Shown one piece after another: positions 1-64,000 of a stretch of 64,000 nt of DNA. A program made the translations under genes and the position numbers. The notes under the pieces are model-generated. The model saw only the letters and a program-made list of their open reading frames with translations. It made no database searches and was not told where the DNA came from. Source of the stretch: Curvibacter sp. CHRR-16 (GTDB taxonomy: Bacteria; Pseudomonadota; Gammaproteobacteria; Burkholderiales; Burkholderiaceae_C); the NCBI RefSeq assembly GCF_018474005.1, contig NZ_JAHCSH010000004.1:124001-188000 (forward strand), given 5' to 3'. Every line of letters begins with the position of its first letter. The first letter of the stretch is position 1.

Positions 1-123
1 CAAGTTGGGGATTTCGCTCATGCACAAGCCGTCTTGGGCAGTGGCAGCACGCGTTTGGCTGGGGCGTGTGAAAGCCGCCAAGGGCGAGCGCAGGTTCATG
101 GAAAGAGTCGAGGCGTTAGCCAT
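1..123 (-). CDS. soxG: Sarcosine oxidase gamma subunit, 5' part only
   Basis: Only the first 41 codons are present; the gene runs off the left edge of the window. The ATG (123 to 121) lies inside the end of soxA, so the genes overlap by 8 bp, as expected for translationally coupled subunits. The visible N-terminus reads MANASTLSMNL and then RSPLA. The call rests mainly on position: heterotetrameric sarcosine oxidase operons commonly run beta-delta-alpha-gamma, and gamma is the missing subunit. The gamma subunit belongs to the GcvT-like/SoxG family and has a structural role beside the alpha subunit. No catalytic feature can be judged from this fragment. Confidence 0.75.
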   Translation of the reverse strand, partial: MANASTLSMNLRSPLAAFTRPSQTRAATAQDGLCMSEIPNL

Positions 124-3121
124 GTTGGCGTTCTCCCTTGGGATCGACGAATACAGAGGACGACGCCACCTTGACCGGCATGACCTTGCCACGGGCGTAG
201 GCGTACAGGGTTTGGTCGGTGCGCTGGCTGCCTGAGCGCACCACCGCCATGGCGATGGAGCGGCCCAAGAAAGCGCTGTAGTAGCTGGAGGTCACGTGGC
301 CCAGCATGGTCGCGGGGGCCGTCCACTCGGGGCTTTCCTGCAACTGGGCCCCTTCGGGCAGCACCTGCTGCGGGTCTATCGGCAGCAAACCAACTAGCTG
401 CTTGCGGTCGGCACGGGCCGTGTCGCTGCGCGACAGGGAGCGCTTGCCCAAGAAGCTGAAACTCTTTTTCATGGACACCGCCCAGGACATACCCAAGTCC
501 AGTGGGGTCACCGAGCCGTCGGTGTCTTGGCCGACGATGATGAAGCCCTTCTCGGCGCGCAGCACGTGCATGGTTTCGGTGCCGTAGGGGGTGATATCAA
601 ACTCGGCCCCGGCAGCCATGACGGCTTCCCACAGGTCGTAGCCGTAGCCGCTTTCGACGTTGATTTCGTAGCTCACCTCACCCGAAAAGCTGACGCGGAA
701 CACGCGGCAGGGCACGCCCTGCACGGTGCTCTCGCGCCAATCCATGAACTTGAAGTTTTCGGGCGACAGGTCGAGGTCGGGGCACAGCTTGGCCAGCACC
801 GCGCGGGCTTTGGGGCCGACCAAGGCCACCGTGCTCCAGTGGTCGGTGACGGTGCTCATCCACACCTTGAGCTCGGGCCACTCGGTCTGGTGCCAGCGCT
901 CCAGCCACGTCAGCACCCGGGCTGCGCCACCGGTGGTGGTGGTCATGTAGAACTGGGTGTCGTGGATGCAGGCGGTCACGCCGTCGTCCATGACCATGCC
1001 GTTCTCGTCCAGCATCAGGCCGTAGCGGCACTTGCCGGGGGCCAGTTGGCTCCAGGCGTTGCTGTACACGCGGTTGAGGAACTCGCGGGCATCGGGGCCG
1101 TCGATCTGGATCTTGCCCAGCGTGGAGGCGTCCATCACGGCCACGCCATTGCGGGCGGCCAAGCATTCGCGGTTGACGGCGGCGTGGATGTCTTCACCGG
1201 GTTTGGGGAAGTACCAAGGACGCATCCACTGGCCCACAGGTTCCAACTCAGCGTGGCGGGCGACGTGGGAGGCGTGGCAGGCTGTGTAGCGGCTGGGCTC
1301 CAGCGTGTCGCCCTCCATGGTGCCTGCCAGCACGCCCAGGCTGACCGGGGTGTAGGCGGGGCGGTAGGTGGTGGTGCTGACCTCGGCCACAGGGCGACCC
1401 AAGGCCTTGGCGGCGATCACAAAACCGTTCACGTTGGAGAGCTTGCCTTGGTCGGTGCCAAAGCCCAGTGCGGTAAAGCGCTTGACGTGCTCGATGTGCT
1501 GCCAGTTCTCTCGGATGGACAGTTCGATGTCGGCTGCGGTGACGTCGTTTTGGTAGTCCACAAAGGCTTTGGCACCCTCGCCTTCTGGCAGCAAGTCGGG
1601 CAGGCGGTACATGGGGCGGGCAACGGCACGGCCGGGGGCTTTCACAGCCGGGGTGTGCAGTGCGCCGGGGCGGCCCAGCTCCGCCAACACGGCTTGCATG
1701 GCTTGGGTGGTCTGGGCCAAGCAGTCGACCCACTCAAAAGCGCCCGTGACTGCGCCCACGCAGGCCACGCCGGGGCGGCCTTCCCGTGGCACATGGAAAG
1801 CGGCCAGCGTTTCACTCCAAATGGGGCGGCGGCCATCGTGGCAGAACAAATGCACCGTGGGTGACAAGCCACCCGAGGTGAGCACCACGTCCGCGTCCAC
1901 GGTTTTGCCTTCGCCAATGGCTTTGTCTTCGGTTTCGTGCAAACGGGTCAGCTGCACGCCTGTCACGGCGCGGCCACCCAGCACTTTGGCAATGCCATGG
2001 CCGGGCAGCACCTCGATGCCTGCGGGCAAGTCTGCTGGGCGGGCGTGGGCACGCACATCGGCCACCACCACCTTGGCCCCCGCTTGGTGCAAGGCCCGGG
2101 CGGCGTCATAAATCAGGTCGCTGGTACCGCACAGCAGCGCTTTTTGGCCCACCAGCACGCCATAGCGCTGCAGGTAGGTTTGGGCGGCAGACACGGTCAT
2201 GACGCCGGGCACGTCGTTGTTGCCAAACACCAGGGGGCGCTCCAGCGCACCAGTGGCCAGCACCACGTGGTGGGCGCGGATTTTGTGCAGGCGCTGGCGG
2301 GGTTGGTCGGCATTGCGCTTGGCAATCGGCAGGTGGTCTTGCAGCAGCTCCACGGCCAAGGTCAGGTTTTGGTCGTACAGGCCAAAAGCGGTGGTGCGGG
2401 GCAGCAGCGTGACATGGGGCATGGCCTTGAGGGCTGCCACGGTTTGCTGCACAAAGGCAGCACCATCGCGCCCTTCGATTTGCACCCACGGGTCGGACAG
2501 GAGCCAGCCGCCCATTTCGGCTTGCTCATCCACCAGCACGGTTTTGAGGCCCGCCATGCCCGCTTGCAATGCGGCCAGCAAACCGGCTGCGCCCCCACCC
2601 ACTACCAGCACGTCCACATGGTGGTGCAGGTGGTCGTAGCGCTCGGGGTCTTCCACCTCGGGGGCGCTGCCAAAGCCTGCGAACTTGCGGATTACCGCCT
2701 CGTATGTGGGCCACAGGGCTTGTGGCCACTTGAAGGTTTTGCTGTAAAAGCCTGCGGGCATGAAGCGCGAGGCTTGGCCTAAGATGCTCTTGATGTCAAA
2801 GCCCAAGCTGGGCCAGCCCGATGTGGAGCGGGCTTTCAGGCCTGCATACACCTCGGCCTGTGTAGCCTTGATGTTGGGCACGGTGTAGGCACCTGTTTCC
2901 ATTTGCACCAGCGCGTTGGGCTCTTCAGCCCCCACACCCATGATGCCGCGTGGCCTGCCGTACTTGAAGCTGCGCGCCACCCACTGCTGGCCGTTGGCCA
3001 ACAGGGCCGATGCCAAGGTGTCGCCGGGGTGGGCGGTGTAGCTGGTGCCGTTGTATTCGAACTGGATGGTTTTGCTGGTGTCGATGCGCGCACCGGCTAC
3101 GGGAACACGGACTGCAGTCAT
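116..3121 (-). CDS. soxA: Sarcosine oxidase alpha subunit
   Basis: 1001 residues, the usual size of the alpha subunit. It takes part in oxidative demethylation of sarcosine to glycine, passing the one-carbon unit to tetrahydrofolate as methylene-THF and making H2O2. The N-terminus has the short Fer2_4-like domain (FEYNGTSYTAHPGDTLA, about residues 18-34). A Rossmann dinucleotide motif follows (VVGGGAAGLLAAL) with a nearby acidic ribose-binding segment (VLVDEQAEMGG). The last 380 residues or so form a GcvT-like aminomethyltransferase domain. The open frame extends upstream to 3295, but the ATG at 3121 overlaps the soxD stop as ATGA and gives the family N-terminus MTAVRVP, so I start there. It is the third gene of a cytoplasmic amine-catabolism operon. 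Confidence 0.95.
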   Translation of the reverse strand: MTAVRVPVAGARIDTSKTIQFEYNGTSYTAHPGDTLASALLANGQQWVARSFKYGRPRGIMGVGAEEPNALVQMETGAYTVPNIKATQAEVYAGLKARSTSGWPSLGFDIKSILGQASRFMPAGFYSKTFKWPQALWPTYEAVIRKFAGFGSAPEVEDPERYDHLHHHVDVLVVGGGAAGLLAALQAGMAGLKTVLVDEQAEMGGWLLSDPWVQIEGRDGAAFVQQTVAALKAMPHVTLLPRTTAFGLYDQNLTLAVELLQDHLPIAKRNADQPRQRLHKIRAHHVVLATGALERPLVFGNNDVPGVMTVSAAQTYLQRYGVLVGQKALLCGTSDLIYDAARALHQAGAKVVVADVRAHARPADLPAGIEVLPGHGIAKVLGGRAVTGVQLTRLHETEDKAIGEGKTVDADVVLTSGGLSPTVHLFCHDGRRPIWSETLAAFHVPREGRPGVACVGAVTGAFEWVDCLAQTTQAMQAVLAELGRPGALHTPAVKAPGRAVARPMYRLPDLLPEGEGAKAFVDYQNDVTAADIELSIRENWQHIEHVKRFTALGFGTDQGKLSNVNGFVIAAKALGRPVAEVSTTTYRPAYTPVSLGVLAGTMEGDTLEPSRYTACHASHVARHAELEPVGQWMRPWYFPKPGEDIHAAVNRECLAARNGVAVMDASTLGKIQIDGPDAREFLNRVYSNAWSQLAPGKCRYGLMLDENGMVMDDGVTACIHDTQFYMTTTTGGAARVLTWLERWHQTEWPELKVWMSTVTDHWSTVALVGPKARAVLAKLCPDLDLSPENFKFMDWRESTVQGVPCRVFRVSFSGEVSYEINVESGYGYDLWEAVMAAGAEFDITPYGTETMHVLRAEKGFIIVGQDTDGSVTPLDLGMSWAVSMKKSFSFLGKRSLSRSDTARADRKQLVGLLPIDPQQVLPEGAQLQESPEWTAPATMLGHVTSSYYSAFLGRSIAMAVVRSGSQRTDQTLYAYARGKVMPVKVASSSVFVDPKGERQHG

Positions 3122-3465
3122 GCGCTCACTCCCGTGTTGTGCAGGGCCAGTTGGGCCAAGCGCTGGGCTTGGGCATCGGGGTCGGCTTCGTACACGGCTT
3201 TGCCGTCGGCCAGCGTCCAGGTGCCTGCGATGGCGTAGCTGGCGGTGTTGCGCTTGACCACCAACACCTTGCGGCAGCCCGCACTGTGCTGCCACTGCTC
3301 CCAGTACCAGCCCTTGGTGTTGGCGCGTTTGAACAAATAGTCGCCCCAGACCTCGTCGTTCACCCCTTCTGGGTTGACGGGGCGCACCAAATAGGCGGGG
3401 CCTGCGTAGCTGAATTCCTCTTCATCGCGCAGCGCGGCGCAGTGAGGGCAGTGGAGTTGCAACAT
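3118..3465 (-). CDS. soxD: Sarcosine oxidase delta subunit
   Basis: 115 residues, typical for the small delta subunit. The N-terminal MLQLHCPHC carries the cysteine pair that, in this family, helps bind a structural zinc. The body has the family phrases DEEEFSYAGPAY and YLFKRANTKGW, followed by WQHSAGCRKVLVVKRN. Its stop overlaps the soxA start by 4 bp. A longer open frame to 3756 runs back into soxB and is not the gene. It contributes structure, not catalysis, to the complex. Confidence 0.93.
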   Translation of the reverse strand: MLQLHCPHCAALRDEEEFSYAGPAYLVRPVNPEGVNDEVWGDYLFKRANTKGWYWEQWQHSAGCRKVLVVKRNTASYAIAGTWTLADGKAVYEADPDAQAQRLAQLALHNTGVSA

Positions 3466-3509
3466 GGTTTTTGGTTTCCAAATAGCGGTATGGGGGGGCG
3501 ATGTGGTGG

Positions 3510-4766
3510 TCAGTGCGCCACAGCGGCAGCGCCGTGCTCGTCGATCAGGTGGCCGCTGGCAAAGCGGTCCAGGCTGAAAGGCGCGGCCAACGGGTGCGGG
3601 TCGTCGTGGGCGATGGTGTGGGCGAACACATGGCCCGAACCGGGCGTGGCCTTGAAGCCGCCCGTGCCCCAGCCGCAGTTGAAGTACAGCCCTTCCACCG
3701 GGGTTTTGCTGATGATGGGACAGGCATCGGGCGACACATCCACAATGCCGCCCCACTGGCGGTTCATGCGCACGCGGGAGAACTGGGGGAATAGCTCGAT
3801 GATGGCCGCTGCCGTGTGCTCGATGATGTGCGGGCTGCCGCGCTGGCCGTAGCCCAGGTAACTGTCGATGCCTGCGCCAATAACCAACTCGCCCTTGTCG
3901 GACTGGCTCAGGTAACCGTGCACGGCGTTGGACATGATGACCGTGTCGATCACGCGCTGCATGGACTCGGACACAAAGGCCTGCAGCGGGTGGCTCTCCA
4001 GCGGCAAACGCACGCCCGCCTTGGCCGCCAGCACCGAGGAGTGCCCCGCTGCCACACAGCCCACGCGGGATGTTTTCACATAGCCTTGGCTGGTTTGCAA
4101 ACCTTTGACGCGACCGCCTTCGATGTCAAAGCCTGTCACTTCGCAGTTCTCAATCAACTCCACCCCCAAGCGGCTGGCAGCACGGGCAAAGCCACGCGCC
4201 ACGGCATCGTGGTGGGCAATGCCTGCGCGGGGCTGCCAGCTGGCGCCCAGCACCGGCAAACGGCGGCTGCGGCTCACGTCCAGCTGGGGGATTCTTTCTT
4301 TCACCTCGGCAGCGTTGAGCACATGGGCGTCTATGCCTTGCAGGTGGTTGGCCGCCACGCGGCGCTCGATGTCGCGCATGTCCTGCAGCGTGTGGCCCAG
4401 GTTGAACACGCCGCGCTGGCTGAACAGCACGTTGAAGTTCAGGTCTTCGGTCAGTCCTTCCCACAGCTTCATGCCGTGTTCGTACAAAAGCGCGGCTTCA
4501 TCCCACAGGTAGTTGGAGCGAACAATGGTCGTATTGCGACAGGTGTTGCCGCTGCCCAAGTGGCCCTTTTCCAGTACGGCAATGCGCCCTACCTTGTGGT
4601 TTTTGGCCAGGTAGTAAGCCGTGGCCAAACCATGGCCACCCCCACCGACGATGACCACGTCGTACTCAGACTGGAGGCTGGCGCGTGTCCACGCAGGCTC
4701 CCATGTTTTGTGGTGGTTCAGCCCGTGTTTGAACAGGCTCCAAACGGAATATTTCTGCTGCGGCAT
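3510..4766 (-). CDS. soxB: Sarcosine oxidase beta subunit
   Basis: 418 residues, a DadA-type FAD-dependent amine oxidase that is the main catalytic subunit. The FAD Rossmann motif is [18 protein letters not shown] (about residues 36-53), and [21 protein letters not shown] follows it as the conserved second flavin contact. [16 protein letters not shown] carries the histidine pair; in the family, one histidine here holds the covalent FMN. The C-terminus has the expected flavin-proximal segment ([18 protein letters not shown]). It is the first gene of the operon, and the 289 bp upstream hold inverted repeats that may bind a regulator. Here sox means sarcosine oxidase, not sulfur oxidation. Confidence 0.95.
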
Positions 4767-4843
4767 ACCAATCCCAAACGCATTACCTTGATGAATGCAT
4801 TGTGGAAACGGGGCCTGCTTTGACCTTGCTCTAGCAAGACACG

Positions 4844-4881
4844 CACTTGTCTAAAAACGACAAGGTGGAAAAAGACAAGTG
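4844..4881. promoter_or_regulatory. Inverted repeat upstream of soxB, candidate operator
   Basis: CACTTGTC at 4844-4851 is matched exactly by its complement GACAAGTG at 4874-4881, with a third partial copy GACAAG at 4859-4864 between them. A second inverted repeat, CTTGCT/AGCAAG, lies at 4825-4838. All sit 59-115 bp upstream of the soxB start, where an activator or repressor site would be expected. No regulator gene lies beside the operon in this window. Confidence 0.4.
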
Positions 4882-4947
4882 GCGCTGGTGTGCTCCGAAT
4901 AACCCCTCCGCCACGCACTGCCTTGACTCTGTGGGGATATTCTATTT

Positions 4948-4966
4948 GCGTATAATTCTCATTTGC
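4948..4966. promoter_or_regulatory. Promoter -10 overlapping a Fur-box-like sequence
   Basis: A perfect TATAAT stands at 4951-4956, about 100 bp before the response-regulator start. The best -35 candidate, TTGACT at 4923-4928, is 22 bp away, longer than usual. Read on the minus strand, the same bases contain TGAGAATTATACGCA. This matches the Fur 7-1-7 consensus (TGATAATNATTATCA) at 10 of 14 defined positions and agrees with the classical 19-bp box at 12 of 19. A Fur site over the -10 would fit iron repression. This is a motif reading only. Confidence 0.45.
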
Positions 4967-5055
4967 AAAATCTTAAATTTGCGAACTGGTTTCATTTTTT
5001 AACACTGCCCACGGCAGTTTCCGTCCATTGGTGCGGCCTGTTCATCGGGGGATTT

Positions 5056-5724
5056 ATGCGCGTACTCATTGTTGAAGACGATACCCAAGTTAGCCACTGG
5101 CTCAGCACCAAGCTACAACACAGCGGGCACAACTGTCGCCTGGTGGAGGATGGGGAAGGCGCGCTAGAGTTGATCAGCCATGAAGCATTCGACGCCATCG
5201 TGCTCGATCGCATGCTGCCCGGCATGAGTGGCATTGATGTCCTCCACGCGCTGCAGCACCGCCCTCACCCCCCCGCCATGATGCTGTCAGCAGTAGACCA
5301 ACCCAGCGATCGCATTGAAGGACTGCGCGCTGGTGCCATTGACTATCTAGGAAAGCCCTTTAACTTCACAGAATTACTGCTGCGCCTAGAAGGCTTGGTC
5401 AAGCGCAATCCCCCCAACCGTAGTTCCACAGATGTACTGCAAATCGACGATTTGCGCATTGATCGCCAACTGCGCAAAGTGCAGCGCGGGGGAAAAGATA
5501 TCGACTTGACGGAGAAGGAGTACGCGCTGTTGGATGTGCTGGCAGAACACCATGGCCGCACTGTCACCCGAGCCATGCTGCTAGAAAAAGTCTGGGGCTA
5601 CCAATTCGACCCACAGACCAACTTGATTGACGTGCATGTATCCAAGCTGCGCGGCAAGATAGACCAAAAACCGAACCGGGCCATGTTGCGAACCATCCGT
5701 ACAGTGGGCTATGTCTTGGGCTGA
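5056..5724 (+). CDS. OmpR/PhoB-family response regulator
   Basis: 222 residues. An N-terminal receiver domain (MRVLIVEDD; phospho-acceptor Asp in AIVLDRMLPG; conserved Lys in YLGKPF) is joined to a C-terminal winged-helix DNA-binding domain (LTEKEYALLDVLAEH to TIRTVGYVLG). It regulates transcription when phosphorylated by the kinase encoded immediately downstream, whose start overlaps by 14 bp. The open frame reaches back to 4963, but the ATG at 5056 gives the standard N-terminus and follows a GGGGGA-like ribosome site. The target is unknown. A Fur-like box in the promoter and the nearby heme oxygenase gene make iron, heme or envelope stress plausible, but this is inference. Confidence 0.93.
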   Translation: MRVLIVEDDTQVSHWLSTKLQHSGHNCRLVEDGEGALELISHEAFDAIVLDRMLPGMSGIDVLHALQHRPHPPAMMLSAVDQPSDRIEGLRAGAIDYLGKPFNFTELLLRLEGLVKRNPPNRSSTDVLQIDDLRIDRQLRKVQRGGKDIDLTEKEYALLDVLAEHHGRTVTRAMLLEKVWGYQFDPQTNLIDVHVSKLRGKIDQKPNRAMLRTIRTVGYVLG

Positions 5725-7132
5725 AAGATTGCTGCGACTGAGCGAAACCAGCACTTTTCGCCACGCATCGCTCACCGCTTTTGTCTTTTTGTTGATGGCC
5801 TTTGGCTCCATCTTGTTGAGCAACAGACAAATTGAAAACTTCCTCGTGGAGCACGTCCGCGACATGGTGCTGGCAGACCTGCATGGGCACGAACGCAAAG
5901 CAGCGCTGCAGAATTCCAGCACCATTTCGCAAGCACTCACGCTGTCAGCACCTCGCCAACAAGACGAGAGCATTGCTTTGGTTCTCTCCCCTAGGGGTGA
6001 ACTGCTCTTTGGCGATAGCCACTTCATGAAAGCATTGCACATTGCCCCGCTACAACCTACACGCTGGCACGATGTTGTCATCCAAGACAACACGGGGCGG
6101 CCAGTGCGGATCTACGGCATGCAACTGCGTCTGCGTGATGGAGGCATTTTCTTCAGCGCTTTCAACATTTTGCCGATGCTCGAACGCGTGCGCGTCATTC
6201 CGATGGTGGCAGGTGCAGGCTTATTGGCCGTTTTGCTCAGCAGTTTGGCCATAGGCCTGTATTCCAGTGTGCGCAGCATGCGCCGGGTTGACCGCATTCG
6301 CTCAGCATTGCGCAGCTACATTGGCGGTGAGCGTGAAGCATCGGTTCCAGCGTCGTCCAATGGCGATGAATTGGACCTGCTGGGCATGGATATCAACAAC
6401 GTACTGTCCCGCATCAATGGGCTCATGGATGAAGTCAAAAGTGTGAGTAGCCACTTAGCCCATGAGCTGCGCACACCGCTAACACGGCTGCACAATCGAC
6501 TCGACTTGGTGGCAGAACGCTTGGATGGATCGCTGCGCCATGACGTTCTAGAAGCCGTCCAAGAGGCCGAGCGTATTCAACGCATGTTCAAAGCCGTACT
6601 GCGCATTGGAGAGATAGAGGCTGGTCGGTGCAACCACTCGTTTGAGTGGTTTGATGTGCGCGCACTGTTAGCCGATGTGATGGACTACTACCAGCCGCTG
6701 GCTGAAGCCCAATCCATCACTTTGCAGCTAGACAAAAGCACAGCAGGCAACCTGTTGGCAGACCGCGCCCTAGTCTTTCAAGCCCTCTCCAACATGCTGG
6801 AAAACGCTCTCAAATACGCTGGGGCCGGTGCTTCTATCACTTTGTTGGTACGTCTGCACACGGGTTATGTGGACATTGCCATCGCTGACGACGGGCCAGG
6901 CATTGCACCCGAACTGCGCGCCGAAGCCATGAAACGGTTTCGCCGCTTGCACGGCAGCGAGCACAGTGGCAGTGGCCTTGGGCTCGCACTGGTCAGCGCC
7001 ATCGCCAAATTGCACTCTGGCGAACTGGTGCTACAAGACAACGAACCACGGGGGCTCATCGTGGCATTGCGTTTAGCGGCTAACCATTGGGCGACCGAGC
7101 GCACCACACTGAGCCATGCCTTGCGCAGCTGA
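5711..7132 (+). CDS. Sensor histidine kinase
   Basis: 473 residues. It has a membrane segment near residues 20-37, a periplasmic region of about 120 residues, a second membrane segment near 162-184, a HAMP-like linker, and a HisKA dimerisation helix with the phospho-acceptor His251 in SSHLAHELRTPLTRL. The ATPase domain has an N box (LENALKYAG), a G1 box (DDGPGIAP) and a G2 box (GSGLGLALV). The first 14 bp overlap the regulator gene, so the two are translationally coupled. The periplasmic sensor region is not one I recognise, so the ligand is unknown. The gene ends 43 bp before the convergent DUF454 gene, with a palindrome between. Confidence 0.93.
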   Translation: MSWAERLLRLSETSTFRHASLTAFVFLLMAFGSILLSNRQIENFLVEHVRDMVLADLHGHERKAALQNSSTISQALTLSAPRQQDESIALVLSPRGELLFGDSHFMKALHIAPLQPTRWHDVVIQDNTGRPVRIYGMQLRLRDGGIFFSAFNILPMLERVRVIPMVAGAGLLAVLLSSLAIGLYSSVRSMRRVDRIRSALRSYIGGEREASVPASSNGDELDLLGMDINNVLSRINGLMDEVKSVSSHLAHELRTPLTRLHNRLDLVAERLDGSLRHDVLEAVQEAERIQRMFKAVLRIGEIEAGRCNHSFEWFDVRALLADVMDYYQPLAEAQSITLQLDKSTAGNLLADRALVFQALSNMLENALKYAGAGASITLLVRLHTGYVDIAIADDGPGIAPELRAEAMKRFRRLHGSEHSGSGLGLALVSAIAKLHSGELVLQDNEPRGLIVALRLAANHWATERTTLSHALRS

Positions 7133-7151
7133 AAGCCCTACACAAGGGATG

Positions 7152-7173
7152 GCAGCTAGCAACTGCTAGCTGC
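7152..7173. terminator. Palindrome between convergent genes, possible bidirectional terminator
   Basis: GCAGCTAGCA (7152-7161) and TGCTAGCTGC (7164-7173) form a perfect 10-bp inverted repeat with two bases between. As RNA it would fold with about 8 pairs and a 6-base loop. It lies 19 bp after the kinase stop and just after the stop of the convergent DUF454 gene. There is no clear U-run on either side, so intrinsic termination is plausible but not certain. Confidence 0.5.
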
Positions 7174-7175
7174 AC

Positions 7176-7607
7176 TCAGTCAGACACAGCGCTAGTAGGC
7201 TCGGGGCGTCGCCACATCCACACTGCGCCAGCTGTCATGCACAGACCTGCCAGCACCACCAACCAACGGTGAGGCACCCACACAGCCATCAGCACAAAGC
7301 AGGCACTCATCATCAACGATGCGCTGAGCTTTGTTGTGCGTGCGATCAATTTGCCACTGTGCCAGTTGCGAATCATGGGGCCAAACACGCGATGCTGGCA
7401 CAGCCATGCATGAAACCGCGGTGAGCTCTTGCTGGCTGCATAAGCAGACAAGAGCACAAACTCCGTTGTTGGCAATCCGGGAATCAGAATGGCGACCAAT
7501 CCAATGGCCAAGCTCACCCACGCCAAAATCATCCACGCAATGCGCCAGCGTGTGGCCAGCACTGGCGCGGCCTCCATGTTCGGATTCAACGATGCCTTAG
7601 CGTCCAT
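7176..7607 (-). CDS. DUF454 (YbaN-like) inner-membrane protein
   Basis: 143 residues with three or four hydrophobic segments (MILAWVSLAIGLVAILIPG; SLMMSACFVLMAV; WLVVLAGLCMTAGAVWMW). The family signature GLPTTEFVLLSAYAASKSSP, with downstream RFHAWLCQHRVFGP and IRNWH, identifies the DUF454/YbaN family of small membrane proteins of unknown role. It is 20 bp downstream of the heme oxygenase gene on the same strand and probably co-transcribed. That suggests a link to heme or iron use, but the family is widespread without heme genes, so this stays inference. Confidence 0.88.
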   Translation of the reverse strand: MDAKASLNPNMEAAPVLATRWRIAWMILAWVSLAIGLVAILIPGLPTTEFVLLSAYAASKSSPRFHAWLCQHRVFGPMIRNWHSGKLIARTTKLSASLMMSACFVLMAVWVPHRWLVVLAGLCMTAGAVWMWRRPEPTSAVSD

Positions 7608-7627
7608 ACAAAGTCCCGTGCCAGTCT

Positions 7628-8218
7628 TCAGCCCAAGTGAAAGTGCCGTTGCAGCAAATCACCAAAGCGGTCATAAGCGGCATTGGCCCCGGCAACAACG
7701 GCGTCATGCATATCCGGGGTGATAGTGTCACTGTCGAGATACGCCACAAAACGACGCCACACCACTGCGCGCCCCTCTGGATATGCAGCCAGATTGCGGG
7801 CACCGAAATCAGCAGAAAGCCCCAACTTGGCCTGCGCTTCTTTGAACAAGAAAGCGGCACCCAATGTAGAACCTTCGGACACATACAGCCAGCCCAATGC
7901 GGCCGGCATACTGACTTGCGCACTGGCAATAGCCTCTTGTGGCACAGGGGCGGCCAAATCGGTCAAATCATCGCGGGATGCTTGCTGACGACCGCGGCTA
8001 TCCAAATCGGGCACCGCAGCGCGCACTGCAGGATCGGCAAAGAGGTGCTCAATATCGCGCTGAAAAACATACTGTGCAGCCACAAAGCTCGCGTAGGCTG
8101 CACGGCTGGAGAAGGGTTGCCCACGCTCCATCAAGCGGTGCATACGCTCGTGCTGCGCATGGGTCTCTTCTTTCAGGCGGGAAGACAAGCTGGCAATCGC
8201 CGTTGCAACATCGGTCAT
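7628..8218 (-). CDS. Bacterial heme oxygenase (biliverdin-producing)
   Basis: 196 residues in the usual HemO/BphO size range. Heme oxygenases open the heme ring to biliverdin, CO and Fe2+, freeing iron or making a bilin. The N-terminal helix has the candidate proximal histidine (THAQHERMHRLM), and the distal helix has the glycine-rich WLYVSEGSTLGAAFLFK that defines bacterial members. The open frame starts at 8260, but MTDVATAIASL at 8218 gives the family N-terminus. No bacteriophytochrome or heme receptor lies in the window, so iron acquisition and bilin supply cannot be separated from context. No clear Fur box was seen upstream. The next gene downstream is the DUF454 membrane protein. Confidence 0.87.
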   Translation of the reverse strand: MTDVATAIASLSSRLKEETHAQHERMHRLMERGQPFSSRAAYASFVAAQYVFQRDIEHLFADPAVRAAVPDLDSRGRQQASRDDLTDLAAPVPQEAIASAQVSMPAALGWLYVSEGSTLGAAFLFKEAQAKLGLSADFGARNLAAYPEGRAVVWRRFVAYLDSDTITPDMHDAVVAGANAAYDRFGDLLQRHFHLG

Positions 8219-8273
8219 AGATGGTTTTCTTTCTCGTAAAAAATCACACAAAACACACACCCCCGACAGGAGG

Positions 8274-8288
8274 CCCAGCTGGGTTTTT
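8274..8288. other. Palindrome followed by a T-run
   Basis: CCCAGCTGGG (8274-8283) is followed by TTTTT on the plus strand, which resembles a short intrinsic terminator reading rightward. No plus-strand gene lies upstream to use it. It sits between the end of the M50-HlyD gene and the heme oxygenase start, both on minus. It could instead be part of the heme oxygenase leader. Confidence 0.3.
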
Positions 8289-8375
8289 ATAGGAGCCGCC
8301 TCGGCCTGTCACGTTAAGTTCACTTCATATTCCAAGCATGCCGCTATGCTTTGGCACACCCGCAAAGGCAAGGGA

Positions 8376-10586
8376 TCAAAACCCGCTTTCTCGCACCAGC
8401 ACTGCAGCAGCGCGAGACCACAGCCGTACCAAGAAACTGCTGGCTGAACCATCGATAACGACCGTTCCGCGCAACACCTGTAGCCGTGGCAAAGCATGGT
8501 CCGCATCGGGCACTAAATGCACGCGATAAATGGCTTGCTCTGGCAGCCATGCCCGCCCATCCAAAGTCATTTCACCGGGCAATACAGGCGTTTGTGTGGC
8601 GGCAATCGCACCGCCATTGGGCGAAGCCAGTTCAGGGCTACTGGTGAGGCGTCGCGTGGCCGTGGCTGCAATCTCATGCACGCGCACAGGCATAGCCCCT
8701 ACGCCGGTATCCTCAGCAAGAAAAATAGCCTTAGCCCCAAGGCTTAAACGCCCCAACTCCGCTTCCGCCACATACCCTTCCACCAGTACGGTCTGGGGCG
8801 CTGCCAGTGTGCCCAACCACTCGCCTGCAGGAACCCACTCACCGACGCTCAAAGGCTCCACCATGTCGGCCACCACGCCATCAAAAGGCGCTTGAATATG
8901 GAGTTGCTCCTTTTGTCGCTGCAATACAGCGTAGCGGGCTTGCGCCGCTTGCAACTCACTTTGCGCCACAGTCGCACTGGCTGCAGTGTGTGCCCGCAGG
9001 ATAGAAAACGCACTTTTCCATTGCAACAATCGGATGTTTTGCTCCAAAGCCAGCAACTCATAGTCCAACGCAGGGGCCTCCAGAACCAGCAGACTGTCGC
9101 CTGCGCGAACGGCTTGGCCGGGCTGGATGGCAATGCGCGCAATGCGTGCACCCGCTGGGGCCATTAACTGCACTTGCTGCGCAGAGCGCATGAGCGCTGG
9201 CGCATCAATCCGTGTAGGCCACGGAATCAGCGCCAACACCACCCCACCGAATAACAAGCCCAACACCCAGCGGCTGCGCACAGTCCACGCTGCCGATCCC
9301 GTCTGTTTCAAATGGACAAACCAGACGCGCAACTCGGTATAGATGGGGCGGAGAACGAAAACCACGATCTCAACAGCGAAAAGCACAATGCCCAATACCT
9401 TGAATGCGACGTGGTAGACCAGCACGGCGATCCCCAGAAAAAGGAAGAAGCGATAAATCCACACGCACAAGGCATAGGCAATCAACGCACGCTCTCGCCA
9501 CGGGGCGAAGTGCTCGGGCTTTGGCTTGCCAAAATCGAACAGCCATTCCCGCAAGCGCCACCGCCCCAGTGCGAATGCGCGTTGCTGCAAATTGGGAACA
9601 TTGAGCGCATCAGAGAGCAAAAAATAGCCATCAAAACGCATGAAGGGATTCAGGTTTACTGCCAATGTGAGGAGCACCGTCGTCGTAGCCAACATGAAGG
9701 CTGCGCTGCGCAACATGCCATCGGGCAAAAAGCTCCATGCCAACACGGCCCACGCTGCGATACAGATCTCGGTCAACATGCCTGCAGCACCAATAGATAG
9801 TCGCGCGCGACGCCGCTGCAAACGCCATGCTCCAGAGGTATCGGTATACAAAACGGGCCACATCACCATGAAAGCCACCCCCATGGTGGCAACGCGGCAT
9901 CCATGGTGACGCGCCGCGTAAGCGTGCCCCAACTCATGCAAAACCTTGGTGGCGCCCAAGGTCAACCCAGCCAGCATGGCCCCCTCTAGCGTGAAGAAAT
10001 GCAAGAAGGTATGCCAAAAAGCATCCCACTGCCGGGCCACCAACCACAGACCCAGCCCCCCGACTCCCGCTGTGAGCCAAGCGAACTGGCGGTTAATGAC
10101 AATACGCCTCACCCATGGCAAGGTAGCGCGCAAAAACGCATCGGGACGCACCAACGGAATGCGAAAAAACAAGTAGTGGTGCAAGACCCACTTCAGCCAA
10201 TGCGTGCTGCGCTGGGCGCGGGCTATTTGTGCATACTGCTGCTGAACCTGTGGCCCACGCTCTTGGGTCAAATGGTTGGCCTGCAAAAAGCGAGCAAACT
10301 CCGTGACCTCCTGTGCCGACACATCCAAGGTGGTTTCTTGGCTGATAGCCTGCGCGATGCGCTGTGCGTCGCCCCAATCCCAGCGGGCCAGCATTTCTGC
10401 CTCTACCCATCCGATTTGAAAGAACAGGTTTCTACCCGGGTCTTCCAGCGTCCAGCCCGGAGCCCCATCGTGCTGGCGAGGCGCTTCGTGCAACAACAAT
10501 TCTTCACGCAAAGCAGGCCATGCTGGCGCTTTGGTATCCGATGCAGGCTGCACACTGCCCTGCCCCATGATGCTCAGTCCATCCAT
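8376..10586 (-). CDS. PqqD/RRE-like domain + M50 metalloprotease + HlyD fusion
   Basis: 736 residues. Residues 25-110 look like the PqqD/RRE-type peptide-binding fold that precedes many M50 proteins of the YydH type (WTLEDPGRNLFFQIG). A multi-pass membrane core follows with the zinc motif HELGH at 217-221 and the third-ligand motif NLNPFMRFDGY at about 311-321, so the site-2-protease centre looks intact. Membrane segments continue to about residue 455. The C-terminal 270 residues are HlyD/biotinyl-lipoyl-like, with two halves (APAGARIARIAIQPGQAVRAG; LHIQAPFDGVVADM) around a coiled coil of about 60 residues. It is the last gene of the exporter block, 3 bp after the second adaptor. I infer that it is the inner-membrane engine or a processing protease of an export apparatus; its energy source is unknown. 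Confidence 0.85.
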   Translation of the reverse strand: MDGLSIMGQGSVQPASDTKAPAWPALREELLLHEAPRQHDGAPGWTLEDPGRNLFFQIGWVEAEMLARWDWGDAQRIAQAISQETTLDVSAQEVTEFARFLQANHLTQERGPQVQQQYAQIARAQRSTHWLKWVLHHYLFFRIPLVRPDAFLRATLPWVRRIVINRQFAWLTAGVGGLGLWLVARQWDAFWHTFLHFFTLEGAMLAGLTLGATKVLHELGHAYAARHHGCRVATMGVAFMVMWPVLYTDTSGAWRLQRRRARLSIGAAGMLTEICIAAWAVLAWSFLPDGMLRSAAFMLATTTVLLTLAVNLNPFMRFDGYFLLSDALNVPNLQQRAFALGRWRLREWLFDFGKPKPEHFAPWRERALIAYALCVWIYRFFLFLGIAVLVYHVAFKVLGIVLFAVEIVVFVLRPIYTELRVWFVHLKQTGSAAWTVRSRWVLGLLFGGVVLALIPWPTRIDAPALMRSAQQVQLMAPAGARIARIAIQPGQAVRAGDSLLVLEAPALDYELLALEQNIRLLQWKSAFSILRAHTAASATVAQSELQAAQARYAVLQRQKEQLHIQAPFDGVVADMVEPLSVGEWVPAGEWLGTLAAPQTVLVEGYVAEAELGRLSLGAKAIFLAEDTGVGAMPVRVHEIAATATRRLTSSPELASPNGGAIAATQTPVLPGEMTLDGRAWLPEQAIYRVHLVPDADHALPRLQVLRGTVVIDGSASSFLVRLWSRAAAVLVRESGF

Positions 10587-10589
10587 GCA

Positions 10590-11966
10590 CTAAAACCCCA
10601 ACCACACACGTGCATGGGCCAAGGGGCGACGCAGCAAATAGGCCAGCAGCACAGTGCGATGACCATACAACTTGGCAGTCCCTTTGAGACCCAAACGCGC
10701 TGTGTCTCCAGCAGCAAAACGTGCACGCACGCGGTAGGCCAGCGTCCCATCGGATGTGGGGCTTGCGCGATAGCCTACGCGCAGCAAAGTAGCCGCCAAT
10801 GGCGTTGCTGGCGCCGTATTCAAAAACATGCGCAAGGAGGCATCCTGCGGCAAGTCAATAGCGTCGGCCACCGGGAGCAACACTTCCAGCTCTATCTCCT
10901 GGGGGTCAGCAATTTGCATGATGCGCTCCCCCAAGGCTACGGGGCGACCAATCCAATCGCCCGCTTCATCCAGAACCACCGTCCCCGCTCGCTCAGCGCG
11001 CACTTGCGAGCGCTCCAACGACTGACTCAAATGATCCACCTCCATAAACGCTTGGTCGCGCCGACCTTGCAGCAAGGCCACGGAGGCTTTGCTGCGCTCA
11101 TCGAACAAGGCCTGTTGCTGCCCTTGGCGCAACTCCGCCTCGGCCACTGCCAGCCCCTGGCGTGCGGTTTCAAGCCGCCCCTCAAGCTCACGCGCATCGA
11201 GCACGACCAGCAAGTCCCCCGCTTTGACAACTTGATTGGGAGTGACGGCAATGCGGTCTACCACGCCCGGCAAGGGTGCTCGAACCGCCACGGGATTGCG
11301 TGCCACCACCTCGGCTGGTGCTAGCACCGACTGACGCACCGGCAGGCATAAAAGCAGCAAAACCACCACCGCAGCGATGCACTGAAAGCGGCGTGTACGG
11401 CCATAGTGACGCACATAGGCCACAGCGCCAGCAAATGACCAAGGCGCACGGGGCTTGCGCAGTGCGCCCCAAGCATGGGCGCACGCATCGGCAAACAACT
11501 CCAACAGGTGCAGCTGTCCCCGAAGTCCTGCTGAACCCTCCCCTTGCTGCCACGGCTCCTCACGCAATAGCAACAGACCTGCCCCCACCGAAGGCAGTGG
11601 CACCCACCACGCATGGGCTGGTAAATGCTCGGCCCACATACCTGCGTCATCAGCCTCGGCAGGAATAGGAAATTCGCCTGCAATGCTGGTACTGGCAGCA
11701 TGCTGGGCCAGCAAATTTGCCAGCCACACATTGAAGGGGGCATGGGCGTCGGGCACCGCCAAACCAGACAGTGCCACGATGCGCCCCCCCCCAGACTGGG
11801 CCTGCCACAAGACGGCCTGACGGTAAGGCACCAAGGCATACGCATCGTTGACCAGAAAAAAGGTCAATTCATCCTCACTGGCGCACGCGCGCGCACGCTG
11901 CTCCAGTTGCAGCAAAACCGCTAGCAACGCTTGCGGCGAAGACACAGGTACAGCCCCCCCTGTCAT
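10590..11966 (-). CDS. Membrane-anchored HlyD adaptor with GAF-like N-terminus
   Basis: 458 residues. Residues 12-165 form a soluble, probably cytoplasmic GAF-like region (ALVPYRQAVLWQ; WWVPLPSVGAGLLLLREE). One membrane segment lies at about 195-209 (CIAAVVVLLLLCLPVRQ). The rest is an HlyD-type adaptor with the first lipoyl half (APLPGVVDRIAVTPNQVVKAGDLL cut by a helical hairpin) and a returning half (VRAERAGTVVLDEAGDWIG). The start overlaps the stop of the upstream adaptor by 4 bp (ATGA), and the M50-HlyD gene follows after 3 bp. It probably spans from inner membrane to the TolC channel. The GAF-like part could sense a cytosolic ligand or gate assembly. The fold call is by eye. Confidence 0.78.
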   Translation of the reverse strand: MTGGAVPVSSPQALLAVLLQLEQRARACASEDELTFFLVNDAYALVPYRQAVLWQAQSGGGRIVALSGLAVPDAHAPFNVWLANLLAQHAASTSIAGEFPIPAEADDAGMWAEHLPAHAWWVPLPSVGAGLLLLREEPWQQGEGSAGLRGQLHLLELFADACAHAWGALRKPRAPWSFAGAVAYVRHYGRTRRFQCIAAVVVLLLLCLPVRQSVLAPAEVVARNPVAVRAPLPGVVDRIAVTPNQVVKAGDLLVVLDARELEGRLETARQGLAVAEAELRQGQQQALFDERSKASVALLQGRRDQAFMEVDHLSQSLERSQVRAERAGTVVLDEAGDWIGRPVALGERIMQIADPQEIELEVLLPVADAIDLPQDASLRMFLNTAPATPLAATLLRVGYRASPTSDGTLAYRVRARFAAGDTARLGLKGTAKLYGHRTVLLAYLLRRPLAHARVWLGF

Positions 11967-12850
11967 GGTTTGCTAGCAGATCGGGGGGAGACGGCGGCAG
12001 GCGGGCTAATGCGCACCACGCCACTCATGCCAGGCAGCAAAGCACCGTTATCGCGGCTGCCACGCTCATTTACCAAGCGTCCAATCACCTTGACCGACTG
12101 GCTCACAGGGTCCACCGTGCCTGCGATGCGAATCACTGTGGCGGTGTAGGTCTGACCTGTTTCTTCTACACCAACCTGCATGGGGTAACCTGGCTTGAGC
12201 CATTGCAACCAACGCGATGGCACGATGGTCTGCACCTCAAACGCGCTGTCGTCGTAGATGCTCATCAGCTCCTTGCCCTCTGCCACATGCTCGGCAGCAC
12301 GGACATAGGTTTCCCCCACTCGCCCGGAAAACGGTGCGGACACCACACAGCGTCGTGACATGGCTCGCTCCACGCCACTTTCTGCTTGGGCTACGGCAAC
12401 GGCCGCACGCGCCTGCTCTACATCGGCTTTGCTGATGGAGGCCAACTTGTCCAATTGCTCAGCCACTTCCATTTTTTTGCGTGCAGCCAACTCGGCTTGG
12501 GTGGCTCGGTCTTGCCGTGCCTTGTGCAGCGTGCAGTCAAACGACACCAAGGTATCCCCTTGGCGAAAGCGCTGCCCCTCGCGCAATGGCAAAGCACTGA
12601 CCTTGCCAGCCAGCTCACTGGCAACTACTGCTTGTCGAATGGCGACCAACTGGGCTCGCACCCCCTCAGAAGCCGGAGCTGCCAGGGCGGCGGAAGGCGT
12701 GGTCTGCACCGTGGCCGATGCGGATGCTGCCGCAAAGGCCTGTGTACCCGCTACGCCCACAAGCGCCAGGCTACCCACCATGCCTACCAGCATCCGGCAG
12801 AGCACTACCATGCCGTTATGCATCGGCTTGCACACTGGCTTACTGCACAT
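11963..12850 (-). CDS. Periplasmic adaptor subunit (HlyD/RND-MFP type)
   Basis: 295 residues from the ATG at 12850, which has a GGGAG ribosome site 8 bp ahead; the open frame to 12898 runs further into tolC. A hydrophobic signal segment (LVGMVGSLALVGVAGTQAFA) is followed by a lipoyl half (ASELAGKVSALPLREGQRF), a helical hairpin, and a returning half (CVVSAPFSGRVGETYV). The end has the beta-barrel and membrane-proximal region of MFP proteins (GAL-LPGMSGVV). It overlaps tolC upstream by 11 bp and the next adaptor downstream by 4 bp. No RND pump is encoded nearby, so it most likely works with the two other adaptors and TolC of this block. Confidence 0.87.
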   Translation of the reverse strand: MCSKPVCKPMHNGMVVLCRMLVGMVGSLALVGVAGTQAFAAASASATVQTTPSAALAAPASEGVRAQLVAIRQAVVASELAGKVSALPLREGQRFRQGDTLVSFDCTLHKARQDRATQAELAARKKMEVAEQLDKLASISKADVEQARAAVAVAQAESGVERAMSRRCVVSAPFSGRVGETYVRAAEHVAEGKELMSIYDDSAFEVQTIVPSRWLQWLKPGYPMQVGVEETGQTYTATVIRIAGTVDPVSQSVKVIGRLVNERGSRDNGALLPGMSGVVRISPPAAVSPRSASKP

Positions 12851-14645
12851 GAGCATCACTCCCGGCCAGCGACCCCAACGAGTCCCATGCACTGCCACTC
12901 ACAGTACGCCATACAGGTGCGGTTGAACCACTCGATACCGTTGGGGCTACGGGTTGTGCAGATGCCGCAGGAAGAGACGCAGCAGGCAGCGCAGATGGCG
13001 CGGCGATCGCACCGGTCTTGACAGCTGTTGTAACGGGCACCACTTCGCTCTTGGCGGCGGGTAGCGACTGGGCAGCCAATGCCAGCGCCACCGGTTGCAA
13101 CTGCGGCACACTGAGCTCGCCGCGCTCAATCTGCCGATTGGTTTGGGCAATTTCCTTGGCCAGCCCTGCCACGCTTTGGTCAGCTACTTGGTCAGGCAAT
13201 GCATCGATACCCGCCGCTTGGTAGACCGTGCTTTGAGCATTGAGCAGATCGGCATACGCCATGTCTCGTGCGCGGGTGGAGAGCAAAGTTTCTACGCGGG
13301 CCCGCACCAGTTCCAGTGGTGTTTCCGACTGGCTTTTGGCTGCGTTTTCCACTTGCTCACGGATGCCGTCTTGCAGGTGACTCAACTCATTTGACCGAAC
13401 AAACAGCGCCAGCGCACGCTCGCGCTCCAGCCAAGCCACATTCACCTGTGTCAGTACCGTCATGCGCAGCGCTTGGCGGCGCAGATCGGCCACTTGTTCA
13501 CGCGTCTTGCCGCTCTTTTCAATGCCAGACCAAGAAAGCACATTGAGCAAATTCCAGCTCACTTGCATGCCTGCATCGGCCCAGTTTTGGTTACTCAGGT
13601 ATTTGTTGCTGTCATAGTTCAATCCACCGAACAATGAAGCATTGGGCAGCAAGCGCAGTAAAGACATGCGTGTTTCCAGCGCGGCATTGCGCCCCATATA
13701 GCCTTCCTCCCGCAGCTCGGCACGGCGCACCATGGCCAACGCTTCCAAGTCAGTACGGGCATAGGCCAGCGTAGGCACCACCAGCGCATCGTCAGGCATA
13801 CTGGCCAGCTCAAACTCGGTATTGGGGGCCACGTTCATCAAACTGGCTAAACGCGAGCGTGCCAAAGCCAAATCGGCATCCAAAGTTTCCAACTGACGTA
13901 CCATGCCCAACAAGTCACGCTGGTAGCGCAATGCAGTCAAGGGCGGGACGAGGCGGCGCTGCGCTGTTTGGCGTGCAAAATCCAAACTCTGGCGCGTGTC
14001 TGTCAGTGTTTTTTCAACCTGCCCTTTCAAGCGCTGCGCAGTCACAGCGCTCCAGTACGCAATGCGGGTTTGCCGAACGATATCGGCTACCACGCGGCGG
14101 CGGCGCTCCTCTGCTGCCAAAGCCTTGTTACCCTGCGCTTTGGCGCCGAAATAGCTCAAGCCAAAATCCAGCACATTCCACGACATCTGCAAATCAGCAT
14201 TGTGTCCAGAGCGCTCTTGGCTAGTTGTGGGGTCTTGCGACACCCGGCCAGTGCTCAATGTTTCGCTGACGGATGCATTGTCATTGCTGCGGGTACGCAG
14301 TCCAGCGCGCGCCGCCAGCTTGGGCAACATGCCTTGGTTCTGCACATTCACCAAGTTGTCTTCCAGCGCGCTCTCCATCAAGGCCAAGCGCTGCTGCAAG
14401 TTGTATTTGATGGCGCGGGCAATGGCCTCATCCAGGGTCACAGGTGCGGTAATAGGCTCTTGCGCACCAAACATCGCTTGGCGATCGGTTTGGTCTTGCT
14501 GGAGCAAGTCTTGCGCTGTGAATGCGGTTGGCGGCGTCACAGAACACCCAGTCAAAACCGCCGCAGCAACAAAGCTCAATGTCAAGCGTGACGGGATACG
14601 CGCAACGGTGCGCGAAGAGAAAAAGAACGATGGCATGCTATTCAT
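12840..14645 (-). CDS. TolC-family outer-membrane channel, probable lipoprotein
   Basis: 601 residues. The N-terminus ends in a lipobox (AAAVLTGCSV), so the mature protein is probably lipid-anchored like OprM. The repeated TolC helical-hairpin pattern is visible twice: LDEAIARAIKYNLQQRLALM early and ALAMVRRAELREEGYMGRNA in the second half, with ERRRRVVADIVRQTRIAYW between. A low-complexity Ala/Pro/Val tail of about 80 residues follows the hairpins and makes the protein longer than usual. It begins within the exoprotein stop (ATGA overlap at 14642-14645), which ties channel and cargo to one mRNA. It should give the outer-membrane exit for the exporter. Confidence 0.9.
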   Translation of the reverse strand: MNSMPSFFFSSRTVARIPSRLTLSFVAAAVLTGCSVTPPTAFTAQDLLQQDQTDRQAMFGAQEPITAPVTLDEAIARAIKYNLQQRLALMESALEDNLVNVQNQGMLPKLAARAGLRTRSNDNASVSETLSTGRVSQDPTTSQERSGHNADLQMSWNVLDFGLSYFGAKAQGNKALAAEERRRRVVADIVRQTRIAYWSAVTAQRLKGQVEKTLTDTRQSLDFARQTAQRRLVPPLTALRYQRDLLGMVRQLETLDADLALARSRLASLMNVAPNTEFELASMPDDALVVPTLAYARTDLEALAMVRRAELREEGYMGRNAALETRMSLLRLLPNASLFGGLNYDSNKYLSNQNWADAGMQVSWNLLNVLSWSGIEKSGKTREQVADLRRQALRMTVLTQVNVAWLERERALALFVRSNELSHLQDGIREQVENAAKSQSETPLELVRARVETLLSTRARDMAYADLLNAQSTVYQAAGIDALPDQVADQSVAGLAKEIAQTNRQIERGELSVPQLQPVALALAAQSLPAAKSEVVPVTTAVKTGAIAAPSALPAASLPAASAQPVAPTVSSGSTAPVWRTVSGSAWDSLGSLAGSDAHVQ

Positions 14646-17600
14646 TCGCTGTCTGTAGTAACGGTCTCTTTGGCTTCGACCTTGGTCTCGGTTGTCAACT
14701 GGGCCAGCAATGCTTGCGCTTTGGCAAAGAGATCACGCGAGGTTTTCTCACGCAGCGCAGCACTGAGGTCGGGTTTGGATGTAGGAGCCACTTCGCCACT
14801 TGGCTCCTGCGTCGAAGCATTGGTCTGCTCGCCTAATTCGATGGCACTGCTCTCTGTGCTCAGTTCTTGGGCACGGGCATTCATGGCATCCAACATGCTC
14901 CAAATCCCTTGCGCGGTATTGGGGGGGAAGTCAGATCTCGCATCCACATGCTGCGGTGTTAGCTGATTTTGTAGAGCACGATCCGCCATCAGCTCTACCG
15001 TAGTAGTAGTCGCTTTGCTAGTGCTCGGCTTTATGACCTCTACGGCTGCGTTGCCCCCAGCTTGTTCATTGATAGCAACGAACCACACAGGGGCTGACGG
15101 TATGGGATTGACCGTTGAATTCCCCTCCTGCAAAGTCTTACTCCCATCTCCAGGCGTAGTGGCTACAGGTGATGGAGTGGGCGTGGGGCTAGGGTCAGCA
15201 CTGCTGGCCGTTCGCACACTCAAAGTCAGGCTGCGCTCTACGCTGGCACCCGAAGGATCGGTCACCGTAATCGTCAGCTGAATATCCCCGGCCTCCGAAG
15301 GCGTTCCCGAGATGGTGTGTGTCGTCGCATCAAAGCTCATCCCTGCAGGCAAGCCCTCCACACGCCAGGTCAACTTATCGCCGTTGCTATCGCTAAATAG
15401 TGTTTCTGGCAATTCAGCGCTGTAGCCTTGTCCGACCGTAGCAGCAGCCAAAGAATGGTCACCATCCCCAACTGTTGGCGCATGGTTGGCAACCACAGCC
15501 ACCTTGGCTATAGCTACAGTGCTGCTGGCTACACCGTCATTGAGCGTCACACTGATGAATCGCACCCCCAACGTGCTGGATGTTGTGGAATAAGTGATTT
15601 GACTCAATATGGCATTGGCCTGCGCCTTGGTCACAGCGCCAGTGAAACTCAGGGTGGCCACGCCATTACTCTGCTCCAAGGTCGCTATCGTCTGGCCATT
15701 GGACTGAATGGCATTGCCATCCAAGGTATATCCATTGGCTGCAACAAAACCGAATACATCTTCTGCTGCCCCAGCAAAACGCACTGTCGCACCGGTGTAG
15801 TTGTTGGCAGCATCCAACTCCGCATCGCTCAGTGAGAAAGTCGATGCCAACTTCACGGCTTCACCACCCGACACATAGCTGGGATCAGCCACCTGAGGGG
15901 CAGTCAATACCTCTAAACCGTTACCCACGACGACGACACCACCATCTGCAGAAACGGCAATTTGCCCCGCTCCAGTCAAGCCACTTTGCGTCGAAATCAG
16001 CTCCAAAGTTGCTGTGGAGTAATAAGCCAAGGAGCCATCGGTCAATGTGACAAAAAGAGCCTTGCCATCGGTTGATAGCGCGATATCTTGAACCGTTTTG
16101 GTGCCAGCGATAGTGCCCACATGCTTCAAAGCCTTGGTACTTGCATCGAACTGGAAAGACACTACTTGTTGTGCATGGTTGGTAACGACCGTATTGCCAA
16201 ACCAATCCGTCGTACTGCTGCTTCCATTGCCGATGAAAATAGTGTTTCCATCAGCACTGACTGCGATGTGCTTCACGTTGCTAAAGCTGACCGTTTTCCC
16301 CGTTGCGTCGGTACTTCCTGAACGCACGAATGTCAGCAAAGTCAGCGAGCCATCCGAACCACGCTGGTACACGATGACAGCGGCCCCATTGGTCGCATTG
16401 GTGGCAATAAAAACGTAGTCGCCCCGCACCACGATTTCTTGGGCTGCCCATAAGTAGGGCGCACTGGTCATGGAGCCGTTCAAAGTGCTGACATACGTCA
16501 GTGCACCAGTCTCGGTATTGCGGCTTACCGTGACCAAGGCTGTGCCGGTTGCTGCATAAAGATTTTTTCCATCTTCCGAGACAGAAATAGCACTGATGCC
16601 AGACAAGGCTCCCTTATCGGTGTTGTAGACACTCACGACGAGAGCAACATATGCAAGGCTGCCATCGGTGTTGACGCTGTACTGGCCAATGGCATTGCCA
16701 TTGCTACGCAAGGCATAGAGACTTTTCCCATCCGATGACAGCACCATTTGCTTGATGCCAGTGAGGCCACTCACCGCCTTCTGTGTGCTGACATAAGTCA
16801 ACTTGCCCGTGCTGGTATCGCGGCTAAACACAGCAATGGCACCATTGGTGTCTGCCAGGTAAACATGCGATCCATCACTCGAAAAGGTGCTGGAAGACAA
16901 GGTACCCAACCCTGCAATGTTTTTGAACTGCTCCAAGTAAGTCAAGTCCCCTAAGGACAATGTCGGATCCACAGCGACACTGGGGGTGTCGTTGACTGCC
17001 GTAATCACTATCGCGCTATCGAGCGCAGTCGAAGCCACGCCCAATTGATCGGCCAAAACGATGCTCACGGCTACGCTGCTTGAAGGCGCATCACTGCTGT
17101 TGGCATAGGTGATTTGTCGCAACGCATTTTGTACGTCTGCCGTGGTGGGAATGGTTCCGTTGGCGTCCGTAAAACGGATGGTCATTACCCCGCCAGAATT
17201 GCTGACCGTAGCAATCGTCACGCCATTTTTTTGCAATACGCCGTTCGTCAGTGTCAGGCCGTTACCACTGGTGAAGCCTAGGGTGTCAGAAGCGCTTTTT
17301 CCACTGCCTAAGGTAACCGTGAGAACTGCGCCGTCATAGTTTCCTTGTCCGCCATTGAAAGTGTCCATCTGCGCATCAGATACCGTGGCACTGGGTACTA
17401 TCGACACAGGACTGCCTTGCTCTGTGTAAGAAGTATTCGTTCCCCCCCCTACGCTAGGTGCGGTATTGCTCACAGTGGCCGCCGCCAACGTCACGGATGT
17501 GGACAGCGCCACCACGGCATTGCCTGTGGAACTGTCGTCTGTCAACTCGGTAACACTCACACTGATAGTGCGCGATCCACTCAAGCTTTTAGACGTATTG

Positions 17601-19624
17601 CCATACGTCAAACTATCAATGACCTTGGCAGCATCACTGGCACTGGAGTTGAGGTAGAGCGTGACAATGGTTTTGCCATTCTTCACATCGACCCTGTACA
17701 CCACCCCCGTTCCCGTTTCTTGGGTACCACTGGTGGCTTTGTCCAATACGATTTTTCCGCTGCCCACGCCGAGCACATCACCTGCATTTGCAGCATCCAA
17801 GGTAATAACGACTTGCCACACCGTTTGCCCTGACTCCACGGTGTCGATAACCGTGTTTTCAAACAGCTTGACGCGCTCACCACCGACCGAGTAAGTGGGC
17901 GATTGACCATCGGCCGTGATGGTGGGCGCATCGTTCACGTCCACCAAAGTGATGCTGGTTTCCTTTTGGGAGCTATTGCCCTGCCCGTCATCCAACTGCA
18001 GCGTAAAGGTCGCCGTACTGCCATTCTTGGTCGGGTCATCACTGGTGTTGGTGAAAGCAATCCGCTGCAACACCTTTTGGGCAACCGCTTTGCTGACCGA
18101 GCCGGTAAAAGTTACCGTGTAAGAAGACCCAGACTGGCTCACCGTGGCGATGTCTTGGCCATTGAGTTGGATCACCCCATTGGCGATCGTCAAGCCATCG
18201 CCTGCGGTAAAGCTAAAAACGTCGTGCGTGCTGTCTTTGCCAGTATCCGTGCGAGAAACCGTAATACTGGCACCCTTGTAGTCACCCGCTCCGCCATTGA
18301 GGGCATCCAAAACAGAGTCGCTAATCGTGCCATCGGGCAATACGGGCACAGCGTCGCCACCTTCGGTGTAAGTCGATGTGGCCGACTTCAAATTCAATAC
18401 CAACAAGCCTTCTGTGAACATAAAGCTTCCCGATACGTACAACTGCGTTCCATCTGCGCTGAGCGTGGCTCCACGCAAGGCGGTGAAGGTCTTGCCATCA
18501 GCACTCTCCACTGTTGTGCTCAGGGTGAGCGTCCCATCGTCTGCACTCTTGTAGATGGTGATAGCTTTTTCGCTGATCACAAACACAGCAGCCCCATCAT
18601 CCGAGACAATGACCTGCTTGGCAGCTGCCGTTAACTGCGTGCTCGACAAGGCGCTGAGCACCCCATCCGTCCCCACCGAGAAGGTATACAGGCGGTTGCT
18701 GGAGCCATCATTTTCTGCGACGTACAGCGTCTTACCATCGGCAGAGACCGTCAAGGCCGAGGCGTAATAAGCATCTGCTGTGACGGAGCCTTTCACATCT
18801 GCGAGGTGTGTCAGACCACCATCGCTGCCTACTTTGTAGGCACTGACCAAGGTACTTCCGCCGGAGGTTCCCACGTACAAATACTGCCCATCGGAGGAAA
18901 GTGACATCGCATTGAACTGGGCATCTGCCCCCGTTGCCGTGAATACACTTTTCTGTGTCCACGTATCCCCGCTGCGTTCAAAAATTAGCAAACTGGAACC
19001 CGATGTCACATACGCGAAATTACCCTGGGTTACTACATCGGCAATAGAGCCACCGTTGCTAAGCAAATCCGCCCCCAGCACCCCCAGCGATGTCAGCTCG
19101 CCACTGTCTGTGGCCACTTTGAAGAGCGCTACCCCTTTGCTGCCTGTGACATAGACCGTGCTTCCATCACTGGACACACTGACCTGCGCAGCATCCGCCA
19201 AGGAATCTGCACTGGCCGTGCTTATGCTCGTGAGCAACTCCAGCGAACCATCGCTGTTGCGCTCGAAAACATAGAGCGTGCTGACTGACTCATCTTTGGA
19301 TGTTTCTGAGTTCCACTCAGTGGTTGTCCGCACTGCAAATACACGATTGCCAACGCTGGCAACATCGGTAATTCCCTCGTACGGACTGGGCCAATCATCA
19401 GAAGAGATAAGGCTTGCAAAATCCAACGCACCCGTTTTAGAGCCGATCTCCGCTGTCTTGTCTGCCGAGGTGCTTGCAACTTTGCTATCCAGCTGGTCTT
19501 GTGTATCGGTATCCACTTGCGACGCAATGTCCGTTGCCGTAAGGAGTGCAGCAGCATCCAAAAGAATGCGAGGCTCCAGAGCCAATACACGCTGAGAACG
19601 CAGTACGAAGGGGCTTTTTTTCAT
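14642..19624 (-). CDS. Giant LEPR-xLL exoprotein with propellers and cadherin-like repeats
   Basis: 1660 residues. The N-terminus has no ordinary signal peptide but carries LEPRILLDAA at 16-25, the LEPR-xLL motif found at the start of large exported proteins. Then come a beta-propeller-like region of lactonase type (about 85-415, repeated SSDGxxxYV), three tandem Ig/cadherin-like units (416-565, 566-720, 720-880), a second propeller (885-1240), a fourth cadherin-like unit (1245-1380), a He_PIG domain (1381-1470, GLPAGMSFD and ISGTPSEAGD), a Pro/Thr linker near 1476-1490, and an acidic, partly helical tail. No RTX GGxGxD repeats are seen. It is the presumed cargo of the exporter genes downstream and follows tadG by 52 bp. 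A role as surface adhesin or matrix protein is inferred. Confidence 0.85.
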   Translation of the reverse strand: MKKSPFVLRSQRVLALEPRILLDAAALLTATDIASQVDTDTQDQLDSKVASTSADKTAEIGSKTGALDFASLISSDDWPSPYEGITDVASVGNRVFAVRTTTEWNSETSKDESVSTLYVFERNSDGSLELLTSISTASADSLADAAQVSVSSDGSTVYVTGSKGVALFKVATDSGELTSLGVLGADLLSNGGSIADVVTQGNFAYVTSGSSLLIFERSGDTWTQKSVFTATGADAQFNAMSLSSDGQYLYVGTSGGSTLVSAYKVGSDGGLTHLADVKGSVTADAYYASALTVSADGKTLYVAENDGSSNRLYTFSVGTDGVLSALSSTQLTAAAKQVIVSDDGAAVFVISEKAITIYKSADDGTLTLSTTVESADGKTFTALRGATLSADGTQLYVSGSFMFTEGLLVLNLKSATSTYTEGGDAVPVLPDGTISDSVLDALNGGAGDYKGASITVSRTDTGKDSTHDVFSFTAGDGLTIANGVIQLNGQDIATVSQSGSSYTVTFTGSVSKAVAQKVLQRIAFTNTSDDPTKNGSTATFTLQLDDGQGNSSQKETSITLVDVNDAPTITADGQSPTYSVGGERVKLFENTVIDTVESGQTVWQVVITLDAANAGDVLGVGSGKIVLDKATSGTQETGTGVVYRVDVKNGKTIVTLYLNSSASDAAKVIDSLTYGNTSKSLSGSRTISVSVTELTDDSSTGNAVVALSTSVTLAAATVSNTAPSVGGGTNTSYTEQGSPVSIVPSATVSDAQMDTFNGGQGNYDGAVLTVTLGSGKSASDTLGFTSGNGLTLTNGVLQKNGVTIATVSNSGGVMTIRFTDANGTIPTTADVQNALRQITYANSSDAPSSSVAVSIVLADQLGVASTALDSAIVITAVNDTPSVAVDPTLSLGDLTYLEQFKNIAGLGTLSSSTFSSDGSHVYLADTNGAIAVFSRDTSTGKLTYVSTQKAVSGLTGIKQMVLSSDGKSLYALRSNGNAIGQYSVNTDGSLAYVALVVSVYNTDKGALSGISAISVSEDGKNLYAATGTALVTVSRNTETGALTYVSTLNGSMTSAPYLWAAQEIVVRGDYVFIATNATNGAAVIVYQRGSDGSLTLLTFVRSGSTDATGKTVSFSNVKHIAVSADGNTIFIGNGSSSTTDWFGNTVVTNHAQQVVSFQFDASTKALKHVGTIAGTKTVQDIALSTDGKALFVTLTDGSLAYYSTATLELISTQSGLTGAGQIAVSADGGVVVVGNGLEVLTAPQVADPSYVSGGEAVKLASTFSLSDAELDAANNYTGATVRFAGAAEDVFGFVAANGYTLDGNAIQSNGQTIATLEQSNGVATLSFTGAVTKAQANAILSQITYSTTSSTLGVRFISVTLNDGVASSTVAIAKVAVVANHAPTVGDGDHSLAAATVGQGYSAELPETLFSDSNGDKLTWRVEGLPAGMSFDATTHTISGTPSEAGDIQLTITVTDPSGASVERSLTLSVRTASSADPSPTPTPSPVATTPGDGSKTLQEGNSTVNPIPSAPVWFVAINEQAGGNAAVEVIKPSTSKATTTTVELMADRALQNQLTPQHVDARSDFPPNTAQGIWSMLDAMNARAQELSTESSAIELGEQTNASTQEPSGEVAPTSKPDLSAALREKTSRDLFAKAQALLAQLTTETKVEAKETVTTDSE

Positions 19625-19676
19625 AGCAGTCTTTCAATACAAGGGGCCATTTACACGGAAGGTGATGCACACTGGT

Positions 19677-21254
19677 TCATTCAATGAGACGAATGAAATT
19701 GCTTGTTTGGCGGAGCTTTTCAACGATCTTGTCCATCTGGTTTTGGATGCGATCCTCAGAGGCGACAAAGTCAAAGGCGGTCATATACGTGTGATCCGAA
19801 TCCTCTTGGGCACACGCTTGCAGTGCCGATCCGGCTATGCGCCTAAAGGCAGACGCCGCATTGATAGTTCCGCTGGAATTGAGGTCATCGTTTTCGATTT
19901 CATCTTTCCCCACCACCACCATGAACAGTCGAACCTTGTGCTTTTTGAAACTGTCGCAAAGACTGGAGAAGCGTTGCGACACGGTGCTGTTTTGGTTGCT
20001 GGAAGCGGGAAAGTCTTCCCCCCACGCGTTGTAGATATCGGTATCAAACCAGCGCTGCCCGGTTGAATTGACCAGCATCACAATGGCTTTGACGGTTTCA
20101 CCATCCTCGTTGTCGAAGTCATGCGGCAACTCGGTACTCCCCCACCCCGAACTACCCCGGAAGGCGGGAGCCAATGCCATCGCACTCCACCCCAAGGCGA
20201 TGGCGTAGTTCGCGTTAAAACGCGTGGACATTTGACTCAAACGCTCTTGCACTTTGTCCAAGTCGTTGGTCAAAGGTAACAAGGGTGCAGCAGGGCAGCC
20301 TCGGTCAGCCACCAGAAAACGCGTGTCAAGTGCGCCAGAGATCGATCCGAACGTTGGATCGGGTCCTATCCACGAAATAGGATCAGCACCAAGACTGCCG
20401 TTTTCCGGTAAATCATGTCGGTAGTAAACCCCAAATTGCGCACCAGGGGCTGAGTCCCAAAAATAGTTTTCCCCTTGGTGCAAGCCACGGAATAAGCACA
20501 GCAAGTTGGCACGCCTATCGGGCATCCGTGCATCACTCAAACCGCTGAAACCCGTGCGAAACAAGGCCTGCAGCCTCTGGGGTCGCAATGCATTGGCTGT
20601 TGTCCAGCTGCGCAAGCGCGCCAAATGGGCGGCACTGGGCCCACGGGGGGTGCGCGTGGTCGGATCGGTGAAATCTGGGGATACATTGACCGATTGGCTA
20701 TATGGCACCAGCGCTATCCATGCATTGTTCCGATCGGCTACCAACTGATCGGCAAAGCGCATACCGAGACGGCGCAAGACCGCCAAATTGCTACTGGTTT
20801 CCGAAGTGGTATTGGGCAATGCCAAGGAAACTTCCACAGCCTTGTACAAGCCCACCGCGGCAGAAGAAACAGTCACATCGGCACTGCGCTCTAAGGCTGT
20901 AGCCTCGGTATGAAAAGTGGCACTGACACGAAAGCCCTGAGCATCATCTCGGGTCACGCGCTCTACAGACACCGACAGTTGGTTTTGCAGTTGCTGCGCA
21001 TCCATGCCCAGATTGGTTCGCACATACTTTTCTGCCAAAGTCTGTACATCGGTCTTCTTGTCACTGGCGTAGGCTTGCGTCACAGCCATCGCAGCGGCGT
21101 CTGTCGCACGCTTGAGTTGGGCCGCATCCGTCTTCAGGCGTGTACCAGCTGTGGCATACACCAGCAAGGTCAACGTGGCCCCGGTCAGCAACAACAGCAG
21201 TGGCGCAATGCCCCCTTGCTGATAGCTAGTACGCGCTAATGGTGTGTGCGTCAT
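19677..21254 (-). CDS. tadG: TadG-like pilus protein with von Willebrand-type region
   Basis: 525 residues. One N-terminal membrane segment (GIAPLLLLLTGATLTLLVYATAG) is followed by TRLKTDAAQLKRATDAAAMAVTQA, the classical TadG/TadE start after which the protein faces the periplasm. The C-terminal half has VWA-like alternation (AIVMLVNSTGQ; RLFMVVVGKDE; SALQACAQED) ending in a helix. It is the last gene of the Tad cluster, and its start overlaps tadF by 4 bp (ATGA). In other Tad systems TadG is an accessory protein needed for pilus assembly or anchoring. A clear MIDAS DxSxS was not found, so metal binding is uncertain. Confidence 0.85.
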   Translation of the reverse strand: MTHTPLARTSYQQGGIAPLLLLLTGATLTLLVYATAGTRLKTDAAQLKRATDAAAMAVTQAYASDKKTDVQTLAEKYVRTNLGMDAQQLQNQLSVSVERVTRDDAQGFRVSATFHTEATALERSADVTVSSAAVGLYKAVEVSLALPNTTSETSSNLAVLRRLGMRFADQLVADRNNAWIALVPYSQSVNVSPDFTDPTTRTPRGPSAAHLARLRSWTTANALRPQRLQALFRTGFSGLSDARMPDRRANLLCLFRGLHQGENYFWDSAPGAQFGVYYRHDLPENGSLGADPISWIGPDPTFGSISGALDTRFLVADRGCPAAPLLPLTNDLDKVQERLSQMSTRFNANYAIALGWSAMALAPAFRGSSGWGSTELPHDFDNEDGETVKAIVMLVNSTGQRWFDTDIYNAWGEDFPASSNQNSTVSQRFSSLCDSFKKHKVRLFMVVVGKDEIENDDLNSSGTINAASAFRRIAGSALQACAQEDSDHTYMTAFDFVASEDRIQNQMDKIVEKLRQTSNFIRLIE

Positions 21255-21841
21255 GAGGATGACTTCATGGAAGAAAGACCGTTGGCTTGGCTTTCGCTTG
21301 TCAGCGCCTCATCCAACTCAATCGATTGCGCCACGGCACGGTGAATCACCCGAGCGCCCAGCACGCCTGGAAGCACCAGCCCGCCTGACAAGGTGATGTC
21401 CTCACTGCTGCGACACACCAGCACCACCACCATGGAAAGCGTACTATCCCCATCGTCCTCTGGTGGTTTTTCGGGCAGATCGCCTTGGTAGTCACGGCCA
21501 TCGCTCAAGGGGGCGCACAACTGGCCTGCTTGCCCCCGCTGAAAACCCCAATTCACTTGGCCAGTCTGCAAAACGTTCAACACCACCACTTGGTAGTCCT
21601 GCGGACGCCCCATGGTGAGCACATCCACCACACCACTCAGGCCCGCCTTGGTGAGTTTGCTCTGGGCGGCCACCGTGATAGCTGCACTGCCAGCGGCTTG
21701 CTCAATCTGCGTGCGTTCAAGCCCGATGCGGTGCATATCCGTACCGACCAAACCAATGGCCAACAACAGCGGCAAGCCCAGTGCTGCTTCCACTGCAATA
21801 GCCCCAGTTTGGCGACAGCGCTGCACCAGTGTGGGCATCAT
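21251..21841 (-). CDS. tadF: TadF-like minor pseudopilin
   Basis: 196 residues from the ATG at 21841, which overlaps the tadE stop as ATGA; the open frame upstream to 21970 is not needed. The N-terminus RQTGAIAVEAALGLPLLLAIGLVG is the TadE/TadF pseudopilin signature, with Glu before a hydrophobic helix. A segment of about 25 residues near position 125 is acidic (PEKPPEDDGDST). It would be processed by the prepilin peptidase TadV and act in pilus initiation. TadE and TadF are told apart here by order only. Confidence 0.82.
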   Translation of the reverse strand: MMPTLVQRCRQTGAIAVEAALGLPLLLAIGLVGTDMHRIGLERTQIEQAAGSAAITVAAQSKLTKAGLSGVVDVLTMGRPQDYQVVVLNVLQTGQVNWGFQRGQAGQLCAPLSDGRDYQGDLPEKPPEDDGDSTLSMVVVLVCRSSEDITLSGGLVLPGVLGARVIHRAVAQSIELDEALTSESQANGLSSMKSSS

Positions 21842-22377
21842 TGATCGCTCTCCGCTGGCAAATAACCCAATAGCTGCTGATAGCGGTAATAAAACGTGGC
21901 GTTGTCCATGACCAGCAAGCGGGGAATTGGCGTGATGAAGTCCTTGCGCACATCCACCGTGATGCGCCATACCGGGACACTGCTTGAGCTACTTTGGCTG
22001 GAGGAGCTAGAAGAGCCAGATGAACTGGACGAATCTTCGTCCTCCTCATCGGCTTGGCCACCACCCATGGCATCCAAAGAGTTGAAACGCTCCACGCTGA
22101 CGCTGGCAATATTGGCTTGCGACAGATAGCCGTGGGAAGCAGCCGCCATGTTCTGGCGAATCTGCTTTTCCATGCTATCGATATCACTGGTTTTGCTGCT
22201 GGAAGTGCGAAAGTCTTGAATGGCACGCTCAAGGGCTGTGTTGCCCATATCAATAGTCAGACCGATGTTGGCCAACTCCATGAACATCATCGCCCCTGCG
22301 ATCACTACCGGCAGCACAAATGCCGCCTCCACTGCCAATGCGCCTTTTTGCCGATACGAAGGCATGTACTTGTTCAT
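21838..22377 (-). CDS. tadE: TadE-like minor pseudopilin with Ser-rich insert
   Basis: 179 residues. The pseudopilin N-terminus is RQKGALAVEAAFVLPVVIAGAMMF, with the Glu five residues after the glycine-containing cleavage region. Residues 109-133 are a low-complexity Asp/Glu/Ser stretch (EDEDSSSSSGSSSSSSQ and further Ser), unusual for a pseudopilin and probably a flexible exposed loop. Both ends overlap neighbours by 4 bp. It is a minor pilin of the Flp pilus. Confidence 0.85.
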   Translation of the reverse strand: MNKYMPSYRQKGALAVEAAFVLPVVIAGAMMFMELANIGLTIDMGNTALERAIQDFRTSSSKTSDIDSMEKQIRQNMAAASHGYLSQANIASVSVERFNSLDAMGGGQADEEDEDSSSSSGSSSSSSQSSSSSVPVWRITVDVRKDFITPIPRLLVMDNATFYYRYQQLLGYLPAESDQ

Positions 22378-23363
22378 AAGGAGCCGCCTTCGCGCAAGGT
22401 CAACACCTCTTGGCTGGCGGCCAAGAATTCATCCCCCATAGAGGCCCCTGCTGCAATGCGCAGGCGCCGCTCATGCAGACCTTTCAAAGCTGCCGCAGCA
22501 AAGGTATCGGGCATCAGTTCCTGCAAGGTTTTTTGGGCTTGCTCGTCTTGGGCATCGAGCAAATAGGCCAATGCCAAGTTGAGCTTGATGGCAGGATTGC
22601 CGCCGACCACCGCCTGCTTTAACAAACGCACCGCATCGGCTTTATGGCCCAAGGCCAACTGCGACAAGGCCATGTTGTTGAGCACCTGAAAATTGGCTGG
22701 ATCCAACTCCAAAGCACGGGTGAACTGCACTTTGGCTTGGGCATGCTGGCCCAAAGCATCCAAGGCCACGCCTTTGCTATTGAGGGCTGCAATATTGTCA
22801 GCATCCTGTCCCAGCACGCAGTCAAAATCGGCCAATGCTTCTTGGGCCTGTTTCAACGCCAAACGCGCACGCCCCATACCCGTGCACAGTGCCACTTGTG
22901 CTGCGCCATCCAAACTCCCCCCTTCACGCCGCAGCTCGCGACGAGCGCGACCAAACAAGGAAAGACTCTCTTGCGGCGTCGATACCACCGCCGCCGCATT
23001 GGCATACTCCAGCAGCTCCAAGGGCGTCAGTAGCTGGGCTTTGTCCAGCTGCGAATAGACCTCCAGCGCTGAAGTAAAACGGCCTTGATCTCGCAACAAA
23101 CGGGCTAAGCGCAGACCTTCCTCATGGCGCTTTGCTTTAGCGCGATCTGTCTCTGGCGTGGCCGCAGCAGCTACCCGGGTGGAACTGGGAATACTGGAGG
23201 TACTTGCAGCGGTGCTCGTTGGAGTGGGCATCGTGCGGGTGCTCACATCCGGTGCATTGCGCACCGTGATCGTGCCGCAAGCCGTCAGAGCGAATACACA
23301 CAGGGACAACAAAATGCCCGTACGGGCGAATCGCCCACCATGCAATGTTGCGAAGTTTTTCAT
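22374..23363 (-). CDS. tadD: TadD-like TPR lipoprotein
   Basis: 329 residues. A signal peptide with lipobox (LCVFALTACGTI) is followed by a Thr/Ser-rich linker and a run of TPR helices (ADNIAALNSKGVALDALGQ; FQVLNNMALSQLALGHKADA; IKLNLALAYLLDAQDEQA). TadD proteins help Tad assembly at the envelope, probably by supporting secretin localisation. The gene overlaps tadC and tadE by 4 bp each. Confidence 0.87.
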   Translation of the reverse strand: MKNFATLHGGRFARTGILLSLCVFALTACGTITVRNAPDVSTRTMPTPTSTAASTSSIPSSTRVAAAATPETDRAKAKRHEEGLRLARLLRDQGRFTSALEVYSQLDKAQLLTPLELLEYANAAAVVSTPQESLSLFGRARRELRREGGSLDGAAQVALCTGMGRARLALKQAQEALADFDCVLGQDADNIAALNSKGVALDALGQHAQAKVQFTRALELDPANFQVLNNMALSQLALGHKADAVRLLKQAVVGGNPAIKLNLALAYLLDAQDEQAQKTLQELMPDTFAAAALKGLHERRLRIAAGASMGDEFLAASQEVLTLREGGSL

Positions 23364-24301
23364 GCAATCAACGATCGGATAACGCGCATCAGCGCGGGTG
23401 TAGCAACCAGTGCCACGACAGGCGGCAAGATCAAGGTCATCAGCGGCAGTGACAGCTGCGCGGGGAGTTTTCCCGCCTTCTCTTCCAAACTCAAAATCAA
23501 GGTAGTGCGGCTCTCTTCAGCAATAGTGCGCAACGCCTGCGCCAGAGGGGTGCCAAAGCGCTCGGCCTGCACCAAGGAGGCGACCATGCTTTCCACCGCC
23601 GCGACACGTGTACGTTCTGCCAAGTGGTGCAAGGCCACTGCACGGTCAGGCAGCATTTGCAGTTCGGCACTGGTGTAAGCCAACTCCTGGGCCATGGCAG
23701 GGGCACTCAAAGCCAGTTCCCGCGAGACAATCTTCAAAATGCGGGGAAAAGGAAGTCCTGCCTCAGCGCAAATGACCATCAAATCCAGCGCATCGGGCAT
23801 GCTGCGGGACAAGCTTTCATGGCGCTGCGCTGCGCGCTTTTTCACCAGCAGTTCGGGCAGGGTCGTGCCTGCAAACAAGGCCAGCAGGCCCACCATCAAA
23901 CCCGTGAGTCCAAAGCGGCTAGCAGGACTCACCCCACCCCACAGAGCCAACACCACCAACAACAAGCCCACCCCACACTTAGCAGCCATGAGTAAACCAA
24001 TGGCCTCCTCCCGATGCCAACCGGCTGTAGCCAGCAGCTGCTGCAATGCCAAGCGATCTTTCTCAGCGCTGACCAAGGCCTTGCCCCACTGGGCCAGTTG
24101 TTGCTGCCATGCAGGCAAAGGCGCTTGCTCTTGGGCAATGGCATCGGCTGTTGGAGATGCGGGTTTGGCCAAAACAATGGGTGTCTTCAGGCGCTCATGC
24201 AGGGGGTTTTTGCTTTTTTCACGCCGCCACAGCATGGCCAGAACCAATACACCGGCCACACAGACACCAAACAAGGCAGGGAGTAGGACTTCGTTCATCA
24301 T
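23360..24301 (-). CDS. tadC: Tad inner-membrane platform protein TadC
   Basis: 313 residues from the ATG at 24301, chosen because GAGGAA stands 6 bp ahead; the frame reaches up to 24322. It is a type II secretion F-domain protein with an N-terminal membrane segment, two near the middle (CGVGLLLVVLALWGG; LTGLMVGLLALFAGTTLPELL) and one at the end (LILPPVVALVATPAL). The F-domain signature is MPDALDLMVICAEAGLPFPRIL cut around residue 165. With TadB it forms the platform on which the TadA ATPase works. Confidence 0.93.
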   Translation of the reverse strand: MMNEVLLPALFGVCVAGVLVLAMLWRREKSKNPLHERLKTPIVLAKPASPTADAIAQEQAPLPAWQQQLAQWGKALVSAEKDRLALQQLLATAGWHREEAIGLLMAAKCGVGLLLVVLALWGGVSPASRFGLTGLMVGLLALFAGTTLPELLVKKRAAQRHESLSRSMPDALDLMVICAEAGLPFPRILKIVSRELALSAPAMAQELAYTSAELQMLPDRAVALHHLAERTRVAAVESMVASLVQAERFGTPLAQALRTIAEESRTTLILSLEEKAGKLPAQLSLPLMTLILPPVVALVATPALMRVIRSLIA

Positions 24302-24311
24302 GGGAAATTCC

Positions 24312-25316
24312 TCATCCCACACGGCGTACCATGAGGTGCGTTATGAGCAAGCCAAAAGCCACGCTCACCAGCGCGTAGATCGTCACTTTTATGCCCGCCG
24401 GATCGCTGAACATAAAGCGAAAATCTGCAGGCGCATTGAGGTACATATACCCCAGCACGCCCGGAACCAGCAAAGCCACAATCTTGGTGGATGCACGTGC
24501 TTCCGATGTCTTGGCCATGACCTTCATCTTCAACTCTGCACGGGTGCGCAAAGTGGCAGAAAGCCGCTCCAACGTATCGCCCAAACGGCCACCAGACTCT
24601 TGGCTGATGATCAATATCACCGCAAAAAAGCGGTATTCGGCCAGTGGTACGCGCTGCGCTGATGCCTGCATCACTTGGCGCAACGACAAGCCCAAACGCA
24701 GCCACTGATCCACTTGGCGCAGTTCGTCGGTCAAGGGGCCTTGCATATTGTCCGCCGCGATGGCAAAGGCGCTGTGCAGTGGCACCCCGGCTCGGCAAAT
24801 GCGGGTAATCGCATCAATACACTCAGGCAAATGGCGGGCGAGTGCTTGCAAATACTGATTCATGGCGGCCTGATACCCCAGCCACACAATAGCCACAAAG
24901 CACACCACGCCCGCGATACAACCTGTCAGCACAGGCGCTGCGGTCATACGGCCAAACAGCGCCCCCCCAAAACTAGCCACGGCAACCGTTAGCAGCAGGC
25001 GGCTGCGCAAACTAGGCAACCAACCTATGCGCTGCAAGCCCATGTGCAAGGCATCCACTTGCGCTGCAATGCTTGCATTGCGCTCTGCCCAGCGCTGCAA
25101 ACGTGCAGGCAACCATGAGCGATCGGGCTGCAAGCCAATCGAATCATCGATGGGTTCAATCGCTGCTGGGCTGTCACGCAACAGTTCAGCCTTGATCTGC
25201 TCCAGCCGCTGGCTGATGGCCTCGTCGTGTCGTTGGCGGCCAAAGATTGCGCGCGCAGCAAAAAAACCGACCAATACCAGCAAGAAAACCAGCAGGGTGA
25301 ACAAATCCAACATCAC
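24312..25316 (-). CDS. tadB: Tad inner-membrane platform protein TadB
   Basis: 334 residues. An N-terminal membrane segment (LLVFLLVLVGFFAARAIFG), two central ones and one at the end (VTIYALVSVAFGLLITHLMV) surround a T2SSF domain (LPECIDAITRICRAGVPLHSA; ISQESGGRLGDTLERLSATL). The start overlaps the tadA stop as ATGA, and tadC begins 10 bp downstream. It is a partner of TadC in pilus extrusion. Confidence 0.93.
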   Translation of the reverse strand: MMLDLFTLLVFLLVLVGFFAARAIFGRQRHDEAISQRLEQIKAELLRDSPAAIEPIDDSIGLQPDRSWLPARLQRWAERNASIAAQVDALHMGLQRIGWLPSLRSRLLLTVAVASFGGALFGRMTAAPVLTGCIAGVVCFVAIVWLGYQAAMNQYLQALARHLPECIDAITRICRAGVPLHSAFAIAADNMQGPLTDELRQVDQWLRLGLSLRQVMQASAQRVPLAEYRFFAVILIISQESGGRLGDTLERLSATLRTRAELKMKVMAKTSEARASTKIVALLVPGVLGYMYLNAPADFRFMFSDPAGIKVTIYALVSVAFGLLITHLMVRRVG

Positions 25317-26818
25317 GCACCACCCTGCTCAAAAAGATGGGCTTTTTCGGTGTAGAAATTGGGCCGCAAACCGCTGCCTAGGTGCTCCCCAACCACATTG
25401 CCACTGGCGCTGATGCTGCGGGTGCGGAAGGCAAACAGCTCTTGCGTCTGGATCACCTCTTCCTCCATGCCGCACACTTCCACGATGGACACCAAACGAC
25501 GCCCCCCATCGCGCATGCGCTCGATCTGCACAATCAAATCCACAGCGCTGGCAATCTGACGGCGAATAGCCGCCAACGGCAACTGCATATTGGCCATCAT
25601 CACCATGTTCTCCAAGCGGGCCAAGGCATCGCGCGGGGTGTTGGCGTGCACGGTGCACAGCGATCCATCGTGCCCCGTATTCATGGCTTGGAGCATGTCA
25701 AAACACTCTCCACCACGCACTTCTCCCAAGATGATGCGATCTGGTCGCATGCGCAATGCGTTTCGGAGCAAATCTCGCTGATTCACCAAGCCTGTGCCTT
25801 CTGCACTCTCGGGCCTGGTTTCTAGACGTACCACGTGTACTTGCTGCAATTGCAATTCCGCAGCGTCTTCAATCGTGACGATGCGCTCTTGTGGGCTGAT
25901 TCTTTGCGACATGGCATTGAGCAAGGTGGTCTTACCAGCCCCCGTCCCACCAGACACCACCACATTCAACCGCGCTTCCATGGCGCGGCGCAGCAGCAAG
26001 GCCATGTCCATCGACATGGCGCCGCGCTCGGCCAAGGACTCCAAGGAGAGGTCACGACGCATGAATTTGCGTATAGACATGGTCGTGCCATTGAGTGCCA
26101 GCGGATGGGTGATGACGTTGACACGACTGCCATCGGGCAATCGCGCATCGACCATGGGATTGGCCTCATCAATGCGACGCCCGATGCGCGCTGCAATCCG
26201 TTGGGCGGTGTTGAAAACGTGCTCTTCGTCAATGAAGCTGATCGAAGTCAACTCCAACTTCCCTGCCCGCTCAACAAAAACTTGGTGTGCACCATTGACC
26301 AAAATATCGTTCACGGTGTCGTCATGCAACAGCGGTTCGATAGGTCCGATTCCCACCATTTCATCGAGCATCTGCTGGCTAATGAGACGCTCCTCCTGCG
26401 CAGGCAATTGCAAACGCTGCTCATCGCAAATGCGGCGAATCAGCGCATCGACCTGCCCCTGCAGCTTGTCTCGCGGTGTAGTGGCTGCTTTCAGGGGATC
26501 AATTTGCTCAAACAAAGCCGTGCGAATCTGCTTGCGCTGCGCTTGGTATTCCGCGCTCACTGCAGTGCGCGCGGTTTGCTCGGTGCGATTGGCTACTGAC
26601 TCGACCACTGGATCGCGCGGTGCTCCACCCACAGGAAGCGCCATAGCTGACGCCGCATTGCCCAACCTGCCAGCCGCCGCCATGGGGGCCATGGTCATCG
26701 GGGCTGCTGTGCTGGCTTGGCTTGCATGGACACTGGGCACCAGCTGCTGTGAGGCAGGACTGGGATTGGCATGAACACGTCCAGTGCTGTGCGGATGGGC
26801 CGATTTGCGAGGCAGCAT
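25313..26818 (-). CDS. tadA: Tad secretion ATPase TadA/CpaF
   Basis: 501 residues, a type II/IV secretion ATPase. After a Pro/Ala-rich N-terminus of about 90 residues comes the CpaF core, with Walker [14 protein letters not shown], an Asp box ([10 protein letters not shown]), Walker B-like [12 protein letters not shown] and a His box ([13 protein letters not shown]). The upstream domain holds [20 protein letters not shown], diagnostic of this subfamily. It powers Flp pilus extension and possibly retraction at the cytoplasmic face. It starts directly after the tadZ stop and overlaps tadB by 4 bp. Confidence 0.96.
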
Positions 26819-28084
26819 TTATTTACCCCCTTGAAGCCAGACTGGCACCGCAGTGCCCAACAATTTCTGCAACCAATGCGCCGGAGCAGGGGCGCTCACC
26901 TGTGCTTTACGCCCCAGTATGCGGTCTGCCAACACCAACAAAGCTTGGGTAAAAGCGGGGTCCGCAGAGGGGTTAATGGCACCAGCCAGCACACTATTGG
27001 CCAGTCGCGCGCCTGCATAGGGCAAATTCACATCGATAGGTCGGCCCACGAACTCTTCAAATTGGGTTCGCGTGATGTGCCCGTGGCCTTGGCCAGTCGG
27101 GCGTGTGGGGTTGTGCACCAGCACCAAACTTTGCCCTGTGCGCTCATCGCCATAGCGCTGCACCAGACGATGTGCGTGGCGAGCGCTAGTCACATTCATT
27201 TCGCACAGCAAAACACGCACATCGGCGTGATCCAACACCTCGGCAACCCCCTCCGTATGGCAAGAAGGCATATCCCATAGAGCCACCGAAAACAGCTGGC
27301 TCAGTGCCCCGCCTAGCTCTAACACGCGCTCAGCATGCACCGCCACGTGGGCGCTGGGTTGCTGTGATAGCAGGTGCAAACGCTGGGGCACACCGCCGCT
27401 TTGCGCCGCAGGCAAAGTACGCAGGCTGCGGGCTAGCATGCGCGGATCAATGTCACTGGCCTCTAGCAGTGCGGCCAATCCCGCATCCGCATCGGTTCCC
27501 AACAGCAAAGGCAAGTCGCCTTTGCTACGGTCAAAGTCCACCAGCACACACGGTGTTTCTCGCTTGCCTGCAACCAGCTGCCCCAGCAAAGCGGTGACAG
27601 TGCTCACACCGGCACCGCCCGTTGCGCCAAACAGGGCCACCGTACGCCCCGCACGCAGCGGCGCTCCATGTCCCAATGGTTGGCCATGTTCTGCCCGCTC
27701 CAGCACGGAGGCGAGCAAATCCAAGCTCAGTGGTTTAACCAAGTAATCCAAAGCACCCGCTAGCAACAGCTGGCGGTACAAATTCACATCTTGGCGCTCC
27801 CCCAACACGATGATTTGCACTGCAGGCCCAAATGCCGCGGTGAGCTCTGTCATCGCTTGCAAGGGATAGCGTTCATGGCTGAAATCCACCACCAGCAATC
27901 TGGGCAATGCATTGCGCCCAGCCCATGCCAAGGCCTCTAGCGCTCCACCGGCTTCCAGCACACGGCATGGTTGCTGCAAACGGGTGAATAAATCGGCCAC
28001 AGCAGGGCCATCGTTGGCCGACACAAATGCCACGATCCCTTCGGTGGCACCTTCGTGCGTATTCGATGTCAAGGTATCGTTCAT
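26819..28084 (-). CDS. tadZ: TadZ/CpaE polar localisation ATPase
   Basis: 421 residues. An N-terminal atypical receiver-like domain (about 17-135, LLVVDFSHERY, IIVLGERQDVN) is followed by a ParA/MinD-like domain. The P-loop reads GATGGAGVSTVTAL and lacks both lysines of the deviant Walker A KGGxGKT, as reported for some TadZ proteins. The rest has VLVDFDRSKGDLPLLLG and VALWDMPSCHTEG. In the family it recruits the Tad machinery to a cell pole. It sits between cpaD and tadA. Confidence 0.88.
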   Translation of the reverse strand: MNDTLTSNTHEGATEGIVAFVSANDGPAVADLFTRLQQPCRVLEAGGALEALAWAGRNALPRLLVVDFSHERYPLQAMTELTAAFGPAVQIIVLGERQDVNLYRQLLLAGALDYLVKPLSLDLLASVLERAEHGQPLGHGAPLRAGRTVALFGATGGAGVSTVTALLGQLVAGKRETPCVLVDFDRSKGDLPLLLGTDADAGLAALLEASDIDPRMLARSLRTLPAAQSGGVPQRLHLLSQQPSAHVAVHAERVLELGGALSQLFSVALWDMPSCHTEGVAEVLDHADVRVLLCEMNVTSARHAHRLVQRYGDERTGQSLVLVHNPTRPTGQGHGHITRTQFEEFVGRPIDVNLPYAGARLANSVLAGAINPSADPAFTQALLVLADRILGRKAQVSAPAPAHWLQKLLGTAVPVWLQGGK

Positions 28085-28085
28085 G

Positions 28086-28760
28086 TTATTGGTCGAAGTC
28101 GATGTCTATGAGGTCACGGATATCCGCCTCTTGGTAGCGCTGCACGGCCAGCACCGCTGCGCTGCCATCGGCACCCGCCAATGCGCGTGGGCGTGCCAAA
28201 TCGCGCGGATCACTGACCATTCGTGCCAAATTGGCGCGATTGGCACACCCCAATGGGCCGATGGCGGTGTACGGATTGACCATCCAGTCGTTCGCACGCG
28301 CCAAGCCGCACTCAGGCATGCTGATGACAAGCGCATCGGATTGCAGCTCCAGATCCCCTCCATGGCGCTTGGCGTCTTCCAAGCGAGTCGCATCGCTGGG
28401 AATAGCCAGCACTTGAGGCTCTTTTGCGCCACTGGCTACCAAGGCCTTGGCCAAGCGCTTAGCCAAGGTTTCTCCACGCGCATTGAAAGGGGTGATCGTC
28501 AAAGTCTGCGCTTGTAAGCGACCTTGTTGGCTGAGCATGGCATTGGCTTGCTTCAGCGACTCAGGTGTCAGTCCTTTTTCGTCGGCAGACGCATGCAATG
28601 GCAAGGCCAAAGCACGCGGCTGGACGGTCGGTGCTTGCACCGATTCAGCAGAAAAACGGGCAGCACGCACGTCGTTAAGAGGTGTCTGGCATGCGCTCAG
28701 GCAGACTGCACATACCAAAACAAGCAGGCGGCTGATCAGTGTGAAAGATGGTGGGTTCAT
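28086..28760 (-). CDS. cpaD: CpaD-family pilus assembly lipoprotein
   Basis: 224 residues. The ATG at 28760 gives a signal peptide with lipobox (LVLVCAVCLSACQTP); an upstream TTG at 28775 is also in frame but not needed. The body has the CpaD-like ending GCANRANLARMVSDPRDLARPR, the best evidence for this short, poorly conserved family. In Caulobacter, CpaD supports the CpaC secretin in the outer membrane. Spacing is 16 bp after cpaC and 1 bp before tadZ. Confidence 0.85.
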   Translation of the reverse strand: MNPPSFTLISRLLVLVCAVCLSACQTPLNDVRAARFSAESVQAPTVQPRALALPLHASADEKGLTPESLKQANAMLSQQGRLQAQTLTITPFNARGETLAKRLAKALVASGAKEPQVLAIPSDATRLEDAKRHGGDLELQSDALVISMPECGLARANDWMVNPYTAIGPLGCANRANLARMVSDPRDLARPRALAGADGSAAVLAVQRYQEADIRDLIDIDFDQ

Positions 28761-28776
28761 TGCTCGTGCATCCAAA

Positions 28777-30255
28777 TCAATACAAATAACCCGCAGCGGA
28801 TTGCTTTGGCACTAGCGCGTCAATACTGCGCAGGCCTTGACCGGGGACTCGCAACTCACTCATGGAGACGGGATCCACCACATTGGCCGTGACCAAAATG
28901 ACCAACTCCGTCTCTTGCGACTTGGTTGCTTCTCGCTCAAATAAGCGACCAATCAATGGAATGCTGGATAAACCCGGAACGCCGGAGACTTCTTGGGAGG
29001 ACGTAGAGCGCAACATGCCAGCCAAGGCAAAACTCTGACCGCTGGCCAGCTCCACTGTCGTGTCTGCGCGGCGCACTTTGAAGGCTGGAATCGTGGTGCC
29101 ACCACTGAGCGTGACAGCCCCTTCAGAGGACAACTCGCTCACTTCAGGGGCTATGTGCAGGCTAATGCGATTGGCCGATAAGAGGGTGGGTGTCATACGC
29201 AAAATGACCCCGAACGACTTGAAATCAATCTGCACGTTGTTGGCCGTGATGATGACGATAGGCACCTCACCACCCGCTGCGAAAGCTGCACTTTCACCGG
29301 ACATGGCGGTCAGATTGGGTTCAGCCAAGACGGTCGCCATGCCTTGCGATGACAAGGCAGACAGCAATCCATTAGGGCCTGCAATGGCAGCACCACCAGT
29401 GACAGTAGATGGCATCAGGGTCGACATCGCGCCCCCAGCGGCATTGGCCGTGAAGATGCCAGATGCATTGCCCACGCCCAATGTGGAGCCGTTGAACACC
29501 CCGGCCCAACTGAAACCCAGCTCGTGCGACAAGGAGCGGGACACTTCCACCACCCGCACCTGAATATTGATCTGCGAGGACTGCTCAACCTTGAGTTGGT
29601 TGATAACCCCGCTATTTTTGGAGTTTGCCCCACCTGGAGCACCACCAGCACCCGAGGCACTGGCATCCAAAAAAGCCTGCACCTGGTCTACCACCTGCTT
29701 AGCTTCCAGAGGTGTTTTCACCGCACCGCGCACCAAGATGCGGTTATTGATAGCAGGCTCTAGCTCGATGCGCGCACCGGGTACGGAGCGCAATATCTGC
29801 TCACGCAGCGGGGCCAAATTGTGCTCTGCCACCACTTTGACGGCAGCGATGACAACGTCATTGGCATCCAGTACATACAAGGTCGTGCTACCCACACTGT
29901 CGGCAAAGACAAACAAACTGGTAGGCGATGGCATTTGGAAGCTGGCCACCTTGGGATCGGCCACCAACACCTTGGCTGCGGCCCGTGGCAGTTGCAGCAA
30001 ATTGCCTTCGCGCACCCGCAATGTCATTTGGCTGCTTTCAGCCAATTGGCGCAGCGATGCTGGCAAGGCCGTTTGGCTGTTCATCACCTCAACAGAGGGG
30101 CCTGCCTTACCTGTATTGCTAGCCACGGCCGCCGCAGGGACAGGGGTGGCTGCAGAAGACATGCTGGGCAATGCAGCAGCAGCCACCATGGAGGCCCACA
30201 CAAGGGGTGTAGGTTTGGCTTGCAGCACAGAAGACGATAAATGGGAAAACTTCAT
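28777..30255 (-). CDS. cpaC: Tad outer-membrane secretin CpaC/RcpA
   Basis: 492 residues from the ATG at 30255; a GTG at 30291 would add 12 residues and is less likely. A signal peptide is followed by the pilus-secretin N-domain (MTLRVREGNLLQLPRAAAKV; VADPKVASFQMPS), a BON-like region, and the secretin domain (KVEQSSQINIQVRVVEVSRS to LVILVTANVVDP) with VPGLSSIPLIGRLF. It forms the outer-membrane gate for the Flp pilus. A Gly/Ala/Ser-rich run near residues 200-215 (ASGAGGAPGG) is probably a flexible loop. Confidence 0.94.
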   Translation of the reverse strand: MKFSHLSSSVLQAKPTPLVWASMVAAAALPSMSSAATPVPAAAVASNTGKAGPSVEVMNSQTALPASLRQLAESSQMTLRVREGNLLQLPRAAAKVLVADPKVASFQMPSPTSLFVFADSVGSTTLYVLDANDVVIAAVKVVAEHNLAPLREQILRSVPGARIELEPAINNRILVRGAVKTPLEAKQVVDQVQAFLDASASGAGGAPGGANSKNSGVINQLKVEQSSQINIQVRVVEVSRSLSHELGFSWAGVFNGSTLGVGNASGIFTANAAGGAMSTLMPSTVTGGAAIAGPNGLLSALSSQGMATVLAEPNLTAMSGESAAFAAGGEVPIVIITANNVQIDFKSFGVILRMTPTLLSANRISLHIAPEVSELSSEGAVTLSGGTTIPAFKVRRADTTVELASGQSFALAGMLRSTSSQEVSGVPGLSSIPLIGRLFEREATKSQETELVILVTANVVDPVSMSELRVPGQGLRSIDALVPKQSAAGYLY

Positions 30256-30291
30256 GACAACGACTGTTTGTATGGACGGTGGCCGCAGCAC

Positions 30292-31233
30292 TCACGGCGC
30301 ACGGTTAAAGCTCAGAGTGCCTTGCTGCGAGCCCTGAAAGGTTTTGACGGTGACCGTTGACGAGGAAGTACCCGAAGTACCTTTGAACATCGCCGTGGCG
30401 TCCCCAATGCGGGTGACTTGCCGTGCAGCCACAGGCTGGGCGTCGGTCGACTCTTCACTCACACTGCGCAGCGCTACTTGCAAAGTACCCACCTCCTTGG
30501 CAACTGCCAAGCGCTCTGCCGCTTCGGGAGTGACTTCCAAGGTCAAGGTTTCAAAGTGAGGGGCCTTTTGGCTGCGCGCTTTACTCTCTTTGGCACTGGC
30601 GTCTGCTGGCACAGGCACGATGCTTTCGACGTTGTTATTCAAGGCCAAAACGCGTACGCGCCTCAGGATGGTCTGTGCAGCCAAGGTCACCAAGGGATTG
30701 CGCGCCTCTGTACTGGTGCTGGCCTCTGTGCTGGAGCCGCGCTCCAAACTCAAAATCACATCTACCCAATCCCCGGCAGACACCAAGCCTGCGTTACTGG
30801 AAACAGCACTGGTAGGAATGGTGATAGCCCGCATACCAGGCGAGAGCACTGCGGCAATAAAACCCGGCTCTCCTGGCCGCACCAGCATGTCACGCATCAG
30901 CACATCACCCTGCACCAAGGGTTTGCGCAATGCAGCCCCCACTAGCTCGCGCACAGCATCTTGCGCGTCATCGGCAGCACCTACCGACAACTCACCAATA
31001 CCCAACTCGCTGTCCAACTTTTCACGCCATTCGAATGCATCAGCCCCAACAAACAAACCCGATGGCAAGTCTTTGCGTGCCACCAAAACGCGGTGTTTGG
31101 GCGGCTTGGCCACCTCCACTTCCTTGATGATGGTCACCGGTGGGGGCGGACGCATCAGCACCCGAGCGACCCATGCCGCAGAACAGGCGAGCAAAACCAC
31201 CCCTGCCAGCATCAGTACAGACTTACTCTTCAC
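30292..31233 (-). CDS. cpaB: Flp pilus assembly protein CpaB/RcpC
   Basis: 313 residues. An N-terminal signal-anchor (SVLMLAGVVLLACSAAWVA) is followed by a SAF-type domain (HRVLVARKDLPSGLFVGADAF) and a RcpC region (PGMRAITIPTSAVSSNAGLVSAGDWVDV cut at about residue 135). It is a periplasmic partner of the secretin. It lies 60 bp after tadV and 36 bp before the cpaC ATG. Confidence 0.93.
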   Translation of the reverse strand: MKSKSVLMLAGVVLLACSAAWVARVLMRPPPPVTIIKEVEVAKPPKHRVLVARKDLPSGLFVGADAFEWREKLDSELGIGELSVGAADDAQDAVRELVGAALRKPLVQGDVLMRDMLVRPGEPGFIAAVLSPGMRAITIPTSAVSSNAGLVSAGDWVDVILSLERGSSTEASTSTEARNPLVTLAAQTILRRVRVLALNNNVESIVPVPADASAKESKARSQKAPHFETLTLEVTPEAAERLAVAKEVGTLQVALRSVSEESTDAQPVAARQVTRIGDATAMFKGTSGTSSSTVTVKTFQGSQQGTLSFNRAP

Positions 31234-31293
31234 TATCCAACTCCATCCAGAAAATAAGTACAGGCTGCAGCAGCTACCGCACTGCAGGCCTCA

Positions 31294-31836
31294 TCAAGGA
31301 ACGCATAAAACGAAGGAGCCACCCAAGCCGATGGCTACTCCATAAGGAATGCCACGCATCGTGTGAGCGCCCAATGCCAAAGGGGGAGTGATGTGCCAAC
31401 GCGGCCAGATCACGGACACCATCTGCGACGCACTGAAAACGGCCTGCGCCAAATACAGCTCCACCACCCGCAACAAGGGCAAGGCCAAAGCCAGCAAGCC
31501 CCCCACCAACGATGTAGCCAGCAAAAAAACCATGGCCTTTTCACCAAACCAAAGGCACAAAACCGCCATCAGCTTGACATCCCCTGCCCCCACCCAGCGT
31601 AAATAAAACAAGCCAAAGCCCACGACCAGTACAGCAGCCGCCACCAAGGCAGAGCGTCCTACACCCCACTCCAGCGCGGTGTCTGCGCTGTAAATAAAGC
31701 GACAGATAGCGCCCCCCATCCAGAGCACCAACAAAGCCACCACCACCTGATTGCTGATGCGCCGATACAGCAGATCGGACACCATGACCCACGCAAGGAA
31801 TACCCCCACGACAGGAACAAATATGTCGGCAGTCAT
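31294..31836 (-). CDS. tadV: Prepilin peptidase TadV/CpaA
   Basis: 180 residues, an A24 aspartyl prepilin peptidase with about five membrane segments. The two catalytic Asp sites are visible: the first in WVMVSDLLYRRI and the second in the GxGD motif (VGAGDVKLMAVL). It lacks the N-methyltransferase domain of PilD, as expected for Tad-type enzymes. It cleaves Flp pilin and the TadE/F pseudopilins. It begins 27 bp after flp. Confidence 0.94.
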   Translation of the reverse strand: MTADIFVPVVGVFLAWVMVSDLLYRRISNQVVVALLVLWMGGAICRFIYSADTALEWGVGRSALVAAAVLVVGFGLFYLRWVGAGDVKLMAVLCLWFGEKAMVFLLATSLVGGLLALALPLLRVVELYLAQAVFSASQMVSVIWPRWHITPPLALGAHTMRGIPYGVAIGLGGSFVLCVP

Positions 31837-31863
31837 GACTGTTAGGACTTGTCCTACTCGGCT

Positions 31864-32079
31864 TTACTTACCTGTTTGCTTGATATCTTTTCCAGAGGCG
31901 GTGATATCGGAGGCAATGGAGTCGAACTTGTTGCGCAAAGCCGTAATGAATGCGCCATCCGAGCCAAAAATCACGCCCACAGCGGCAGCCATGGCGGCGG
32001 CCAAAATACCGTACTCAATCGCGGTCACGCCGCTTTCGTCACGCGCAAAAGACTTCAGTTGCTGAATCAACGTTTTCAT
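31864..32079 (-). CDS. flp: Flp major pilin
   Basis: 71 residues, the normal size for Flp. The pre-sequence KSFARDESGVTAIEYGILAAA has the Gly/Val processing site and the Glu-Tyr pair that define the Flp family, followed by a hydrophobic helix. AAGGA-type ribosome site 7 bp ahead of the ATG. It is the first gene of the Tad cluster and the major pilus subunit for surface attachment and biofilm. Confidence 0.96.
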   Translation of the reverse strand: MKTLIQQLKSFARDESGVTAIEYGILAAAMAAAVGVIFGSDGAFITALRNKFDSIASDITASGKDIKQTGK

Positions 32080-32142
32080 GAGAATCCTTATCCTTGGTAT
32101 GCAAAAAAGTTACTCGGCATAACTTCCAAACTGGATATTAAT

Positions 32143-32157
32143 TAGGAATCATTCTCA
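32143..32157. promoter_or_regulatory. Fur-box-like sequence upstream of flp
   Basis: On the minus strand TGAGAATGATTCCTA matches the Fur 7-1-7 consensus TGATAATNATTATCA at 11 of 14 defined positions. It lies about 65 bp upstream of the flp start in an AT-rich stretch that is the likely promoter (TTGATG as a possible -35 on minus at about 32154-32159). This would place the pilus, and possibly the exoprotein exporter, under iron control. Motif reading only. Confidence 0.45.
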
Positions 32158-32180
32158 TCAAGAAGTCAACATTTCGAACA

Positions 32181-32194
32181 TTAAGAGTTCTTAA
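32181..32194. promoter_or_regulatory. 14-bp palindrome upstream of flp
   Basis: TTAAGAGTTCTTAA is a 6+2+6 inverted repeat. It lies 24 bp beyond the Fur-like box and about 60 bp before the small ORF that reads the other way. This is the right place for an operator controlling one or both. It is not GC-rich and has no T-run, so a terminator is unlikely. Confidence 0.4.
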
Positions 32195-32254
32195 AACAGC
32201 CTACTGATTCGATCGTCTGCGCGGCGACAGGAACTGGGTCAAAGTGGTGGATAC

Positions 32255-32458
32255 GTGCAGCCAGACATCACCAAAAACGGGGAAAGCTATGTGGCGCTGA
32301 TAGACGCCCAGCGGCTGGACTACTACCACCAGCTAGAGCGGGAGCACATCCATTTGCTGCTGTATGCACGCCTGCAGGGCACGGTCTACCTGCTGTCTAT
32401 CCGCCACCAACGGCAACTGTCATTCGACTTTCAAGCGCTGTGGCCGGCTTCGCCGTGA
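32255..32458 (+). CDS. Small hypothetical protein
   Basis: 67 residues from a GTG start with GGTGG about 5 bp ahead. I do not recognise it. It is rich in aromatic and His residues (LDYYHQLEREHIHLLLYARL) and ends LSFDFQALW; there is no signal peptide or membrane segment. It lies alone on plus between the flp promoter and the convergent mocR gene. It could be a remnant of a longer gene, since the frame is open another 60 bp upstream without an ATG. Confidence 0.35.
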   Translation: MQPDITKNGESYVALIDAQRLDYYHQLEREHIHLLLYARLQGTVYLLSIRHQRQLSFDFQALWPASP

Positions 32459-32478
32459 AGGCAACCCTTGCAAGCGCG

Positions 32479-33900
32479 TCACTGATTGCGCTGCCTATGC
32501 AGCTCAATCGCCTGCCCCATGAACTGCCACAGGCGGTCATCTTGGCTGAAGGCGACGTTGAAGCGCAGCCAGCCGGTGGGGCGGGGTTCTACCAAGAACA
32601 GTTGGCCGGGGCCCAGCATGATGCCCGCCGCTGCGGCTTCTTGGGACAAGGTGGAGCTGTCCAGTATGTCGGGGTGGCGCGCCCACAGGTACATGCCAGC
32701 GCCGGGCTCGTGAAACAGCTCAAAGCCCAAACCGTCGAGCTTGCGGCCCACGTCGCGGTGGGCTTCGCCCAAACGGTCGCGCAGGGCTTTGAGGTGTTTG
32801 CGCCAGCGGCCATCGGTCACGGCACCAAAGGTGATGCGCTCGGTTACATCCGACGAGGTGAGGCCCGACACCATCTTGAGCTGCACCAGCGCATCCAAGC
32901 GGTCGCGCTGCGCCACCAAATAGCCGGTGCGCAAATTGGGCGAGATGGTTTTGGAAAAGCTGCCCAGGTAAATCACGCGGCGCAGTTCGTCCAAACTGGC
33001 CAGCGAGGGGCGCTGGCTGCTGTCCATGTCGGCATAAATATCGTTTTCCACCAGCAGCATGTCGTGCAACTCGGCCAACTGCAGCAGGCGGTGCAAATGC
33101 GCCAGCGAGGCGGTGGAGCACGTGGGGCTTTGCAGGCGTGGTTGGGTAAAAAAGACCTTGGGCTTGTACTGCACCAGCAGGGCTTCGAGCGCTTGCAGGT
33201 CGTAGCCCTGCGCGGTGCGCGGCACGCCCACCACCGTAGCGCCAGCAAAGCGCAGCATGAACATCAGGTTGGGGTAACCGGGGTCGTCCACCAGCACCAC
33301 ATCACCGGGGCGCACAAAGCTGCGGGCCACCAAGTCCAGTGCTTGGCTGGAGCCGTGGGTCAACACGATCTGATCGGCATCGACGGCGATTTGGTGCTCG
33401 ACCAAGCTCTCGGCCAACACCATGCGCAGGGCCATGTGGCCATGCGGCAGGCCGTAGCCATCTAGCTCAGGCCCATCGGTGGAGAGTTGGCGCATGCTGC
33501 GGCGCACAGCATCGCCAAAGAGCCAGTCGTGGGGCAGCCAACCGCAGCCGGGTTTGAGCGGCAAATTGCGGTTTTCAAAAATTTGTTTGAGGTACCAGCG
33601 CGCATCAAACTGGGGGCGTGGCCGCTCTACCAATGCACCAGAAGGGTGAACGGGGGGCTCATCGCCACGGCGTTTGACGAAAAAGCCCGCATGCGCTTTG
33701 GAGACCAACCAACCTTGGGCTACCAAGCGGTCGTAGGCCTCGACCACGGTAAACACACTGACCCCATGGGCGGCAGCAAAGGCCCGTATAGAGGGAAGTT
33801 TGGTACCAGGCTTGAGGATTTGGGCCGCAATCTGGCTACGCAGGCCATCCACGATCTGGGTCACCAGGGGCGTGGACAGATCAGGACTGAGCTGCAACAT
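32479..33900 (-). CDS. MocR-family (GntR-aminotransferase) regulator, GabR-like
   Basis: 473 residues. An N-terminal GntR winged helix (about 10-78, ILKPGTKLPSIRAFAAAHGVS; VVEAYDRLVAQGWL) is joined to a fold-type I aminotransferase domain, with the PLP lysine expected in YLGSFSKTISPNLRTGYL and the substrate region VLTHGSSQALDLVARSF. Such proteins sense PLP and an amino compound. It is divergent from gabT with 149 bp between, the classic arrangement of GabR-like activators of GABA use. I infer that it controls gabT and the ABC importer. Confidence 0.92.
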   Translation of the reverse strand: MLQLSPDLSTPLVTQIVDGLRSQIAAQILKPGTKLPSIRAFAAAHGVSVFTVVEAYDRLVAQGWLVSKAHAGFFVKRRGDEPPVHPSGALVERPRPQFDARWYLKQIFENRNLPLKPGCGWLPHDWLFGDAVRRSMRQLSTDGPELDGYGLPHGHMALRMVLAESLVEHQIAVDADQIVLTHGSSQALDLVARSFVRPGDVVLVDDPGYPNLMFMLRFAGATVVGVPRTAQGYDLQALEALLVQYKPKVFFTQPRLQSPTCSTASLAHLHRLLQLAELHDMLLVENDIYADMDSSQRPSLASLDELRRVIYLGSFSKTISPNLRTGYLVAQRDRLDALVQLKMVSGLTSSDVTERITFGAVTDGRWRKHLKALRDRLGEAHRDVGRKLDGLGFELFHEPGAGMYLWARHPDILDSSTLSQEAAAAGIMLGPGQLFLVEPRPTGWLRFNVAFSQDDRLWQFMGQAIELHRQRNQ

Positions 33901-33932
33901 GCACTGTTTCGGGGGGCATTAGGGAATCTGTG

Positions 33933-34045
33933 TATTGGATTCTAAACCTGCACAGTACGCCAAAAAATCGCACTGTCTGTACATGGACGCTGTGTGACAG
34001 GACTTCCAGAATCCGCTTCCATTCATCAACCACCTATTGGATTTT
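33933..34045. promoter_or_regulatory. Divergent mocR-gabT control region with direct repeats
   Basis: TATTGGATTCT (33933-33943) recurs as TATTGGATTTT (34035-34045), 102 bp apart in the 149-bp gap. MocR regulators often bind direct repeats at such distances. A related pair, GCACAGTAC (about 33951-33959) and GCACTGTCTGTAC (about 33969-33981), lies between them. No clean -35/-10 pair was identified. Confidence 0.35.
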
Positions 34046-34049
34046 GGTC

Positions 34050-35342
34050 ATGCAACACGAAGCCCAACTCACCAACGCCGCCCTGATGGGCCGTCGCCAC
34101 GCTGCAGTGGCCCGCGGGGTAGGACAAGCCCACGAAATCTTTGTGCAGCGCGCGCTCAACGCCGAGCTGTGGGACGTTCAAGGCCGCCGCTACATCGACT
34201 TTGCAGGCGGCATTGCGGTGCTCAACACCGGCCACTTGCACCCCGAGGTGATCAAGGCCGTGCAAGCCCAGTTGGAGCTGTACACGCACACCTGCTTCCA
34301 AGTGGTGGCGTACGAGCCCTATGTGGCCGTGTGCGAACGCCTCAACGCCATGGCACCGGGCGCGTTTGCCAAGAAGAGTTTGCTGCTGTCCTCGGGTGCC
34401 GAGGCGGTGGAAAACGCCATCAAAGTGGCACGAGCCTACACAGGCCGCCCCGGCGTGATTGCTTTCACCGGCGGCTACCATGGCCGCACCATCGCCACCT
34501 TGGGGCTGACCGGCAAGGTCGCGCCCTACAAGCTGGGTTTTGGCCCCTTCCCCGGTGAGACATTCCACGCCCTGTTCCCCAACGAACTGCATGGCGTGAG
34601 CATTGACGACGCCATCGACTCGGTGGAGTTGATTTTCAAGAACGACATCGAAGCCAAGCGCGTGGCGGCATTCATCGTCGAGCCCGTGCAAGGCGAAGGC
34701 GGCTTCTACGTTGCACCGCCCGAGTTCATCCGCCGCCTCAAGGCGCTGGCCGACCAGCACGGCATCTTGCTGATTGCCGACGAAGTGCAAACCGGCGCAG
34801 GCCGCACCGGCACCTGGTTTGCCTGCGAGCAGTGGCCTGTGGCCCCGGACCTGATCACCACCGCCAAGTCGCTGGCGGGTGGCTTCCCACTCTCTGGCGT
34901 GGTGGGCCGCGCCGACGTGATCGACGCCCCCGGCCCCGGTGGCTTGGGCGGCACCTATGCCGGTAGCCCCATTGGCTGTGCTGCTGCGCTGGCCGTGATG
35001 GATGCGTTCGAGAAAGAAAAGCTGCTGCAACGCAGCCAAGAAATGGGCACCTACCTGATTGGCAAGCTGCAAGGCATTGCCGCGCAACACAAGAGCATTG
35101 GCGACGTGCGCGGCTTGGGTGCCATGGTGGCCATTGAGCTGTTTGAAGGCGGTGACGTGCACAAGCCCGCTGCCGACTTGACCAAAAAGATCGTCACCGA
35201 AGCGGCCAAGCGCGGACTCATCTTGCTTTCGTGCGGCACCTACGGCAACGTGATCCGCATCTTGGTGCCGCTGACCGCTTCCAACGCCCTGCTGGACGAA
35301 GGCCTGCAGATTTTGGCCGACAGCTTTGCTGCCTGCGCATAA
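34050..35342 (+). CDS. gabT: 4-Aminobutyrate aminotransferase
   Basis: 430 residues. It transfers the amino group of GABA to 2-oxoglutarate, giving succinate semialdehyde and glutamate with PLP. The PLP region has LLIADEVQTGAGRTG and the Schiff-base lysine in TTAKSLAGGFPLSGVVG; DAPGPGGLGGTYAGSPIG is the GabT-specific ending of this block. The open frame reaches back to 33930, but the ATG at 34050 gives the family N-terminus (LTNAALMGRRHAAVARGVG). The partner enzyme gabD lies 7 kb downstream on the same strand. Confidence 0.94.
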   Translation: MQHEAQLTNAALMGRRHAAVARGVGQAHEIFVQRALNAELWDVQGRRYIDFAGGIAVLNTGHLHPEVIKAVQAQLELYTHTCFQVVAYEPYVAVCERLNAMAPGAFAKKSLLLSSGAEAVENAIKVARAYTGRPGVIAFTGGYHGRTIATLGLTGKVAPYKLGFGPFPGETFHALFPNELHGVSIDDAIDSVELIFKNDIEAKRVAAFIVEPVQGEGGFYVAPPEFIRRLKALADQHGILLIADEVQTGAGRTGTWFACEQWPVAPDLITTAKSLAGGFPLSGVVGRADVIDAPGPGGLGGTYAGSPIGCAAALAVMDAFEKEKLLQRSQEMGTYLIGKLQGIAAQHKSIGDVRGLGAMVAIELFEGGDVHKPAADLTKKIVTEAAKRGLILLSCGTYGNVIRILVPLTASNALLDEGLQILADSFAACA

Positions 35343-35357
35343 ACCACTAGCCTCCGC

Positions 35358-36479
35358 ATGAACACCCAGATGACCCCCGCAGTGGCTAGCGAACCTTTGG
35401 TGCGCTTTAGCGGCGTACAAAAAACCTACGACGGAGAACACTTGGTCGTGCGTTCGCTCGACCTGGATATCCAACGCGGTGAATTTTTGAGCTTGCTGGG
35501 CCCTTCGGGCTCGGGCAAAACCACCACACTGATGATGCTCGCTGGCTTTGAGTCGCCCACCGCGGGCGACATCATGCTGGACGGCAAGCAAATCACCACC
35601 ACACCACCGCACAAGCGCAACTTTGGCATGGTGTTCCAAAACTACGCGCTGTTCCCCCACATGACAGTGGCGCAGAACGTGGCCTACCCCCTGACCGTGC
35701 GCAAGGTGCCCAAGGCCGAGCAAGCGGTGCGGGTGAAAAAAGCGTTGGACATGGTGCGCCTGTCGGGCATGGGTGATCGCTTGCCCACCCGCTTGTCAGG
35801 CGGCCAGCAGCAGCGTGTGGCCTTGGCCCGTGCCTTGGTGTTTGAGCCCCAACTGGTGCTGATGGACGAACCGCTGGGCGCGCTGGACAAGCAACTGCGC
35901 GAGCACATGCAGCTCGAACTCAAAGAACTGCACCGCCAACTGGGTGTGACCTTTGTGTACGTGACGCACGACCAAGGCGAAGCGCTGACCATGAGCGACC
36001 GCGTGGCGGTGTTCAACGAAGGCGTGATCCAGCAACTGGCTGCCCCGCAAGCGCTGTACGAAACGCCCAGCAACCGCTTCGTGGCGGGATTTGTGGGCGA
36101 CAGCACGGTGCTGCACGGCACGCTGCAAACCGATGGCAACGGCCAGGCCAGTGTGGCACTGGCGGGGCTCAATGCCAGCTTGCAAGGTCTGAACGTGAAC
36201 CAAGTCAGCGTGGGCGCGCCCGTAGAAGCCTGCGTGCGCCCCGAGCGCATTGCCCTGCACACCGCACTGCCCGCTGCTCACAACGTGCTGGCCGCGCAAG
36301 TGGCAGGCATCGTGTACTACGGCGACCACGTGCGCCTGCAATGCGCTTTGGGCGCAGAGCAAGCGCAGGCCATCGTCAAACTGCCCCTGAGTCATCCCAG
36401 CGCACTGCAAGCCCCTGCTATGGGCAGCACGGTGTACCTGGAGTTTGAGCCCCAGCACACGCGCCTGTACGCGCTGTGA
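35358..36479 (+). CDS. ABC transporter ATPase, polyamine/GABA type (PotA-like)
   Basis: 373 residues. Walker A is GPSGSGKTTTLMML, the Q-loop is VFQNYALFPHMTV, the signature is LSGGQQQRVALARAL, Walker B is LVLMDEPLGALD and the H-loop is VTHDQGEALTMSD. The C-terminal 120 residues form the TOBE_2 regulatory domain (CVRPERIAL). This is the PotA/PotG family. It starts 15 bp after gabT and is followed by a binding protein and two permeases. The substrate is inferred from context as GABA, putrescine or a similar amine. Confidence 0.93.
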   Translation: MNTQMTPAVASEPLVRFSGVQKTYDGEHLVVRSLDLDIQRGEFLSLLGPSGSGKTTTLMMLAGFESPTAGDIMLDGKQITTTPPHKRNFGMVFQNYALFPHMTVAQNVAYPLTVRKVPKAEQAVRVKKALDMVRLSGMGDRLPTRLSGGQQQRVALARALVFEPQLVLMDEPLGALDKQLREHMQLELKELHRQLGVTFVYVTHDQGEALTMSDRVAVFNEGVIQQLAAPQALYETPSNRFVAGFVGDSTVLHGTLQTDGNGQASVALAGLNASLQGLNVNQVSVGAPVEACVRPERIALHTALPAAHNVLAAQVAGIVYYGDHVRLQCALGAEQAQAIVKLPLSHPSALQAPAMGSTVYLEFEPQHTRLYAL

Positions 36480-36539
36480 TGGTTTGTTTTTCTTGTTTTC
36501 CCCTGTCCTTCAACCAACCCAAGCAAAGGAGCTTGTTCC

Positions 36540-37571
36540 ATGAAAAAAAGCCTGATCGCCCTGGCATCCCTGTCGGCCTGCATGGCCCTGACAGCCCATG
36601 CCGAAGACGCCATTACCGTGGTGAACTTTGGTGGTGCCAATGCCAATGCCCAAAAGGTGGCCTACTACGAACCCATCGCCAAAGAAGGCGTGAAAGTCAC
36701 CGCCGTGGAATACAACGGTGAGCAAGCCAAAGTCAAAGCCATGGTGGAAACCAAGAACGTGACTTGGGACGTGGTGGAAGTCGAATCCCCCGACGTGGCA
36801 CGTGGTTGCGATGAAGGCCTGTTTGAAAAACTGGACTACAGCAAGATTGCCCCCAAAGCAGACCTGCTGCCTGCAGCGGTGAGCGAGTGCGGTGTGGGTG
36901 TGTTCGTGTGGTCTACCGTGATGGCGTACAACGGCGACAAGCTCAAGACAGCCCCCACCAGCTGGGCCGACTTCTTTGACACCAAGAAAATCCCTGGCAA
37001 GCGCGGCATGCGCAAGGGTGCACGCTACAACCTCGAGTTCGCTCTGATGGCCGACGGTGTGAAACCCGCCGACGTGTACAAAGTGCTGGCCACCAAAGAC
37101 GGTGCCGACCGCGCATTCAAGAAGCTGACCGCACTCAAGCCCAGCATCCAATGGTGGGAAGCCGGTGCCCAAGCGCCCCAAATCTTGGTCGCTGGTGACG
37201 TGGTGCTGACCACGGTTTACAACGGCCGCATTGACGCTGCCAACCGCGAAGGCCGCAACCTGCAAATCTTCTGGCCCGGTGGCATCTACGACTTGGACTA
37301 CTGGGTCATCCCCAAGGGCACTGCCAAGAAGGACGCTGCGTACAAGTTCATCAACTTCGCTATGAAGCCTGAGAACCAAGCTGTGTACGCCCAAAACATC
37401 GCCTACGGCCCTACCAACAAGAAGGCATTGGCCAAGTTGGACAAAAAGGTGTTGGACAACCTGCCTACTTCTGAAAAGAACGCCAAGGAAGCACTGCAAT
37501 TCAACATCAGCTTCTGGGCTGACCAAGGCGAAGCCCTGGAAAAACGCTTTGCAGCCTGGGCTACCCAATAA
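36540..37571 (+). CDS. Periplasmic substrate-binding protein (PotD/PotF-like)
   Basis: 343 residues. The Sec signal peptide is MKKSLIALASLSACMALTAHA, followed by a type 2 periplasmic-binding fold with the start ITVVNFGGANANAQ and the segment TSWADFFDTKKIPGKRGMRKG common in PotD-type proteins. AAAGGAG 10 bp ahead marks the start. It delivers substrate to the two permeases downstream. The binding pocket cannot be read for specificity by eye. Confidence 0.92.
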   Translation: MKKSLIALASLSACMALTAHAEDAITVVNFGGANANAQKVAYYEPIAKEGVKVTAVEYNGEQAKVKAMVETKNVTWDVVEVESPDVARGCDEGLFEKLDYSKIAPKADLLPAAVSECGVGVFVWSTVMAYNGDKLKTAPTSWADFFDTKKIPGKRGMRKGARYNLEFALMADGVKPADVYKVLATKDGADRAFKKLTALKPSIQWWEAGAQAPQILVAGDVVLTTVYNGRIDAANREGRNLQIFWPGGIYDLDYWVIPKGTAKKDAAYKFINFAMKPENQAVYAQNIAYGPTNKKALAKLDKKVLDNLPTSEKNAKEALQFNISFWADQGEALEKRFAAWATQ

Positions 37572-37602
37572 AGCATAGAGACGACAGACAGGAACACCGC
37601 TT

Positions 37603-38865
37603 ATGACCGCACCCCAGAGCCTTACGAGCCCCAGCATGGCTGCCACCCCGCATGGCAGCGATCTGCGCCAGGCCCTTGCACGCGCAGAGGCCCGCCGCAA
37701 ATGGCGCGCGTTTGGCCTGACGGTGCCACTGCTGGTGTTCCTGCTGTTTACCTTGCTGATTCCTATTGCCGCCCTGCTCATGCGGGCGGTGGAAAACCCC
37801 GAAGTCGTCAAAGCCCTGCCCTACACGGTAGCGGCCTTGGACGGCTGGGACACACAATCGGCCCCAGCGCCTGCTGCCTATGCAGCGCTGGTGCAAGACC
37901 TGTCACACCTGCCTGACTCGTCCGACGCAGGGGCTTTGGCGCGCCGCCTCAACACCGAGGCTCCGGGTGCCCGCTCGCTCATCATGGGTGCCTACCGAGC
38001 CCTGCCGCTGGAGGGCGATGCCGACAGCATTCGCCAACAGTTGCTGGACAAAGACGAGCGCTGGGGCGACCCGGTGTACTGGCAAGCCATTGCCAAAAAT
38101 GGCTCGCGCTGGACGGGGGACTATTTGCTGGCCTCGTTGGACTTGCGCCGCGATGCCCAAGGCCACATAGAACGCATGCCCGAAGAGTTGCGCGCTTACA
38201 GCGGCATCTTGCTGCGCACTTTCCACATCAGCTTCGTCGTCACGGTACTGTGCTTGGTGCTGGCTTACCCCTTGGCCTACTGGCTCTCTACCCTGCCTGA
38301 GCGCAAGGCCAACGTGCTGATGATTGTGGTGCTAGTGCCGTTTTGGACGTCCATCTTGGTACGCGTAGCGGCTTGGATTGTGTTGCTGCAATCCGAAGGG
38401 CTGGTCAACAGCGCCATCATGGGTCTGGGCCTGACCGACAAGCCGCTGGAGCTGCTGTTCAACCGCACGGGCGTCATCATTTCCATGGTGCACATCTTGT
38501 TGCCCTTCATGATTTTGCCGCTCTACAGCGTCATGAAAAGCGTGCCCCCCACCTATGTGCGGGCCGCCGTGTCGCTGGGCAGTGCCCCGCTGGCCGCCTT
38601 TGCGCGGGTGTATGTGCCACAAACCTTCCCCGGCATTGGCGCGGGGGCTTTGCTGGTGTTCATTCTGTCCATTGGCTACTACATCACCCCCGCGCTGCTG
38701 GGTGGCGCGGACGACCAGATGCTGAGCTACTACATCGCCCGTTACACCAACGTGGAAATCAACTGGGGCATGGCCTGCGCCTTGGGTGCGCTGCTGCTGG
38801 TGACCACACTGGTGCTCTACGGCATTTACCGCCGCGTGGGCAAGACCGACTTGGCTTTGGCATAA
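37603..38865 (+). CDS. ABC permease 1 (PotB/PotH-like) with large periplasmic insert
   Basis: 420 residues, longer than the usual 280-310. The first membrane segment is near 38-58 (LTVPLLVFLLFTLLIPIAALL). A hydrophilic region of about 140 residues (60-200) follows before the BPD_transp_1 core (LRTFHISFVVTVLCLVLAYPL onward). The EAA-like loop is RAAVSLGSAPLAAFARVYVP. The insert faces the periplasm and is also seen in relatives of this branch. It probably forms the heterodimer with the next gene, 13 bp downstream. Confidence 0.92.
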   Translation: MTAPQSLTSPSMAATPHGSDLRQALARAEARRKWRAFGLTVPLLVFLLFTLLIPIAALLMRAVENPEVVKALPYTVAALDGWDTQSAPAPAAYAALVQDLSHLPDSSDAGALARRLNTEAPGARSLIMGAYRALPLEGDADSIRQQLLDKDERWGDPVYWQAIAKNGSRWTGDYLLASLDLRRDAQGHIERMPEELRAYSGILLRTFHISFVVTVLCLVLAYPLAYWLSTLPERKANVLMIVVLVPFWTSILVRVAAWIVLLQSEGLVNSAIMGLGLTDKPLELLFNRTGVIISMVHILLPFMILPLYSVMKSVPPTYVRAAVSLGSAPLAAFARVYVPQTFPGIGAGALLVFILSIGYYITPALLGGADDQMLSYYIARYTNVEINWGMACALGALLLVTTLVLYGIYRRVGKTDLALA

Positions 38866-38878
38866 GGAAAAACACACC

Positions 38879-39697
38879 ATGTTCAAACTGCCCGAATTTC
38901 CGCTCTACGCCACCCCACTGGACAAGGCTGGCTGGTGGCTGCTGCGCATCGTTTGCGTGGCCGTGCTCATCTACTTGCTGGCCCCTATTTTGGCCATCAT
39001 CCCGCTGTCATTCTCCAGCAGTTCCTTCCTGAGCTACCCCATGCCGGGCTGGTCGCTCAAGTGGTACCAAAACCTCTTTAGCGCGCCTGAGTGGAGCAAC
39101 GCCACGCGCAACAGCTTCATCGTGGCACCTGCTGCCACGGTCATCGCCACCGTGCTGGGCACGCTGGCGGCAGTAGGCTTGTCGCGCACTGAATTTCGCT
39201 TCAAAGGCCTCATCATGGCCGTGCTGATTGCCCCCATGGTGGTGCCCATCATCGTGGTGGGTGTAGCCACGTACCTGTACTTTGCGCCTCTGGGCCTGAG
39301 TGACAGCTATGTGGGCCTGATTGCCGTGCACGCCGCTTTGGGCGCGCCCTTTGTGCTGACTACTGTGCTGGCTACGCTGTCCAACTTCAACCACAACTTG
39401 GTGCGCGCCTCGCTCAGCTTGGGCGAAACCCCGTTTCGCACCTTCATGCGCGTCACCTTGCCGGTGATTGCACCGGGCGTTATCTCCGGCGGCTTGTTTG
39501 CGTTTGCCACCTCGTTTGACGAAGTGGTGGTCACCCTCTTCTTGGCCGGTGCCGAGCAAACCACCCTGCCGCGCCAGATGTTCACGGGCATTCGCGAAAA
39601 CATTTCCCCCACCATCGCCGCTGTGGCCACGCTGCTGATTTTGTTCACCACCAGCTTGCTGCTGGTGCTCGAATGGCTGCGTGGACGCCGCCAGTGA
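38879..39697 (+). CDS. ABC permease 2 (PotC/PotI-like)
   Basis: 272 residues with six membrane segments. The EAA loop is RASLSLGETPFRTFMRVTLP and the family feature FATSFDEVVVTLFLAG is clear. It completes the importer of ATPase, binding protein and two permeases. The next gene (PEP-mutase-like) begins 28 bp later, so read-through is likely. Confidence 0.94.
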   Translation: MFKLPEFPLYATPLDKAGWWLLRIVCVAVLIYLLAPILAIIPLSFSSSSFLSYPMPGWSLKWYQNLFSAPEWSNATRNSFIVAPAATVIATVLGTLAAVGLSRTEFRFKGLIMAVLIAPMVVPIIVVGVATYLYFAPLGLSDSYVGLIAVHAALGAPFVLTTVLATLSNFNHNLVRASLSLGETPFRTFMRVTLPVIAPGVISGGLFAFATSFDEVVVTLFLAGAEQTTLPRQMFTGIRENISPTIAAVATLLILFTTSLLLVLEWLRGRRQ

Positions 39698-39725
39698 TCG
39701 TCCAAGGTCAAAGACTGGATGCCCT

Positions 39726-40586
39726 ATGCAGCCGCAATTCGCAGCATTTCCATCTGAATCACTACTTTCGCGTGGTCAAACACTGCGTGATTTGCATCGC
39801 CAAGGCACATGGGTAATGCCCAACGCATGGGATGCTGGAAGTGCTCGTTTGCTGGAAGCTGAAGGTTTCCCTGCGCTGGGAACCACCAGTGCGGGAATCG
39901 CTTTTTCCATGGGATGCCCAGATGGCGCTGACGCTGTTAATCGAAACACCATGCTGGATGCTATTTACCGCATTGCACGTGCAGTGCGAATTCCCGTCAA
40001 TGCGGACTTGGAGTCAGGCTATGGACAGGATGCAGCGGGTGTTGCCGACACAATTCGCCTGGTCATACAAGCTGGGGCATCTGGAGCCAATATTGAAGAT
40101 GCAACAGGCATCACCGCTGCACCATTGTTTGCATTACCTGATTCGGTTGAACGAATTGCTGCTGCGCGCCAAGCTGCTGACGCTACAGGCATTCCATTCA
40201 CACTCACTGCGCGGTGCGATGCATTTTTATGCAAACGCCCTGATGCTTTGCATGAAAGCATCGAACGCTGCCGTGCATACCGTGCTGCAGGAGCTGATTG
40301 TCTCTTTGTTCCGGGACTCAACGATGAAACCAGCATCACGGCATTGGTAAAGGCTGTGCAACATCCAGTCAATGTCGTGATGGGACTAACGGATTCGACC
40401 TTGACAGTGCAACAACTCACGCAGTGGGGTGTTCGTCGCATTAGCACGGGAGGCAGTCTGGCCCGTGCCTGCTTGGGCCTGCTTCGGCGTGCTGGGCAAG
40501 AAATTCAGCAGAAAGGCAGTTTTTCGTATGCCCAACAGCAAATACCGGATGCAGAACTTAGTGCCTTTTTTGCCCAATCCATCTGA
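39726..40586 (+). CDS. Isocitrate lyase/PEP mutase superfamily enzyme
   Basis: 286 residues from the ATG at 39726. Superfamily motifs are MPNAWDAGSARLLEAEGFPA and the TTSAGIAFSMG block, the metal site in NADLESGYG and GANIEDATG, and FTLTARCDAFL. The usual KKCGH catalytic loop of true isocitrate lyases is absent, as in the oxaloacetate-decarboxylase or phosphonopyruvate branches, so the substrate is unknown. Its codon use looks more AT-rich than the surrounding gab genes, suggesting a separate origin. It lies between the ABC permeases and a cupin gene. Confidence 0.87.
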   Translation: MQPQFAAFPSESLLSRGQTLRDLHRQGTWVMPNAWDAGSARLLEAEGFPALGTTSAGIAFSMGCPDGADAVNRNTMLDAIYRIARAVRIPVNADLESGYGQDAAGVADTIRLVIQAGASGANIEDATGITAAPLFALPDSVERIAAARQAADATGIPFTLTARCDAFLCKRPDALHESIERCRAYRAAGADCLFVPGLNDETSITALVKAVQHPVNVVMGLTDSTLTVQQLTQWGVRRISTGGSLARACLGLLRRAGQEIQQKGSFSYAQQQIPDAELSAFFAQSI

Positions 40587-40593
40587 AAGTTCA

Positions 40594-40884
40594 ATGTCCA
40601 TGCATCGCCCACAAGCTGTACCCACCATCCAAATCTCCAACGACCGAGTAATCGTCACTGAATGGCGTTTCGCGCCGGGCGCTGAAACTGGTTGGCATCG
40701 GCATGCGCATGACTACGTTGTGGTGCCCATGACAGACGGAGAGTTGCTGCTGGAAACAGCGGACGGCGAGCGCAGAGCCCCGCTCGTACCCGGCCAGTCT
40801 TACACCCGCAATGTGGGGGTAGAACACAACGTCATCAACCCCACCGAGCACGAGGTCGTGTTCATTGAAATTGAGATGCGCTGA
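40594..40884 (+). CDS. Small single-domain cupin
   Basis: 96 residues. The cupin motif 1 is GAETGWHRHAHDYVVVPMTDGEL with three histidines, and motif 2 is GVEHNVINPTEHEVVFIEIE with one histidine, enough to bind a metal. GAAAG-like ribosome site before the ATG at 40594; a second in-frame ATG at 40600 is also possible. It follows the PEP-mutase-like gene by 7 bp and is probably co-transcribed. Function unknown; it may be a small metal enzyme or ligand-binding partner. Confidence 0.83.
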   Translation: MSMHRPQAVPTIQISNDRVIVTEWRFAPGAETGWHRHAHDYVVVPMTDGELLLETADGERRAPLVPGQSYTRNVGVEHNVINPTEHEVVFIEIEMR

Positions 40885-40911
40885 CCGCGATTGACACTGC
40901 CTACCTGTACT

Positions 40912-42561
40912 ATGAGATTTCCCCTTGTTGCACCTTGGCGTGCTCTTACCCAACGACGCACTGCATTGACTCTGCGCAGCCGCTTGCTACTGGCTTTTGG
41001 GTTGTTGCTGTTTTTCTTGCTGGGCGTCTCGCTCATCTCTGCCAGCCAGATTCGGGGCATGCATGAGTCCTTGGACTTTTATGCCACGACCACGACCCCG
41101 GCTTTGGAAAAAGTGCGCAACTGGCAAACAGAACTGGCTTCCATCCGCATGCTGCAAGGACAGCATCTGATGACGGTATCCGAAGAAGAAATGGGAGAGT
41201 TGGAAAAAACCATTGCTACGCATTTCGATCAGCTGCAGCGCGGTGTGGCGCAGGACGAATCGCAATTGCGCGATGAGCAAGAACGGGCTTTGTGGCAGGC
41301 CGTGAGCGAGAGTTTGGCCCTGAGCGCCAGCAACTGGGAAAAACTGCGCACACTCACCCGCGAAAGCCTGCAATCCCCGGAGCAAGGGGAAGCCGCACGC
41401 CGCCTTTTCACGAGCAAGACTGAGCGCATTTACACCACGGCAACGAAAAACATCAACGCCTACTGGCAGTACACGACCGAGCAGGCCAGTGGTCTGGCCC
41501 AGCAAGGGGCCAAGACTTACCAACTGTCTCTGTCCATTTTGGTGGGCAGTTTTTTACTGGCTACAGCCTTGGGCATAGCGGCAGCATGGGCGGTGGTGCG
41601 TTCGGTAGTACGCCAAGTAGGGGGAGAGCCTGCCCAAGGGGTTGAGCTGGCCTTGGCCATTGCGCAAGGCCGTTTGGCAGCGCATGAACAAGCGGCCAAT
41701 GTGCCCGCAAACAGCATCATGGCGGCTATGCTGACCATGCGTGAACGCTTGGCCAGCTTGGTACGCGATGTGCGCAACACCAGCGACAGCGTAGCCACAG
41801 GCACAGCCGAGATTGCCGCTGGCAATGCCGACCTGAGCCAACGCACCGAACTGCAAGCGCGTGATTTGCAAGAAGCCGTAGCGTCCATGGAGCGGCTGAT
41901 GCACACCGTCAAGAACACCGCCGACAACGCGCAGCAAGCCAGCACCTTGGCCTCACAAGCGGCCAAAGCGGCCAACGATGGCGGGCGCAGCGTGACCGAA
42001 GTCATGAGTGCCATGCAGGATTTGGCCACCGCCTCTGCCACCATCAGTGACATCACCGCGGTGATTGATGGCATTGCTTTTCAGACCAACATCTTGGCCC
42101 TGAACGCTGCGGTAGAGGCCGCACGGGCCGGCGAACAAGGCCGTGGCTTTGCCGTGGTGGCCAGCGAAGTACGGGCCTTGGCCCAACGTTCTAGCCAAGC
42201 AGCCAAGGAAATTCGCACCCTGCTCGACAGCAATGTGCACAAAGTGCAAGCCACATCGACCAAAGTGCAAACTGCTGGCGCGGCCATCACCCACATCGTG
42301 GGCCAAGTAGATCAGGTCAATGCGCTGGTTGTCAGCATCCGCAGCGCTACCGGCACCCAGTACGAGGGCATCAGCCAAGTCGGCCAAGCGGTAGCACGCA
42401 TTGACCAATCGACCCAGCAAAACGCTGCTTTGGTGGAACAAATCAGCGCCGCTGCAGAGAGCCTGCGCGTGCAAACCCAACAACTCAGCCAAGCGATTGC
42501 CTTTTTCCGCATGGAGGCTGCGCCCACCCTGGGCGGCACAGCAATGCCTGCGTTAAGCTGA
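40912..42561 (+). CDS. Methyl-accepting chemotaxis protein
   Basis: 549 residues. A membrane segment at about residues 25-45 ([21 protein letters not shown]), a periplasmic four-helix-like sensor of about 140 residues, a second membrane segment ([25 protein letters not shown] cut), a HAMP-like linker, and a cytoplasmic signalling tip ([20 protein letters not shown] then [18 protein letters not shown]). The tail lacks an obvious NWETF pentapeptide for CheR. It is 27 bp after the cupin and 33 bp before gabD, so it may sense GABA, a polyamine or a metabolite of the operon. A TTG at 40891 is an alternative start. Confidence 0.92.
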
Positions 42562-42594
42562 CCTATACCTTAAGCAACTCTAGAAACCGAGGCC

Positions 42595-44082
42595 ATGATG
42601 ACCACCTCCCCCCTCTCCCAACTCAAAGACCCCTGCCTGCTCAAGACCGATGCCTTCATCAACGGCCAATGGGTGGCTGGCAGCAGCCGCTTTGACGTGA
42701 CCGACCCCGCCACGGGTGCCAAGCTGGCCGATGTGCCCAACCTGGGCCCAGCCGATGCCGAGGCGGCCATTGCTGCGGCCAACGCAGCCTGGCCCGCATG
42801 GCGCAGCAAAACGGCCAAAGAGCGCAGCATCATCCTGCGCAAGTGGTACGACTTGCTGATGGCCAACCAAGACGACTTGGGCCGCATCATGACCGCCGAG
42901 CAAGGCAAACCTTTGGCCGAAGCCAAGGGCGAAGTGGCTTACGGTGCCAGCTTTGTGGAGTGGTTTGCCGAAGAGGCCAAGCGCGTCAACGGTGAAATCC
43001 TGCCGCAGTTCGACAACAACCGCCGCTTGCTGATCATGAAACAGCCCATTGGCGTGTGCGCAGCCATCACGCCGTGGAACTTCCCACTGGCCATGATCAC
43101 CCGCAAGGTAGCGCCCGCCTTAGCGGCTGGCTGCCCAGTGGTCATCAAGCCCGCCGAGCTAACGCCCCTGACCGCCTTGGCCGCTGCCGAGTTGGCCGTG
43201 CGTGCGGGCATTCCAGCGGGTGTGCTCAACATCCTGACCGCTGACAGCCGCAACAGCATTGCCGTGGGCAAGGTCATTTGCGCCAGCGACGTAGTGCGCC
43301 ACCTGAGCTTTACCGGCTCTACCGAAGTGGGCCGCATCCTCATGGCGCAGTGCGCCCCCACCGTGAAGAAGCTGGCCTTGGAGCTGGGCGGCAACGCCCC
43401 CTTCATAGTGTTTGACGATGCCGACATCGACAGCGCCGTAGAAGGCGCTTTTGCCAGCAAATACCGCAACGCAGGCCAAACCTGCGTGTGCTCCAACCGC
43501 ATATATGTACAGGCGGGTGTGTACGACCAGTTCGTGGCCAAGTTTGCCGCCAAAGTGGCCAGCGCCAAGGTGGGCAACGGCTTTGAAGACGGTGTGAGCC
43601 AAGGCCCACTGATTGAAGAAGCCGCGCTGGAAAAAGTGCAGCGCCACGTGGACGACGCGGTGGCCAAGGGTGGCCGTGTGGTGACTGGCGGCAAGCGCCT
43701 GACCGCGCTGGGTTCGGGCCAGTTCTTCGAGCCCACCGTGGTGGCCGATGCCACGGCCGACATGCTCTGCGCGCGCGAAGAAACCTTTGGCCCCTTTGCC
43801 CCGGTGTTCAAGTTCAACACCGAGCAAGAAGCCATTGACGCAGCCAACGCTACCGAGTTTGGCCTGGCCAGCTACTTCTACACCCGCGACATGGGCCGCC
43901 TGTTCCGCGTCAGCGAGGCGCTGGAGTACGGCATGGTGGGTGCCAACGTGGGCATTTTGGCCACCGAGCACGTGCCCTTTGGCGGTGTGAAGCAGTCCGG
44001 CCTGGGCCGCGAAGGCTCGCACCTGGGCATGGACGAGTACGTGGAAGTGAAATACGTCTGCGTAGGGGATGTACTGAAGTAA
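42595..44082 (+). CDS. gabD: Succinate-semialdehyde dehydrogenase
   Basis: 495 residues, an NAD(P)-dependent aldehyde dehydrogenase. Motifs are the cofactor region ITPWNFPLAMITRKVAPALA, the catalytic Glu in LALELGGNAPFIVFDD and the nucleophile Cys in RNAGQTCVCSNR, ending EYVEVKYVCVG as GabD proteins do. It oxidises succinate semialdehyde made by GabT to succinate. CGAGG stands before the ATG pair at 42595/42598. It faces the convergent patatin gene with a 7-bp gap. Confidence 0.94.
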   Translation: MMTTSPLSQLKDPCLLKTDAFINGQWVAGSSRFDVTDPATGAKLADVPNLGPADAEAAIAAANAAWPAWRSKTAKERSIILRKWYDLLMANQDDLGRIMTAEQGKPLAEAKGEVAYGASFVEWFAEEAKRVNGEILPQFDNNRRLLIMKQPIGVCAAITPWNFPLAMITRKVAPALAAGCPVVIKPAELTPLTALAAAELAVRAGIPAGVLNILTADSRNSIAVGKVICASDVVRHLSFTGSTEVGRILMAQCAPTVKKLALELGGNAPFIVFDDADIDSAVEGAFASKYRNAGQTCVCSNRIYVQAGVYDQFVAKFAAKVASAKVGNGFEDGVSQGPLIEEAALEKVQRHVDDAVAKGGRVVTGGKRLTALGSGQFFEPTVVADATADMLCAREETFGPFAPVFKFNTEQEAIDAANATEFGLASYFYTRDMGRLFRVSEALEYGMVGANVGILATEHVPFGGVKQSGLGREGSHLGMDEYVEVKYVCVGDVLK

Positions 44083-44089
44083 GACCTCG

Positions 44090-45484
44090 CTACTCCCCGA
44101 CATCCTGCAAAAACTGTCGGTACTGCGGATTGGATTGCAGTAAATCTTTCGCAGCACCGATCAAGGTATCCACCTGCTCTTTGTCCAGTGCCAAGGTGGT
44201 GGGGATTTGGTTGATGTATTGGCGGCGCTTGTCGTCCAAGTCTTTGAACTTGAGGTGAATGAAGTAGGTATTCACCGGGTGCTCGGGCGTAGCCAAATCC
44301 GTTTTCCATTGCTCCAGCGTCACACGTGCTTTGTCCAGTGTTTCTTCGTTGTAGCGGTGCAGTTGCACATCGGTCACGGCATCGAGGGTTTGCTCTATCG
44401 TGGGAGCCTTGGCTGTCTTATCCAAGCCTTGGTTGTTCTCGGTCGATGCATCCACCACGATGACCAGCAAATGCTTGGGCGGTGGCACTTGCTGAATGCC
44501 CACGATATTGGCAAAGGCCTTCATGCCGCCTGCGACATCCACAAAATCGTTGATAGCACGCACGCCCAAGTTGTCGGTCAAGCCACCATCGACCAAGTGG
44601 ATGTAGGGGCGTTCGGTTTTGTCGGCATAGGAGCGCAAGCTCTCGGCCTTGAAACGCAAGGACTGCTTGGGCGTGAGGTGCATCACGGTTTGCAAGTAGG
44701 AATCCACGTCCTCACGCGAACAACCAGAATAATTGCGCAGCACCACGGGGCTGAACATCACTGGCACCGCCGAAGAGGCCGTCACCGCCCGGGCTACTGG
44801 AAAGGAGCTTAAATCCGAGCACAGCAAATCGAAATACTCTTGCAAAAATGCAAAATTGCTGCCTTGGGAGAGGTCGGTTGCATTGATCACCACCAATGGG
44901 CCACCAGCACGCAACATGTCGGCGTAGGTGGCGTTTTGGAAAATGGTGTCGGCATAAATGCGCTCGGCCACATCGGTGCGCCCGGTAGAAGAAAACAACT
45001 GCAATGGGCTAAAGACCGCGCTCACCAGTTCGCTGCGTACATTGCGGCGCAAGAACTTTTTCTCAAAATCATCAAAGCCCTTTTCACCGTACAAACCGTA
45101 GTAGGCCGCCGTGAAGCTGCCCCCTGACACGGAGGAAATCACCTCCACGCGCTTGAGCAAGCTTCCACCACCAACTGAGGCGGGTATTTCTTGCTGCTGC
45201 AAACCACGCAGCACCCCATACGACATGGCAGACGCCCGGGTTCCTCCGCCCGAGAAAGCCAACAAGATACGCACCGGCGAGGGTTTGGAGCGCTGGGCAG
45301 ACTCCATGAGGGAGTAGCGGTTTTTCAACTCCGTGGGCTTGGTGCTGGCCTCTTGCGCGGGAGCGCTCTCCTCTGGCAACGACTTGTTTTGCACCACAGG
45401 GACTGCACTGCAGCCTGCCAATAACGCGACACACAGTGCCACTGCCGTAAGCACCGTTCCACGCTGCAGAGAGAAATTCACCAT
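44090..45484 (-). CDS. Patatin-like phospholipase, lipoprotein
   Basis: 464 residues from the ATG at 45484, chosen for GGAG about 8 bp ahead and because it opens a clean signal peptide with lipobox (VALCVALLAGCSA). The patatin oxyanion motif is AFSGGGTRASAMSYG, the nucleophile Ser is in ISSVSGGSFTAAYYG, and the catalytic Asp is in LVDGGLTDNLGVR. It should be a lipid-anchored acyl hydrolase of the periplasm or outer membrane. It lies 38 bp after comEC but is probably independent of it. Confidence 0.9.
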   Translation of the reverse strand: MVNFSLQRGTVLTAVALCVALLAGCSAVPVVQNKSLPEESAPAQEASTKPTELKNRYSLMESAQRSKPSPVRILLAFSGGGTRASAMSYGVLRGLQQQEIPASVGGGSLLKRVEVISSVSGGSFTAAYYGLYGEKGFDDFEKKFLRRNVRSELVSAVFSPLQLFSSTGRTDVAERIYADTIFQNATYADMLRAGGPLVVINATDLSQGSNFAFLQEYFDLLCSDLSSFPVARAVTASSAVPVMFSPVVLRNYSGCSREDVDSYLQTVMHLTPKQSLRFKAESLRSYADKTERPYIHLVDGGLTDNLGVRAINDFVDVAGGMKAFANIVGIQQVPPPKHLLVIVVDASTENNQGLDKTAKAPTIEQTLDAVTDVQLHRYNEETLDKARVTLEQWKTDLATPEHPVNTYFIHLKFKDLDDKRRQYINQIPTTLALDKEQVDTLIGAAKDLLQSNPQYRQFLQDVGE

Positions 45485-45522
45485 GGTTTGCACTCCAAAG
45501 AAAATTAGTAACCGACGGGTCA

Positions 45523-48114
45523 TTAATGTACATGATGCAACCAATATCGCCTAGCCCCCTCGCGGCTGCACACCGTGCTCTGCGCTAGGGATAACGCGTT
45601 GGACTGCCACTGCATGGCTCCACAGGTGGGTGACACCAAGAGCGCGCTGCCCAACTCGGCATAGCGCTGCACAACGGGCGCGGCAGGGTGGCCATAGCGG
45701 TTGCGGTAACCCGCTTGCACCCACGCCCAGACTGGCTGCACGGCCTGTAGCCAGTCTGGCGTGCTGGAGGTTTTGCTGCCGTGGTGCGGCACCAGCAGCA
45801 CATCGGCACGCAAATGGTCTGGCGGGTAGCGCTGCAGCAGCGCTTGCTCTTGCGCCGCTTCGATATCACCCACCAAAAGAGCCACTGCCCCGCCCTCATT
45901 GCGCGTGGCAGGGCCAGCCTCGATGCGCAGCACGCACGAGAGGGTGTTGGGGCGCTGCTTGGTGGCGCTGTTGCTCTGCGCATAGTCCTGCTCGGTGGGG
46001 TGCAGCACGCTAAAGCGCACGCCATCCCACTCCCACTGCTGGCCTGCTAGGCAAGGCTGGGCAGCGGGGTGACCATCGCGGCCCGTGGCTTGTACCAGCG
46101 GGTGATCGGGTGCCAAACTGCTAAGGAGCCGCGCCTGTGGCTGGCTTTGCAGCACCGTGGCGGCACCGCCCACGTGGTCGGTGTCGCGGTGGCTGAGCAG
46201 CAGCACATCCAGCCGCACGCCCAGGGCTTGCAATAGCGGGTTGATGACGCGGTTGCCCGCATCGCTGTCCTCGCTGTAGCGCGGGCCCGCGTCGTACAGC
46301 AGGCTGTGGTGAGCGGTTTGCACCAGCACGGCGTTGCCCTGCCCTATGTCGGGCGCGAGCAGGGCAAACTGCCCCGGCTCAGGCCGCGCAGGTTGCCACA
46401 GCAGCAGGGCCAAGAGCGCAGGCAGCCCCAGCAAACGCATGCGCCACGGCATAGGCCACGCCAGCCACAGCGCCCCCACCAAGCCCAACACCACCAGCGG
46501 CCACGGCGGCACAGGCCAGTGCACGCTGGCCCACGGCCACGCCACCAGATAGCTGGCCACCGCATGAAAACCCTGCGCCGCCCACTGCGCCAGCCCCCAC
46601 AGCGGCGGCACTAGCACGCCCAGCAGGGACAGCGGCGTGAGCACCAGCGTCACCCACGGTATGGCCAGCAAATTGGCCACCAGCCCCACCAAGGACAACT
46701 GCCCAAACAAGCCAATGGACAAGGGTGCCAAGGCCAGCGTGATAACGCCCTGCTGGTACAGCAAAGCACGCACATGGCGCCACAGAATTCTCCAGCCAAA
46801 TATTCCTGCAGAGCTTGCTGCATAAGCTGAAGCAGCTCCTAAATCTGTAGCAAACAACACCGCCACCGCGACAAAACTGAGCCAAAAACCCGGCTGCAGC
46901 AGCGCCCACGGGTCCAGCAGCGTGACCGCCACCGCGCTGCTCAGCCACACCACCTGCCATGGCCAACGCACCCCCGCTTGGCGCACCAGCACCGCCACGG
47001 CCAGCATGCACAGCGTGCGCTGGGCTGGCACGCCCCAACCCGCCAGCGCGGCATAGGCAGCAGCCAGCAGCAAACCACCCAGAGCAGCCGCCTGCGGCGC
47101 AGGCCAGCGCGCGCACAGCCACGCCGACTGTCGCCACAGCCAGCCCAGCAGGCGCACGGCCAGCCAAGCAAACAAGGTGATGTGCAAGCCCGAGATGCTG
47201 ATGAGGTGGCTCAAGCCCGCGCTGCGGTACACGTCCCAGTCCGGCGCGTCGATGGCGGCTTGATCGCCCAGCACCAGCGCCGCCATGAGCCCGGCGCTGT
47301 GCGGGTCATCCACCTGCTGGCTGATGCGCTCGCGCAGCACCGTGCGCAGCCACGCCACCGGGGCCCGCCAGGGCGCTGCGTCCAGCCGCTGCGGCACTGG
47401 GTCTTTGGCACTGGTGCGCACATAGCCCGTGGCTTGCACGCCCTGCTCCCACAGATACAGCTCGTAGTCAAACCCATGCGGGTTGTGCTGGCCGTGCGGG
47501 GCTTTGAGGCGCAGCGTCATGGCCCAGCGTTCGCCGGGCAGCAGCGCCACCGGGGCGCGCTGCAGGCTCCAAGTACTGGCATCGGCATCGCTGCCCGGGC
47601 TGGCTCCTGCTCCTGCTCCTGCTCCTGCTTCTGCTCCAGCGCCTGCCGCCGTCCAATTTGTCGCACCGTAGCGCGGCGCGTACCAGCCCACATCCAGCAG
47701 CGGGGGCAATTGCACCGGCTGCCCGCGCAGCGTGGCGCTGTGCACCGCCAGCCGAAAGCGCGTGCCCGTGGGGTGCAGGCGCGGCATGTCATCCACCACG
47801 CCCACCACGGCAATGTCTTGCCCCTCCAGCGCGGGGGCTAGGCGCTGCGCATCGAACACCGCAGCACGCCACCCGGTGCTGCCCCAACCCAGCACGGCGG
47901 CTGCGAGCAGCATCCCCAACGGCAGCGCCAAGCGCCTGCACGGAGTGTGTGCCTGCCAGCGGGCACAAAGCCACAGCAGGAGCAACGCCGCCGCACAGCT
48001 CCCGGCATAAAACCCTGCCGCATACAACTGGGCTTGCTGCAACTGCAGCGCCACCCCCAGCAGCCACGCCAAGGCAGCGGTGCTGATGCGCAGTGGTGGC
48101 AAAGTCCGGCGCAT
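45523..48114 (-). CDS. comEC: Competence DNA channel ComEC/Rec2
   Basis: 863 residues. An N-terminal membrane and DUF4131-type domain, a central Competence domain with many membrane segments (GLSHLISISGLHITLFAWLAVRLLG cut near residue 300), and a C-terminal metallo-beta-lactamase-like domain (VLLLSHRDTDHVGGAATVL; LLVPHHGSKTSSTP). It moves single-stranded DNA across the inner membrane during transformation. Near residue 160 there is an Ala-Gly low-complexity run made by a hexanucleotide repeat in the gene. It ends 38 bp before patatin and begins 8 bp after phoD. Confidence 0.94.
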   Translation of the reverse strand: MRRTLPPLRISTAALAWLLGVALQLQQAQLYAAGFYAGSCAAALLLLWLCARWQAHTPCRRLALPLGMLLAAAVLGWGSTGWRAAVFDAQRLAPALEGQDIAVVGVVDDMPRLHPTGTRFRLAVHSATLRGQPVQLPPLLDVGWYAPRYGATNWTAAGAGAEAGAGAGAGASPGSDADASTWSLQRAPVALLPGERWAMTLRLKAPHGQHNPHGFDYELYLWEQGVQATGYVRTSAKDPVPQRLDAAPWRAPVAWLRTVLRERISQQVDDPHSAGLMAALVLGDQAAIDAPDWDVYRSAGLSHLISISGLHITLFAWLAVRLLGWLWRQSAWLCARWPAPQAAALGGLLLAAAYAALAGWGVPAQRTLCMLAVAVLVRQAGVRWPWQVVWLSSAVAVTLLDPWALLQPGFWLSFVAVAVLFATDLGAASAYAASSAGIFGWRILWRHVRALLYQQGVITLALAPLSIGLFGQLSLVGLVANLLAIPWVTLVLTPLSLLGVLVPPLWGLAQWAAQGFHAVASYLVAWPWASVHWPVPPWPLVVLGLVGALWLAWPMPWRMRLLGLPALLALLLWQPARPEPGQFALLAPDIGQGNAVLVQTAHHSLLYDAGPRYSEDSDAGNRVINPLLQALGVRLDVLLLSHRDTDHVGGAATVLQSQPQARLLSSLAPDHPLVQATGRDGHPAAQPCLAGQQWEWDGVRFSVLHPTEQDYAQSNSATKQRPNTLSCVLRIEAGPATRNEGGAVALLVGDIEAAQEQALLQRYPPDHLRADVLLVPHHGSKTSSTPDWLQAVQPVWAWVQAGYRNRYGHPAAPVVQRYAELGSALLVSPTCGAMQWQSNALSLAQSTVCSREGARRYWLHHVH
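47603..47638. repeat. Hexanucleotide microsatellite in comEC
   Basis: GCTCCT is repeated exactly four times (47603-47626), followed by two degenerate units GCTTCT and GCTCCA. On the coding strand this encodes Gly-Ala/Glu-Ala pairs near residue 160. Units of six keep the frame, so slippage would change only loop length. Confidence 0.8.
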
Positions 48115-48122
48115 GCTGCCGC

Positions 48123-49823
48123 TTAGGCCTGCTGCACCCGATTGCTGCCCGCCTCCACCGCCAAGCGGGCCAGTGTGCGCACGCCGCTATCGGGCTGGGT
48201 CACGTCATCCAGCACGCGCAAGGTGGTGGTGAGCTGCTTGGCACCGAACTCCACCACGCCGTAGCCGCGCAAACTGCCCTCACCCAGCACCCAGTGCGGG
48301 TTGTCGGCCACCTGCTGGGGCACGTGGGCCGCGCCACCGTAGTTGGAGCTGATGCTGGTGCCCGTGAACTCCACCGCCAGTGCGGGGTTGCGCGGCCCCA
48401 TGGGCTGGCGGTAGTCGGCCAGCGCGTGGCCCACCCAGTTGGAGTGCACATCGCCGCCCAGCAGCACGGGGTTGGGGGCGCGGCTGTCTTGCAGGGTTTG
48501 CAGCAGGCGCTGGCGGGCGGCGGGGTAGCCGTCCCAGTTGTCGTTGCTCACGCTGGTATGCGGGGTGACCCCGCCCATGGCGTTGGGGCCAAAGCGGGTG
48601 GTTTGCACCAGCACCGTCCAGCGCGCACCGCTTTTCTGACTTTGCTGCAGGCCTTGGGCCAGCCACTGCTCCTGCGCCGTGCCCAGCAGGCTGCGGCTGG
48701 GGTCGGTCAGTTCGGCGCAGGCGCTGGCCTTGGTGCTGCCTTTCTTGCCATCGGGCCCACTGCATGCGGGGGCGGCTCGGTACTGGCGGGTGTCCAGCAC
48801 ATGCCAGTCCAGCAGCGCACCGCAGCGCTGGCGCTGGTAGAGCTGCAGGCCCTTGCCTGCGCCCAGCCAACTGCTCAGCGGCAAGGGCTGGTTTTCGTAA
48901 TACGCCTGGTAAGCCGCTTGGCGCTGCGCTGCAAAGGCTTGTGCAGCCGCTGGGTCTAGCTTGCCGGGGGCAAAGTCGGCGGCGTAGTTGTTCAGCACCT
49001 CGTGGTCATCCCACGTCAGCAGCCACGGGCACTGGGCGTGCATGGCTTGCAGTTGCGGGTCGCTCTTGTACAGGGCGTAGCGGTCGCGGTAGTCGTCCAG
49101 CGTTTGTGGCAGCGCCAGGCTGTGGCTGCGCACATCGCCGGGGCGGCGGGTGCTTTCGTAGATGTAGTCGCCCACAAAGGCCACCATGTCCAGCTGCTCG
49201 TCTTGCATATGCCGCCACGCGCCGTAGTGGCCGTGCTCCCAGCGCTGGCAGGAGGCGTAGGCCATGCGCCAGCGGCTGCCCGCTTGCAGAGATTGGCCCT
49301 CTGCGGGCAAGGTGCGGGTGCGCCCGGTTGGGCTGGTGACTGCGCCTACGCGAAAACGGTAGAAGTACCAGCGGTCCGCCGCCAGCCCCTGCAGCTCCAC
49401 GTGCACGCTGTGGCCCAGCTCGGGCAGGGCCAGCGCTTGGCCACTTTGCACCACGCGGGCAAAAGCCTCGTCGTGCGCCACCTCCCACAGCACAGGCACT
49501 GCCCCCCAGCCCGCGCGGGCTTGGGCTGCGCCAGCAGTGCTGGCCGCCTCGGCCACGCCGGGCACAAAGCCCTCGGGCAGCAAGCGCGACCACAGCACCA
49601 TGCCATCAGGCCGCGGGCTGCCACTGGCCACGCCCAGCGCAAACGCGTTGTGCTGCCAGCGCTGCGCTGCCGCATTGGCAGCCACAGCCCAGCCAGGAGC
49701 CAAGGCCACAGCAGCCAAAGATCCCATGGACGTGCCGATGGAGCTTAGCCACTGGCGGCGCGATAGCGGGGAATGCGGAGATTGCGGAGATTGCAAAAGG
49801 TGGGAGATGGATGGGGTGGACAT
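48123..49823 (-). CDS. phoD: PhoD-family alkaline phosphatase, Tat-exported
   Basis: 566 residues from the ATG at 49823. A twin-arginine signal (SRRQWLSSIGTSMGSLAAVAL, cut) directs the folded protein to the periplasm. The PhoD N-terminal domain is FALGVASGSPRPDGMVLWSRL, and the catalytic core has MVAFVGDYIYES, LLTWDDHEVLNNYAAD and NPVLLGGDVHSNWVGHAL, the Asp/Asn/His metal set of the family. It hydrolyses phosphate mono- and diesters. No pho box was recognised upstream. It is followed by comEC with an 8-bp gap. Confidence 0.93.
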   Translation of the reverse strand: MSTPSISHLLQSPQSPHSPLSRRQWLSSIGTSMGSLAAVALAPGWAVAANAAAQRWQHNAFALGVASGSPRPDGMVLWSRLLPEGFVPGVAEAASTAGAAQARAGWGAVPVLWEVAHDEAFARVVQSGQALALPELGHSVHVELQGLAADRWYFYRFRVGAVTSPTGRTRTLPAEGQSLQAGSRWRMAYASCQRWEHGHYGAWRHMQDEQLDMVAFVGDYIYESTRRPGDVRSHSLALPQTLDDYRDRYALYKSDPQLQAMHAQCPWLLTWDDHEVLNNYAADFAPGKLDPAAAQAFAAQRQAAYQAYYENQPLPLSSWLGAGKGLQLYQRQRCGALLDWHVLDTRQYRAAPACSGPDGKKGSTKASACAELTDPSRSLLGTAQEQWLAQGLQQSQKSGARWTVLVQTTRFGPNAMGGVTPHTSVSNDNWDGYPAARQRLLQTLQDSRAPNPVLLGGDVHSNWVGHALADYRQPMGPRNPALAVEFTGTSISSNYGGAAHVPQQVADNPHWVLGEGSLRGYGVVEFGAKQLTTTLRVLDDVTQPDSGVRTLARLAVEAGSNRVQQA

Positions 49824-49970
49824 GGGTCTCGTCTCAGCGCTGAAGCGCAATGGGGTGGACTGTAGTGACAGCAGCATATTTAACCAGCAGACTCGTCACA
49901 AAGCTACACTGGGAAGCTAGCGGGATATACCCAATAAGCCCTGCACTGGGAAATCAAAGAGACAACACCG

Positions 49971-50558
49971 ATGAAGACATTTGCAACTGTATTACTGGCA
50001 TTTTTTTTATGCGCCTGCTCCAATATCAACGCATTAAAAAAACCAGAAACCACCCAAACCATCACAATTAATAAAGACTATTACGAGAAAAGAAAAGGTA
50101 TTTTTGACTCCAACATAGTGACCGGCATTAATCCCGGCATTTATACCAGTATTGGCGAGAATGAAAAAGGAACGTTCTTCACCCAAGAAGGAAAATCCAC
50201 TTTCACTTTGATTGGAAAAGATGCGGACTTCTATGTAGAGAACAATAGATTTCCGGAAAAAAATGAAATCCGCAATTTCTCACCCCGCATCCGCATTGGC
50301 GGAATATTCATACCCAAAAACAAATACACCGACGTAGCGAAAATTTTTTACATCGGTGATGGACACTCCAGTCAAACGGGCATGATTGGTCAATTAGATT
50401 TATTTTTAATAATTACATCCTTACTCCAACAAGATCAAATTTTCTTTATCACCATCACATCAAGAGACTTCATTCGCTCTATCAAAGTCAATAACAGCGA
50501 TACCGTCTCAACGAATAAGACTTCCACCACCAGCAGTCCATCCTCTTCCAAGGAATAA
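49971..50558 (+). CDS. Hypothetical lipoprotein, AT-rich gene
   Basis: 195 residues. The N-terminus is a lipoprotein signal (TVLLAFFLCACSN). I do not recognise the rest: a Lys/Ile/Asn-rich beta-type region (TFTLIGKDADFYVENN; FSPRIRIGGIFIPKNKY) and a Thr/Ser tail (TSTTSSPSSSKE). The DNA is visibly AT-rich compared with neighbours, with AAA, ATT and AAT codons frequent, which suggests recent acquisition. It stands alone between divergent phoD and the Anbu gene, 48 bp from the latter. Confidence 0.7.
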   Translation: MKTFATVLLAFFLCACSNINALKKPETTQTITINKDYYEKRKGIFDSNIVTGINPGIYTSIGENEKGTFFTQEGKSTFTLIGKDADFYVENNRFPEKNEIRNFSPRIRIGGIFIPKNKYTDVAKIFYIGDGHSSQTGMIGQLDLFLIITSLLQQDQIFFITITSRDFIRSIKVNNSDTVSTNKTSTTSSPSSSKE

Positions 50559-50606
50559 GCCCAGCCAAGCTGCTAGACTGCCCCATCACTCTTTTTCTCT
50601 CTGCCC

Positions 50607-51434
50607 ATGACTTACTGCGTCGCTGCCAAACTCAATGCTGGACTGGTTTTCTTGTCGGACTCGCGTACCAACGCGGGCATGGACCAGATCAGCACTTTCC
50701 GCAAAATGATCGTGTACGAAAAGCCGGGCGACCGTTTCATGGTGCTGCTGTCGGCGGGCAATTTGTCCATTTCGCAGTCGGTGCGCGAGATTTTGCAGAT
50801 CGAAAAGCTCAAGGACAAAGACGAGGACGACGGCATCACCATCTGGAATGCCAAGAGCATGTTTGACGCAACGCGCGTATTGGGCTCGGCCATTCGCCGC
50901 GTGCAAGAGCGCGATGGCGCGGCACTCAAAGCTGCTGGGGTGGACTTCAACGTTTCCCTCATCTTTGGCGGGCAAATCAAGGGCGAAGGCATGCGCTTGT
51001 TCCAGGTGTATTCGGCGGGCAACTTCATCGAGTCCACGGCCGAAACGCCGTTCTTCCAAATTGGCGAGTCCAAATACGGCAAGCCCGTGCTGGACCGCGT
51101 GATCGCCCCCAGCACGCCGCTGGACGAGGCAGCCAAGTGCCTGCTGGTGTCGATGGACAGCACGCTCAAGTCCAACCTGTCGGTGGGTTTGCCGCTGGAT
51201 TTGGTGGTGTACGACGCCGACACGCTGCAAACCGACAAAGTGGTGTGCATTGACGAGCACAACCCTTACCTGAAGATGCTGCGCGCAGCATGGGGCGACA
51301 AGCTGCGCCAGGTGTTTGACAGCATTGAAGACCCGCTGTGGAACGGCGGCACCACCGATGTGCCACTGCGCGTGCCCCATGGCCGCCACCAGCAGCTGAA
51401 AAAGATCAGCACGCCCGACGAAAAACTCATTTAA
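50607..51434 (+). CDS. Anbu-type proteasome-like peptidase
   Basis: 275 residues, the length of Anbu (bacterial proteasome-related hydrolase). After loss of Met, the mature N-terminus is Thr (TYCVAAKLNAGLVFLSDSRT), the nucleophile position of Ntn hydrolases; DSRTNAG and the lysine-bearing FRKMIVYEKPGDRFM follow as in the family. Anbu forms a single-ring assembly different from HslV. Its usual partners (transglutaminase-like, alpha-E and circularly permuted ATP-grasp genes) are not present here; the next gene is an alpha/beta hydrolase. Role unknown. Confidence 0.88.
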   Translation: MTYCVAAKLNAGLVFLSDSRTNAGMDQISTFRKMIVYEKPGDRFMVLLSAGNLSISQSVREILQIEKLKDKDEDDGITIWNAKSMFDATRVLGSAIRRVQERDGAALKAAGVDFNVSLIFGGQIKGEGMRLFQVYSAGNFIESTAETPFFQIGESKYGKPVLDRVIAPSTPLDEAAKCLLVSMDSTLKSNLSVGLPLDLVVYDADTLQTDKVVCIDEHNPYLKMLRAAWGDKLRQVFDSIEDPLWNGGTTDVPLRVPHGRHQQLKKISTPDEKLI

Positions 51435-51443
51435 AAGGCTGCC

Positions 51444-52268
51444 ATGTCGCTGCCCGCTACAGAGCATTTGGTTTTTGCGCACGGCAACAGCTTTCCCAGC
51501 GCCACCTACTCGGTGTTTCTGGATGCCATGCGCCAGCGTGGCTATGGCGTGCACCCCATCGACAAGGTGGGGCACAACCCGCGTTTTCCAGTGAGCGATG
51601 GTTGGCCACATTTGGTCGATGAACTGGCCGAGCATGCGCAGCAGGTAGTGCAAGCGCTAGGGCAACCCGTGTGGCTGGTGGGCCATTCGCTGGGTGGGTA
51701 TTTGAGCCTGCTGGTAGCGAGCAAACACCCTGGTTTGGTACGCGGTGTGGTGCTGGTAGACAGCCCAGTGCTGGGTGGCTGGCGCAGCAAAGTGGTGGCA
51801 GGTGGCAAACGGCTGGGGCTGAACCAGCGCTTCTCGCCGGGGGTGGTCAGCCGCAAGCGGCGCAACACTTGGCCGCATGAACAAGCCGTGCTGGAGCACT
51901 TTGCCTCCAAGCCACTGTTTGCTAGCTGGCACCCCCAGTGTCTGCGCGACTACGTGCAATACGGTACAGCAGACCACCAGGGCCAGCGCGTGCTGGTGTT
52001 TGACCGCACTGTGGAAACCGCTATCTACGACGCGCTGCCGCACGACATGCCACAACGCCTGCGCCGCAGTGGCTTGCAGCGGCCCGTGAGCTATGTGGGG
52101 GGATTGGCATCCAACGAAGCGCGCCGCACGGGCTTGGCGGCCACACGGCGCATCACCCAAGGCCGCATGCAAATGTTAGAAGGCAGCCATTTGCTGCCCC
52201 TGGAAAACCCCTTTGCTACCGCCGCAGCGGTGGAAAGTGCGCTGCGGGGGATGGGGTCATTGCGCTGA
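51444..52268 (+). CDS. Alpha/beta hydrolase
   Basis: 274 residues. The nucleophile elbow is VGHSLGGYLSLL, the oxyanion HG is in FAHGNSFPSATY, an acid is plausible in LVFDRTVETA, and the catalytic His is in MLEGSHLLPLENP. It starts 9 bp after the Anbu gene, so the two are probably one operon. The substrate is unknown. Many relatives are esterases or haloperoxidase-like; no lid domain clear enough to narrow this was seen. Confidence 0.88.
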   Translation: MSLPATEHLVFAHGNSFPSATYSVFLDAMRQRGYGVHPIDKVGHNPRFPVSDGWPHLVDELAEHAQQVVQALGQPVWLVGHSLGGYLSLLVASKHPGLVRGVVLVDSPVLGGWRSKVVAGGKRLGLNQRFSPGVVSRKRRNTWPHEQAVLEHFASKPLFASWHPQCLRDYVQYGTADHQGQRVLVFDRTVETAIYDALPHDMPQRLRRSGLQRPVSYVGGLASNEARRTGLAATRRITQGRMQMLEGSHLLPLENPFATAAAVESALRGMGSLR

Positions 52269-52289
52269 GCAGTTGCGCTTCGATAGCGC

Positions 52290-53027
52290 TTAGTCGATCT
52301 TGTCTTCAATACGCAGCGCAGCGGCTTTGTCGGCGGCCAACACGGCGGCGGCATCGCGGCCACGCTTTTGGTTCATCCACCAGCCCAAGCCCACCACCGC
52401 CACAGTCAGGGCGGCAGGCAGCAGCACGGTTTCGTGCAGCAGGTGGGGCAAGTAGGGTTGCACAGCGGCGTCAGAGTCCATCATTTCGCCCGCAGTCCAA
52501 GCAATGAGACCAGCCCCCACGTACACGATAACGGGGAAGCGGTCCATGAGCTTCATGATGACGGTAGAACCCAGCACGATGAGCGGGATGGACAGTGCCA
52601 AGCCCACGATGAGCAGCGTCCAATCGCCTTTGGCTACACCAGCAATGGCCAAGGTGTTGTCCAAACTCATGACCACGTCGGCAATGAGGATGGTTTTCAC
52701 AGCCGAGAGCAAGTTGCCGTGGGTTTTGTGCTCTTCGCCTTCGGCTTCATCGTCTTCTACCAGCAGTTGGTAAGCAATCCACAACAGCAGCAAGGCGCCT
52801 GCAAACTGCAAATACGGGATTTTGAGCAACTGCACAGCCACCACGGTCAAGATAACGCGCAGCACAATAGCGCCACCACTGCCCCACAGCACGGCTTTGC
52901 GCTGGTGCTCGGGCGGCAGGTTGCGGGCGGCCAAGGCAATGACTACGGCGTTGTCGCCCGAGAGTACGATGTTGACCAGCATGATCTGCGCCAATGCGGC
53001 TAGGAAAGCAATAGAAAAAAAGTCCAT
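52290..53027 (-). CDS. TerC-family membrane protein (YjbE-like)
   Basis: 245 residues with about seven membrane segments. Two acidic motifs in membrane helices mark the family: NIVLSGDNAVVIALAARNLP and DVVMSLDNTLAIAGVAKGD; an acidic loop EDDEAEGEEHKTHG lies between. TerC/YjbE proteins are linked to manganese export and metal loading. It is divergent from mgtC with 68 bp between, too short for a yybP-ykoY manganese riboswitch. Confidence 0.9.
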   Translation of the reverse strand: MDFFSIAFLAALAQIMLVNIVLSGDNAVVIALAARNLPPEHQRKAVLWGSGGAIVLRVILTVVAVQLLKIPYLQFAGALLLLWIAYQLLVEDDEAEGEEHKTHGNLLSAVKTILIADVVMSLDNTLAIAGVAKGDWTLLIVGLALSIPLIVLGSTVIMKLMDRFPVIVYVGAGLIAWTAGEMMDSDAAVQPYLPHLLHETVLLPAALTVAVVGLGWWMNQKRGRDAAAVLAADKAAALRIEDKID

Positions 53028-53095
53028 CGGTGTACTAAGCCTTATAAAAACTAGGTCGATTATCCCAATACGAATACCCCCTGAAAAATAAGCCC

Positions 53096-53851
53096 ATGCA
53101 AAGCCTGTCTCTCAACCAACTGATAACGACCTATTGGACGGGTCTTGAACTGCAAACCAATCTGTTGATTTTTTTGAACCTACTGGGGGCCTTGTTTTTG
53201 GGCGGCTTGGTGGGCTATGAGCGCTCCTACCACGGGCGTGCTGCTGGTATTCGCACCTATGCGCTGGTGTGCATGGCATCTACGGCCATTACGGCAGTAG
53301 CGGGTTACCCGCACCTGTGGTTTGGGGCGCTGTACCCCAACACGATGGCGGGTGCTGACCCGACGCGGGTGATCCAAGGGGTGGTGACGGGCATTGGCTT
53401 TTTGGGTGCTGGGGTGATTGTGAAAGACGGCTTTCAAATCACCGGCTTGGCCAGCGCGGCGTCTATTTGGACGGCCTCCTGCATTGGGGTGCTGCTGGGT
53501 GTGGGGTTTTATGCGGCGGCCATTTTGCTGGCGGTGCTGTGCATGCTCACCATGCTGTGGGGCAACCGCATAGAGAGCAGCTTGCCAACCCACCCTGCCC
53601 TGTCCTTGCGTTTGATATTGCAACCGCACAGCAGCCTGAACCTGCAAGCACTCAACGAACACCTGCAACCCATGGGTTACGAAATTTCGACCGAAACTTT
53701 CAGCATCTACGCGGATCACCAACACATGGAAATCAAATGCATAGCCACGGTGGCGGATAAAGAGCGCGCCATCGGTTTGGATGCATTGGCCAAAATCATG
53801 CGTGCATGGCCCGATGTGCAGAGCATCTCCATGTCCCACGCACGCAACTAA
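53096..53851 (+). CDS. MgtC/SapB-family membrane protein
   Basis: 251 residues. The N-terminal half has four or five membrane segments with the family motif LGGLVGYERSYHGRAAGIRTY and a second at GVVTGIGFLGAGVIVKDG. The C-terminal third (LQPHSSLNLQALNEHLQPMG onward) is a soluble ACT-like domain. MgtC-type proteins act in magnesium stress and, in pathogens, on ATP synthase; the role here is not clear. The next gene begins 14 bp later. Confidence 0.9.
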   Translation: MQSLSLNQLITTYWTGLELQTNLLIFLNLLGALFLGGLVGYERSYHGRAAGIRTYALVCMASTAITAVAGYPHLWFGALYPNTMAGADPTRVIQGVVTGIGFLGAGVIVKDGFQITGLASAASIWTASCIGVLLGVGFYAAAILLAVLCMLTMLWGNRIESSLPTHPALSLRLILQPHSSLNLQALNEHLQPMGYEISTETFSIYADHQHMEIKCIATVADKERAIGLDALAKIMRAWPDVQSISMSHARN

Positions 53852-53865
53852 TAAAAAAGGACGCT

Positions 53866-54888
53866 ATGACAACTACGAACCAACCCCACACCCCATTGAC
53901 CCCGCCCCAACGTGCGCTGCAGTTAATGCGCAAAGAATGGTTTTTGTTTTGCATGATGGGCATGGTGGTGCTGGCCAGCTTCACGCCCCATTGGGGCAAG
54001 AGCGGTGGCGTGCTGCACGGCGACCAAGTGGCCAACGTGGGCATTGCCATCGTGTTCTTTTTGCATGGGCTGGGCTTGTCTACCGCCAATTTGCGCCAAG
54101 GCGCTTCGCGCTGGCAGGTTCATGTGTTTGTGCAGTTGTGCACGTTTGTGGCTTTCCCCTTGGTGTGGCTGCTGCTGCGCAATGTGGTCTCGCCTTGGAT
54201 GAGCACGGGCTTGGCGCTGGGTTTTTGCTATTTGGCAGCGCTGCCTTCCACCATCTCGTCATCGGTGGCCATGACGGCCATGGCCCGCGGCAACGTGCCG
54301 GTGGCCATCTTCAACGCCACGCTGTCCAGCCTGATTGGCATCGTGCTCACGCCCTTGCTCATTACCTTGATGGCGGGCAGTAGCAGCGGTGGGGCGTTGT
54401 CGTTCACCGATGCGGTGGTGGGCATTGCCAAGCAGTTGCTGTTGCCACTGGTGCTGGGACAAGTGTTGCGACCTGTGCTGCTGGACTGGTACCAAAAGCA
54501 CAAGGCCTTCACCACGCTGCTGGATCGTTGGGTCATCCTCATGCTGGTGTACAACGCATTTTGCGATTCGGTGGCCTCTGGCCTGTGGCGCGACAACGGG
54601 CTGGACACCATTGCTATTGCCATGGTTGGGGCCGCGCTGTTTTTGCTTCTGGCGCTGGCCTGCACCCGCTGGGCGGCCAAAACGTTCCACTTCAACACCG
54701 AAGATGAAATAGCCGCCGTGTTTTGCGCCAGCAAAAAAACCTTGGCATCGGGGGTGCCCATGGCCAAGCTGTTGTTTGGAGCGCACCCCTACTTGGGCTT
54801 GATATTGCTGCCCATCATGCTCTACCACCAGTTGCAGCTGTTCACCTGCTCCATCATGGCCAACCGCTACGCCAGCCGCAAAGACTAA
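53866..54888 (+). CDS. SBF-like (bile acid:sodium symporter family) transporter
   Basis: 340 residues from the ATG at 53866, with AAGGAC 3 bp ahead; the frame reaches back to 53806 inside mgtC. About nine or ten membrane segments. The start has WFLFCMMGMVVLASFTPHWG and IAIVFFLHGLGLSTANLRQG, and the unwound crossing is LPSTISSSVAMTAMARGNVP. It fits the YfeH/SBF_like branch of the bile acid:sodium symporter superfamily, substrate unknown. Confidence 0.88.
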   Translation: MTTTNQPHTPLTPPQRALQLMRKEWFLFCMMGMVVLASFTPHWGKSGGVLHGDQVANVGIAIVFFLHGLGLSTANLRQGASRWQVHVFVQLCTFVAFPLVWLLLRNVVSPWMSTGLALGFCYLAALPSTISSSVAMTAMARGNVPVAIFNATLSSLIGIVLTPLLITLMAGSSSGGALSFTDAVVGIAKQLLLPLVLGQVLRPVLLDWYQKHKAFTTLLDRWVILMLVYNAFCDSVASGLWRDNGLDTIAIAMVGAALFLLLALACTRWAAKTFHFNTEDEIAAVFCASKKTLASGVPMAKLLFGAHPYLGLILLPIMLYHQLQLFTCSIMANRYASRKD

Positions 54889-54912
54889 AAACACCACCAG
54901 GAGACACGCCCC

Positions 54913-55950
54913 ATGTACCACGCAGAACCCACCCGCTATGACGGGCGCATGCCCTACCGCCGCTGCGGCACCAGCGGCTTAAAGCTACCCGCCCTGTCGC
55001 TGGGGTTGTGGCACAACTTTGGCGATGCCACGCCCATGGAAACGCAGCGCCAAATGCTGCGCACTGCATTTGATTTGGGCATCACGCACTTTGACTTGGC
55101 CAACAACTACGGCCCGCCCTATGGCAGTGCCGAAACCAACTTTGGCCAACACCTGAAGCGCGACTTCAAGCCCTACCGGGATGAACTCATCATCTCCAGC
55201 AAAGCGGGCTACGACATGTGGCCCGGCCCCTATGGCCAAGGCGGCGGTTCGCGCAAATACGTGCTGGCCAGTCTGGACCAAAGCCTGCAGCGCCTGGGCT
55301 TGGACTATGTGGACATTTTTTACAGCCACCGCTTTGACCCCGACACCCCGCTGGAAGAAACCATAGGTGCACTGGCCACCGCCGTGCAGCAGGGCAAGGC
55401 CTTGTACGTGGGCATCAGCAGCTACAGCGCGGCCAAAACACGGGAAGCGGCCGCCATCTTGCGCAGCCTGGGTGTGCCGCTGCTGATCCACCAGCCGTCC
55501 TACAGCATGCTCAACCGCTGGGTGGAAGAAGACCTGCTGGACACACTGGATGCGCAAGGCGCTGGCTGCATCGCCTTTAGCCCCTTGGCCCAAGGCCTGC
55601 TGACGGGCAAATACCTCAACGGCGTGCCCACCGATGCGCGCATCAACCGCGCTGGAGGCGGCTCGTTCAAGGCCGAGCATTTGTCCGAGCAAAACCTGCA
55701 ACACGTGCGCGCTCTGCACGAACTGGCCCAAAGCCGAGGGCAAAGTCTGGCGCAGATGGCCATCGCGTGGATACTGCGCCACCGTACCGTGACGTCGGCC
55801 CTCATTGGGGCCAGCAAGCCCGAGCAAATCATTGAACTGGCCGGTGCGGTGGACAAGCTGGACTTCAGCGCTGACGAGTTGGCCGCCATCGACCAGCATG
55901 CTCAGGACGGCGGCATCAACCTCTGGAAGCGCTCGTCTAGCGCGGTGTGA
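54913..55950 (+). CDS. Aldo/keto reductase, YghZ type
   Basis: 345 residues. The AKR tetrad is visible: Asp/Tyr in FDLANNYGPPYGSAE, Lys in IISSKAGYDMWPGPYG and His in DIFYSHRFDPDTP. The phrase GSRKYVLASLDQSLQRLG and the ending AIAWILRHRTVTSALIGAS match the YghZ (L-glyceraldehyde 3-phosphate reductase) group. It detoxifies small aldehydes with NADPH. It follows the SBF-like gene by 24 bp with a GGAG-type site. Confidence 0.92.
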   Translation: MYHAEPTRYDGRMPYRRCGTSGLKLPALSLGLWHNFGDATPMETQRQMLRTAFDLGITHFDLANNYGPPYGSAETNFGQHLKRDFKPYRDELIISSKAGYDMWPGPYGQGGGSRKYVLASLDQSLQRLGLDYVDIFYSHRFDPDTPLEETIGALATAVQQGKALYVGISSYSAAKTREAAAILRSLGVPLLIHQPSYSMLNRWVEEDLLDTLDAQGAGCIAFSPLAQGLLTGKYLNGVPTDARINRAGGGSFKAEHLSEQNLQHVRALHELAQSRGQSLAQMAIAWILRHRTVTSALIGASKPEQIIELAGAVDKLDFSADELAAIDQHAQDGGINLWKRSSSAV

Positions 55951-55964
55951 GCGAACCCTAAGCG

Positions 55965-56870
55965 CTATACGCCTTGCTGCACCTGCCCTGCCAACCAGTG
56001 GGAAAACTGCTGCAGGGGCCCATAGCCCGTGCGGGCCGTGGGCCACACCAAAAAGTAGCGCCCCGGGCTGGGTACCGCTTCTGGCCAAAGGCGCTGCAAA
56101 CGGCCTTGCCGCAACTCCCCTTCGACCAAAAAAACAGGCAATAAAGCCACTCCTATGCCTGCCAGCGCTGACTCCAGCGCTAGCGAAAATTGGTCCACCA
56201 GCACGCCATGCAGGCCTTGCCCCTCCAAGCCCCAATGGGCGCACCAGCGCTCCCACGCATCGGGGCGGCTGCTCACGTGGATGAGCGGCCACTGCAGCAC
56301 CTGCTGGGGTTGCAGTACAAGCGCAGGGTCTGCGCCGTCCAGCAAGCTGGGACTGCACACGGCCACCATGGTTTCGCCCAGCAGGGGCATGTGCTCGGCA
56401 CCAGGCCAGTCTGCATGGCCAAAGTGGATGGCCGCATCCACCGAATCGAGCTGAAAGTCAAACTGCGTGAGCCGCGTGGTGAGGTTGATCGCCAAGCCCG
56501 GGTGCTGGGCATAAAAATCCTTGAGCCGGGGTGCCAGCCAGCGCATGCCAAAAAACGGCAGCACCGCCAAATTGAGCACCGCCGCTTGCGGATTGGCGCG
56601 GAAGGTGAGCGTGGCCGAGCCAATTTTGCTCAGCGCACTGCGCACCTCGTGGGCGTAAGCCATGCCAGCGGCATTCAGACGCACGGTTTGGCGCTCGCGC
56701 ATGAACAGCTCACCCCCCAGTTGCTCTTCCAGCGCCCGGATCAAGCGGCTGACGGCGCTTTGCGTCAGGTGCAACTCTTGGGCGGCAGCGGTAAAACTGT
56801 TCAGGCGCGCAGCAGCCTCAAAAGCCACCAGTTCGCGCATGGAGGGCAAGGTTCGGCGGGTAATGGTCAT
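55965..56870 (-). CDS. LysR-family regulator (GcvA-like)
   Basis: 301 residues. The N-terminal winged helix-turn-helix reads LVAFEAAARLNSFTAAAQEL and then HLTQSAVSRLIRALEEQLG; the effector domain follows (AVLNLAVLPFFGMRWLAPRL). It belongs to the GcvA-like group. It is divergent from hglS with 114 bp between, so hglS is the likely target. Confidence 0.92.
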   Translation of the reverse strand: MTITRRTLPSMRELVAFEAAARLNSFTAAAQELHLTQSAVSRLIRALEEQLGGELFMRERQTVRLNAAGMAYAHEVRSALSKIGSATLTFRANPQAAVLNLAVLPFFGMRWLAPRLKDFYAQHPGLAINLTTRLTQFDFQLDSVDAAIHFGHADWPGAEHMPLLGETMVAVCSPSLLDGADPALVLQPQQVLQWPLIHVSSRPDAWERWCAHWGLEGQGLHGVLVDQFSLALESALAGIGVALLPVFLVEGELRQGRLQRLWPEAVPSPGRYFLVWPTARTGYGPLQQFSHWLAGQVQQGV

Positions 56871-56933
56871 GGCGACAGCATCCTTCGATCATGATTTTTC
56901 AGAATGACCTGAGCATAGAACATCGTTTGACCA

Positions 56934-56947
56934 GTAGGTTTATCTAC
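56934..56947. promoter_or_regulatory. Inverted repeat in the LysR-hglS intergenic region
   Basis: GTAG (56934-56937) and CTAC (56944-56947) flank GTTTAT; the surrounding bases make a LysR-like element. Two copies of GATCATG are also present, near 56887-56893 and 56960-56966. Either could be the operator for the divergent pair. Weak evidence. Confidence 0.3.
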
Positions 56948-56984
56948 CGCACACTCAAAGATCATGCTGTTTTGAAATCAATCC

Positions 56985-58400
56985 ATGACCACCACCCTAG
57001 CCCACCAGTTTGTCAGTGCCAATGAGATTCGCAACCGTTTTTCGCGTCTCATGTCGGATATGTACCGCACCGAGGTACCGCAATACGGCACTTTGGTGGA
57101 TTTGGTCAACAGCACCAATGCCGAGATACTGCAAAAGAACGCCGCGTTGCGCCTGCAACTGGCGCAAAACAAAGAGATTGATAGGCTCTCGGTAGAGCGC
57201 CACGGGGCCATTCGCTTGGGCACAGCGGCCGAGTTGTTTGACATGCGCCGCATTTTTGCCGTGATGGGCATGCACCCGGTGGGCTACTACGACCTGACCG
57301 TGGCAGGTGTACCCGTGCACTCCACCTGCTTTCGCCCTGTCGATGAAGCAGCCCTGGCGGTCAATCCGTTTCGGGTGTTCACGTCCCTGCTGCGCTTGGA
57401 GTTGATTAACGACCCCGCCTTGCGCGCCCAAGCAGCAGATATTTTGGCCAAGCGCCGCATATTCACCCACCGTGCGCTGGAACTGGTGGCGCTGTGCGAA
57501 GCCGAAGGCGGCCTGAGCAACGAAGAAGCCACCGAATTTGTCACCGAAGTGCGCGAAACATTCCGCTGGCACAGTGAAGCCACGGTCAGCCACAACACCT
57601 ACCAAGCCCTGCTGCAAGCCCACCGATTGGTGGCCGATGTGGTGTGTTTCAAAGGCCCGCACATCAACCACCTCACCCCCCGCAGCTTGGATATAGACAC
57701 CGTGCAAATCCACATGCCCGCCCATGGCATGAACCCCAAAGAGGTGATCGAAGGGCCGCCCGCACGGCGCATTCCCATCTTGCTGCGCCAGACCAGCTTC
57801 AAAGCGCTGTCCGAGACCATCACGTTCCAAAACGAGGCCGGCAGCAACCACACAGGCAGCCACACTGCACGCTTTGGCGAAGTGGAGCAGCGTGGTGCCG
57901 CCCTCACCCCCAAGGGGCGCGCGCTGTACGACCAGCTACTGCACAACGTACGCACCATGGAAGGCAAAGGCAACGACAACAACGCCACTGCGCAATACGA
58001 GTGGCAGCTCAAGAAAGCGTTTGCCACCTTCCCAGACGATTTGCACAGCCTGCGCACCCAGGGCTTGGCCTATTTCCGTTACCAACTGACGCACCAAGGC
58101 GTGGCCATGGCGGGCAATGTGCACGATGTCAGCGATATGGATTTGCTCATCCAAGCAGGCTTGGTCATGTTCACCCCCATCGTGTATGAAGACTTCTTGC
58201 CCGTGAGCGCTGCGGGTATCTTCCAGTCCAATTTGGGCAGCAACGAGCAACGCCACTACGATGGCAACGCCGCCAAACACGACTTTGAGCAAGCGCTGGG
58301 CGCTGCCGTGCTGGACGAATTCGCGCTCTACGAACAACTGCAGCAAGCCTCTATGGATGCTGTACGCCACGCTTTGCAACGTGCCCCTGATGGGCACTGA
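56985..58400 (+). CDS. hglS: 2-Oxoadipate dioxygenase/decarboxylase (DUF1338)
   Basis: 471 residues, the length of the DUF1338/YdcJ family, which has a vicinal-oxygen-chelate fold. The characterised member HglS converts 2-oxoadipate to D-2-hydroxyglutarate with O2, Fe(II) and loss of two CO2, in the D-lysine/pipecolate route. Likely metal or substrate residues include the His in GVPVHSTCFRP and in KGPHINHLTP, and the Glu in FTPIVYEDFLPVSAAGIF. It stands alone with its LysR regulator; no other lysine-pathway gene is in the window. Confidence 0.88.
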   Translation: MTTTLAHQFVSANEIRNRFSRLMSDMYRTEVPQYGTLVDLVNSTNAEILQKNAALRLQLAQNKEIDRLSVERHGAIRLGTAAELFDMRRIFAVMGMHPVGYYDLTVAGVPVHSTCFRPVDEAALAVNPFRVFTSLLRLELINDPALRAQAADILAKRRIFTHRALELVALCEAEGGLSNEEATEFVTEVRETFRWHSEATVSHNTYQALLQAHRLVADVVCFKGPHINHLTPRSLDIDTVQIHMPAHGMNPKEVIEGPPARRIPILLRQTSFKALSETITFQNEAGSNHTGSHTARFGEVEQRGAALTPKGRALYDQLLHNVRTMEGKGNDNNATAQYEWQLKKAFATFPDDLHSLRTQGLAYFRYQLTHQGVAMAGNVHDVSDMDLLIQAGLVMFTPIVYEDFLPVSAAGIFQSNLGSNEQRHYDGNAAKHDFEQALGAAVLDEFALYEQLQQASMDAVRHALQRAPDGH

Positions 58401-58420
58401 CGCCGCAATGGCAGCGCTTG

Positions 58421-59344
58421 CTAGACCCTCCTAACTTGCGCTGCGGATGGATCTCCCCCTGATCGCACCTCGCGCAGCAGGTGCTGCTTGAAGGCCTGCG
58501 CCAAGGGCGAAAGCCGCTTGGCCGCAGGGTGCACCACATGCCAGCGTGAAGCGATAGGGAAACTCTGTGCATCCAGCACGCACACCCCGCTTTGCTCGGT
58601 CAAGCCTTGCAACGCCCGCTCGGCCACCACACCCACACCCAAACCGCCCGCCACGGCTTCCTTGATGGCTTCGTTGCTGCCCAGTTGCATGCGCACATCG
58701 GGCTTGAAACGCAGTTGGCGAAAGTGCTGATCCACCGCCATGCGCGTGCCCGAGCCCGGTTCGCGCAAGATAAAACGCTGCTGCTTGAGGTCAGCCAAGC
58801 TCGCTTGACGCTGGGCCAGTGGGTCTGCTGCCGCCGCAATGAGCACCAAGGGGTTGTCCATGAACACCACATCGTCCAAATCCAGGTGGGCAGGTGGCTG
58901 GGACATGATGTACAGGTCATCCAAATTGCGGCTAAGCCGTTCTACCACCCCATCGCGGTTGAGCACTTCCAGCGCCACGTCAATGGCGGGGTAACGCTGG
59001 CAAAACGCCCCCAACACGCGGGGCATGAAGTATTTGGCCGTGCTGACCACGGCCACACGCAAACGCCCCCGGCTCAAGCCCTTGCGGCCATCCACCGCCT
59101 GCTCAAAAGCCTCCCATGCTTGCACCATGGCACGGGCGGTGTCGGCCAGCTCCTGCCCAGCATCGGTCAGGTAAAGCTTTTTGGACACCACTTCGTACAG
59201 CGGCATACCCACGGCTTGCGCCACCTCGCGCAGTTGCATCGATGCGGTGGGCTGCGTCACGTGCATGGCCTTGGCCGCAGCACTGACGCTGCCCGTCTCG
59301 GCCACAGCCAAAAAAAGTTTGAGCTGGCGAAAGGTGATATTCAT
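58421..59344 (-). CDS. LysR-family regulator (CbbR-like)
   Basis: 307 residues. The winged helix is TFRQLKLFLAVAETGSVSAA and the following HVTQPTASMQLREVAQAVG; the effector domain is RGRLRVAVVSTAKYFMPRVL, ending in a long binding region (REPGSGTRMAVDQHF). The overall look is CbbR/RbcR-like. It is divergent from an SbtA-type bicarbonate permease and probably controls it. No RuBisCO or other carbon-fixation gene is present. Confidence 0.91.
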   Translation of the reverse strand: MNITFRQLKLFLAVAETGSVSAAAKAMHVTQPTASMQLREVAQAVGMPLYEVVSKKLYLTDAGQELADTARAMVQAWEAFEQAVDGRKGLSRGRLRVAVVSTAKYFMPRVLGAFCQRYPAIDVALEVLNRDGVVERLSRNLDDLYIMSQPPAHLDLDDVVFMDNPLVLIAAAADPLAQRQASLADLKQQRFILREPGSGTRMAVDQHFRQLRFKPDVRMQLGSNEAIKEAVAGGLGVGVVAERALQGLTEQSGVCVLDAQSFPIASRWHVVHPAAKRLSPLAQAFKQHLLREVRSGGDPSAAQVRRV

Positions 59345-59358
59345 AGATTTTTATCTAT
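59343..59358. promoter_or_regulatory. Perfect inverted repeat at the LysR/SbtA boundary
   Basis: ATAGAT (59343-59348), TTTT, ATCTAT (59353-59358). The first two bases overlap the LysR start codon. This fits the T-N11-A palindromes bound by LysR proteins, here placed for autoregulation and for control of the permease 60 bp away. Confidence 0.5.
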
Positions 59359-59416
59359 ATCCAATCATGTGAATATCGATTTTACTTTAGGCATACAGCC
59401 ACCTACTATGCCGCCC

Positions 59417-60394
59417 ATGAACAACTTTCTCGACCCCGCGATTCTTTTTTTCCTACTCGGAATACTGGCTGGGCTGGTACGCTCCAACTTGGAAATCCCC
59501 CCCGCTATTGCGCGCTTTTTGTCGCTGTATTTGCTCATGGCTCTCGGGCTTAAAGGCGGCTTTGCGCTGGCGCACTCAGGCATCACCACGGAAGTGGCCA
59601 GCAGTTTGGGGCTGGCCGTGTTCTTGGCCATCGCCATTCCGCTACTGAGCTACCGCGTATTGCGCCGCTTGACAGAACCACTCAACGCAGTGGCCATTGC
59701 AGCCACCTACGGCTCGGTCAGCGCGGTGACCTTTGTCACGACCGTGCAGTTTTTGGAGCGCCAGCACATCGCCTACGGCGGACACATGGCAGCGGCCATG
59801 GCGCTGATGGAGTCGCCTGCCATCTTGCTGGCCGTGTTCATGGCCAATGGCTTGCGGCACCAACAGCAAGCCCAGCTTGGCCAAACCGCCGCCCATGCAC
59901 CCATGCCACTGCGCACGGTGCTGCACGAATCGCTCACCGACGGTTCTCAAGTCGTGCTACTGGGCGCTATGGCGGTGGGTTTGCTCAGTGGCGAAGAAGG
60001 CAAAGCCGCCATGCAGCCCTTCTCAGGTGATTTGTTCAAGGGCATGCTCGCGTTTTTCCTGCTGGATATGGGCTTGTTAACCGCCCGCAACCTGCCGCTG
60101 CTGAAAAGCCAGTCCCGCTGGCTACTGGCCTACGCCGCCGTAGCGCCCTGGGTGCACGCCGCCATTGCATTGGTGTTGGCGCGGCTACTGGGGCTCAACG
60201 CGGGAGATACCACGCTCATCATGGTGCTGTCGGCCAGTGCGTCGTACATAGCCGTGCCTGCCGTGCTGCGCTATGCCATTCCGGAAGCCTCCGCGTCCAT
60301 TTACGTAGGCCTGTCGCTGGGGGTCACATTTCCCATGAATATTTTGGTGGGCATTCCTACCTACGCATGGCTGGCGCAGACGGTGGCACGCTAA
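59417..60394 (+). CDS. SbtA-type sodium-dependent bicarbonate permease
   Basis: 325 residues with about ten membrane segments. The start has LDPAILFFLLGILAGLVRSN and PPAIARFLSLYLLMALGLKG, a strong match to the sodium-dependent bicarbonate transport family; the inner repeat has AAMALMESPAILLAVFMANG and the end has LIMVLSASASYIAVPAVLRY. An ATG three codons upstream (59408) is also possible. It would import bicarbonate for carboxylation reactions. No SbtB regulator follows. Confidence 0.86.
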   Translation: MNNFLDPAILFFLLGILAGLVRSNLEIPPAIARFLSLYLLMALGLKGGFALAHSGITTEVASSLGLAVFLAIAIPLLSYRVLRRLTEPLNAVAIAATYGSVSAVTFVTTVQFLERQHIAYGGHMAAAMALMESPAILLAVFMANGLRHQQQAQLGQTAAHAPMPLRTVLHESLTDGSQVVLLGAMAVGLLSGEEGKAAMQPFSGDLFKGMLAFFLLDMGLLTARNLPLLKSQSRWLLAYAAVAPWVHAAIALVLARLLGLNAGDTTLIMVLSASASYIAVPAVLRYAIPEASASIYVGLSLGVTFPMNILVGIPTYAWLAQTVAR

Positions 60395-60772
60395 CTAAAA
60401 ACCAAAGGAAAAGGATATTTCCAACGTGTCAGGCACATAGCCATCCACGTGGGGAATCATGGTGACATGGACGTGTGCTTGCGTGTGAAAAATAGCTGGG
60501 ATAGTGACCACCGCTGCCCCAATAGGAATTGGATCGCGGCGGTAGCCACTCACGATACCCGCAAAACCCCCTAAACGAGCACCGCCGACTACCCAAGGCT
60601 GCCACGCCACGGCACCGTAGTTACTAGGGCGTCCAATGCTGTTGGAGTAATGGCCTGCCGCCAAACTGAAATCCGCATCCAGCGCGCACAACAGCCCTAG
60701 GCCATAGGTGTCGCTGCGGTAACCGGGTTGTGAGTGGTAAGCAGCCAAATGCAGCTGCGGTTGGCAATCCAT
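60395..60772 (-). CDS. Hypothetical small Gly/Tyr-rich protein
   Basis: 125 residues. I do not recognise a family. The pattern of alternating Gly, Tyr and hydrophobic residues (YGLGLLCALDADFSLAAGHY; GSAR-like VVGGARLGGFAGIVSGY) and a final Phe (ISFSFGF) recall a small outer-membrane or phage-associated beta protein. No signal peptide is present at this start. AGAGGGGA stands before the ATG. The stop abuts the stop of the convergent permease gene. Confidence 0.6.
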   Translation of the reverse strand: MDCQPQLHLAAYHSQPGYRSDTYGLGLLCALDADFSLAAGHYSNSIGRPSNYGAVAWQPWVVGGARLGGFAGIVSGYRRDPIPIGAAVVTIPAIFHTQAHVHVTMIPHVDGYVPDTLEISFSFGF

Positions 60773-60813
60773 GGAAAAAGTCCCCTCTGGCGCATGATGA
60801 CTGTTTTAAAACG

Positions 60814-60838
60814 GTTTACTAACGTTTGACGTGTAAAC
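60814..60838. promoter_or_regulatory. Inverted repeat GTTTAC/GTAAAC
   Basis: GTTTAC (60814-60819) and GTAAAC (60833-60838) are separated by 13 bases in the 78-bp gap before the small gene at 60395-60772. Minus-strand TTGCCA, a 17-base gap and GTTAGT could be its promoter. Candidate operator only. Confidence 0.3.
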
Positions 60839-60850
60839 AATGGCAAAAAA

Positions 60851-63196
60851 TCAGAATAAATCTGCGATCCAGTCGCGGTCATCAATCCAGTACACCGCGT
60901 TCTCAGGAATAGGCCTTTGGCCTTGGTGCAGCAAGCGCTGACCACGCACCACATCGGCCACTAACCGCATCTCACCGGTGAGGCCACTCACTCTGGCATC
61001 GACTTGGTTGCCCTGCTGCACAACGCTGCTTTCTAGGCGCAGCACCCGCTGCACGAATGCGGCAAAGTCGGCATCGGTTTGTATGCCTTCTTGGGCGTAG
61101 GCCCACACCACTGCAGTGCCTCGCCCTGCTTGGGGGCCACTGGCGTGCGTGGCCGTCAAGCGCACAGCGTTGTAAGCCAAGCCGTCGTTGAACAAGGTCC
61201 ACGCAACGGGTTGTCCATCCACGCCTTGTGTCCACACGGGGCGCAGCGCCACAGCCACGTCCTCGCGGCGCAGCAGCAATGTCTGGCCCAAGGGCAGTTC
61301 GACTGCCTGGGCTTGGTGGACGCTGAAATCAAACCCCGCCAGCAACTCGGCTTGCACACCGTCGACCCGCTCCAATCGCAAGTCGTCTATACGCACTTGC
61401 GTGCGGTTGCTGCTGGTGGAGTAAATCCACGCTTTGACGGTGGCAGCTCCAGCGGGTGCCACATAGCTCAGACTGCGCTCCACCGCCGCAGTGTCCCCGC
61501 CGCGCACCCGTAGGTTGTGTTCAGTGCCTATCAGGCGTTGGGCCGCATCGTAAAAATTCAGGTAGAGGTAAATGTCCCCGCCCTGCAATTGGGTTCGGAT
61601 GCGGTAGTTGCTGCCAGGCACAGCGGGCAAGGTGCGGGCAATGCCCACCCCCAACGCAGCGTCCTCGTCGGTCAATTGCACATGGGTGCGGCCAGCGCTG
61701 TCTTGCTGCACCGCGATGCGGGTACTGCTCCCATTGGGGGCCACGTCGTACTGCCAAGCACTTCGGGTGGTATACAACTCCACGGGCTTGTCATTAATCC
61801 AATACTGGGCATCGGCAGGCAAGGTGATGACCGACTCCAGCGCAGCGTTTTGGGTCACATCATTCTGAATGGAGGCCATGAACAACACTTGCGCATCGTT
61901 TTGCACGCTGGTAGCAAAGGGTTTGAGGTGCAGTGCCTTCATGTGCCCCGAACCGGCTTCAAGGGTTTTGTTCACCCCATAGTAGTCACGCCGCCCATCC
62001 ATGAAGTAATTGATGATGGGCACTTGCGCACCGCTGCCCATGTTGATGACCAAGGGCGCGTTGTCATGCCCCGAGCGGTAAATGGCATCGGCCGAACTCA
62101 CCCCCACATTTCGCCCCATGTAGTGCGCTAACCGTTGCTCTGGCGCAGGGCCCCAACGCTGGACTATGAAGCGGGGAAAAGGCCTCTCCAACCATTGACG
62201 GGCACTCTGTGGCGGCGTTGTCCATGCGTAGTGTTCGTATGGACCGCCCAGTGGGATGGAGGCACCAGTCAGGGGCAATGTGGTTGGCAACCAACTGGTT
62301 TGCGCCATTTTGCGGTTGAGGGCACCGGTGTTGAACAAACGGTCGTAATCGCGGCTGTGCACGCCTCCCAGCCTAGCACCCGGTGTGAACCAGTGCAGCG
62401 CAATGTCATGCCACAGAAAATTCAAACCACTGCGTGCCGCCGCCCGGGTAGCCTCATTGCTGGCCACATTGGCGATCAAGGCCAGGTTGTCCAGATCGAC
62501 TTCGTAGTACGTGGGGCTCAGGTACTCGTTGATACCGCTTTGGGCGGTGTAGGCCAACCAATCACGCAGCATGTTGTGGCCTTGCGTGGCCAAGCTTGCA
62601 TCGTGCAACGCATCGCCCATGGCGATGAGGTTCCACGTTTTCATCAAATAGATGTTCGTGTAGCTGATGGGAACTTGGTGGCGCGTGATCCCTTCTTTGG
62701 CTAAGCGCCCTATTCGCTCCAGTGCGGTTCGCTGCTCCGGCGATAGGTGGTTGGCATACAACAAAGGAATCAGCACCAGTTTGCGCACCACAAACTCGAT
62801 ACCGTTGCGATCCACCAGTTTCGTATCACCCGCATACCAGTGCATGTTGCCGTAGGTGGGACTGCTGGGATTGGCATCTTGCAAAGAAACCAAAGCCCGC
62901 AAGGCGTCGTCGATGGTACTGGGGTCGTAGCGCAGAGCGATGGCATCCAAGGCAAAACCTGCCACATCGATGGATGTTTGCCGAGTACGCACCACGCCAT
63001 GGTCGAACAAACGGTTTTTGCGTGCGTCCAGCGCACTTTGCCATTGCGGCAATGACTCGGGGCTAGGCTGCCAAACCGCGTCGTCTACTGGTTGCGCGTG
63101 CAACGACAAAGGCCAAATGGCACCGCACAGAAGCAGTGCCCCATGGGCTAGGTATAGCGCCAAATAGAGGACAAAACACCGTAGGCACCGCTGCAT
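60851..63196 (-). CDS. Large secreted protein, probable alpha/alpha-toroid polysaccharide-active enzyme
   Basis: 781 residues. A hydrophobic signal segment (LYLAHGALLLCGAIWPLSLHA) leads to a helical region of about 320 residues with NEYLSPTYYEVDLDNLALIA, a phrase I associate with heparinase/lyase-like toroid proteins. A beta-rich part follows, with a carbohydrate-binding-like segment (YRIRTQLQGGDIYLYLNFYD; AGAATVKAWIYSTSSNRTQV). Candidate catalytic residues are His and Tyr in SPTYYEVD and HSRDYDRLF. The substrate could not be determined and enzyme activity is not proven. It lies upstream of the small unknown gene. Confidence 0.6.
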   Translation of the reverse strand: MQRCLRCFVLYLALYLAHGALLLCGAIWPLSLHAQPVDDAVWQPSPESLPQWQSALDARKNRLFDHGVVRTRQTSIDVAGFALDAIALRYDPSTIDDALRALVSLQDANPSSPTYGNMHWYAGDTKLVDRNGIEFVVRKLVLIPLLYANHLSPEQRTALERIGRLAKEGITRHQVPISYTNIYLMKTWNLIAMGDALHDASLATQGHNMLRDWLAYTAQSGINEYLSPTYYEVDLDNLALIANVASNEATRAAARSGLNFLWHDIALHWFTPGARLGGVHSRDYDRLFNTGALNRKMAQTSWLPTTLPLTGASIPLGGPYEHYAWTTPPQSARQWLERPFPRFIVQRWGPAPEQRLAHYMGRNVGVSSADAIYRSGHDNAPLVINMGSGAQVPIINYFMDGRRDYYGVNKTLEAGSGHMKALHLKPFATSVQNDAQVLFMASIQNDVTQNAALESVITLPADAQYWINDKPVELYTTRSAWQYDVAPNGSSTRIAVQQDSAGRTHVQLTDEDAALGVGIARTLPAVPGSNYRIRTQLQGGDIYLYLNFYDAAQRLIGTEHNLRVRGGDTAAVERSLSYVAPAGAATVKAWIYSTSSNRTQVRIDDLRLERVDGVQAELLAGFDFSVHQAQAVELPLGQTLLLRREDVAVALRPVWTQGVDGQPVAWTLFNDGLAYNAVRLTATHASGPQAGRGTAVVWAYAQEGIQTDADFAAFVQRVLRLESSVVQQGNQVDARVSGLTGEMRLVADVVRGQRLLHQGQRPIPENAVYWIDDRDWIADLF

Positions 63197-63323
63197 AGCA
63201 CCGCTCCCCCAAAGAACAGGCGCCCATCATATGCATGCGATGCATAAAAGACGAGGTGACCGCCACGCTGACTCACATAAAGCAGTGTCGACAACTGAAC
63301 ATGCAAAGTTCATTAGCAAATCC

Positions 63324-63346
63324 AATGCAGGCGCTAACCCTGCATT
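63324..63346. other. 8-bp hairpin upstream of gyrA
   Basis: AATGCAGG (63324-63331) pairs with CCTGCATT (63339-63346) across seven bases. It is 108 bp before the gyrA start, in the region between divergent genes. No T-run follows. It could be a leader hairpin or protein-binding site. Confidence 0.35.
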
Positions 63347-63453
63347 CAGCAGGCGGTCACAGCCAATAGACACAGGGCCTGCCAAAAAGTTCCGCAGTCG
63401 CCATTTAGAATGGCAAGCTTGCCTCGAACCCGAGGAAACCGAACCCACCGTCT

Positions 63454-64000
63454 ATGAACCAGTTCGCCAAAGAAACCCTTCCCGTCAGCCTAGAAGAGGA
63501 AATGCGCCGCAGCTACCTCGATTACGCCATGAGCGTGATCGTGGGCCGCGCCCTGCCCGATGCGCGCGATGGCTTAAAGCCCGTACACCGCCGCGTGCTG
63601 TTTGCGATGCACGAACTCAACAACGACTGGAACCGGGCTTACAAAAAGTCCGCCCGTATCGTTGGTGACGTCATCGGTAAATACCACCCCCACGGTGACC
63701 AGTCGGTGTACGACACCATCGTGCGCATGGCGCAGGACTTCTCCATGCGCCACATGCTGGTCGATGGACAGGGCAACTTCGGCTCCGTAGACGGCGACAA
63801 CGCTGCGGCCATGCGGTATACCGAAATCCGCTTGGCCAAAATCGCCCACGAACTGCTGGCCGACTTGGACAAAGAAACGGTCGACTTCGGGCCCAACTAC
63901 GACGGCAGCGAAAAAGAACCCTTGGTTCTGCCCACCCGCTTGCCCAACCTGCTGGTGAACGGTTCTGGCGGTATCGCGGTGGGTATGGCCACCAACATTC
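63454..64000 (+). CDS. gyrA: DNA gyrase subunit A, 5' part
   Basis: The first 182 codons; the gene continues beyond the window. The start [20 protein letters not shown] is followed by [20 protein letters not shown] and [12 protein letters not shown], the standard GyrA opening. The catalytic Tyr lies in [12 protein letters not shown]. The quinolone-resistance region reads [20 protein letters not shown], with Gln where E. coli has Ser83 and Asp retained at the 87 equivalent. GyrA and GyrB together supercoil DNA with ATP. Confidence 0.97.

Follow-up and report, generated by a model that had tools for sequence, protein, structure and literature searches.

The window, by which we mean the whole stretch of 64,000 nucleotides from Curvibacter sp. 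CHRR-16 analysed here, contains a compact run of five genes on the minus strand, the neighbours of which overlap or lie only a few bases apart (Table 1). The run begins with the gene of a LEPR-XLL exoprotein, which is followed by those of a TolC-like protein, a short HlyD-type adaptor and an HlyD-type adaptor with a GAF-like part, and it ends with a gene whose product joins a predicted RiPP recognition element (RRE, PqqD fold) to a site-2 protease (M50) core and an HlyD-type adaptor part (RRE-M50-HlyD). Directly downstream of this last gene lies an ORF that by eye resembles a heme oxygenase (7628-8260) and that was not among the recurring neighbours of the fusion gene in other loci. Two further gene sets were recognized by eye in the window, namely a sarcosine oxidase-like set (alpha, delta and beta; 116-4766) and, upstream of the exoprotein gene, a minus-strand run resembling a Tad/Flp pilus locus that includes TadE/F-like, TadD-like, TadC/B and CpaF-like genes (19677-31836).

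Table 1. Features of the five-gene cassette in the window and one example of a sister cassette (coordinates of the window unless a locus is named).
Feature	Position	Strand	Basis
RRE-M50-HlyD fusion protein (P0001)	8376..10586	-	736 aa ORF, 79-member alignment, AlphaFold2 model
C-terminal helix and tail ending RESGF	8379..8435	-	AlphaFold2 model, alignment
HlyD/MacA-like periplasmic adaptor part, residues 456-717, hairpin about 505-560	8436..9221	-	Pfam, VIA-align
Site-2 protease (M50) membrane core, residues 130-453	9228..10199	-	Pfam, NCBIfam, mjS2P profile
NLNPFMRFDGY, residues 311-321, third zinc ligand D319	9624..9656	-	invariant residues in 79/79
HELGH, residues 217-221, zinc ligands and catalytic Glu	9924..9938	-	invariant in 79/79
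Predicted RRE/PqqD-like domain, residues 22-109	10260..10523	-	hhalign to PqqD, VIA-align to RRE structures
HlyD-type adaptor, cytoplasmic GAF-like N-terminal part (~residues 1-165), one transmembrane segment	10590..11966	-	Pfam HlyD_3 1.3e-14
Short HlyD/RND-type periplasmic adaptor	11963..12898	-	Pfam HlyD_3 4.1e-18, RND_mfp over cut-off
TolC-like outer membrane factor	12840..14645	-	Pfam OEP 5.9e-25
LEPR-XLL exoprotein, 1660 aa, beta-propeller-like and He_PIG domains	14642..19624	-	ORF, Pfam, NCBIfam
Exoprotein C-terminal tag region PDLSAALREKTSRDLFAKAQALLAQL, variant of [FLM][ST]xQ[LV] plus helix	14696..14773	-	alignment, independent-set test of tag
LEPRILLDAA leader motif, exoprotein residues 16-25	19550..19579	-	NCBIfam LEPR-8K
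Sister cassette example with SecA-like ATPase without wing/scaffold	L149:5863-7857		

The first-pass annotation had read the last gene of the run as a triple fusion, and this reading holds. The ORF starts with ATG, and on the opposite strand of this interval the matching frame is interrupted by stops. At least 590 relatives were confirmed, and because the architecture of the fusion is conserved at several hundred places, it represents neither a chance ORF nor a one-off fusion. The alignment used below comprised 79 full-length homologues that are 37-63% identical to the query, and the full-length AlphaFold2 model reached a mean pLDDT of 91.7. In NCBI records most of these proteins go under the name 'HlyD family efflux transporter periplasmic adaptor subunit' or 'site-2 protease family protein', so that the annotation hides the system; a distant relative is listed there as a PqqD family protein. 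The fusion gene was detected in 24 of 5426 complete Escherichia coli genomes, mostly on plasmids. One E. coli plasmid (L190; NZ_CP146666.1, 123597-143348) carries an intact cassette of the window type, the exoprotein of which comprises 4459 residues and starts with ALESRQLFDGAA.

A PqqD/RRE-like N-terminus had been suggested as well, with the reservation that a structural model lacking such a fold would speak against it. Single-sequence Pfam and phmmer searches of the N-terminus of the fusion missed the domain, and a direct Pfam search of the homologous domains returned weak PqqD matches in five of 78 (best 0.012). When a profile of the 78 domains was aligned by hhalign with 22 PqqD sequences, a probability of 96.2% was obtained (E 2.4e-9), compared with at most 1.2% for 20 column-permuted profiles and 0.3% for the reversed profile. 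The AlphaFold2 model of the domain shows three strands followed by three helices in a winged-helix arrangement (core pLDDT 94-98), and the highest-scoring VIA-align matches are RRE domains whose structures include a leader peptide, namely 6jx3_B (Z 10.9, rmsd 2.7 over 82 residues) as well as 5v1v_A and 5v1u_A (both Z 10.2). CteB and other RRE-bearing enzymes follow, RREs constituting the majority of the top matches, and the full-length model again gave an RRE match at residues 22-109 (Z 11.0). Because plain Foldseek gives weak E-values for so small a domain (best 0.011), the case for an RRE is carried by the profile and the VIA-align comparison together. Of the strands of the domain, beta 2 and 3 vary least (entropy 1.12 and 1.25 vs 1.87 for the domain); in known RREs these strands form part of the leader-holding sheet. 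Profile, predicted fold and solved structures thus agree with the suggestion, and the N-terminal domain of the fusion is, as modelled, an RRE.

An intact protease had been expected from HELGH at residues 217-221 and NPFMRFDGY at 313-321, which together keep all zinc ligands. Indeed, H217, E218, H221, N311, P314, R317, D319, G320 and Y321 are invariant in all 79 full-length homologues, and residue 313 is N or S. Such invariance argues for selection for catalysis, though it does not indicate the substrate. The HExxH motif is also kept in every full-length M50-HlyD protein read from the sister family described below. As in M50 proteases, the HExxH motif is combined with a third-ligand Asp in a motif of the NPxxxxDG type and with a multi-pass membrane core. 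The Pfam Peptidase_M50 match is barely over its cut-off (28.3 vs 27.2 bits, E 1.4e-6), a profile match links the core to the solved site-2 protease mjS2P (3b4r; E 1.6e-4), and the strongest curated model, NCBIfam daptide_HExxH (E 1.4e-45), stays under its own cut-off. Among the structure matches listed for the full-length model the M50 core is absent, these places being filled by the adaptor part. Charge bias suggests that the RRE N-terminus and the loop after HELGH are cytoplasmic and that the protein is periplasmic from residue 456 onward.

The HlyD arm of the fusion was equally confirmed, with a Pfam HlyD_3 match of 2.1e-17 and HlyD domains that exceed the Pfam cut-offs. Residues 456-717 form the lipoyl/barrel-sandwich fold with a helical hairpin that is typical of HlyD/MFP adaptors; they match MacA (9qgy_G, VIA-align Z 16.6) and other adaptors. 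This fold is shared with MacA, EmrA and AcrA, from which the fusion differs in that its adaptor part is tethered to the membrane by a multi-helix protease core. The type I HlyD model TIGR01843 gave 33.3 bits, compared with a cut-off of 208.65. The protein ends in a helix and the tail RESGF, in which E733 is invariant in the 79 homologues although conservation is lowest in the HlyD part. The first-pass annotation had further placed recognition, cleavage and passage in one chain, which for passage is probably not the case, because the cassette encodes a TolC-like protein and two more adaptors of the HlyD type. Since docking could be accomplished by these two adaptors instead, an arm of the fusion reaching TolC is the weakest claim of the proposal; an RLS-type TolC-contact motif, sought in the three adaptors, was uninformative. 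The GAF matches of the middle adaptor are weak and occur in 4 of 36 homologues, and in the sister family they are over the cut-off. With its cytoplasmic GAF-like part of ~165 residues, this adaptor could render export signal-responsive.

The N-terminus of the exoprotein scores 20.1 bits with NF012209 (LEPR-8K; cut-off 17) and hence belongs to the LEPR-XLL type. Co-occurrence of this motif with the fusion was assessed in 299 genomes by a DNA pattern encoding LEPRx(L/I/M/V)FD(A/G), which matched 46 of the 74 genomes that contain a strong family member and 5 of the 225 others (Fisher 7e-29, a value that is only indicative because the genomes are related to each other). A reversed-pattern control matched about as many genomes as those five. 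Of the cases in which motif and fusion were located on one contig, those inspected by eye had both on the same strand and no more than about 20 kb apart. Being an LLD variant, the exoprotein of the window escapes the DNA pattern, but it is recognized by the NCBIfam LEPR model. Gene order and genome co-occurrence give good support to the link between the fusion and LEPR exoproteins. In a check for Sec-type hydrophobic starts, the exoprotein N-termini ranked mostly below those of the short HlyD proteins, which served as signal-peptide controls, yet overlapped with them.

The exoproteins share a second conserved element, a C-terminal [FLM][ST]xQ[LV] tag followed by a helix. It was noticed post hoc, when the loose pattern matched 39 of 49 exoproteins against a background of 87 in 1268. 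An independent set was then composed of exoproteins picked by the N-terminal LEPR motif alone, in which the tag was again enriched by the loose (9/13 vs 25/404, p=3e-8) and the strict pattern (6/13 vs 11/404, p=2.6e-6); an earlier set, with one cargo-like ORF out of four, had been too small. The tag of the window exoprotein has diverged, and its sequence PDLSAALREKTSRDLFAKAQALLAQL lines up by eye with KPALSDQLRQGPASDLLHQAQTLLRQL of a close homologue.

The gene order exoprotein-OEP-HlyD-GAF/HlyD-M50HlyD recurs in 80 loci of many Proteobacteria and of Nitrospira, albeit not always completely within the stretch examined, and in some lineages the exoprotein gene follows the fusion gene instead. 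Clustering of the neighbours in these 80 loci revealed nothing outside the cassette that recurs at a fixed place, ABC transporters included; ABC-like ORFs were sporadic. No ABC, RND or other energiser is present among the five cassette proteins.

A sister subfamily (loci L139-L156) also combines an RRE-M50-HlyD fusion with a GAF-HlyD adaptor and giant LEPR-XLL proteins. Its fusion is about 25-32% identical to the window type, the RRE matches PqqD by profile with 98.1%, and the four giants with a readable N-terminus start with LEDRILLSA, IEPRILLSA, LEERIFLSA or LEPRVLLNA. The C-terminal tag described above (group 1) was not seen in the sister-family cargos. Because the sister family keeps the fusion and the leader with cargos devoid of this tag, RRE-M50-HlyD and LEPR-XLL constitute the part common to both families. 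The sister cassette differs from that of the window by a dedicated SecA-like ATPase. Its gene immediately follows the fusion gene in 17 of 17 loci; the product is mostly 650-730 aa in length and exhibits the SecA DEAD, preprotein-crosslinking and P-loop domains in Pfam searches, in which the wing/scaffold domain was not found. The frame of the ATPase is fused or broken in two of these loci, and in one the ATPase is strongly diverged. Within the stretches examined, none of the 80 window-type loci has a SecA-like gene. All 14 window-type genomes checked, the window's own included, gave a single strong SecA match, and a second SecA sought in the genome of the window was not found, the housekeeping SecA being the only one. 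Five of six sister-type genomes, in contrast, showed a second match of 310-334 bits at the M50 locus, and the sixth has a diverged copy that the model missed. The sister branch is thus probably powered by its own SecA. By analogy with that ATPase, a housekeeping Sec route is a reasonable guess for the window's branch. Another protein, WP_244635385.1 (L193:3173-5089; NZ_AP022333.1, 174172-176088), is 52% identical to the cassette SecA-like ATPase, and its annotation as 'prepilin peptidase' looks wrong.

We propose that the fusion is the inner-membrane hub of a dedicated LEPR-XLL export cassette, in which the RRE binds the leader, the M50 core clips it and the HlyD part hands the cargo on, and we consider this proposal probable on balance. 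According to it, the cytoplasmic RRE would bind the N-terminal leader around LEPR-x-x-(F/L)-D-A and bring it to the cytoplasm-facing site-2 protease core, where the LEPR leader would be cut off. The periplasmic HlyD arm, the short HlyD and the GAF-HlyD adaptor may then guide the cargo into the TolC-like pore and presumably to the cell surface, and the inner membrane would perhaps be crossed by the housekeeping Sec route; the sequence of these steps is our suggestion. There are published precedents, in that leader proteolysis in lasso peptides depends on an RRE and epipeptides and pearlins are matured by M50 enzymes (PMC10885120). The cassette is without an energiser of its own, which speaks against the proposal, and the energy may come from the Sec machinery or another source.

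Another argument against the proposal is that the C-terminal tag of the cargos could be the recognised element. If the RRE bound this [FLM][ST]xQ[LV]-helix tag and LEPR served another partner, the strong enrichment of the tag in the independent set would be accounted for, but the sister family retains RRE and LEPR-XLL with cargos that do not carry it. Most known RREs bind N-terminal leaders, and we regard recognition of the tag as quite improbable. A conserved C-terminal tag is also expected if the cargo is exported C-terminus first, with LEPR acting as a retention anchor that is held by the fusion and released later by the protease upon a signal, perhaps via the GAF-HlyD adaptor, whose GAF-like part would suit a sensory function. 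Such a mechanism resembles the release of the adhesin LapA by LapG in logic only. LapG-type release works in the periplasm, while the protease core of the fusion faces the cytoplasm or the membrane. Given that no release regulator is conserved in the 80 loci either, we consider retention unlikely.

The LEPR region falls short of the ideal, hydrophobic substrate of a site-2 protease, which weighs against clipping of the leader. The M50 core might spare the cargo and regulate the system by cutting some other membrane protein, or it might be a structural channel. Many site-2 proteases act in signalling, and the fusion is the sole polytopic inner-membrane protein of the cassette. However, no sigma or anti-sigma partner is conserved in the 80 loci, and the closest family models of the core are peptide-maturation proteases, so that we regard a core that leaves the cargo intact as quite improbable.

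Each part of the cassette belongs to a known family, while the combination matches neither the daptide and epipeptide proteases nor ABC-type type I secretion. The M50 core is like that of the daptide intramembrane metalloprotease (NF041824, MpaP), the model of which aligns with residues 57-410 and thus includes part of the RRE, and like that of the YydH/LiaK/EpeP epipeptide proteases. Membership in either family was rejected because the scores lie below the curated cut-offs (156.1 vs 300 bits for NF041824; 25.8 vs 225 bits for the YydH/LiaK model NF058609). In addition, those proteases act on small peptides, whereas the fusion has an HlyD arm and exoprotein partners of more than 1000 residues. 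The RREs of TbiB1 and CteB have the same three-strand, three-helix fold as the modelled domain, which differs from them in that it is part of a protease-adaptor protein and has large exoproteins, not RiPP precursors, as its partners. With type I secretion (HlyBD-TolC, LapBCE) the cassette shares HlyD-type adaptors, a TolC-like pore and a large repetitive cargo with a C-terminal tag, but it has an M50 protease and an RRE in place of the ABC transporter, and the cargo bears an N-terminal LEPR tag. A type I system was rejected at the level of the locus, since it would encode an ABC transporter beside its HlyD and TolC partners and none is among the five cassette proteins. The cassette is possibly a distinct secretion class.

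In a literature search confined to open-access journal papers, neither the fusion nor a role of LEPR was found to have been described. We tentatively suggest, at somewhat less than even chances, that LEPR-XLL is the leader of an undescribed envelope-spanning secretion class in which an RRE feeds giant proteins to an adaptor-fused site-2 protease, one branch drawing on a SecA paralogue of its own and that of the window on housekeeping Sec or another source. LEPR-XLL proteins are widespread giant exoproteins with a start motif for which that search yielded no described role, and the fusion provides a specific, testable partner for them. If the suggestion is true, RRE domains, which are known from the maturation of small peptides, would work in the secretion of very large proteins, a protease would be built into an export adaptor, and the SecA-linked sister system would represent an accessory Sec-type route in Gram-negative bacteria.
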